From a virus, in IMG/VR virus record IMGVR_UViG_3300048084_000001, positions 1 to 23,576 of that record: a stretch of DNA of 23,576 bases; one strand, 5' to 3'. Below, piece by piece: positions 1-23,576 of the stretch. The notes under the pieces were generated by a model. That model had not been told where the DNA came from, made no database searches, and worked only from the letters and a program-made list of their open reading frames with translations. Made by a program: the position numbers and the translations under genes. The first letter of the stretch is position 1; the number at the start of each line of letters is the position of its first letter.

Positions 1-35
1 GTCGCCGGACCCGTGGCGGCTGTGCCAAAACCGGT

Positions 36-50
36 AACTCACAGTGAGTT
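36..50. promoter_or_regulatory. 15-bp perfect dyad
   Basis: AACTCAC and GTGAGTT flank a single central base, giving a 7-bp inverted repeat with a 1-nt centre. It lies just beyond the stop codon of the leftmost leftward gene, so it is either an operator for something outside the window or chance. The arms are too short for a terminator and no T-run follows. Confidence 0.25.
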
Positions 51-57
51 TCTTTCG

Positions 58-507
58 TCATCGCCCATGTCGTAAGGGGTCGCGCAAGATTCCGTATTCG
101 TATGGCGATTCCCACATGCGCTCGATGAGTTGTGTGTTGGCTAGGTGGCCGTGGTGTGGGCAGGCGGGGTGGATCTGGAATCCGGAGGCGACGACTACGA
201 AGCCGATGCCGCCTTGGTCTTCCTGTGTGGTGCACCAGCGGAGGTACTCGCAGCAGCAGGGCTTGACCACGTGCTCAGCTCGGGTGGAGGGCTGGCCTGG
301 GTAGGCGTGGCGCCCGAGCTGGAGGGGGCGCCTGTCCTTGCAGATGGGCACGTCACACAGCAGGTGGTGGATGGCCCAGATGTGGCGGGCTGCTGCCTCG
401 TACGCCCCGAGCTCGGCTCGGCTGTAGATGTGGAAGGGGTCGGGGTGGGGTGGGAGTAGGCGGTTGATGTCTGGCCGGCCTAGCGGGGTGAATTGCAGTC
501 TGGTCAC
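58..507 (-). CDS. Cys/His-rich hypothetical protein
   Basis: This 149-aa protein is not a family I recognise. It starts with GTG overlapping the stop of the upstream HNH gene by 4 nt (GTGA), which supports the start and operon membership. It is rich in possible metal ligands: C51 and C56, the run C84-C86, C92, and a cluster with H113, C116, H118, H119 and H121. This spacing suggests one or two structural zinc sites, but no named zinc finger fits. It is soluble, with no signal peptide or membrane segment. It is the last gene of the leftward early operon inside the window. The function is unknown; a nucleic-acid-binding accessory protein is a guess from context. Confidence 0.7.
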   Translation of the reverse strand: MTRLQFTPLGRPDINRLLPPHPDPFHIYSRAELGAYEAAARHIWAIHHLLCDVPICKDRRPLQLGRHAYPGQPSTRAEHVVKPCCCEYLRWCTTQEDQGGIGFVVVASGFQIHPACPHHGHLANTQLIERMWESPYEYGILRDPLRHGR

Positions 508-782
508 CAGGTCCTCCGGTTGGGTTGGGGTGGGGTGGTGGGGCGGTTGGTGTTGCGGTTGCCGGGGCAGTCGTAGCCCAGGCTGGCGGCGTACGCCCTG
601 GTGCTGTGTTCGGCTCGGACGTTGTCCGGATCTAGGGCGAGATCGGGCCTGAGCTCCATGGGGATGACGTGGCCGCCTTCGTTGGCGCCGGCTCCTCCGC
701 AGCGCCAGCAGATGCCTTGGTCTCGGTCGAGCACCCAGGCGCGAAGGCGGCGCCAGCGGCGGGTGCGGCGTACATCACCCAC
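504..782 (-). CDS. Small HNH endonuclease-like protein
   Basis: A 92-aa protein beginning with GTG and overlapping the upstream stop by 8 nt. It resembles the small HNH nucleases of actinophages: an Arg-rich N-terminus, a zinc pair C25/C28 (CWRC), the beta-hairpin His in GGHVIP (H38), and the helix motif DPDNVRAEH (N54, H59), followed by C72 as a possible zinc ligand. HNH proteins cut or nick DNA with a metal ion held by the beta-beta-alpha fold. In phages they often assist packaging and then sit beside the terminase; this one is at the far end of the early operon, so a role in replication or recombination is as likely. The second CxxC of the canonical zinc site is incomplete, so activity is uncertain. 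A longer reading frame upstream is compositionally poor and overlaps another gene. Confidence 0.72.
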   Translation of the reverse strand: MGDVRRTRRWRRLRAWVLDRDQGICWRCGGAGANEGGHVIPMELRPDLALDPDNVRAEHSTRAYAASLGYDCPGNRNTNRPTTPPQPNRRTW

Positions 783-1113
783 TGCTGAGGATGATGGCGA
801 GTCCGGCAGCGATGAGCACGACAAGCAACAGCAGGACGACAGCGTGCCGGCCGATGCCCTGGTGCTCCTCGTCGTCCCAGCCGGGGTACGGCAGACCACG
901 GCGCCAGTAGTGCGAGTGGTCGCCGCCGTCCGAAGAGACCTCCCAGTGGTCGCGGCAGGTGTCACAGGTCCATCTGGTGCGGACTGGGTAGAGGGCGGCG
1001 TCTGGGGGTGTGCAGGGGTGCGGCGGTGTGGGCTGGTAGCTGATGTGGCCGCCGGACTTATCCACAGGCAGCTTGCTGCCCCTGTGGTTGGGCTCCGGGG
1101 ATGAGTTGTTCAT
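775..1113 (-). CDS. C-tail-anchored membrane protein with CxxC
   Basis: This 112-aa protein starts at an ATG preceded by AAGGA about 9 nt upstream. Its N-terminal part is polar and proline-rich, then comes a CxxC pair (C50, C53) near several His residues (H56, H66, H68). A hydrophobic segment at about residues 90-109 ends only three residues before the C-terminus. The layout is that of a tail-anchored inner-membrane protein with a cytoplasmic, perhaps zinc-binding head. It follows the repeat-rich region at 1134-1217 and precedes the HNH gene with an 8-nt overlap. I do not recognise a family. Tethering of replication proteins to the membrane or a host-takeover role would be guesses. Confidence 0.65.
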   Translation of the reverse strand: MNNSSPEPNHRGSKLPVDKSGGHISYQPTPPHPCTPPDAALYPVRTRWTCDTCRDHWEVSSDGGDHSHYWRRGLPYPGWDDEEHQGIGRHAVVLLLLVVLIAAGLAIILSSG

Positions 1114-1133
1114 AGGGTTGGTTCCTTAACTGG

Positions 1134-1217
1134 CTTATAGGGGGGGACGATTTGCCCCCCACTTAGGGGGTACGAATCGTGTTTGTTAGGGGGGACGATT
1201 CGTACTTTCTTAGAGGG
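1134..1217. repeat. Iterated G-tract repeats, origin-like region
   Basis: Four copies of a T(T/A)AG(G)n unit occur on the + strand, with the A before the G-run at 1139, 1165, 1188 and 1212 (spacings 26, 23 and 24 bp). The first and third G-runs are followed by GACGATT. Two inverted repeats are superimposed: GGGGGG 1141-1146 with CCCCCC 1155-1160, and a perfect 11-bp pair GTACGAATCGT 1170-1180 with ACGATTCGTAC 1195-1205. The region fills the only gap between the winged-helix gene and the tail-anchored protein. Iterons beside a replication-type DNA-binding protein suggest an origin or operator; a terminator or G-quadruplex is also possible. Confidence 0.55.
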
Positions 1218-1551
1218 TCAGTTTCCACACCTGACGAGTACCCCGACCTGGCTTATCCACAGCCCTTTGCACAGCCCCTAGACGCACCAATGCGGTGGTG
1301 TGGCGCTTCACCTCGGACTTAATGTTCAGGCGCTTCCGTTCGGCCTCTGGTGAGCCGTCGTCGTGCTCGGGGACCTTCCGGCCGAGTGCTACTGCCAGAT
1401 CCTCCCAGCCGCGCCAGTAGGTCCCTGCGGGCTGGCCGTCGCGGCCTGGTGAGTCCAGCGCCTTGAGCGCCATACGGCACAAGATCTTGTAGGGCCCGGC
1501 GGGCAGGTGTCCCCAGTGGTCGGACACCTCACCCACCAGCCGGGCGCCCAT
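1210..1551 (-). CDS. Winged-helix DNA-binding, replication-type protein
   Basis: A 113-aa protein whose ATG overlaps the RusA stop (ATGA). Its sequence reads as a winged helix: an opening WGHLPAGPYKILCRMAL helix, a conserved aromatic stretch (GTYWRGWEDLAVALGR) and a recognition-helix/wing part (KRHTTALVRLGAVQR, then GRGTRQVWKL). The pattern 'gp-like helix, then W..LA..LG, then L...GAv......G....Y/W.L' is typical of phage replication initiator N-domains and plasmid-type regulators. No helicase or primase motifs follow, so it is a stand-alone DNA-binding module. It ends directly at the iterated G-tract repeats, the arrangement expected of an initiator and its origin or of an autoregulator and its operator. 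The DNA-binding assignment is fairly firm; the replication role is inferred. Confidence 0.75.
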   Translation of the reverse strand: MGARLVGEVSDHWGHLPAGPYKILCRMALKALDSPGRDGQPAGTYWRGWEDLAVALGRKVPEHDDGSPEAERKRLNIKSEVKRHTTALVRLGAVQRAVDKPGRGTRQVWKLTL

Positions 1552-2057
1552 CAGGCCAGCCCGAGCGGCCGAATACGCACTGTGGCGCCGGGGCGGTCCA
1601 GTACGTCACCACCCCGCGTCCATGGCTCCTGTCCGGGGTGTGGAGCGTCGTACTGCTTCTCGGTGAAGCCGGACACCACCTGGGCGTCATTCACGAGCAC
1701 ACCGGCGTCCTGGAGCGCGTCCAGCACGAGCCGTTCTAGCTTGTCCTTGTCGCCGGTCCCGTGGGTGCTCGGCCACACCTGGGCGCCGAGCTTGACCTTC
1801 CGGGCGTTGGCGCCGGTGCCGAAGTGGGATTTCGGGCGCGGGATGGTGAATGTGATTTCGACGTGGATGGGCTGCTGCGGGTCGGCGCGCTCTTCGACAC
1901 AGCGGCGCGCCATCGCTGCGACTTGCTGGCGCCAGCCGCCGTCGTCTACCTGCTCAACGAGTACATGTTTGCGGGTGCCGCGTGCACCGATGCACTTCAT
2001 TGAGCCTTTGGGTTTGGGTAGGCCGTAGACGCGGAATCCCCAGTGACGCGTGATCAT
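1551..2057 (-). CDS. rusA: RusA-family Holliday junction resolvase
   Basis: 168 aa, starting at an ATG with GGAAGG about 7 nt upstream; a longer upstream extension in the same frame has no supporting features. RusA dimers cut four-way DNA junctions symmetrically. The N-terminus carries the beta-strand opening FRVYGLPKPKGSMK and a later strand VEITFTIPRPKSH. The diagnostic motif GDKDKLERLVLDAL (about residues 102-115, with D103, D105 and D113) is followed by VLVNDAQV with D124; RusA proteins use conserved aspartates in exactly these places for metal binding. Length is slightly above that of E. coli RusA. It is coupled to the winged-helix gene downstream by ATGA and lies in the same operon as RecT and the exonuclease, consistent with processing recombination or replication intermediates before packaging. 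Confidence 0.9.
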   Translation of the reverse strand: MITRHWGFRVYGLPKPKGSMKCIGARGTRKHVLVEQVDDGGWRQQVAAMARRCVEERADPQQPIHVEITFTIPRPKSHFGTGANARKVKLGAQVWPSTHGTGDKDKLERLVLDALQDAGVLVNDAQVVSGFTEKQYDAPHPGQEPWTRGGDVLDRPGATVRIRPLGLA

Positions 2058-2087
2058 CTGGCATCCTTCCAGTGGGTTGGGAAGTGG

Positions 2088-2134
2088 TGCGGTCCCCGAC
2101 CGCTCAGCGGGGCGGCTGGCGATCGGGGACCGCA
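2088..2134. repeat. Nested inverted repeat ahead of rusA
   Basis: A perfect 12-bp inverted repeat, TGCGGTCCCCGA (2088-2099) and TCGGGGACCGCA (2123-2134), encloses a second small one, CCGCT/AGCGG (2100-2110). It occupies the 82-bp gap between the 99-aa gene and rusA. As RNA it would form a very stable structure about 30 nt before the rusA start; no T-run follows. An attenuator or partial terminator is the simplest reading. Confidence 0.6.
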
Positions 2135-2139
2135 TCTTG

Positions 2140-2439
2140 CTACGCGGTGGAGGCCGGCCCAACTTCTGGCGGCTGGTCCTCTGGGGTGGAGCGCATCGCC
2201 TCGCCGGACGTAACCCCGGCGTCGATCGTGATAACCAGCCGCTCAGCGGTCGGCTTGTACTCCACATCCCAGGCGGCCGATACGAGCTGCTCGGCGACCT
2301 TCTGGGTCTGGTTGTACGCGTCCAGCTCCCCTTCGGCCTGGGCGTTCGCGTAGGCCATGTCCAGGGCCTCCTGGACGATCGCGACCGCCACCGCCCGGGA
2401 GCCGATGGTGATCCGGCGCGAGCTCTTAGACCTCGACAC
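2140..2439 (-). CDS. Hypothetical early protein (99 aa)
   Basis: A 99-aa protein with a GTG start that overlaps the upstream gene by 14 nt. The N-terminus is basic (MSRSKSSRR), followed by a long predicted helix (about residues 16-55) rich in Ala, Glu and Gln, then a beta-like segment WDVEYKPTAERLVITIDAG and an acidic, Pro-rich tail. No family is recognised. Its position in the early operon, between the gene after the frameshifted pair and rusA, suggests a DNA-metabolism accessory or regulatory role. It is followed by the strong inverted repeat at 2088-2134, so it may end a transcription sub-unit. Confidence 0.65.
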   Translation of the reverse strand: MSRSKSSRRITIGSRAVAVAIVQEALDMAYANAQAEGELDAYNQTQKVAEQLVSAAWDVEYKPTAERLVITIDAGVTSGEAMRSTPEDQPPEVGPASTA

Positions 2440-2764
2440 TGTCGCCCTCCTCGATCGGACCGCCGTCCGCCTCGTCCAGCGGGAGCATGGCCTTGCCCGT
2501 GCGCTCGGTGAACGCCTTCTCCAGCTCGGCCTCCAGGTACGACGGGGCGTTCCCGTCCGTGGTGAGCACCTCCACGCGCCGGATGCGCACCAGCGGGGTG
2601 GTGGTGCCCTTGTCGAAGTTGGTGGTTTGCGAGGGCACGTCGAACACGACCCAGCAGCCCAGCATCAGGGTGTGGTCGGCGCGGATCTCGTCGGCGTAGT
2701 CGTCCAGACCGTTCCACTCCTCGCCCCCGGGGAGCTTGCTACTCAGCTTCACTTTCTCGCTCAC
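2426..2764 (-). CDS. Hypothetical acidic protein (112 aa)
   Basis: 112 aa from a GTG codon with an AG-rich stretch (GAAAGAGAG) upstream. It overlaps the -1 frame extension of the preceding gene by 26 nt. The protein is acidic, with beta-rich segments (TLMLGCWVVFDVP, PLVRIRRVEVLTT) and a helical ERTGKAMLPLDEADGG part near the C-terminus. I see no catalytic motif, membrane segment or zinc site. No function can be assigned. The overlap with the presumed chaperone extension suggests translational coupling to it. Confidence 0.65.
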   Translation of the reverse strand: MSEKVKLSSKLPGGEEWNGLDDYADEIRADHTLMLGCWVVFDVPSQTTNFDKGTTTPLVRIRRVEVLTTDGNAPSYLEAELEKAFTERTGKAMLPLDEADGGPIEEGDSVEV

Positions 2765-3271
2765 TGCGGTCTCTCTTTCGGTTGGTCAGGTGATACGTGA
2801 GCCACGCCAGTTCGGCCGGCGTGGAGTCTCTGAGGGCGCTGGGCGGGAACCCCGTCAGCAGCGCCAGGCGGGTCAGCTCGGAAGTGAGGAGACCGGCCCC
2901 GACGTAGGGTCCGTGACGGGCTCCGGCACCTCTACAGGGTCATCGCCCATCAGTTCGGACTGTTCCTGGATAGCGGCGGCGTCGTCGTTGCGGGCGCGCT
3001 GCACGGCGGCGTCCTGGGCTTCCCGGGTGAGGCGCTCGGTGAGCTGCCGGAACAGGTGGCCGACGTCTTTCGGCCGGAGCATCTTCACCTCGTTCCACGT
3101 GGTGGCTGGGTCGCGCTGCTTGAGGGCGTACCAGACCAGGGCGGGGCCGGCCTCCATGGCCATGTCAGTGACGTCGACGCCGGTTGCTGCCTTGATGGCG
3201 AAGATGACGGCGTAGGGCAGGTCGTCCACGTCGTCCAACTGGAGGTCGTCGGGGATGGTGGGTTTGGGCAT
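2739..3271 (-). CDS. Predicted -1 frameshift fusion (GT-like chaperone)
   Basis: Past the zero-frame stop (2873-2875) the -1 frame stays open to TAG at 2739-2741 and encodes a convincing protein segment: LTSELTRLALLTGFPPSA, then LRDSTPAELAWLTYHLTNRK. This matches the 'L..l...G.pP..l..lt..EL..L..h' shape of actinophage chaperone extensions. The -1 frame first opens after a TGA near 2942, so the shift must occur between about 2941 and 2876. The best slip candidate is TCG GGG CCG (2902-2894), where Gly-tRNA on GGG re-pairs perfectly one base back; the CCT at 2908-2906 can also re-pair with CCC. Slipping at GGG gives a product of about 177 aa. It is in no single ORF because it spans two frames. 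Confidence 0.5.
2873..3271 (-). CDS. Tail assembly chaperone-like protein (G-like, zero frame)
   Basis: 132 aa, starting at an ATG (TGAATG junction, GAGGAG upstream). The N-terminal half has the pattern of phage tail assembly chaperones: an LDDVDDLPYAVIFAIKAATG opening, then a hydrophobic helix PALVWYALKQ followed by RDPATTWNEVKML. In the family this corresponds to 'ali.laLrR.dP..T.eev..L'. The C-terminal 45 residues are charged, then acidic and Pro-rich, as in a linker. These proteins coat the tape measure during tail assembly. The downstream -1 frame carries a second conserved-looking segment (see the fusion entry), which strengthens the call. The location is odd: it lies in the early DNA-metabolism operon about 12 kb from the tape measure gene. 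The family call rests on pattern recognition, not a search. Confidence 0.6.
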   Translation of the reverse strand: MPKPTIPDDLQLDDVDDLPYAVIFAIKAATGVDVTDMAMEAGPALVWYALKQRDPATTWNEVKMLRPKDVGHLFRQLTERLTREAQDAAVQRARNDDAAAIQEQSELMGDDPVEVPEPVTDPTSGPVSSLPS

Positions 3272-3586
3272 TCAGGGCTCCTCGGTTGGTAGGGGTAGCT
3301 GGGTGGGGCGGGGGATCTCGGAGCAGACGACCTGATGCCTGATCCACATCGTTTCGCCCACCTCGGGGCGGTTGGAGATCCGGGCAACGAGCTTCTGATC
3401 CATCACGGTGCAGGCGATGTCCGCGCGGCGGTCCCCGAGAGGCGCCGGGCGCATACCGACCTCCACGGCGTCGGTGGGTGTCAGGAACGCCTTCCTGACG
3501 GGCTGGGCGCACTTCAGGCACTCGCCCCTATCCCAGGGCGGGAACTCCGGCGTGCGGGGCGCTGGGCGCCGGAAGCGCCTAGCCAC
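3272..3586 (-). CDS. Cys-containing hypothetical protein (104 aa)
   Basis: 104 aa from a GTG codon that overlaps the upstream stop by 8 nt. The N-terminus is basic and Pro-rich (MARRFRRPAPRT), followed by a CxxC pair at C23/C26 (GECLKC), with two further cysteines at C59 and C88. Four well-spaced cysteines could form a zinc ribbon, although C59 and C88 are not in a knuckle motif. The C-terminus is Pro-rich. It lies directly before the tail chaperone-like gene (TGAATG). No family is recognised. Confidence 0.65.
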   Translation of the reverse strand: MARRFRRPAPRTPEFPPWDRGECLKCAQPVRKAFLTPTDAVEVGMRPAPLGDRRADIACTVMDQKLVARISNRPEVGETMWIRHQVVCSEIPRPTQLPLPTEEP

Positions 3587-3746
3587 GCTGGAACCCTGCG
3601 CACGCCGTGTGGCGCAGCGCTCTCCCGAACGCCCGGGCGTGGGTGGGGTGGATCTGCTGCCAGGTGCACGAGCAGCATTCGGAGACCCACGGGAGATCCG
3701 GGAAGCTGGCCAGGTCGCGACGCTTGAACACTCGCCTACGTGCCAC
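3579..3746 (-). CDS. Small Cys/His protein (55 aa)
   Basis: A 55-aa product from GTG with GAGG 5 nt upstream. It overlaps the upstream gene by 11 nt and the downstream gene by 8 nt, the style of every junction in this operon. After a basic N-terminus it has C24, C25 and C27 (ECCSC), H33, H36, H46 and C49, enough ligands for one zinc site (for example C24 or C25/C27 with H46/C49). A longer frame running upstream on the same strand is a shadow of the preceding gene. Function unknown; a small zinc-binding regulator or DNA-binding protein is possible. Confidence 0.6.
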   Translation of the reverse strand: MARRRVFKRRDLASFPDLPWVSECCSCTWQQIHPTHARAFGRALRHTACAGFQRG

Positions 3747-4002
3747 GTCGGCCTCGCTTCGGCCGGTCCAGGATCTCCATCCGGTCCGCAACGTCCAGCA
3801 TGTTCGTGGCCATCTCCCGGATAGCCAGGTGGTGCCGCACCCGGAACGTGGCAACGATCTTGTTGTCCGCGACCACCCGCATGTACACCCGGTCGTCGAC
3901 CCGCACGAAGTCCACGCCGTCGGCGGGGCCCAGCGGCTGGCCGTGGATCTGGGCCAGGTCGATCGTGTGCTCGGCCTGCTCCAGGCGCTCACGGATGCCC
4001 AT
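3736..4002 (-). CDS. Hypothetical protein (88 aa)
   Basis: 88 aa from the ATG at 4002, within a TGATG junction with the 16-codon ORF upstream. An in-frame extension to 4080 would overlap the recT 3' end and has low-complexity content, so it is rejected. The protein begins with a helix (GIRERLEQAEHTIDLAQ), has a beta-like centre (VDFVRVDDRVYMRVVADNKIV) and ends with a helix containing REMATNMLDVADRMEIL and a basic tail. No family is recognised. Being next to recT it may take part in recombination, but nothing in the sequence proves this. Confidence 0.65.
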   Translation of the reverse strand: MGIRERLEQAEHTIDLAQIHGQPLGPADGVDFVRVDDRVYMRVVADNKIVATFRVRHHLAIREMATNMLDVADRMEILDRPKRGRRGT

Positions 4003-4052
4003 CAGTTCTGCCCCGCCCGGAGCTGGGCCAGGGTCAGCGCACCGTTGATCAC
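4002..4052 (-). CDS. 16-codon ORF bridging recT and next gene
   Basis: A GTG that overlaps the recT stop (GTGA) opens a frame encoding MINGALTLAQLRAGQN, ending at a TGA that overlaps the next gene's ATG (TGATG). Both junctions have the form used by true neighbours in this genome. GGGGAGG lies 5-11 nt before the GTG. It may be a translated coupler or a tiny peptide gene rather than a functional protein; chance cannot be excluded. Confidence 0.3.
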   Translation of the reverse strand: MINGALTLAQLRAGQN

Positions 4053-5383
4053 GTCTGGCCTCCCCACTCGGCCGCCGCACGCTGCACCAACTGCTCCAGT
4101 TCGTCGCGCGTGCTCAGCCCGTTCACGGCCCGGATCAGCTTGTCCCCGTCGCCGGACGTGAGCGTGCTCCAGGTCTCGACCTGGCGACCCAGCAGAGCCG
4201 AGCTGGTGTGCAGCCGCTCGGCCCGGTCGGTCACCCCGAGCGCGTTGAACGCGGCCAGCAGCAGGCGGCGCTTCCCGGCGCTCAACGGCGGGTCGTTCTC
4301 CTCAACGGGGCCGCCGGCCTGGCCGAACTGCTCCTGGGCTTCCTGCATGTGCTGCTTGAAGCGGCCCTGCAGGTACGACTCGTCCGAACCGGTAGCAGCC
4401 ACATCCTCGGCCGAGCCGTCACCCTCGCTGTCCACGATCTCGGCGTCGTAGACCTCGTCCGGCTCGGTGCCAGGCTCGGTCAGGAACGCGACAGCGTCAG
4501 CACCGGCGAGCTCACGCTCTGCGTACTCCTCCCGGGAGCTGGGGCCGGCGGGTGAGCTGGTGCTCTGGTTACCCAACCCCTCCCCAGGGGTTTGGCCCGC
4601 CGGCTCCTCCTCACCCGGAAGCGGGACCTCGGGAGGCGCCACGCTGTCGGGCGTAGGGGTGGCGGCCGGTGCAGGGGTCTCGGCCGTACCGGAACCGACC
4701 GCCGGACGAGAGGCTACCCGCTTCGACGCACGCGACACCTTCTCCGTGGCCGGAGTGGGCGCGCTGGACGGGACGGCGTCCTCGTCCTGGACCTCCTCCG
4801 ACGTGGCCAGACCATGGGTGATGTCCGGGAACATGTCGTTGATGAGCTCGGCGGTAGCGCGTGCCTTCAGCATCTGCCGGGGGTGCTTCTGCCAGTTCTT
4901 CTTCCCGGTCAGCCCGGCAACCGTGGCCATAGCCAGAGTCCATGTGACTGTGGACGGCTCCCCGTAGATCGGCTCCCCGGTCTCCGGGTGACGCCACAGC
5001 AGGCGCCGCCCGGTGGCGGTAGCCGAACCCCCGTCACCCACAACGGTGAGCAGGTGCCCCTTCTCCAGCACCATCGCCCGCTTATGTTCGGCCGTCAGCG
5101 AGGGGCGGCCGTCGATCACGTGGACCTGGTTGAGGGCCTGCATGGGTGGCATGTCGAGCTCTCGACCGAACAGGATCGCGGCGGCCACAGCAGCAGGCTT
5201 GCCCCGCAGCGCGGCCGGTACGAAGTCGGTGTTCGATACCTGCTCGGCGAGCGAGCTCACCGGCCCGATGACCAGGGCCCAGTCGTCGGTCTTCTGCCGG
5301 GGTGGCGTGACTCGGGCTGCTGGCACCTGCGGTAGGCGCTCCCCACCGACCTGCGGGGACTGTAGTTCCATCTCGCTACTCAC
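4049..5383 (-). CDS. recT: RecT-family single-strand annealing protein, extended
   Basis: 444 aa from GTG at 5383, chosen because GGAGG lies 9 nt upstream and the start overlaps the exonuclease stop by 8 nt. RecT anneals complementary single strands after a 5'-3' exonuclease has resected DNA. The core (about residues 35-195) holds the typical features: FGRELDMPPMQALNQVHVIDGRPSL, then AEHKRAMVL, and near its end the family signature HPRQMLKARATAELINDMFPDI. Residues about 200-355 are an Ala/Pro/Glu/Ser-rich disordered linker. The C-terminal 80 or so residues form a separate helical module (SAGKRRLLLAAFNALGV..., RLHTSSALLGRQV, LTSGDGDKLI). Most RecT proteins are near 270-330 aa, so the linker and extra domain are unusual. 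It pairs with the upstream exonuclease. Confidence 0.93.
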   Translation of the reverse strand: MSSEMELQSPQVGGERLPQVPAARVTPPRQKTDDWALVIGPVSSLAEQVSNTDFVPAALRGKPAAVAAAILFGRELDMPPMQALNQVHVIDGRPSLTAEHKRAMVLEKGHLLTVVGDGGSATATGRRLLWRHPETGEPIYGEPSTVTWTLAMATVAGLTGKKNWQKHPRQMLKARATAELINDMFPDITHGLATSEEVQDEDAVPSSAPTPATEKVSRASKRVASRPAVGSGTAETPAPAATPTPDSVAPPEVPLPGEEEPAGQTPGEGLGNQSTSSPAGPSSREEYAERELAGADAVAFLTEPGTEPDEVYDAEIVDSEGDGSAEDVAATGSDESYLQGRFKQHMQEAQEQFGQAGGPVEENDPPLSAGKRRLLLAAFNALGVTDRAERLHTSSALLGRQVETWSTLTSGDGDKLIRAVNGLSTRDELEQLVQRAAAEWGGQT

Positions 5384-6197
5384 TGGCAGCGACCTCCTCA
5401 TCGGTCAGGTGTGCGACCGGCACACCGATACGGCTGTTGTCCTCGACCGACGCACGAGCCCGCGCCACCTGGAGGATGTGCAGGAACTCCCGATGCACGG
5501 GCGGGTCGGTCTCCACGGGAACCATCTCGATCCGGTCGGGCAGGATCTGCACCACGAACGTGGCGTCCACGACGGGCATGGGCCCTTCAGACTTCGGTCC
5601 GCTCATCTGGCACAGGTCGGCGTACCGGTAGCCCGCGAGCTGCCAAGCCACCTCCTCGTACACGCGCGGCTGGCGCTTGAAGTCGATCAGTGCCGACACC
5701 CCGCGCCGGTGCAGCATGCCCATCGCGTCCGGCGTACCGCCGTACTTCCACGTCGTGTGGGCAATCGGGAACTCGTTCGCCCAGGACTCCCACTGCTCCC
5801 GGTCCATCCAGCGGGCGAGCGCTTCGGCCTGCGGGCGCTGTTCCTCGGTGACGGTGATCTCCTCGTCGCGCGACAGCTTCTCGGCGATCAGGTGCAGCGC
5901 CGTACCGGCCCCGGACGCCTGGTCCCGGACCTTGTTCCGGGCGCCCATGAGCTCGGCCAGCCGGTCAGTGGTCGACATCCCCGCGAGCTGGTCCCAGTTG
6001 TCCACGGCGTGCGCGGCGGTGACCTTCGCGGCCCACCCGATCAGCGCCTCCGTGGACAGGGTTTTGAGGGCGGTGGTGACGCCGTACAGCTTGTGCGGGT
6101 CCGACTTCCGGTAGCGCCCGGGGCACTGGCAGTCCAGGCGGTAGGCGTGCCACTGCCGGCCCCACGCGGTCCCGGTCACCTTCTCTAGACGGGCCAT
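5376..6197 (-). CDS. PD-(D/E)XK exonuclease (Cas4/RecB-like), RecT partner
   Basis: 273 aa from an ATG overlapping the upstream gene by 13 nt. It belongs to the PD-(D/E)XK nuclease superfamily: a GTALH motif at 98-102, GGTPDAMG at 153-160 (D157), ALIDFKRQ at 169-176 (D172, K174) and QLAGY at 186-190, which together are the RecB/Cas4 family motifs I to IV. C23 and C25 near the N-terminus (LDCQCPG) do not make a full Cas4 iron-sulfur cluster. The enzyme would resect double-stranded DNA ends 5' to 3' so that RecT, encoded next with an 8-nt overlap, can load. This is the functional equivalent of lambda exo/bet. No host-type helicase domain is present. Confidence 0.88.
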   Translation of the reverse strand: MARLEKVTGTAWGRQWHAYRLDCQCPGRYRKSDPHKLYGVTTALKTLSTEALIGWAAKVTAAHAVDNWDQLAGMSTTDRLAELMGARNKVRDQASGAGTALHLIAEKLSRDEEITVTEEQRPQAEALARWMDREQWESWANEFPIAHTTWKYGGTPDAMGMLHRRGVSALIDFKRQPRVYEEVAWQLAGYRYADLCQMSGPKSEGPMPVVDATFVVQILPDRIEMVPVETDPPVHREFLHILQVARARASVEDNSRIGVPVAHLTDEEVAASE

Positions 6198-6433
6198 GTG
6201 GTCACCCCTTCGAACAGCACCTCAGTCACTTGGAAGTCCCGGACGTCTACGAAGTCGTACTCACCGGGCGTGCGGGTCACCTTCCACGGCAACCCGTCCT
6301 CGTCAAAATCCGGTTCCCAGGTCCCCACGACCGGTTCACCGGGCCAGTAGCCGTCCACACGGCGACCAATGACCACGGCTCCCCACTGGAGCGAGCCGGC
6401 AGGGGTTCCCTCGATCGGGGCGCGCGGGCTCAT
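6185..6433 (-). CDS. Hypothetical protein (82 aa)
   Basis: 82 aa from an ATG overlapping the upstream stop (ATGA). It has an SLQWGAVVIGRRVDGYWPG opening and an acidic, beta-rich body (WEPDFDEDGLPWKVTRTPG, DFVDVRDFQVTEVLF). No catalytic or metal motif is visible. It overlaps the exonuclease gene by 13 nt. Function unknown. The longer reading frame upstream of this ATG duplicates the preceding gene's DNA in another frame and is not used. Confidence 0.62.
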   Translation of the reverse strand: MSPRAPIEGTPAGSLQWGAVVIGRRVDGYWPGEPVVGTWEPDFDEDGLPWKVTRTPGEYDFVDVRDFQVTEVLFEGVTTWPV

Positions 6434-6759
6434 AGGTCCACCCCGGGGGCAAGGATCTCGACAAGCTCCAGGTCCCTGCTGTTGATCCACCCGCCGTGCT
6501 GGGCGGCGGCACGCCAGCGGTGGTGAAACATCTCGTTGTCCGACTGGGCGGACAAGACGTAGATCTGCTCCGACGCCTCGCCGGACCGGCGGGCCCGGAT
6601 GACCGCACCCAGCCCGGTCGGGAACTCCGGGATCTGCCCACGGATCAGGTAGGCGATCGCGATGGCGTCGCCCCCGTCCAGGTCCAGCCTGTACAGGACG
6701 TACTGCCAGTCCGCCGGGGTCAGCTCAATCGAGACGGGACGCTCGGTCGAATCGCTCAC
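6430..6759 (-). CDS. Hypothetical protein (109 aa)
   Basis: 109 aa from GTG, overlapping the preceding gene by 35 nt. It has a mixed alpha/beta profile: SIELTPADWQYVLYRL, then a Gly/Asp turn and DAIAIAYLIRGQIPEFPTGLG, an Arg-rich stretch, and a C-terminal INSRDLELVEILAPG segment. No cysteine, membrane or nuclease motif is visible. It is followed by an ATGA junction. I do not recognise a family. Its place just ahead of the recombination genes is the only functional hint. Confidence 0.65.
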   Translation of the reverse strand: MSDSTERPVSIELTPADWQYVLYRLDLDGGDAIAIAYLIRGQIPEFPTGLGAVIRARRSGEASEQIYVLSAQSDNEMFHHRWRAAAQHGGWINSRDLELVEILAPGVDL

Positions 6760-7084
6760 GGGTCAGCTCCTCTCGCTTCTTACTGCGCTGGCGCTCGATC
6801 CACGCCATCCGCTCGGTCACTGCCACGTCGATCTCCTGCTTGACCTTGGTCAGCTCCTCGCCAACCCGCTTCTCCAAGATCAGCCACAGCACGTCACCGA
6901 GCTCGACCGCGAGCGGCTGGGGCAGGGCGTCCGTGATCCGCTTCGCGAGGGCGGGCCGGCCGAGCGCGTGACGGAGCTTGTACTCAGCCGACCAAGGCGG
7001 AACGGGCCGGACCTCCTGGGCGCGCTGAGCGGCCAGAGCGGCGGCCACCCCCTCATCGTGGTCAGCCCACCGGGCGTCGTTCAC
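6725..7084 (-). CDS. Helical hypothetical protein (119 aa)
   Basis: 119 aa from GTG at 7084, which overlaps the stop of the membrane protein gene (GTGA). After an acidic N-terminus (NDARWADHDEG) it is almost wholly helical. A leucine-rich stretch (LPQPLAVELGDVLWLILEKRVGEELTKV) runs into a highly charged helix with many Lys, Arg and Glu (RMAWIERQRSKKREELTRERF), possibly a coiled coil. The strongly basic C-terminal helix could bind nucleic acid. No family is recognised. The same frame extends further upstream, but that part is a shadow of the membrane protein gene. Confidence 0.65.
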   Translation of the reverse strand: MNDARWADHDEGVAAALAAQRAQEVRPVPPWSAEYKLRHALGRPALAKRITDALPQPLAVELGDVLWLILEKRVGEELTKVKQEIDVAVTERMAWIERQRSKKREELTRERFDRASRLD

Positions 7085-7674
7085 CGCTCCTCCTCGACCT
7101 TCACCGTGTACTTGGTGTTGGCGGCGTTCACCTGGACGAAGTACTCGCCAGGCGCCTTGCGCAGCACGATGGAGTCCGATGCGCTGTCGGCGTTGTCGAT
7201 CATCGCGACCGGCAGGCCACCGTCCTTGTGCAAGTCGGTGCCCTCGTCCAACAGGTAGATCGCGCCCACCATGAACTCCGACTGGGTGAACTTCCACGTC
7301 ACCCGGATCTTGCCGCCGGTGGTCCGGATCGTGTCGGAGGTCTTCTCGGTGCCACCGGTGACGGTGGCGAGCGGCACCCACTTCTTCGCGGCAGGCGGCG
7401 CCGTGGTCTTCGGGGCACCGGCCTTGGTGGTGATCGAGGTAGGGAGCTCAGCCGTCTTGCCCGGGTCAGTCGCAGTGCCGATCATGCCGGCCACGATGAC
7501 CAGCCCGAGGAGGAAGGCGATCAGTCCGCCGAACCAGCGCCACGCGGTCCGCTTCTTGCGGGGCGGGGTCGGGGGTGCCGGCGGCTGGGAGTAGGGGCCC
7601 GGCTGTCCGGAGCCGTACGAGTAGTCCGGTACGGCGGGTGTCTGCCAGGACGGATGGGCGTTGTTGTCGTTCAC
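7081..7674 (-). CDS. Membrane-anchored protein with exported domain
   Basis: 197 aa from GTG at 7674 with AAAGG 8 nt upstream. Residues 1-40 are Pro/Gly/Tyr-rich and end in a basic KKR cluster; residues 48-68 are one membrane helix (GGLIAFLLGLVIVAGMIGTA). After a Thr/Pro/Lys linker comes a beta-rich domain (about 100-197) with TGGKIRVTWKFTQSEFMVGAIYLL and, near the end, PGEYFVQVNAANTKYTVKVEEE. By the positive-inside rule the C-terminal domain faces outward. The shape matches many actinobacterial surface-domain proteins. It lies just downstream of the XRE regulator, where temperate phages often keep superinfection-exclusion or lysogenic-conversion genes; that role is inference. Confidence 0.75.
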   Translation of the reverse strand: MNDNNAHPSWQTPAVPDYSYGSGQPGPYSQPPAPPTPPRKKRTAWRWFGGLIAFLLGLVIVAGMIGTATDPGKTAELPTSITTKAGAPKTTAPPAAKKWVPLATVTGGTEKTSDTIRTTGGKIRVTWKFTQSEFMVGAIYLLDEGTDLHKDGGLPVAMIDNADSASDSIVLRKAPGEYFVQVNAANTKYTVKVEEER

Positions 7675-7714
7675 GGTGGTGCCTTTCTGGGATGGGAAGT
7701 TGTTGCCTGTGGCC

Positions 7715-7736
7715 CTCAGATCCGGTCGGATTTGAG
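7715..7736. repeat. 22-bp imperfect dyad after the XRE gene
   Basis: CTCAGATCCG and CGGATTTGAG face each other across GT, with one G/T position in ten. It lies 7 nt beyond the stop codon of the XRE gene in the leftward direction. It could be a terminator stem (no T-run follows) or an operator for the next gene; it does not share the TGACG motif of the divergent control region. Confidence 0.45.
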
Positions 7737-7742
7737 ACAGCC

Positions 7743-7958
7743 CTAGTCGTTGAGGAGCTTGGACGGCTCCATGTCCAGCGCGTTGGCGAGCACTTCGAGC
7801 CGGGCCAGGGTGATGTTCACGTTGTCGTTGAGGATCGCGGTGAGGGCCGGCCGGCTCATGCCGACCTTGTTCGCGAAGTCCTCCTGCTTGATCTGCCGGC
7901 GGGCGAGCTCGCCCCGGAGATTGGCCGCTACTCGGCCATTCAGAGTGAGGGTTTCCAT
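7743..7958 (-). CDS. XRE-family HTH transcriptional regulator (Cro/CI-like)
   Basis: 71 aa from the ATG at 7958; upstream in-frame sequence is promoter DNA. It is essentially one lambda-repressor-type helix-turn-helix domain. Helix 2 is about residues 25-33 (QEDFANKVG), helix 3 is 35-44 (SRPALTAILN), then TLARLEVLANALDMEPSKLL completes the five-helix fold. There is no C-terminal dimerisation or cleavage domain, so it is Cro-sized. It is the first gene of the leftward early side and is divergent from the small rightward operon. Three TGACG repeats and its own promoter lie immediately upstream, suggesting autoregulation. It could be the immunity repressor or a Cro-like early regulator. Confidence 0.88.
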   Translation of the reverse strand: METLTLNGRVAANLRGELARRQIKQEDFANKVGMSRPALTAILNDNVNITLARLEVLANALDMEPSKLLND

Positions 7959-7965
7959 GACGAGG

Positions 7966-7994
7966 ATCTTGCAGGTTAGCTGACGTGATGTCAA
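7966..7994 (-). promoter_or_regulatory. Leftward promoter of the XRE gene, leaderless
   Basis: A perfect -35 TTGACA (7994-7989), a 17-bp spacer and a -10 CAAGAT (7971-7966) are followed 7 nt later by the ATG of the XRE gene. Transcription should start at or next to that A, and no ribosome-binding site is present, so the mRNA is predicted to be leaderless, as is common in actinobacteria. Confidence 0.7.
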
Positions 7995-8026
7995 GTTCCG
8001 CTGACGCTTGCGCTCCTGGGCTGACG
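7979..8026. promoter_or_regulatory. Three GCTGACG direct repeats, probable operators
   Basis: GCTGACG occurs at 7979-7985, 8000-8006 and 8020-8026, spaced 21 and 20 bp, so all copies face the same side of the helix. The first extends to the dyad TGACGTGATGTCA (7981-7993), which covers the -35 of the XRE promoter. The third lies in the spacer of the rightward promoter. They are the best candidates for binding sites of the XRE protein and could control both directions. Confidence 0.6.
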
Positions 8027-8037
8027 TGGCGTACCGT
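8008..8037 (+). promoter_or_regulatory. Rightward promoter of the small operon
   Basis: TTGCGC (8008-8013), an 18-bp spacer and TACCGT (8032-8037) fit a sigma-70-type actinobacterial promoter. Transcription would begin near 8044, leaving a leader of about 29 nt with GGAGG at 8062-8066 and the ATG at 8073. A GCTGACG repeat sits within the spacer. Confidence 0.5.
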
Positions 8038-8072
8038 CTCACTCGGAGACGCACCCACACTGGAGGACGGCG

Positions 8073-8399
8073 ATGAACAAGCACACGATCACCCACCCGG
8101 ACGGCACCACGAGCACCCGGAACAGCAAGACCCGCACCTACCTGTACTGCGTGGAAGTGTTCAGCGACGGGAGTTACGGCGTCGTCGGCTGGGCGGGCAA
8201 CCTTCAGAACGCTCTCAAGACTCAGCGGCAGTGGCAGAAGGTCTACCCGGGCGCCACGGTGCGCGACGTGGACAAGCCCAAGCTTGAGGACTGCCAGCGC
8301 TGCGACGGCACCGGCCAGCTTCCCCGGTACAACGGGCAGGGTGGTTACATCGGCGGCGGCGCATGTGACGTGTGCAAGGGTCACGGTGTGGTCCGATGA
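8073..8399 (+). CDS. Small protein with DnaJ-type CxxCxGxG pair
   Basis: 108 aa, first gene of the rightward operon, with GGAGG 6 nt before the ATG. The N-terminal two thirds is a beta-rich domain (RTYLYCVEVFSDGSYGVVGW) with the helix NLQNALKTQRQWQKVYPG. The C-terminus carries two CxxCxGxG units: CQRCDGTG at 74-81 and CDVCKGHG at 98-105. This is one complete DnaJ-type zinc site, where the four Cys bind one zinc ion. There is no J domain, so it is not a DnaJ chaperone; the module may bind protein or nucleic acid. It ends in an ATGA overlap with the next gene. Function unknown. Its position under operator-like repeats suggests tight control. Confidence 0.8.
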   Translation: MNKHTITHPDGTTSTRNSKTRTYLYCVEVFSDGSYGVVGWAGNLQNALKTQRQWQKVYPGATVRDVDKPKLEDCQRCDGTGQLPRYNGQGGYIGGGACDVCKGHGVVR

Positions 8400-8701
8400 G
8401 CCTGGACAGGATGTACCGCCTCAGGTGCGACGTGTCCACGATGCTCATGGACCGGGTGATGGCCACGACCGCGAACGGCGACACGTTCTCGAAGGACCTG
8501 GACGCGACCCGGGAGGAACGGCACGCCCAGGAGATCGGGTGCGCCAACTTCGGTCCGCTTGATAACGATGCCCGGAAGTCTCGTAGCGCGGCCACGTCGG
8601 CTGGCTGGGTCCGCCGCAGGACCGAGCGGCCGATCTACGGTGGCGCAACCGCGACGACCAAGGTTTTCTATGACCTCTGCCCGCACTGCGCCGCGCTGTG
8701 A
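8396..8701 (+). CDS. Hypothetical protein ending in CPHC (101 aa)
   Basis: 101 aa, the ATG overlapping the previous stop (ATGA). An N-terminal helix (RMYRLRCDVSTMLMDRVM) is followed by a charged region and a C-terminal GWVRRR...YDLCPHC element. The 'GW...DLCP.C' ending is a half zinc ribbon seen in small actinobacterial proteins; with C49 or C11 it could complete a metal site. It is translationally coupled on both sides (GTGA to the next gene). No family name can be given. Together with the first gene it gives this operon two probable zinc proteins in a row. Confidence 0.7.
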   Translation: MSLDRMYRLRCDVSTMLMDRVMATTANGDTFSKDLDATREERHAQEIGCANFGPLDNDARKSRSAATSAGWVRRRTERPIYGGATATTKVFYDLCPHCAAL

Positions 8702-8916
8702 CCGGCACGATGGCGGTCGCGACGCCCGGCGACATGCTGGTGTGGCTCGCTGTGATCTGGGCTGTGTTCCGGGCCATGGACACGGTGATCCTCCTCGGGT
8801 CGGTGACGGGGACGGCCGTCACCGGGGCGGTCCGGAGGCGTTGGCATCGCCGCCGGGCCGCCCGCAAGTGGCAGGCGTTCAAGGACGCGCACCCTGACCT
8901 ATTCGAGGGGAGGTAA
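8698..8916 (+). CDS. Small membrane protein (72 aa)
   Basis: 72 aa from a GTG overlapping the previous stop (GTGA); an in-frame ATG four codons later is an alternative. A hydrophobic stretch (about residues 12-42, VWLAVIWAVF and VILLGSVTGTAVTGAV) can form one long or two short membrane helices. It is followed by a strongly basic segment (RRRWHRRRAARKW), which should keep the C-terminus in the cytoplasm, and an FKDAHPDLFEG tail. No family is recognised. A membrane protein co-transcribed with zinc proteins next to the immunity control could act in exclusion or lysis control. Confidence 0.68.
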   Translation: MTGTMAVATPGDMLVWLAVIWAVFRAMDTVILLGSVTGTAVTGAVRRRWHRRRAARKWQAFKDAHPDLFEGR

Positions 8917-8919
8917 ACC

Positions 8920-9075
8920 ATGGGGATCGGTGGCAAGAAGAAGGCAGCCGACGACGACAGCAACCGGACGCCGGAGCGGAAGGTGCGGCGGTCGAACAAC
9001 CGGCGCACGCTGAACGCTGACGAGAAGAAGCGGATCAGCACCACGAAGCACTCAACGCGAGACGCGGGCCGCTAA
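8920..9075 (+). CDS. Basic 51-aa protein
   Basis: A 51-codon frame from an ATG with GGGGAGG about 7 nt upstream, ending at TAA (9073-9075). The product is highly charged: GKKKAADDDSN, then a run with RKVRRSNNRR and DEKKRISTTKH, about one third Lys+Arg. It has no hydrophobic core and is probably disordered or nucleic-acid-binding. It closes the rightward operon and lies 17 nt before the stem of the bidirectional hairpin. The start signal is the strongest argument that it is real. Confidence 0.6.
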   Translation: MGIGGKKKAADDDSNRTPERKVRRSNNRRTLNADEKKRISTTKHSTRDAGR

Positions 9076-9092
9076 ATACTTAGGGCCTGAAC

Positions 9093-9133
9093 GCGACGAA
9101 CCCCCCAGGGAAGCGCTCTGGGGGGTTCGTCGC
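9093..9133. terminator. Bidirectional hairpin terminator between convergent genes
   Basis: A perfect 16-bp stem (GCGACGAACCCCCCAG at 9093-9108, complement at 9118-9133) encloses a 9-nt loop. It sits in the 84-bp gap between the rightward small operon and the 3' end of the leftward late genes. There is no clear T-run on either strand, as is usual in GC-rich actinobacteria. It would stop transcription from both sides. Confidence 0.85.
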
Positions 9134-9159
9134 ATCTGGAGTCGCACGCGAGAGGCAGC

Positions 9160-9351
9160 CTACAGGCGGTCGGTGTTGTGTTCGAACAGGTCCGGTGACA
9201 GCACGAGCAGGATGCCGCCGCAGACCGAGCAGACGAGATGCCCGTTCTTCACGGTGGGGTCGGTGGCGTGGATGCCGTTGACCGGTGGCGGCACGTAGCC
9301 GGGGTCGTACTTCAGGCCCGGGTCACCGTCCGGGATCGGGGCTTCGGTCAT
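9160..9351 (-). CDS. Small CxxC protein after holin (63 aa)
   Basis: 63 aa from an ATG overlapping the holin stop (ATGA). The N-terminal half is Pro/Asp/Gly-rich (PDGDPGLKYDPGYVPPP) and the rest contains one CxxC (LVCSVCGG) followed by a hydrophobic ILLVLSP. A single CxxC might form half a zinc knuckle, with H56 and H32 nearby as possible ligands. It is the last gene of the late operon. Function unknown; it may belong to the lysis group by position only. Confidence 0.65.
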   Translation of the reverse strand: MTEAPIPDGDPGLKYDPGYVPPPVNGIHATDPTVKNGHLVCSVCGGILLVLSPDLFEHNTDRL

Positions 9352-9605
9352 CACGCCTCCTCGGTGGGCGGGGGCACGGGGGTGGCCTTCGCCTTGTTCC
9401 GGAGAGCGTAGACCGTGCCGCCGGACACGGCCGCGCCACCGACACACCAGCACGCCGCGATGACCAGCTCGTTGCCGGTGACGCCGTTCTCGGCCGCTCC
9501 GGTGAGGTAGGCGGCGCCGGGTGCCAGGAAGCCGACCACGGCGGCGCCTACGGCCTTGGCTGGACCCCAGGTCTGCACGAACCACTGCGGGGCCGGCGTG
9601 CTCAT
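9351..9605 (-). CDS. Holin, two transmembrane segments
   Basis: 84 aa from an ATG overlapping the endolysin stop (ATGA). Two hydrophobic segments, about residues 18-36 (AVGAAVVGFLAPGAAYLTG) and 45-68 (NELVIAACWCVGGAAVSGG), are joined by a short turn, and the C-terminal tail is basic then Pro/Glu-rich (RNKAKATPVPPPTEE). Size, two-helix topology and position right after the endolysin are the marks of a class II holin. It would form membrane lesions that release the endolysin at the programmed time. Longer versions of this frame upstream are shadows of the endolysin gene. Confidence 0.85.
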   Translation of the reverse strand: MSTPAPQWFVQTWGPAKAVGAAVVGFLAPGAAYLTGAAENGVTGNELVIAACWCVGGAAVSGGTVYALRNKAKATPVPPPTEEA

Positions 9606-10237
9606 GAGGACCAGAGCGGCCGGTAGAACGCGAACAGAAGGTCCTTGACCTCGGTGGGGGACTTGCCCTCGTCGAAGAGCTTCTTCGCGTAGAGCTCGCC
9701 TGCCTGGCGCCACGCGGTGGCCTGGATCTCGTACTTGTCGTCACCGCGACGCTGGTTGTCCAGCACGGCCTGGAGCTGTTCCGGGGTCATCTCGGTCTCC
9801 TCGTCTTGTGGGTGGGCCTTGAGGTATTGCGCCCAGGTCGTGTAGGCGACCTTCGGTCCGTCGTCTTTGCCGTTGCCCTTCAGCCCGTTGCGGCCGTTCT
9901 TGTAGGCGGTGACCTGGTCGGCCGCTCCGGCGGAGATGTCGCCGCCGATCGGGATCGCGTGAATGTGCGCGACCTTGAAGCCCTGGGCCACGGTCCGGTA
10001 CCAGGCAGCAAACCCGACCTGGCGCAACGCGGTCACCGCCCGGACGACCTGGACCTGGGCGAGGTCCTTGGCCCGCACATCCAGCGCGTCCCGGTCATGG
10101 GTGCCGGCCGAGTCGGGCACGGCGCCGGCGTTGTATCCGCCCTGGGTGATCACGAGTGGGAGGCCGGTCAGGCGGCGTGCCTCCCGCAGCATGTCCACGG
10201 TCCGCTGGGTGGTGTGGTGTCCTTCGAAGGTGATCAC
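9602..10237 (-). CDS. Endolysin, M15-type D-Ala-D-Ala/peptide carboxypeptidase
   Basis: 211 aa from GTG at 10237, with GGAGG 10 nt upstream. Residues about 1-100 match the M15A (hedgehog/DD-peptidase) fold: GTHDRDALDV at 46-54 supplies zinc ligands H47 and D53, and VAHIHAIPIGG at 89-99 supplies H91/H93. These enzymes cleave peptide bonds in the peptidoglycan stem. Residues about 150-211 form a helical region (TPEQLQAVLDNQRR, TEVKDLLFAFYRPLW) that may bind the cell wall, though no known binding domain is recognisable. There is no signal peptide, so export depends on the adjacent holin. Family call is strong, exact bond cleaved is not known. Confidence 0.85.
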   Translation of the reverse strand: MITFEGHHTTQRTVDMLREARRLTGLPLVITQGGYNAGAVPDSAGTHDRDALDVRAKDLAQVQVVRAVTALRQVGFAAWYRTVAQGFKVAHIHAIPIGGDISAGAADQVTAYKNGRNGLKGNGKDDGPKVAYTTWAQYLKAHPQDEETEMTPEQLQAVLDNQRRGDDKYEIQATAWRQAGELYAKKLFDEGKSPTEVKDLLFAFYRPLWSS

Positions 10238-10254
10238 GGGGTTGGGGCCTCCGG

Positions 10255-10593
10255 TTATTCGGGTGGTGCGGTGGGCGCGTCGGCCTCGCGGAGCCGGGCG
10301 CGGATGGCGTCGGCCGATCCGCCGGCGTTGAGGTCGCGGGCCTTCGCCTCCTGCTGGAGCTCAGCGAACTCCATGGACGTGTACGGGTCCTGGGTCTGGT
10401 CTGCGAGCTCGGCCGCTACGGCTTCGGCGCGCGCGGCCTCCTCGGCGGCCTTCTCCTCGGCGCTCTTGCGGGGCCGCCCCAACCGGGCGTCCCGACGCTC
10501 GGCCGCCTTCTCCAGGGCCTCCTGGATGGTGTAGCGCACGGGCTCCGGCGCCGGGGCCTCCACGGTCTCCCGCTGGGTTGCTCGCTTGGTCAT
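10255..10593 (-). CDS. SAP/HeH-like protein with charged coiled coil
   Basis: 112 aa from an ATG. The first half is a basic, Pro-containing N-terminus and a long charged helix very rich in Ala, Glu and Lys/Arg (KSAEEKAAEEAARAEAVAAE). Near the C-terminus lies a SAP or HeH-like motif: MEFAELQQEAKARDLNAGGS, followed by ADAIRARLREAD. The pattern 'L..eAk.rgLn..Gsk..li.RL.ea' is typical of SAP domains, which bind DNA in other proteins; in phages such motifs also occur in structural proteins. It sits between the collagen-like protein and the endolysin. Function uncertain. Confidence 0.7.
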   Translation of the reverse strand: MTKRATQRETVEAPAPEPVRYTIQEALEKAAERRDARLGRPRKSAEEKAAEEAARAEAVAAELADQTQDPYTSMEFAELQQEAKARDLNAGGSADAIRARLREADAPTAPPE

Positions 10594-10622
10594 GGTGTCC
10601 TGCTCCGATCGGTCGGGGTGGG

Positions 10623-11276
10623 TTACCCGCCTCCGATGGTAGGCGGCGCGGGTGTGCAGGTGACGGACGTGGTTGTGCCGTCGGAGTACCCGAACCAGAA
10701 CGTGGCGGGGTAGGGGCCGACACAGTTCGCTGTGATCACTCCAGGCCCGGCGGGACCGGTGCTGCCTTGGTCTCCGCCGGGTCCCTGGGGCCCGGACGGA
10801 CCGGCAGGTCCCGGCGCCGTCGAGTCGGCGCCGGGCTGGCCACTGGCACCGGCAGGACCGGGGATAGTCGAATCATCGCCAGCGCGGCCCGGCGTACCGG
10901 GCCCACCAGACTTTCCCGGGCTCCCAGGCCCTCCGGTACCCCCCGGCCTCCCGGAGGCTCCTGGGGCCCCTGAGGGGCCGGAAGGTCCGGACGGTCCAGC
11001 GGGGCCAGCCGGGCCGGTGATCTGCTCAACCGGCTGGGTTGCGACCTTCGATGCCTCGGCACAGGCGACGCCGTACCGCCTCGCGGCTGCCGGGTCCCGC
11101 TGGCAGATCTCCGCGAGCTGACCCGCGAAGTCCTTCGCCTGCCCCTGAGCGCCGGCCTTCTGCTCCTGCTGCTCCTGCTTGCCCGCGAACGTCCACGCGA
11201 CCACACCCCCGCCCCCGATGATCCCGGCCGCCATCAGCACCACCGCAGCAGTGGCGTTGAGACGAGGCGAGCCCAT
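10623..11276 (-). CDS. Membrane-anchored collagen-like protein
   Basis: 217 aa from ATG at 11276 (TGATG junction; GTG one codon earlier is possible). Residues about 8-30 form a hydrophobic helix (AAVVLMAAGIIGGGGVVAWT), followed by a Gln/Lys/Ala linker and a helical region with C60 and C73. About residues 88-180 consist of some 30 Gly-X-Y triplets rich in GPAGPSG, interrupted twice by DSTIPG and DSTAPG. The C-terminal part has two cysteines (C186, C208, ORF numbering) and a beta-like WFGYSDGTTTSV segment. Collagen triplets form trimeric rods. Phages use them in tail fibres, but a membrane anchor is odd there; it may be a lysogen surface protein or a fibre whose anchor helix has another role. 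Confidence 0.8.
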   Translation of the reverse strand: MGSPRLNATAAVVLMAAGIIGGGGVVAWTFAGKQEQQEQKAGAQGQAKDFAGQLAEICQRDPAAARRYGVACAEASKVATQPVEQITGPAGPAGPSGPSGPSGAPGASGRPGGTGGPGSPGKSGGPGTPGRAGDDSTIPGPAGASGQPGADSTAPGPAGPSGPQGPGGDQGSTGPAGPGVITANCVGPYPATFWFGYSDGTTTSVTCTPAPPTIGGG

Positions 11277-11551
11277 CACTCCGGCCCCCCCGGGGGGTAC
11301 TTGGTCCAGCGGTCGAAGTCCACAGGCTCAGCCTCGCCCCTGCGTGCGAAGTAGTCACGTACTGGGACGACCACACGTGACATCACCAGGCGGTCCCAGA
11401 CGCGCCGGTGCTCCAGCTCCTCGCGTTCCTCGGAAGCGAGGGCCTGCACTTTGGTCTGGGTGTCGCGCCGGAAGGCGAGCACGAATCCGAACACGGTCGC
11501 AAGGATCGACCCGACGCCGGCGACGATGATGCCCCAGTCACCACCAGACAC
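11276..11551 (-). CDS. Single-TM membrane protein (91 aa)
   Basis: 91 aa from GTG at 11551. A membrane helix occupies about residues 8-27 (IIVAGVGSILATVFGFVLAF), then comes a charged helical domain (RRDTQTKVQALASEEREELEHRR) and a C-terminal region with VVVPVRDYFARRG. Basic residues right after the helix suggest the C-terminus is cytoplasmic. It is coupled to the collagen-like gene by TGATG. It could be a second lysis protein or a partner of the collagen-like protein in the membrane; no family is recognised. Confidence 0.7.
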   Translation of the reverse strand: MSGGDWGIIVAGVGSILATVFGFVLAFRRDTQTKVQALASEEREELEHRRVWDRLVMSRVVVPVRDYFARRGEAEPVDFDRWTKYPPGGPE

Positions 11552-11560
11552 CCTCGGAGG

Positions 11561-11800
11561 TTACGGCGTGTAGGTCTGGTTGCCAGGGAAGGACCGAGTG
11601 CCCTGGACGTACGTGAAGTCCGGAGAAGCCACTAGGAGATCGACAGCAGCAGCGAACGCGGCCCGGGACAGATCTGGGTCGTTCGTAGCCACGATGTCTT
11701 TCGAAGTGAGCGCGAGCCGCTCCCCGTTGTCGTGCTCAAAGATCATGACGTAGTCGGCGCTCTGCTCGGAGTACGCGGCCGGTGTAGACCAGGTGCCCAT
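11561..11800 (-). CDS. Hypothetical protein (79 aa) after tail genes
   Basis: 79 aa from ATG at 11800, with GGGAG 7 nt upstream; the longer frame upstream overlaps the glycine-rich gene and is not used. It contains SEQSADYVMIFEHDNGERLALTSKDIVA (seen as two shorter beta-helix units) and a Phe/Tyr/Thr-rich C-terminus ending in GNQTYTP. No motif or membrane segment is visible. It lies at the end of the tail gene block, so a small virion or tail-fibre-associated protein is possible. Confidence 0.65.
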   Translation of the reverse strand: MGTWSTPAAYSEQSADYVMIFEHDNGERLALTSKDIVATNDPDLSRAAFAAAVDLLVASPDFTYVQGTRSFPGNQTYTP

Positions 11801-11837
11801 GGGTATCTCCCTCGTTGGTTGATTGGGTGCGATGAGG

Positions 11838-12608
11838 TTACTTGTAGGACTCAACAATCGTGATCCCTCCGGCGCCCGCACCTCCCGCCACAGCAGCGGC
11901 GGGGGTTCCAGCGTTCAGCGCACCGCCACCGCCACCGCCGTAGATGCCGCCTGCGATACCCACCAGGTTGGCGGGCTGGGACGCGTTCGACCGCGCAGCA
12001 CCGCCACCACCCAGCGCGGAGCCGCCACCCTGACCGGACACTGCCAGCGCCGCTTCCCCCCAGCCATTGCCGCCCGCACCGCCGGACCCGCTGTACGTCG
12101 CACCCGAGCCACCCGAGCCACCCGCCGCGCCAGCAACACCGAACGCGGTCACTGCGGCGTTCGTGGTGAGACCACCGGCCCCGCCCACGGTCACCAGCGG
12201 AGTGGTGTGCACGAACGAGTTGTTGCCGCCCGCGTTGCCCGTCGTACCGGACACCCCCGCACCCGGCGTACCGAGCGTCACCGTGATCGAGGCAGCGAGC
12301 TCGGACGTGTCATACCAACGGGTGGCGTACTGGCCACCACCACCACCGGACCCCTTCGAATGCTGACCCGCAGCGGTCGCCTGTGCGCCACCGCCCGCAC
12401 CGCCGGGAGCCTGCGAGACCACCCGGTGCTTCTGCGACCCTGCGGGCTTGTTCCAGACACCGGACACGGTGAACGTGTTCACGACCGGCTTACCGAAGTG
12501 GGTCACCAACAGCGCGTTCAGGCTGTCGGCCTGCTCCTTGTCGAGCTCCCAGATACGGGTGTTGTGGGTTGCGTCCGCGTAGACGATGCCGAGCGACGTA
12601 ACGCCCAT
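11838..12608 (-). CDS. Glycine-rich tail tip/fibre protein
   Basis: 256 aa from ATG at 12608 with AGGAGG 6 nt upstream. An N-terminal globular part (about residues 1-65, LGIVYADATHNTRIWELDKE and a beta segment WNKPAGSQKHRVVSQ) is followed by about 180 residues dominated by Gly, Ala, Ser and Thr with GGGGGG, GGAGG and GSGGSG runs. Such 'glycine-rich domain' proteins are common last tail genes of actinophages. Gly-rich tracts of this kind can form polyglycine-II bundles, as in the T4-like gp38 adhesins. It is therefore a receptor-contact candidate at the tail tip. No chaperone or fibre-assembly gene follows it. Confidence 0.8.
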   Translation of the reverse strand: MGVTSLGIVYADATHNTRIWELDKEQADSLNALLVTHFGKPVVNTFTVSGVWNKPAGSQKHRVVSQAPGGAGGGAQATAAGQHSKGSGGGGGQYATRWYDTSELAASITVTLGTPGAGVSGTTGNAGGNNSFVHTTPLVTVGGAGGLTTNAAVTAFGVAGAAGGSGGSGATYSGSGGAGGNGWGEAALAVSGQGGGSALGGGGAARSNASQPANLVGIAGGIYGGGGGGALNAGTPAAAVAGGAGAGGITIVESYK

Positions 12609-12621
12609 CTCTAGCCTCCTG

Positions 12622-13398
12622 TTACAGGACCCACGCGGGGTACCCGGTCACGTTCATTGAACAACCGTAGGCGCCAGCCACCCGCGTCAGGTGATCTCCC
12701 ATGGTCGCGTCGTGCATCAACGCCAGCCCGCCGGCCTCACCGGAGACGAACCGGTCCTCCCAACCCTGGAACTGGATCGAGAGCGACTCGGCCTTGTCGC
12801 CCATGCCGGGCCCCGTCAGGGTCAGCCCGGTCACTGTGTCGAGCACGGTCGGGCCGGCGTCGGTCGGCGCCTGCCCGGCGAGCAGACCGACAGTGACCTT
12901 GGTCGGCACCAGGCCCGGCGACGGTAGCCGCACGACCGACAGGAAGTAGCTGTCCGAGCTGAATAGCTGGGTGCCCTGGAGCACCCGCCCGTAGTAGGCG
13001 CAGCCCATGATCTGCTGACCGGACAACAGCCCGAACTGGCACTCGTTGTCGACCACATGCGACCACAACCCGTCCCGCCACGTGCCTGTAAAGACGGGCA
13101 CCATGTCGACGCGGGGAGTGAAGTACAGGTCCGGCGAGCCATAGTCCCCGGGGGACTCGGTGTTGCTGCCCAGCTTGCCGGTGATGACGAGGCCCCGGGT
13201 GTCCCACGACATCACCACGATGTCGTCCAGCACCGGCGTATAGGAGGCGACGTATCGGACGTAGTTCAGGATCGAGCCGCCGAGGACCTGGACTGCCACG
13301 GTGCCGTCTGACCCGATCGCCCACAGGCGGCCGGTGCTGTTCTGGGTGGGGAGCCGGGCCGAGATCGCGCCGGCGATGAGCTTCGGTAGCTGGGGCAC
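12622..13398 (-). CDS. Minor tail protein
   Basis: 258 aa from GTG at 13398 with GGAGGG 9 nt upstream. It is beta-rich throughout: an N-terminal barrel-like part (ISARLPTQNSTGRLWAIGSD, VVMSWDTRGLVITGKLG) and a later jelly-roll-like part (YFTPRVDMVPVFTGTW, VTVGLLAG). It fits the class of baseplate or receptor-contact proteins that follow the large tail protein in actinophages. Cysteines are few and no enzymatic motif is seen. It is separated by 3 nt from the gene before it and by 13 nt from the Gly-rich gene after it. The role comes from position and composition. Confidence 0.75.
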   Translation of the reverse strand: MPQLPKLIAGAISARLPTQNSTGRLWAIGSDGTVAVQVLGGSILNYVRYVASYTPVLDDIVVMSWDTRGLVITGKLGSNTESPGDYGSPDLYFTPRVDMVPVFTGTWRDGLWSHVVDNECQFGLLSGQQIMGCAYYGRVLQGTQLFSSDSYFLSVVRLPSPGLVPTKVTVGLLAGQAPTDAGPTVLDTVTGLTLTGPGMGDKAESLSIQFQGWEDRFVSGEAGGLALMHDATMGDHLTRVAGAYGCSMNVTGYPAWVL

Positions 13399-13401
13399 TG
13401 C

Positions 13402-14541
13402 TCAGCCCTCCATGGCGAAGTCGGCGACCATGACCCCGCCGGACGCGTCCAGCGAAAGCTTGATGTGCTGGCACACGCCGGTGCGGGCGTCGCCTACCCC
13501 GCTGGGGTCCATGACGATCGCGCGCCGGTCGCCGAGCTCCAGCCGGGGGTCCGGGGCCATCTCGACCCGCCACACCTCGGATTGACGGCGCTGCCAGCGG
13601 TCCAGGGTCGCGAACGCGGTGTCTCGGCACATCTGCACGGTGGTTAGCAGGTCGGAGGCATAGAACCCCGGGTTGCGCCCGTACGGCCCGTCCCAGCGGC
13701 GCCTGCCGGAAGTCACGTACGCGATGCCCTGGATGTCCTGTCCGGTGACCGGGTCGCGGCCAATCGCGACGCAGGCGTTGAATCCGCTGTCCGGGTTGGC
13801 CAGGGGCCGGACCGAGATCGTGTTGCCGGACACGCCGGACCGTAGTACGCCGGACAGGTCACGTACGACGTTGGCGGGCTCCACGACGAGAGTCCCGGAC
13901 GAGTCCATGCCGCCTCGCCCCGGCATCGAATCAATGACCTCCTGCACGGCGTCCAGGCGCTCCCGCTCCCAGCTCTTGGCGCCCATGCCCCGGTGCGAGA
14001 TCCCGGTGTCTGTCTGGACGTTGGGGACCAGCGGGAACACCAGGAAGTCGAGGACGAACAGGTACGCGGTGCCGGCGGACGTCGAATAGGGGCCGGTGAA
14101 CCGGGAGCGCTGCACGGCGTCCATCAGGTCCGGCGCGGTCACCTTGATGGTGGCGCCGTCGGGTACGGCGTCGGAGATCCGGAACCAGCCGAGCTGGACC
14201 CAGGCAACGTCTTTGCCGCCGGGCCGCCGGATGCCGTACGAGGCCCGGACCCGGTGGCCGTCCGCTCCGACCGGGGTGTCTGTCACGTCGGGTGTCTCGT
14301 CCTGGGAGCCGTGGTCGATCCAGCGCACCGCGAGCGGCGGCGGGTTCCACCAGGCGTCCGGGTCCGGCGCCGTGAACGTCAGCTTGCCCTGGACCAGCGA
14401 CCCGTCGTCCCACTCAATGTCGGCGTCGGTGTGCGGGATGACACCGAGCCACTGGCCGCCGTAGTACGCCTCCAGCTTGACCGCGATGGGCAGCGAGCTG
14501 GAGGCGAGCAGGTCATCGAAGTCGGTCGGCGCGGCCCTCAC
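13402..14541 (-). CDS. Minor tail protein, DUF5047-like
   Basis: 379 aa from GTG at 14541, overlapping the previous stop (GTGA). The N-terminus (VKLEAYYGGQWLGVIPHTDA, then DIEWDDGSLVQGKLTF) and the later RISDAVPDGATIKVTAPDLM segment match the beta-rich, DUF5047-type proteins found immediately after the distal tail protein in many actinophages; the C-terminal LELGDRRAIVMDPSGVGD is also typical. It is expected to form part of the tail-tip hub. It is followed closely by two further minor tail genes. The DUF assignment is from memory of the family pattern. Confidence 0.75.
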   Translation of the reverse strand: MRAAPTDFDDLLASSSLPIAVKLEAYYGGQWLGVIPHTDADIEWDDGSLVQGKLTFTAPDPDAWWNPPPLAVRWIDHGSQDETPDVTDTPVGADGHRVRASYGIRRPGGKDVAWVQLGWFRISDAVPDGATIKVTAPDLMDAVQRSRFTGPYSTSAGTAYLFVLDFLVFPLVPNVQTDTGISHRGMGAKSWERERLDAVQEVIDSMPGRGGMDSSGTLVVEPANVVRDLSGVLRSGVSGNTISVRPLANPDSGFNACVAIGRDPVTGQDIQGIAYVTSGRRRWDGPYGRNPGFYASDLLTTVQMCRDTAFATLDRWQRRQSEVWRVEMAPDPRLELGDRRAIVMDPSGVGDARTGVCQHIKLSLDASGGVMVADFAMEG

Positions 14542-15320
14542 AGGTCCAGCTCCGCAATGTTCACCAGGGTTCCCGGTACGGCGATGTTGAGATCGTTGAG
14601 GGTCAGCGGTGTGGGGTAGGCGTTGTACAGGTCCTGGAGGGTGGCACCGGACGCCGGGATCAGCGGGGTGGGCATGGCGCAGTGGGTCACGTCCAGCGGC
14701 CAGAACCGCACCCCGTCCCCGGCATGGTTCGACCGGCGCCGGGATGTGACCTGCCGCATGTGGAGATACCCCGACTCGTCATCCACCCCCGAGCACGCCG
14801 GCCGCAGGAAGTACACCCGCCCCACGAGGAGGAGATCTCGCATGGCGATGCGCGCGGCCGGCGTGTCGGTCCGGAGGGTCACCTGGCCGGTGGCCGCTCC
14901 GAGCCTGTCGGAAACGATGATCGGGTAGTCGGCGCCGGGTACCTCCAGCGTGGAGGCCCGCTCACCGCGCTGCCACTCGGGCCACGACTGGATGTTGGTC
15001 TCCAGGTATTCGCCGGTCACCGGGTTGCCGAGCACGGGGAGCGCACCGACAACGGTCACTGCCACGGCCGAGATCGTGACGTGCTGGACCAGGTTCGGGC
15101 CGACCAGCTCATACCAGGTCACCTGGTAGAACACCGGCAGGTTGAGGGGCGCCTCGTGGTCGGTGAGGACGCTGTCCCCGATCCAGCCCGGACCCCGGAC
15201 CGGCTTGGCCACACCGGCTTCCACCCGCTCCATGGTCCAGACGTACGGCGACACCATGCCGGCAACCGTGATCACCACCCGGTACCCGGACTGCGCTACC
15301 GCCGTCACTATGACTGCCAT
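14538..15320 (-). CDS. Distal tail-like minor tail protein
   Basis: 260 aa; the ATG overlaps the tape measure stop (TGATG). The protein is beta-rich, with an N-terminal Ig-like segment (SGYRVVITVAGMVSPYVW, WTMERVEAG, PVFYQVTWYELVG) and a C-terminal half including LLLVGRVYFLRPACSGVD and MRQVTSRR. Its position directly after the tape measure gene is that of the Dit protein, the first hub of the siphovirus tail tip, although the sequence is not a recognisable canonical Dit. It could instead be another baseplate component. Confidence 0.75.
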   Translation of the reverse strand: MAVIVTAVAQSGYRVVITVAGMVSPYVWTMERVEAGVAKPVRGPGWIGDSVLTDHEAPLNLPVFYQVTWYELVGPNLVQHVTISAVAVTVVGALPVLGNPVTGEYLETNIQSWPEWQRGERASTLEVPGADYPIIVSDRLGAATGQVTLRTDTPAARIAMRDLLLVGRVYFLRPACSGVDDESGYLHMRQVTSRRRSNHAGDGVRFWPLDVTHCAMPTPLIPASGATLQDLYNAYPTPLTLNDLNIAVPGTLVNIAELDL

Positions 15321-16750
15321 CAGCTACCCACCCCCGACTGGACGGACTGGAACACCGAGGAGAGGCGCTCATCGATCTGGACGTTGATCAGCCCGCGCAG
15401 GGCGCGGGCATCGAAGTTCACGGTGATGTTGGGTGCGCTGGTCACCCGCAGGATCGGCGGCGCGACCCCCGAGCGGATCAGGGCCCCGCCACCGGCACGC
15501 ACGAGGCCGCCGTCCTGCCGGAACAGCCCACCGAGCCCGGCGAGTGGGTTCGGGATGTTGATGCTCGCCTTCTCGCGGAGCCGCTGCAGGGCTCCCACTG
15601 CCGAGTCCACCGCACCGACGATCGAATTGATGACCCGGACCACGGCACCGATCCCGGTGATCAGCCCGGCGGTGGCGGAGGCCGCCGTCTTGATGCCGGC
15701 CGCCATCGACCCGCCTAGGAACTTCGCCACCGGCACGGCAGCCTTACCGAGCTCCTTGATTCCGGAGCTGGCCGAGCCGCTCTTGCCGGTCGCGCTGTTC
15801 AGCGCGTCAGAGATCGTCTTGACCGCAGCCTGGAACGCCTTGAACACCGGCGTCCCGTACGTCTGCACGATCAACCCGAGCTGCTTCAGCACCGCAGCGG
15901 TCTTGTTGCTACCCGCGATCGTGTTCGACAGCCATGCCACGACCTGGGTAGCGATCGGAAGCAGCTTCTGGCCCAGGGTGTCCTTGAGGTTCGTGAACCG
16001 GGCCCCGAGACGCTGCTGCTGGCCGGCCAGGGTGTCGGTCTCGCGGCCGAACGCTCCCTGAGCGGCGGTGGTCTGCTGGGTGAGGAGTGTCAGCCGGGCC
16101 TGCTGTGTGGCCTGTGCGAGCGCCGACCCGGTCAGCTTGCCCAGGCCCTGTGACGCCAGGAGCGCCTGCACCTTCGCCTGGTTGATCGACACGCCGTAGC
16201 GCTCGATCGGGTCTGTCTCGCCTCGCAGCGTCGCGCCGATAGCCTCCACTGCGCTGTTCACGTCGCCGCCGTACGTCGCGGCCAGGTCCGCACCCAGCTT
16301 GATCAGGTCATCGGTCTTGGTGGTGTAGTCCTCAATGCCGGTGTTCTTCAGCATCGACCCCAGCACGACGGCAAGGTTCCCGTACTCCGATCGGGCCAGC
16401 CCGACCGAGCTCACAGCGTTGTTCGCCCAGGTCTTCACGGTCGCGCTGTTCTTGCCGAACACCGATTCGATCGCGCCGAACGCCTGCTGAGTGTCGGACG
16501 CCGCCTTTATGCTGTCCAGCCCGAACTTGACGACCCCGGCAGCAGCGGCAGCCGCAGCCAGCGGACCGAACGACCGGGCCGCGCTGCCCACCGCGCTGCC
16601 CAGCTTGCCGAGCTTGCCCCGCGACTTCTCGGCCCCATCACCCAGCCGATTGAGGGTGCGGTCGGTGTTGCCGGCCGCCGTATCCATCTGGTTGAGAGAC
16701 CGGATGCCCTGGGCGTTGTTGCCCACGATGTCGAACTCAAGCCGTGCCAT
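15320..16750 (-). CDS. Tape measure protein (short)
   Basis: 476 aa from an ATG. The N-terminus (MARLEFDIVGNNAQGIRSLN) and the coiled helical region after it are typical of tape measure proteins, followed by Ala/Gly-rich hydrophobic stretches (LAAAAAAAGVVKFGL) and the family core with TQQAFGAIESVFGKNSATVK, LARSEYGNLAVVLGSML and LRGETDPIERYGVSIN. A second set of hydrophobic helices lies around residues 320-400, and a beta-like C-terminus (PNITVNFDARALRGL) follows. At about 1.5 angstrom per residue it predicts a tail of roughly 70 nm, which is short for a siphovirus. It is preceded by the gp10-like gene, with no chaperone gene between it and the tail tube gene. Confidence 0.93.
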   Translation of the reverse strand: MARLEFDIVGNNAQGIRSLNQMDTAAGNTDRTLNRLGDGAEKSRGKLGKLGSAVGSAARSFGPLAAAAAAAGVVKFGLDSIKAASDTQQAFGAIESVFGKNSATVKTWANNAVSSVGLARSEYGNLAVVLGSMLKNTGIEDYTTKTDDLIKLGADLAATYGGDVNSAVEAIGATLRGETDPIERYGVSINQAKVQALLASQGLGKLTGSALAQATQQARLTLLTQQTTAAQGAFGRETDTLAGQQQRLGARFTNLKDTLGQKLLPIATQVVAWLSNTIAGSNKTAAVLKQLGLIVQTYGTPVFKAFQAAVKTISDALNSATGKSGSASSGIKELGKAAVPVAKFLGGSMAAGIKTAASATAGLITGIGAVVRVINSIVGAVDSAVGALQRLREKASINIPNPLAGLGGLFRQDGGLVRAGGGALIRSGVAPPILRVTSAPNITVNFDARALRGLINVQIDERLSSVFQSVQSGVGS

Positions 16751-16753
16751 CGA

Positions 16754-17113
16754 TCAGGCTCCTCTCACTCGGTCCAACACCTTCTGAATGCCAGTATCCA
16801 GGCGCCTCGTCACCTCGGCCTGCACCACCGTGCGGGCCCTCTCCACGAATCGCAGAGCCTTGATGTTGTGCTTGACCCAGCCGTAGTTCTGGACGCCGGT
16901 GTACCGCTTCGGGAGCATGACCTCTGCACGGCCAGGGCCCCCGCTGGGCTCCGGAGAGTCAGCGAGGGCCCCAGTCAGACGAGGGGACTGGCGAGAGATC
17001 TCTTGCGCAGCGAGCTGAGCGAGATCCGGGTAGACCTCTGGCATGTCCAGGTCGCGTGCAGCCTGCCGGAGATCCGACCGGAACCGGTCAAACCCCCGGG
17101 TCCGGGTCGTCAT
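16754..17113 (-). CDS. HK97 gp10-like protein
   Basis: 119 aa from an ATG 2 nt after the major tail protein stop. The layout follows HK97 gp10 family proteins: an N-terminal helix (FDRFRSDLRQAARDLDM), then ISRQSPRLTGALADS (family 'a...aPvdTG.Lr.S'), a beta part around VMLPKRYTGVQNYGWVKHN ('yg..VEyG...') and a C-terminal helix (RARTVVQAEVTRRLDTGI). Members act as neck or head-tail joining proteins. They usually precede the tail tube gene; here the gene follows it and lies next to the tape measure gene, a small rearrangement of the usual order. Confidence 0.75.
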   Translation of the reverse strand: MTTRTRGFDRFRSDLRQAARDLDMPEVYPDLAQLAAQEISRQSPRLTGALADSPEPSGGPGRAEVMLPKRYTGVQNYGWVKHNIKALRFVERARTVVQAEVTRRLDTGIQKVLDRVRGA

Positions 17114-17115
17114 GG

Positions 17116-17523
17116 CTACGCGTCGGCGCGGACCGGCTTGCCGGTGAGCTTCAGCTCCTGCTCCGACTCCAGCCGCTTGTTCACGTCACCGCCGACCTCG
17201 GCCGGCCACACGATCACCGTGCCGGTGTAGGTCGGATGGGCGGCTGCTGTCGGCTTCCACACGAACGGCACCGCGTCGCCCTGGTTGTCGTACATGTAGT
17301 TCGTGAAGCCCGCCGGGTCCGTGAAGTCCTGAATCGACGTGATGGCCAGCACCCAACCGGCCGCCGCGTCGTCCGAGGGAATCAGGTCCCCGCACAGCAC
17401 CTCGTCCGAGGAGTCGTCGGGCTGGTCCGGCGGCGTGATCTTGATGTTGCGGGTCTGGCACCCGTACTCAACCCCGTTGATTGTCAGGGTGCCGTTCTTC
17501 TGCTTGCTGCTCGTGAGCGGCAT
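17116..17523 (-). CDS. Major tail (tube) protein
   Basis: 135 aa from an ATG with GGAGG 6 nt upstream. It has the beta-barrel pattern of small siphovirus tail tube proteins: GTLTINGVEYGCQTRNIKIT at the start, GWVLAITSIQDFTDPAGFTN in the middle, then AVPFVWKPTAAAH and YTGTVIVWPAEVGGDVNKRL. The final part, with an LTGKP segment, is typical of the last tube strand. It is expected to form hexamer rings stacked around the tape measure. Size is at the low end for this role, in line with a simple tube without extra Ig domains. Confidence 0.82.
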   Translation of the reverse strand: MPLTSSKQKNGTLTINGVEYGCQTRNIKITPPDQPDDSSDEVLCGDLIPSDDAAAGWVLAITSIQDFTDPAGFTNYMYDNQGDAVPFVWKPTAAAHPTYTGTVIVWPAEVGGDVNKRLESEQELKLTGKPVRADA

Positions 17524-17524
17524 C

Positions 17525-17887
17525 TCAGTCCTCCATCGTCATGATGTACGCCGGATAGGACGCCTGGCCCTCTTCCAACGCGTAGCTACCGGGCACGGCC
17601 TGGAACACCGGAAGGACGTCAACGACCACCTCCACGGCCTTCACAAGCCGGTCTGCGGGGATCTTGCCGCCGACCCTCGGCGCCAGGGCAATCAGCCGCC
17701 ACGTGCACTTCCAGTCGCCACACAGCGCCTGGTCTGCGAACTGCGGGAGCGGCTCGACCAGCACGACGGCCGTGCCCTTCTCCTGCTTGAAGGCGGCGTC
17801 CACCTTGGCAGGGTCGGCGGTGGCCGACAGACCGGCCGCCTTGAGGATCGTGACCAGCTCATCGGCTCGCGCCAGTACGTCGGTCAC
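17525..17887 (-). CDS. Tail terminator-like head-tail joining protein
   Basis: 120 aa from GTG at 17887, overlapping the connector stop (GTGA); longer frames upstream are shadows of the connector gene. An N-terminal helix (RADELVTILKAAGLSATADP) leads to a beta sheet (AVVLVEPLPQFADQALCG, TWRLIALAP) and a helix VKAVEVVVDVLPVFQAVPGS. This alpha/beta order, with 'W...lia....gg.......l...v..vl', matches the gpU-like tail terminators of actinophages. The protein would cap the tail tube and dock it to the neck. The assignment is from pattern and position. Confidence 0.7.
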   Translation of the reverse strand: MTDVLARADELVTILKAAGLSATADPAKVDAAFKQEKGTAVVLVEPLPQFADQALCGDWKCTWRLIALAPRVGGKIPADRLVKAVEVVVDVLPVFQAVPGSYALEEGQASYPAYIMTMED

Positions 17888-18261
17888 GGGGTCACCTCGG
17901 GGATGGGGCGGGACGCGCCGAACACGAACCGCCCCTTCCGGCCGATCCCCAACAGCTTGGCGATATCGGGGTCCTCGCGCAGGATGCCGGCGGGGAAGTC
18001 GGAGAACCCGGCTTGCCCCATCGGCGACGTACGGCGAGCGTGCCACCGCTGAGCGAGCCGGGCGCACCCCAGCCGCAGCCGGGCCCCAGCGGTGGCAGGA
18101 CTCGTGTACGTCACGTCCGGGCGCTTGTCCTCGACCCACTCAGCCGCCGCGTCAACGGCACCTGCCCACGCCTCGTCCGCGTCGATCCCGTCCATCACCT
18201 CATCGGCGATGTCCGAGAGCTTTGCGGCGTCGGCGTAGGACAGCCAGGTGGGCTCGGCCAT
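17884..18261 (-). CDS. Head-tail connector/adaptor protein
   Basis: 125 aa, the ATG overlapping the capsid stop codon (TAATG). It is helical: ADAAKLSDIADEVMDGIDAD, then the helix AWAGAVDAAAEWVEDKRPDV, the conserved RLRLGCARLAQRWHARRTSP and GFSDFPAGILREDPDIAKLLGIGR. This is the gp6-like adaptor pattern of actinophages ('aa.rLA.rwy.Rr.Sp.G...f.......dpdi..llgigr'). The adaptor forms a ring below the portal. The downstream reading frame is coupled by GTGA. Confidence 0.82.
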   Translation of the reverse strand: MAEPTWLSYADAAKLSDIADEVMDGIDADEAWAGAVDAAAEWVEDKRPDVTYTSPATAGARLRLGCARLAQRWHARRTSPMGQAGFSDFPAGILREDPDIAKLLGIGRKGRFVFGASRPIPEVTP

Positions 18262-19637
18262 TACGGCGCCGGAACCTCGTCGACGACCTTCGCGAAACCG
18301 TCCACGTCGAGGGTGCCGTTGGCCATGTAGCCGCCGTACGCGATCTCGACACCGAGGAGCTTGGGCTCCACGGCGGTCAGGAGGCCGATCCGGTCCTCGT
18401 ACACCTCGGTGAGCTCCTTGACGCCCACGATGAGCTGCCCGCTGGGGAAGCTCGGTACGACGGTGCGCGGGAAGTCGAGCACGTTCCCGCCGAAGTTCGT
18501 CGGCGAGCTGGAGCCGGCCACCGGACCCCCGCCGTTGTTGGCAGTCTGGCGGGTCCACTGGTCGATCAGCGGGCCGTAGAAAGCCCACATGTCCAGGGAC
18601 ATCCAGATGTGGTTGGGAAGCTCCTCAACCGACCCGTAGACCAGGGCGGCCGCGCCGTACAGCGCGCGAGCGAACCGCAGGAACGGGTCCGCGATGGTCG
18701 AATCGATCTCGACCTCGGCGACGATCGCGGTAGCGAAGTCGTCGGCGGCGCGGTTCTCGGTGAACTTGCCGTAGATGCGCTGGAGGTCGATCAGGATCGC
18801 GTTCCAGGCAGCCGGGGAGGTCCAGTCGATCACCTGGCGCGACACGTCGAGCGAGCCGCCGTAGGTGTTCTTCGTGAAGTCCACCGAGCCGACCACGAAC
18901 TGCTGGGAGGCGAGCTCGGTCTTCTCCGTGACCTGCTGGCCGACAGCGACGTGCTGGGTGACGATCGGCCGGCTGAACACCTTGCCCGGCACCCCGCCGA
19001 GGTCCTTCGCGCCGATCGACGAGATGAACGGGCGCTTGTCGTCGATCTGGTTGACGATCTCGCCAATGATCGGCTTCGGCAGCAGGCCCGGCACGTTGGC
19101 CGTGGTCTCGTTGACGATCGCGCGGGCCTCGTCCAGCAGGTCCAGGTTGGCACCCTTCAGCCGGTCGCGGGCCTCACCGTCACGGCCGCTGCCCATGTGG
19201 CCGACCGCGCGGAGCTGGTCAACGATCACGTCACCAGCGGTGATGTAGTCGCCGGCGCGCGGCGCCGTGCGGGCACCGAGACCGTTGCCGGCGGTCGGCT
19301 GACGCTCGCCGCCCTGGCCCCGGTTCTCGGCCGCCTGAAAGTACTCCTTGGCGGCGTCGTCGCCGGCAGCGCGCTGCTTGTCCATGTCGGAGATCAGCTT
19401 GAGCTGGGCGTCGATCTTGGCCACGCGGGCCTGGTTGTCGCCGATGAGCTTCGACTCCAGGTCGGACAGGTCGCGGTTGCCATCTTCCATGGCGTTCCGC
19501 GTGGCCTGCTCGCACAGGTCCAGCAGGCTGGTGCGCTCCTGCATGAGGTTGTCGATCATCGGGTTACGGTGCCGCAGCAGCCCGACCTGACCGACAGGCA
19601 GCGGGCGGCGTACCGCCCGCATCTTGTTGGGGTTCAT
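18261..19637 (-). CDS. HK97-fold major capsid protein
   Basis: 458 aa from the ATG at 19637, chosen because GGAGGG lies 3 nt upstream; an in-frame GTG 6 codons earlier is less well placed. The N-terminal region (about residues 25-115) is a charged helical delta-like domain (LDLCEQATRNAMEDGN, AKIDAQLKLISDMDKQR). The body has the HK97-fold features: an N-arm/E-loop zone with KVFSRPIVTQHVAVG and TEKTELASQQFVVG, then the spine-type helix VIDWTSPAAWNAILIDLQ, and P/A-domain segments such as GSVEELPNHIWMSLDMWAF. Subunits form the head lattice on an icosahedral shell. The delta domain should be removed by the protease encoded upstream. Confidence 0.92.
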   Translation of the reverse strand: MNPNKMRAVRRPLPVGQVGLLRHRNPMIDNLMQERTSLLDLCEQATRNAMEDGNRDLSDLESKLIGDNQARVAKIDAQLKLISDMDKQRAAGDDAAKEYFQAAENRGQGGERQPTAGNGLGARTAPRAGDYITAGDVIVDQLRAVGHMGSGRDGEARDRLKGANLDLLDEARAIVNETTANVPGLLPKPIIGEIVNQIDDKRPFISSIGAKDLGGVPGKVFSRPIVTQHVAVGQQVTEKTELASQQFVVGSVDFTKNTYGGSLDVSRQVIDWTSPAAWNAILIDLQRIYGKFTENRAADDFATAIVAEVEIDSTIADPFLRFARALYGAAALVYGSVEELPNHIWMSLDMWAFYGPLIDQWTRQTANNGGGPVAGSSSPTNFGGNVLDFPRTVVPSFPSGQLIVGVKELTEVYEDRIGLLTAVEPKLLGVEIAYGGYMANGTLDVDGFAKVVDEVPAP

Positions 19638-19770
19638 GGTCCCTCCGGGGTCCACTAGTTCTGGTCTCCGGTCGGGTGTTCGCTGGGTGCTCCGGGTGCC
19701 CGTATAGGGCGGCGCGGATGCGGCGCATACGAACGGCGCGGCCTGTCACGCACAGGGTACGACAAGCCAA

Positions 19771-19796
19771 AGCGCCCAGCTCGAAAGCTGGGCGCT
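19771..19796. terminator. Perfect hairpin between protease and capsid genes
   Basis: AGCGCCCAGCT (19771-19781) and its complement AGCTGGGCGCT (19786-19796) flank the loop CGAA, an 11-bp stem. It lies 52 nt after the protease stop and 134 nt before the capsid start in the leftward direction. The flank on the transcribed side is TTGGCTTGTC, so a short T-rich tail is almost absent. It may be a partial terminator or an RNA stabiliser that lets the capsid gene be expressed at its own level. Confidence 0.7.
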
Positions 19797-19847
19797 CGGT
19801 GTGCGTGGACAGTAGGCGCCCACGTACGGGGATGTGGAGAGCGTAAC

Positions 19848-20480
19848 TCAGATCGGGGGGTTGTTCTTGAGTTGCTCGATCTTCGCCAGCATCTCGTCGT
19901 AGCCGGTCTTGTGGGAACCGCGCGCCTCCGACGCCATCGCCCGATCGGCCGTCCGGACCCACTGCACGTGGGCACCCACGTACGCCGGCGTGGACACCAG
20001 CGAGGTCTCGATCAACCGGGCCTCCGTGCGCAGCACGTAGTCGAGCTGATTCGAACCGGGCTCGGCGTAGATCCAGTCCGAGCGCAGCGGGTGAAACCGG
20101 ATCGACATGTAGCCCATCGCGGCGTGGCCGTCCTTGTCCGGGATCGCCATCCGGGCCAGCGCCTGCGCCTGCTGGTGCTCCTCCAGCTTCCACACCCCGC
20201 GCAGCCCGGCGGTCTCCTCGTGCCACTCCTTCGCGACCCCGAGCGGCATCGACATGTCATCGTGGAACGCCAGCAGCGGCAGGCCCCGCGCGGCCTCCTT
20301 GATCGACTTCGCCAGAGAGCCCTTCTGGAACTCCTCTTCAAACCAGCCGATGGAGGCGCGGACGCCGTACGGCACCGCGATACCGGACAGCTGGGTGAGG
20401 TTCTTGCTGACCTCGGCCTCTCGGATCTCGAAGCCCAGCGACGCGGAGATCCGCCGCTCGGCGATGGTGGCGACGCTCAT
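19848..20480 (-). CDS. HK97-family prohead protease
   Basis: 210 aa, the ATG overlapping the portal stop (ATGA). The protein has the U35-type serine protease pattern: the GIAVPYGV opening, FEEEFQKGSLAKSI, LPLLAFHDD with the candidate catalytic His73, the GYMSIRF strand with candidate Ser126, and ARLIETSLVSTPAY with Glu158 in the position of the third catalytic residue. It would process the capsid delta domain inside the prohead and then itself. Its size is normal for the family. Residues 175-210 are a helical tail that may act as a scaffold-like extension. Confidence 0.9.
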   Translation of the reverse strand: MSVATIAERRISASLGFEIREAEVSKNLTQLSGIAVPYGVRASIGWFEEEFQKGSLAKSIKEAARGLPLLAFHDDMSMPLGVAKEWHEETAGLRGVWKLEEHQQAQALARMAIPDKDGHAAMGYMSIRFHPLRSDWIYAEPGSNQLDYVLRTEARLIETSLVSTPAYVGAHVQWVRTADRAMASEARGSHKTGYDEMLAKIEQLKNNPPI

Positions 20481-21655
20481 GATGCATTCTCCTCTGCGGT
20501 GTCGTCCGCCGGGTTGGGGACGGCCTGTAGCTGGGGTGGTGACGCCGGGTCGGCTTCGGCCAGCGCGGCCGGCTGCTCCGGGAACTCGCCTGCGGTGGGC
20601 TCCTCAGGAAGCCCGGCGTAGATCCGGCCTTCCTCCTGGGTCATGAGGGGCTTGCCGCCGGTCGCAGCGAGCAGGGTCGTCACCATGGAGCCGAAGTCGT
20701 CTCGGGTCAGGGTCGGGCGGTCAAAGCGGATGTCCTGGCCGAGCGGCACCAGGCTGTCGGACCAGGTCTGCTCAAAGACGTTCATCACGAACTCCAGCGA
20801 CAGCCGCAGCAGCCCGGTGAACATCGGGCCCGGCGACTTGTAGTTGTGGCTGGCTCCCTGGTGGTTCACGTAGTAGGCGTCCAGGTTGAACATGTTCGCG
20901 GTGTCGATCAGCGACAGGCCCCGCGCCTCGACCATCTGGGCATCGTTCGGCGACCATGCCAGGGGTACGACCTGGGTTCCGTTCGGCAGCAGGGCGGCCC
21001 GCCGACCCGGTCCCCGGAACTTCTCGTCCCAGGCCTCGCCGGCTTCGTCCATCTCGGTCGGGGTGGGGTCCTCCTGGGGCATGATCACCGCAACCGACGG
21101 CACCCCGCCCTTGCGGAGGTTCTCGCCTTCAGCGGCGGACTGCATGGCGATCCGGTCGAGGTACTCAAGGTGCTGTTCCACGACGCCGACGCCGCGCCAG
21201 GGCTGCCAGTCGGCGGCCCCGCGCTGGACGTGGATCACGTCGTAGCGGTTCACGAGTTTGCCGTTGAGGTAGTAGTCCACCCCGCCGTCCGGGGTCTCCT
21301 CTGGGCCCGCCTGCCACCACATGTGCGCCGGGAAGTAGCGGGTGGACAGCGGGGTGCCGGCGTACCCGCGCTGGGTGATCAGCGAGACGGCGTTGCCGTG
21401 CACCCACCAGTCCTTGACCTGCATAGCGATCCAGTTCGCGCGGGTCCGCAGCGACGGGTCCGGCTTCTGGAGAACCGTTGGGCGCGGTAGCTTCGTCTCA
21501 CCCCGGTAGCTGTCGAGCGCGAGCTGACCGAGTGCCGCCGTGTACACCTGGACGGCCTTCGCCACCGCCGGGATGGCCTCTGCTGTGCACGCATTCCAGA
21601 CCTGCCGGGTCAGCGTGGAAGGGTCCACTACCGGGGGCCAGAGCTGTCCTGACAT
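20477..21655 (-). CDS. Portal protein, HK97 family
   Basis: 392 aa from ATG at 21655, preferred over the GTG two codons before because GAGGTGA lies directly upstream. Family features in order: a helical N-terminal part (AEAIPAVAKAVQVYTAALGQ), then LDSYRGETKLPRP, the wing RANWIAMQVKDWWVHGNAVSL, and the clip/stem zone around NRYDVIHVQRG. The FRGPGRRAALLPNGTQVVPL segment and LIDTANMFNLDAYYVN belong to the conserved C-terminal half. The C-terminus is Pro/Ala/Glu-rich. Portals form the 12-fold ring at the head vertex through which terminase pumps DNA. The order terminase, portal, protease, capsid is standard. Confidence 0.92.
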   Translation of the reverse strand: MSGQLWPPVVDPSTLTRQVWNACTAEAIPAVAKAVQVYTAALGQLALDSYRGETKLPRPTVLQKPDPSLRTRANWIAMQVKDWWVHGNAVSLITQRGYAGTPLSTRYFPAHMWWQAGPEETPDGGVDYYLNGKLVNRYDVIHVQRGAADWQPWRGVGVVEQHLEYLDRIAMQSAAEGENLRKGGVPSVAVIMPQEDPTPTEMDEAGEAWDEKFRGPGRRAALLPNGTQVVPLAWSPNDAQMVEARGLSLIDTANMFNLDAYYVNHQGASHNYKSPGPMFTGLLRLSLEFVMNVFEQTWSDSLVPLGQDIRFDRPTLTRDDFGSMVTTLLAATGGKPLMTQEEGRIYAGLPEEPTAGEFPEQPAALAEADPASPPQLQAVPNPADDTAEENAS

Positions 21656-21662
21656 CGTCACC

Positions 21663-23228
21663 TCATCCGATCTTGAACCGTGGCCGGTCCGGCTTCGGTG
21701 GGCGCGGATGATCCATGGCCCACACTGCGGCGGTTACCGCGTCGATCGGGGCAACCGAGGTTTCTACGCCGTCCCATGCCCACGCTCCCGCTCCTGCTCG
21801 CCGTTTGCCTGCATTCTCCACCGACAGTGTCAGCTCGGCCTGCGCGATGTGGTGGAACGTCGGGCGGGGAGTCGTCGTGGCCTCCTTCACGATCCGGGCA
21901 CACGCGGCCCCCCACTCCCTCAACGTGATCCTGAGGACCTCCCACTCCTCCGGCCAGTCCGCGCGGGCCTCCAGCACGTCCACAGCGTCCAGGACGGCCC
22001 CTGCAGCGTTGGCAGCGATCTGTACGTGGTCGTTGCGGCCGGCCAGCTCCATCAGCTCGGCCTCCAGCCACTGCGACCCCGGCTTGCTTCGCAGGATCTC
22101 GGCCGTGACCTCGCCGGTCTCCAGGTCTCGGAACGCGGCAGCGATTGCGCCGTCACCGTGGCGCGGGTCGACCGCCACACCGAATGCGACCGGGGCACCG
22201 GTCGGGATCGGCCGGTCCACGCACGCAGCCCAGGACGCCTGCGGGATGATCGCGAGCTTGCCGCCCCCAGCCATCCGGTTGCCGTAGGCCCGCAGGAACC
22301 CTTCACGGCCGAGCTTCTCCCACTCGCTGGTCCGGATGTGCTGAGACATCCGGGCCGCCGGCGCGGTCGGGTGGAATCCGATCGCCGGGTGAATCTCGAT
22401 GCACGCCTGGACCAGGTCCTCGTCCGGCAAGTCGTCCAGCTGCACGCCGGCGACGACGTCCGGCAGCGACCATTCGAAGTAGGCCAGCCCCGACCGGCGC
22501 CCGAGCTCGACCGCCTGCCGACCCCTCAGCACGTCACGGTTCAAACCCCACGACTCCCGGGTGCCGGCCGTCGATGTCTTCCACGCCTGAGCGTTCTTCG
22601 TCAGAAACCCCGGGCTGTACGACTGCTCCAGGTCCCGTGCCCGTTTCTGGTCGAACGCCCACCACTCGTCAACGTCGACCATGTCCGGCGACTCGCCATC
22701 CATCTGCGTCTCACCCGGCGTAAACGGTCGAAGGTTGGCGAGGGTGTCCCGCCACGTCACCACCTCATGCCCGATCGACACCTTGGACTTGATCCGGTGA
22801 GCGATCCCGCTGGACGGCTTCTCCATCCACAGCCGGGCCTTGTTCCACCGGTCCAACGCCTTCCCCCCGGACTGCGCCGTCATCCACAACTCACCCAGCT
22901 CCAGCCGCCCGAGCCGGTGCACGTAGACCGGGATCTTCAGCGTTGTCTTGCCCGCCTGCCGGGGCACCGTAACGACCACCTCGTCGTACGCCCACCACCC
23001 CGTAACCGGATCGACCTCGTGCGCCACGTCGACGATGAACCGCTGCCACGGCATCAACGGCATACCGAGCTCGGCAGCGATCGCAGCAACCGCCGGACCG
23101 AACGTCGGACGCTCAGGGCTACGTGGTGTGGCCCATCGTGGGGCCGGCCCGCAAGAGGGCGTCCAGATCAGCCGGGGCGCCTCCTGCGATCTGTCCGGAA
23201 GGCTCAGAGATGGTGCTTCGATCGACAC
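21663..23228 (-). CDS. Terminase large subunit
   Basis: 521 aa from GTG at 23228, preferred because GAGGGGG lies 4 nt upstream. The ATPase domain has Walker A VPRQAGKT at about 88-95 and a Walker B/catalytic Glu pair in DMVDVDEWW at about 182-190. LWMTAQSG and WKTSTAGT fit the adenine-binding and coupling (motif III) regions. The C-terminal nuclease half contains VAVDPRHGDGAIAAAF (first acidic strand) and APIDAVTAAVWAM near the end. It cuts and pumps DNA into the prohead. A 110-nt overlap with the upstream gene is longer than usual. It is directly followed by the portal gene. Confidence 0.93.
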   Translation of the reverse strand: MSIEAPSLSLPDRSQEAPRLIWTPSCGPAPRWATPRSPERPTFGPAVAAIAAELGMPLMPWQRFIVDVAHEVDPVTGWWAYDEVVVTVPRQAGKTTLKIPVYVHRLGRLELGELWMTAQSGGKALDRWNKARLWMEKPSSGIAHRIKSKVSIGHEVVTWRDTLANLRPFTPGETQMDGESPDMVDVDEWWAFDQKRARDLEQSYSPGFLTKNAQAWKTSTAGTRESWGLNRDVLRGRQAVELGRRSGLAYFEWSLPDVVAGVQLDDLPDEDLVQACIEIHPAIGFHPTAPAARMSQHIRTSEWEKLGREGFLRAYGNRMAGGGKLAIIPQASWAACVDRPIPTGAPVAFGVAVDPRHGDGAIAAAFRDLETGEVTAEILRSKPGSQWLEAELMELAGRNDHVQIAANAAGAVLDAVDVLEARADWPEEWEVLRITLREWGAACARIVKEATTTPRPTFHHIAQAELTLSVENAGKRRAGAGAWAWDGVETSVAPIDAVTAAVWAMDHPRPPKPDRPRFKIG

Positions 23229-23496
23229 GTGACCCCCTCGGCTCCAGCTCTGCCAGCAGTCCACGGAGCTGAGTCGTCAGCTTCACGACCTCGGCCCCGT
23301 GATCGGCCTCCTGCGCGGCATCAAGGCGACGCGCCGTCAGCTTCGCGAGCTCCACATGAGCCGCACGGGCCCCGCCGACCGCGCCGGCAGCCGTCAACTC
23401 ACGAATCGTCTTGTTGACGGCCCTCTCCACGGCTCCAGGGCGCCTACGAGGCGCAGCAATCCCGGGGGCATCCGGGGGGATCGTTGCCAACGTCAT
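23119..23496 (-). CDS. Probable terminase small subunit
   Basis: 125 aa from an ATG at 23496. A Pro/Arg-rich N-terminus (PRRRPGAVERAVNKTIREL) precedes a largely helical body (ARAAHVELAKLTARRLDAAQ, KLTTQLRGLLAELEP) and a flexible tail. There is no clear helix-turn-helix, so the call rests on size, helicity and position just upstream of the large terminase; actinophage small terminases often look like this. It would recognise packaging sites and form the motor ring. No strong ribosome site is visible in the 20 nt before the start. Confidence 0.65.
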   Translation of the reverse strand: MTLATIPPDAPGIAAPRRRPGAVERAVNKTIRELTAAGAVGGARAAHVELAKLTARRLDAAQEADHGAEVVKLTTQLRGLLAELEPRGSRVDRSTISEPSGQIAGGAPADLDALLRAGPTMGHTT

Positions 23497-23576
23497 GCGG
23501 ACAGGATCGCATAGGGCCCAATCAGGCCCCGGCGGTCGTCACTCTGTGTGGATCGGAGAGAGAAACATCGGGCCGG
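23497..23576. other. Untranslated right end of the window
   Basis: 80 bp upstream of the small terminase candidate. I see no convincing promoter, ribosome site or inverted repeat. GGGCCC at 23515-23520 region and the nearby CCTATGCG are too weak to call. A packaging site is conceivable by position only. Confidence 0.3.

Follow-up and report, generated by a model that had tools for sequence, protein, structure and literature searches.

The position of the tail assembly chaperone gene beside the tape measure gene is among the best-kept gene orders of long-tailed phages and serves as a guide in locating the gene; the locus considered here raises the question of whether a chaperone and its frameshifted extension may lie about 12–13.5 kb from the tape measure gene, among genes for recombination, an earlier note on this DNA having claimed a move of about 12 kb. 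The window, a complete virus-collection record of 23,576 bases, belongs to a siphovirus whose minus strand carries nearly all genes, and its terminase, tube and tape measure proteins find their closest likeness in small (14–18 kb) actinobacterial siphoviruses, such as Gordonia phages Emperor and EricDab, Rhodococcus phage RRH1 and Arthrobacter phage Maggie. On the minus strand, the tail genes include the major tail (tube) protein, kin of small-siphovirus tube proteins (17116–17523; phrog_4574, E 6.5e-21), a gp10-like or tail completion protein (16754–17113; phrog_5, E 5e-6) and a tape measure protein of 476 aa (15320–16750; phrog_8462, E 7.5e-31), and the early or recombination region includes, on the same strand, a RecE/PD-(D/E)XK-type exonuclease (5376–6197; phrog_298, E 3e-26) and a RecT-like annealing protein (4049–5401; phrog_4171, E 1.1e-33). 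An HNH endonuclease ORF (58–965) and a terS-like ORF (23119–23496) stand at opposite ends, which gives the record the look of a linear genome that is nearly complete.

The 132-aa gene at 2873–3271, most likely expressed along with its minus-strand neighbours, very probably forms with its −1 frame, on the evidence of the sequence, a cassette for a tail assembly chaperone (G plus GT by −1 frameshift) displaced from the tail operon into the recombination operon. The displacement, which was the core of the earlier note, is supported by, and is the best explanation of, the frameshift signal of the lineage, the likeness of the extension in a profile search, the empty slot in the tail operon and the relatives whose early region lacks the insertion.

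The 132-aa gene and its −1 frame

The predicted 0-frame chaperone (gpG-like, 132 aa; 2873–3271, minus strand) has an ATG start that abuts the upstream stop (TGAATG) and is preceded by GAGGAG, in the context GAGGAGCCC TGA ATG. The −1 frame, free of stops from 2939 on, closes at 2741–2739, 134 nt beyond the 0-frame stop and 26 bases into the next gene, and it includes LTSELTRLALLTGFPPSA and ELAWLTYHL; the region 2872–2764 holds no other minus-strand gene, and thus the earlier description of a 132-aa ORF with a −1 frame running open to 2739 in an otherwise gene-free stretch proved correct. The predicted gpT-like extension, GPYVGAGLLTSELTRLALLTGFPPSALRDSTPAELAWLTYHLTNRKRDRSERESEAE (2739–2911, minus strand), has no start codon of its own: as read from the sequence, the −1 frame after the overlap contains no ATG, GTG or TTG, and would therefore be reachable by frameshift alone. 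When a profile HMM built from 33 −1 extensions of relatives was run without filters on the 442 six-frame segments of the window, the segment 2742–2939 of the minus strand ranked first (E 5.7e-4; the next, 0.26), and it was still first but weak (E 0.032) when the GPY residues were left out. The codon score of the part beyond the stop is above that of 99% of wrong-frame windows and below that of 99% of true genes, an intermediate value to which the overlap with the start region of the next gene may contribute. Downstream of the junction, there was no signal of stable RNA structure (z about 0).

The 0-frame protein has no Pfam or PHROG family match, and tblastn searches of phages with this protein and the extension gave no relevant match, even at E 10; the single IMG/VR match (L002) lies antisense to an S49-type peptidase ORF and is spurious. 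Against six chaperone profiles in HMMER and five in hhalign, the 0-frame domain did not rise above shuffled controls, the pooled profile alone giving a weak signal (12.7% probability). AlphaFold, run on the single sequence, gave a helical model of poor quality (pLDDT 64), and Foldseek found no similar fold with it. Of the homology to chaperones that the earlier note made a test, a likeness was seen in the −1 segment, first of the 442, and none was detected in the 0-frame domain. The slot chaperones of relatives, that is, the genes between the gp10-like gene and the tape measure, fall by eye into several unrelated-looking groups, and the non-match of the 0-frame domain therefore neither proves nor excludes membership.

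These results bear on the alternative that the 132-aa gene encodes an unrelated early-region protein and that the −1 open frame with GGACCCTAC is a coincidence. The 0-frame protein without a family match and the intermediate codon score of the extension are in its favor; nevertheless, this nonamer is almost absent outside chaperone-like junctions and stands here in the right phase, the extension is the top HMM match, the size of the cassette fits and the slot in the tail operon is empty, all of which make a coincidence improbable, at about one chance in ten by our judgement.

The tail operon slot and the early region

Loci were fetched around relatives of the tube protein (58) and of the terminase (80). 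In 73 of the 75 in which both the gp10-like and the tape-measure gene could be recognised, the two are 393–567 nt apart, and in the window a mere 3 nt separate the gp10-like stop from the tape-measure start (16750–16754, minus strand), which bears out the earlier observation that this tail interval holds one gp10-like gene alone. The displaced cassette, which measures 533 nt when the 0-frame start and the −1 stop are taken as its limits, has the size of the missing slot content, and the nearest tail relatives (L094 and L029) carry a chaperone directly after the gp10-like gene, with an identical or near-identical signal. The window showed no competing −1 pair that runs out into a non-coding gap; such a second pair had been named beforehand as a finding that would speak against displacement. 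The other exception is Arthrobacter phage Yavru (L019, NC_073600; 5856–6386), with no gene between gp10-like and tape measure genes and no GGACCCTAY found; its chaperone is missing, displaced or unrecognised.

The genes on either side of the cassette, both on the minus strand, are an upstream early-region gene of 104 aa (3272–3586) and a downstream one of 112 aa (2426–2764), and both are conserved in three IMG/VR phages of 21.9–23.6 kb (L003, L024 and L025) that have their early region in common with the window (exonuclease, RecT, several small genes and RusA, at roughly 42–67% identity). In all three, the homologues of the two flanking genes are adjacent, with a gap or overlap of a few bases, which argues that the arrangement in the window, a cassette between two early genes, is the derived one; most likely, to judge from this gene order, a chaperone cassette of roughly 500 bp came to this place by relocation or by acquisition. 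The tail regions of these three phages belong to another lineage and contain, after the tube gene, a gene of 116–117 aa with an overlapping frame, as expected for a chaperone-like pair in the tail operon, the ordinary arrangement. Among related phages, unrelated genes of 116–117 aa after the tube gene were seen in L007 (3042–3392, from the L003 phage), L027 (7149–7499) and L028 (6660–7013), and the gene of L003 has an A6 run at its end, beyond which an extension continues in the +1 (or −2) frame. A nine-base direct repeat, ACCAACCGA, is present at both cassette junctions (3290–3282 and 2786–2778); with a chance probability estimated at about 1%, it gives a mere hint at the entry route of the cassette. 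The searches gave no close relative that shares the insertion, nor any prophage relative in genome contigs.

Since the window was taken from a virus collection derived from metagenomes, and the arrangement was found on no second contig, a genuine tail chaperone gene might have been placed in the early region by a chimeric assembly or as a misplaced piece. Against this, both flanking genes are neighbours in the three relatives, the insert has a start coupled to the stop of the gene before it and an end that overlaps the start of the gene after it, and the tail slot is cleanly closed, so that two independent misassemblies would be needed, and we regard this origin as very unlikely.

The nonamer GGACCCTAY

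The probable −1 frameshift site of the displaced chaperone is GGACCCTAC at 2912–2904 on the minus strand, and the same nonamer in the same register is found in about half of the slot chaperones. It reads ACG GAC CCT ACG in the 0 frame and GGA CCC TAC, or G-P-Y, in the −1 frame, lies in the correct phase 12 codons before the 0-frame stop and is the sole copy in the window (47 kb of sequence on both strands). When the junctions to the −1 frame in EricDab, Maggie and RRH1 were set beside that of the window, the one common string was GGACCCTAC (0 frame ..GAC CCT ACn..). Of the 62 non-redundant genes in this slot, 31 have CCCTAC in one register, and two further slot chaperones, in L031 and L048, have GGACCCTAT (CCCTAT); the remaining slot chaperones carry, in the same register, mostly slippery runs (GGGAAA in 13, GGGGGA in nine, GGGTTT in three and CCCTTT in one).

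Over all loci, about 1.7 Mb, GGACCCTAY occurs at 64 sites: 61 are at chaperone-like junctions (36 of the GACCCTAC sites in slot-verified genes, the other junctions being judged by ORF structure), one is in the window gene and two are elsewhere and unrelated. At the 61 junctions, a −1 extension of 45–80 aa comes next. Away from such junctions, about two occurrences were seen in roughly 3.4 Mb of strand, a background rate that converts to an expectation of about 0.03 sites per window, and of about 1e-5 for the overlap in phase. Another contig, L087, with a 54% identical terminase, stops after the tube gene, and the GACCCTAC that it contains is unrelated. The best comparative evidence of a role as a slippery site comes from the phrog_15555 chaperone of Curtobacterium phage Barebow, which has GGACCCTAC where its homologues in PaoPu and phiExGM16 show GGGAAAC or GGGAAAA.

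No canonical XXXYYYZ heptamer lies in register within the overlap of the window gene, and CCCTAC would let the P-site tRNA-Pro alone re-pair (CCU to CCC), from which we infer a slip of a single tRNA. The G-run TCG GGG CCG, the slip site proposed in the earlier note, is present and falls in the overlap (2902–2894), yet it is no canonical heptamer in register and is not conserved in relatives, which have GGACCCTAY in common and vary in the bases downstream, so that slippage of a displaced chaperone at this run is most improbable.

The literature matches listed for GGACCCTAC were incidental, with no description in the open literature searched, and the motif types of PRFect do not name GGACCCTAY or GGACCCTAC (PMC10885494). 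Noncanonical and kept across unrelated chaperone domains, the signal therefore offers a testable new case of −1 frameshifting. With about even chances, GGACCCTAY is an undescribed non-heptamer −1 signal of many actinobacterial small siphoviruses with unrelated 0-frame domains, and chaperone plus signal constitute a portable unit, working here in trans from the early operon, so that control of tail length would need neither co-expression nor adjacency with the tape measure gene.

Putative mechanism and known systems

In the mechanism proposed for the displaced chaperone, the majority of ribosomes would stop at 2873 and yield the 132-aa G-like protein, and a minority would slip back one base at C-CCU-ACG in GGACCCTAC and then read UAC, probably through re-pairing of the peptidyl-tRNA-Pro from CCU to CCC. 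The slipped product would be a fusion with a T-like extension of about 45 aa, and, by analogy with lambda, the G part may coat the tape measure, of 476 aa, whereas recruitment of the tube protein may fall to the T part. The tail and recombination operons are probably separate units, since plus-strand ORFs (8073–8916) and a helix-turn-helix gene lie between them; from its position and this separation, the 132-aa gene would be transcribed with the early genes and expressed early. One of the plus-strand ORFs has CxxCxG-type zinc motifs, and together with the helix-turn-helix gene on the opposite strand (about 7743–7958, minus strand) they are likely to form a divergent control region between late and early units. 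A scan of positions 1–17600 for promoters and terminators, uninformative for a GC-rich phage, found none. A collagen-like protein with G-x-y repeats is encoded at 10623–11279, among the tail and lysis genes.

A conserved frameshift in tail assembly chaperone genes was reportedly described by Xu, Hendrix and Duda in 2004. Like lambda gpG/gpGT, whose role as tail assembly chaperones has been reviewed (PMC5009743), the window pair consists of a small 0-frame protein and a predicted low-frequency −1 extension near the 3′ end, and is the only such pair of the genome; it differs in that it does not lie between the tube and tape-measure genes, in its signal GGACCCTAC in place of XXXYYYZ and in the lack of detectable 0-frame homology. 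The chaperones of EricDab, Emperor, Maggie and RRH1 (phrog_6889) have in common with it the GGACCCTAC junction and a similar GPY...LA..TGIPPS... extension, whereas theirs occupy the tail slot next to the gp10-like gene and their 0-frame domain is of another family. Among the phrog_15555 chaperones (Curtobacterium phage Barebow, Microbacterium phage PaoPu), that of Barebow has the same GGACCCTAC as the window; the similarity of this group to the window protein in the 0 frame is not above controls.

In the literature searched, a displaced chaperone is raised solely as a possibility, for Gordonia cluster DJ phages, which were reported without an identified chaperone gene and for which the authors consider an atypical genomic location (PMC12859696); as in the window, their slot upstream of the tape measure is empty. 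The nine-base signal may offer a way to search for such ‘missing’ chaperones, for example in cluster DJ, although GGACCCTAY was absent in a motif scan of the cluster DJ phage FortCran. The window would represent a clean exception to the gene order, in which a separate transcription unit can fix the G:GT balance in trans. In summary, the pair would, as its sequence suggests, work like a G/GT chaperone, with a position away from the tape measure gene and a non-canonical slip signal.
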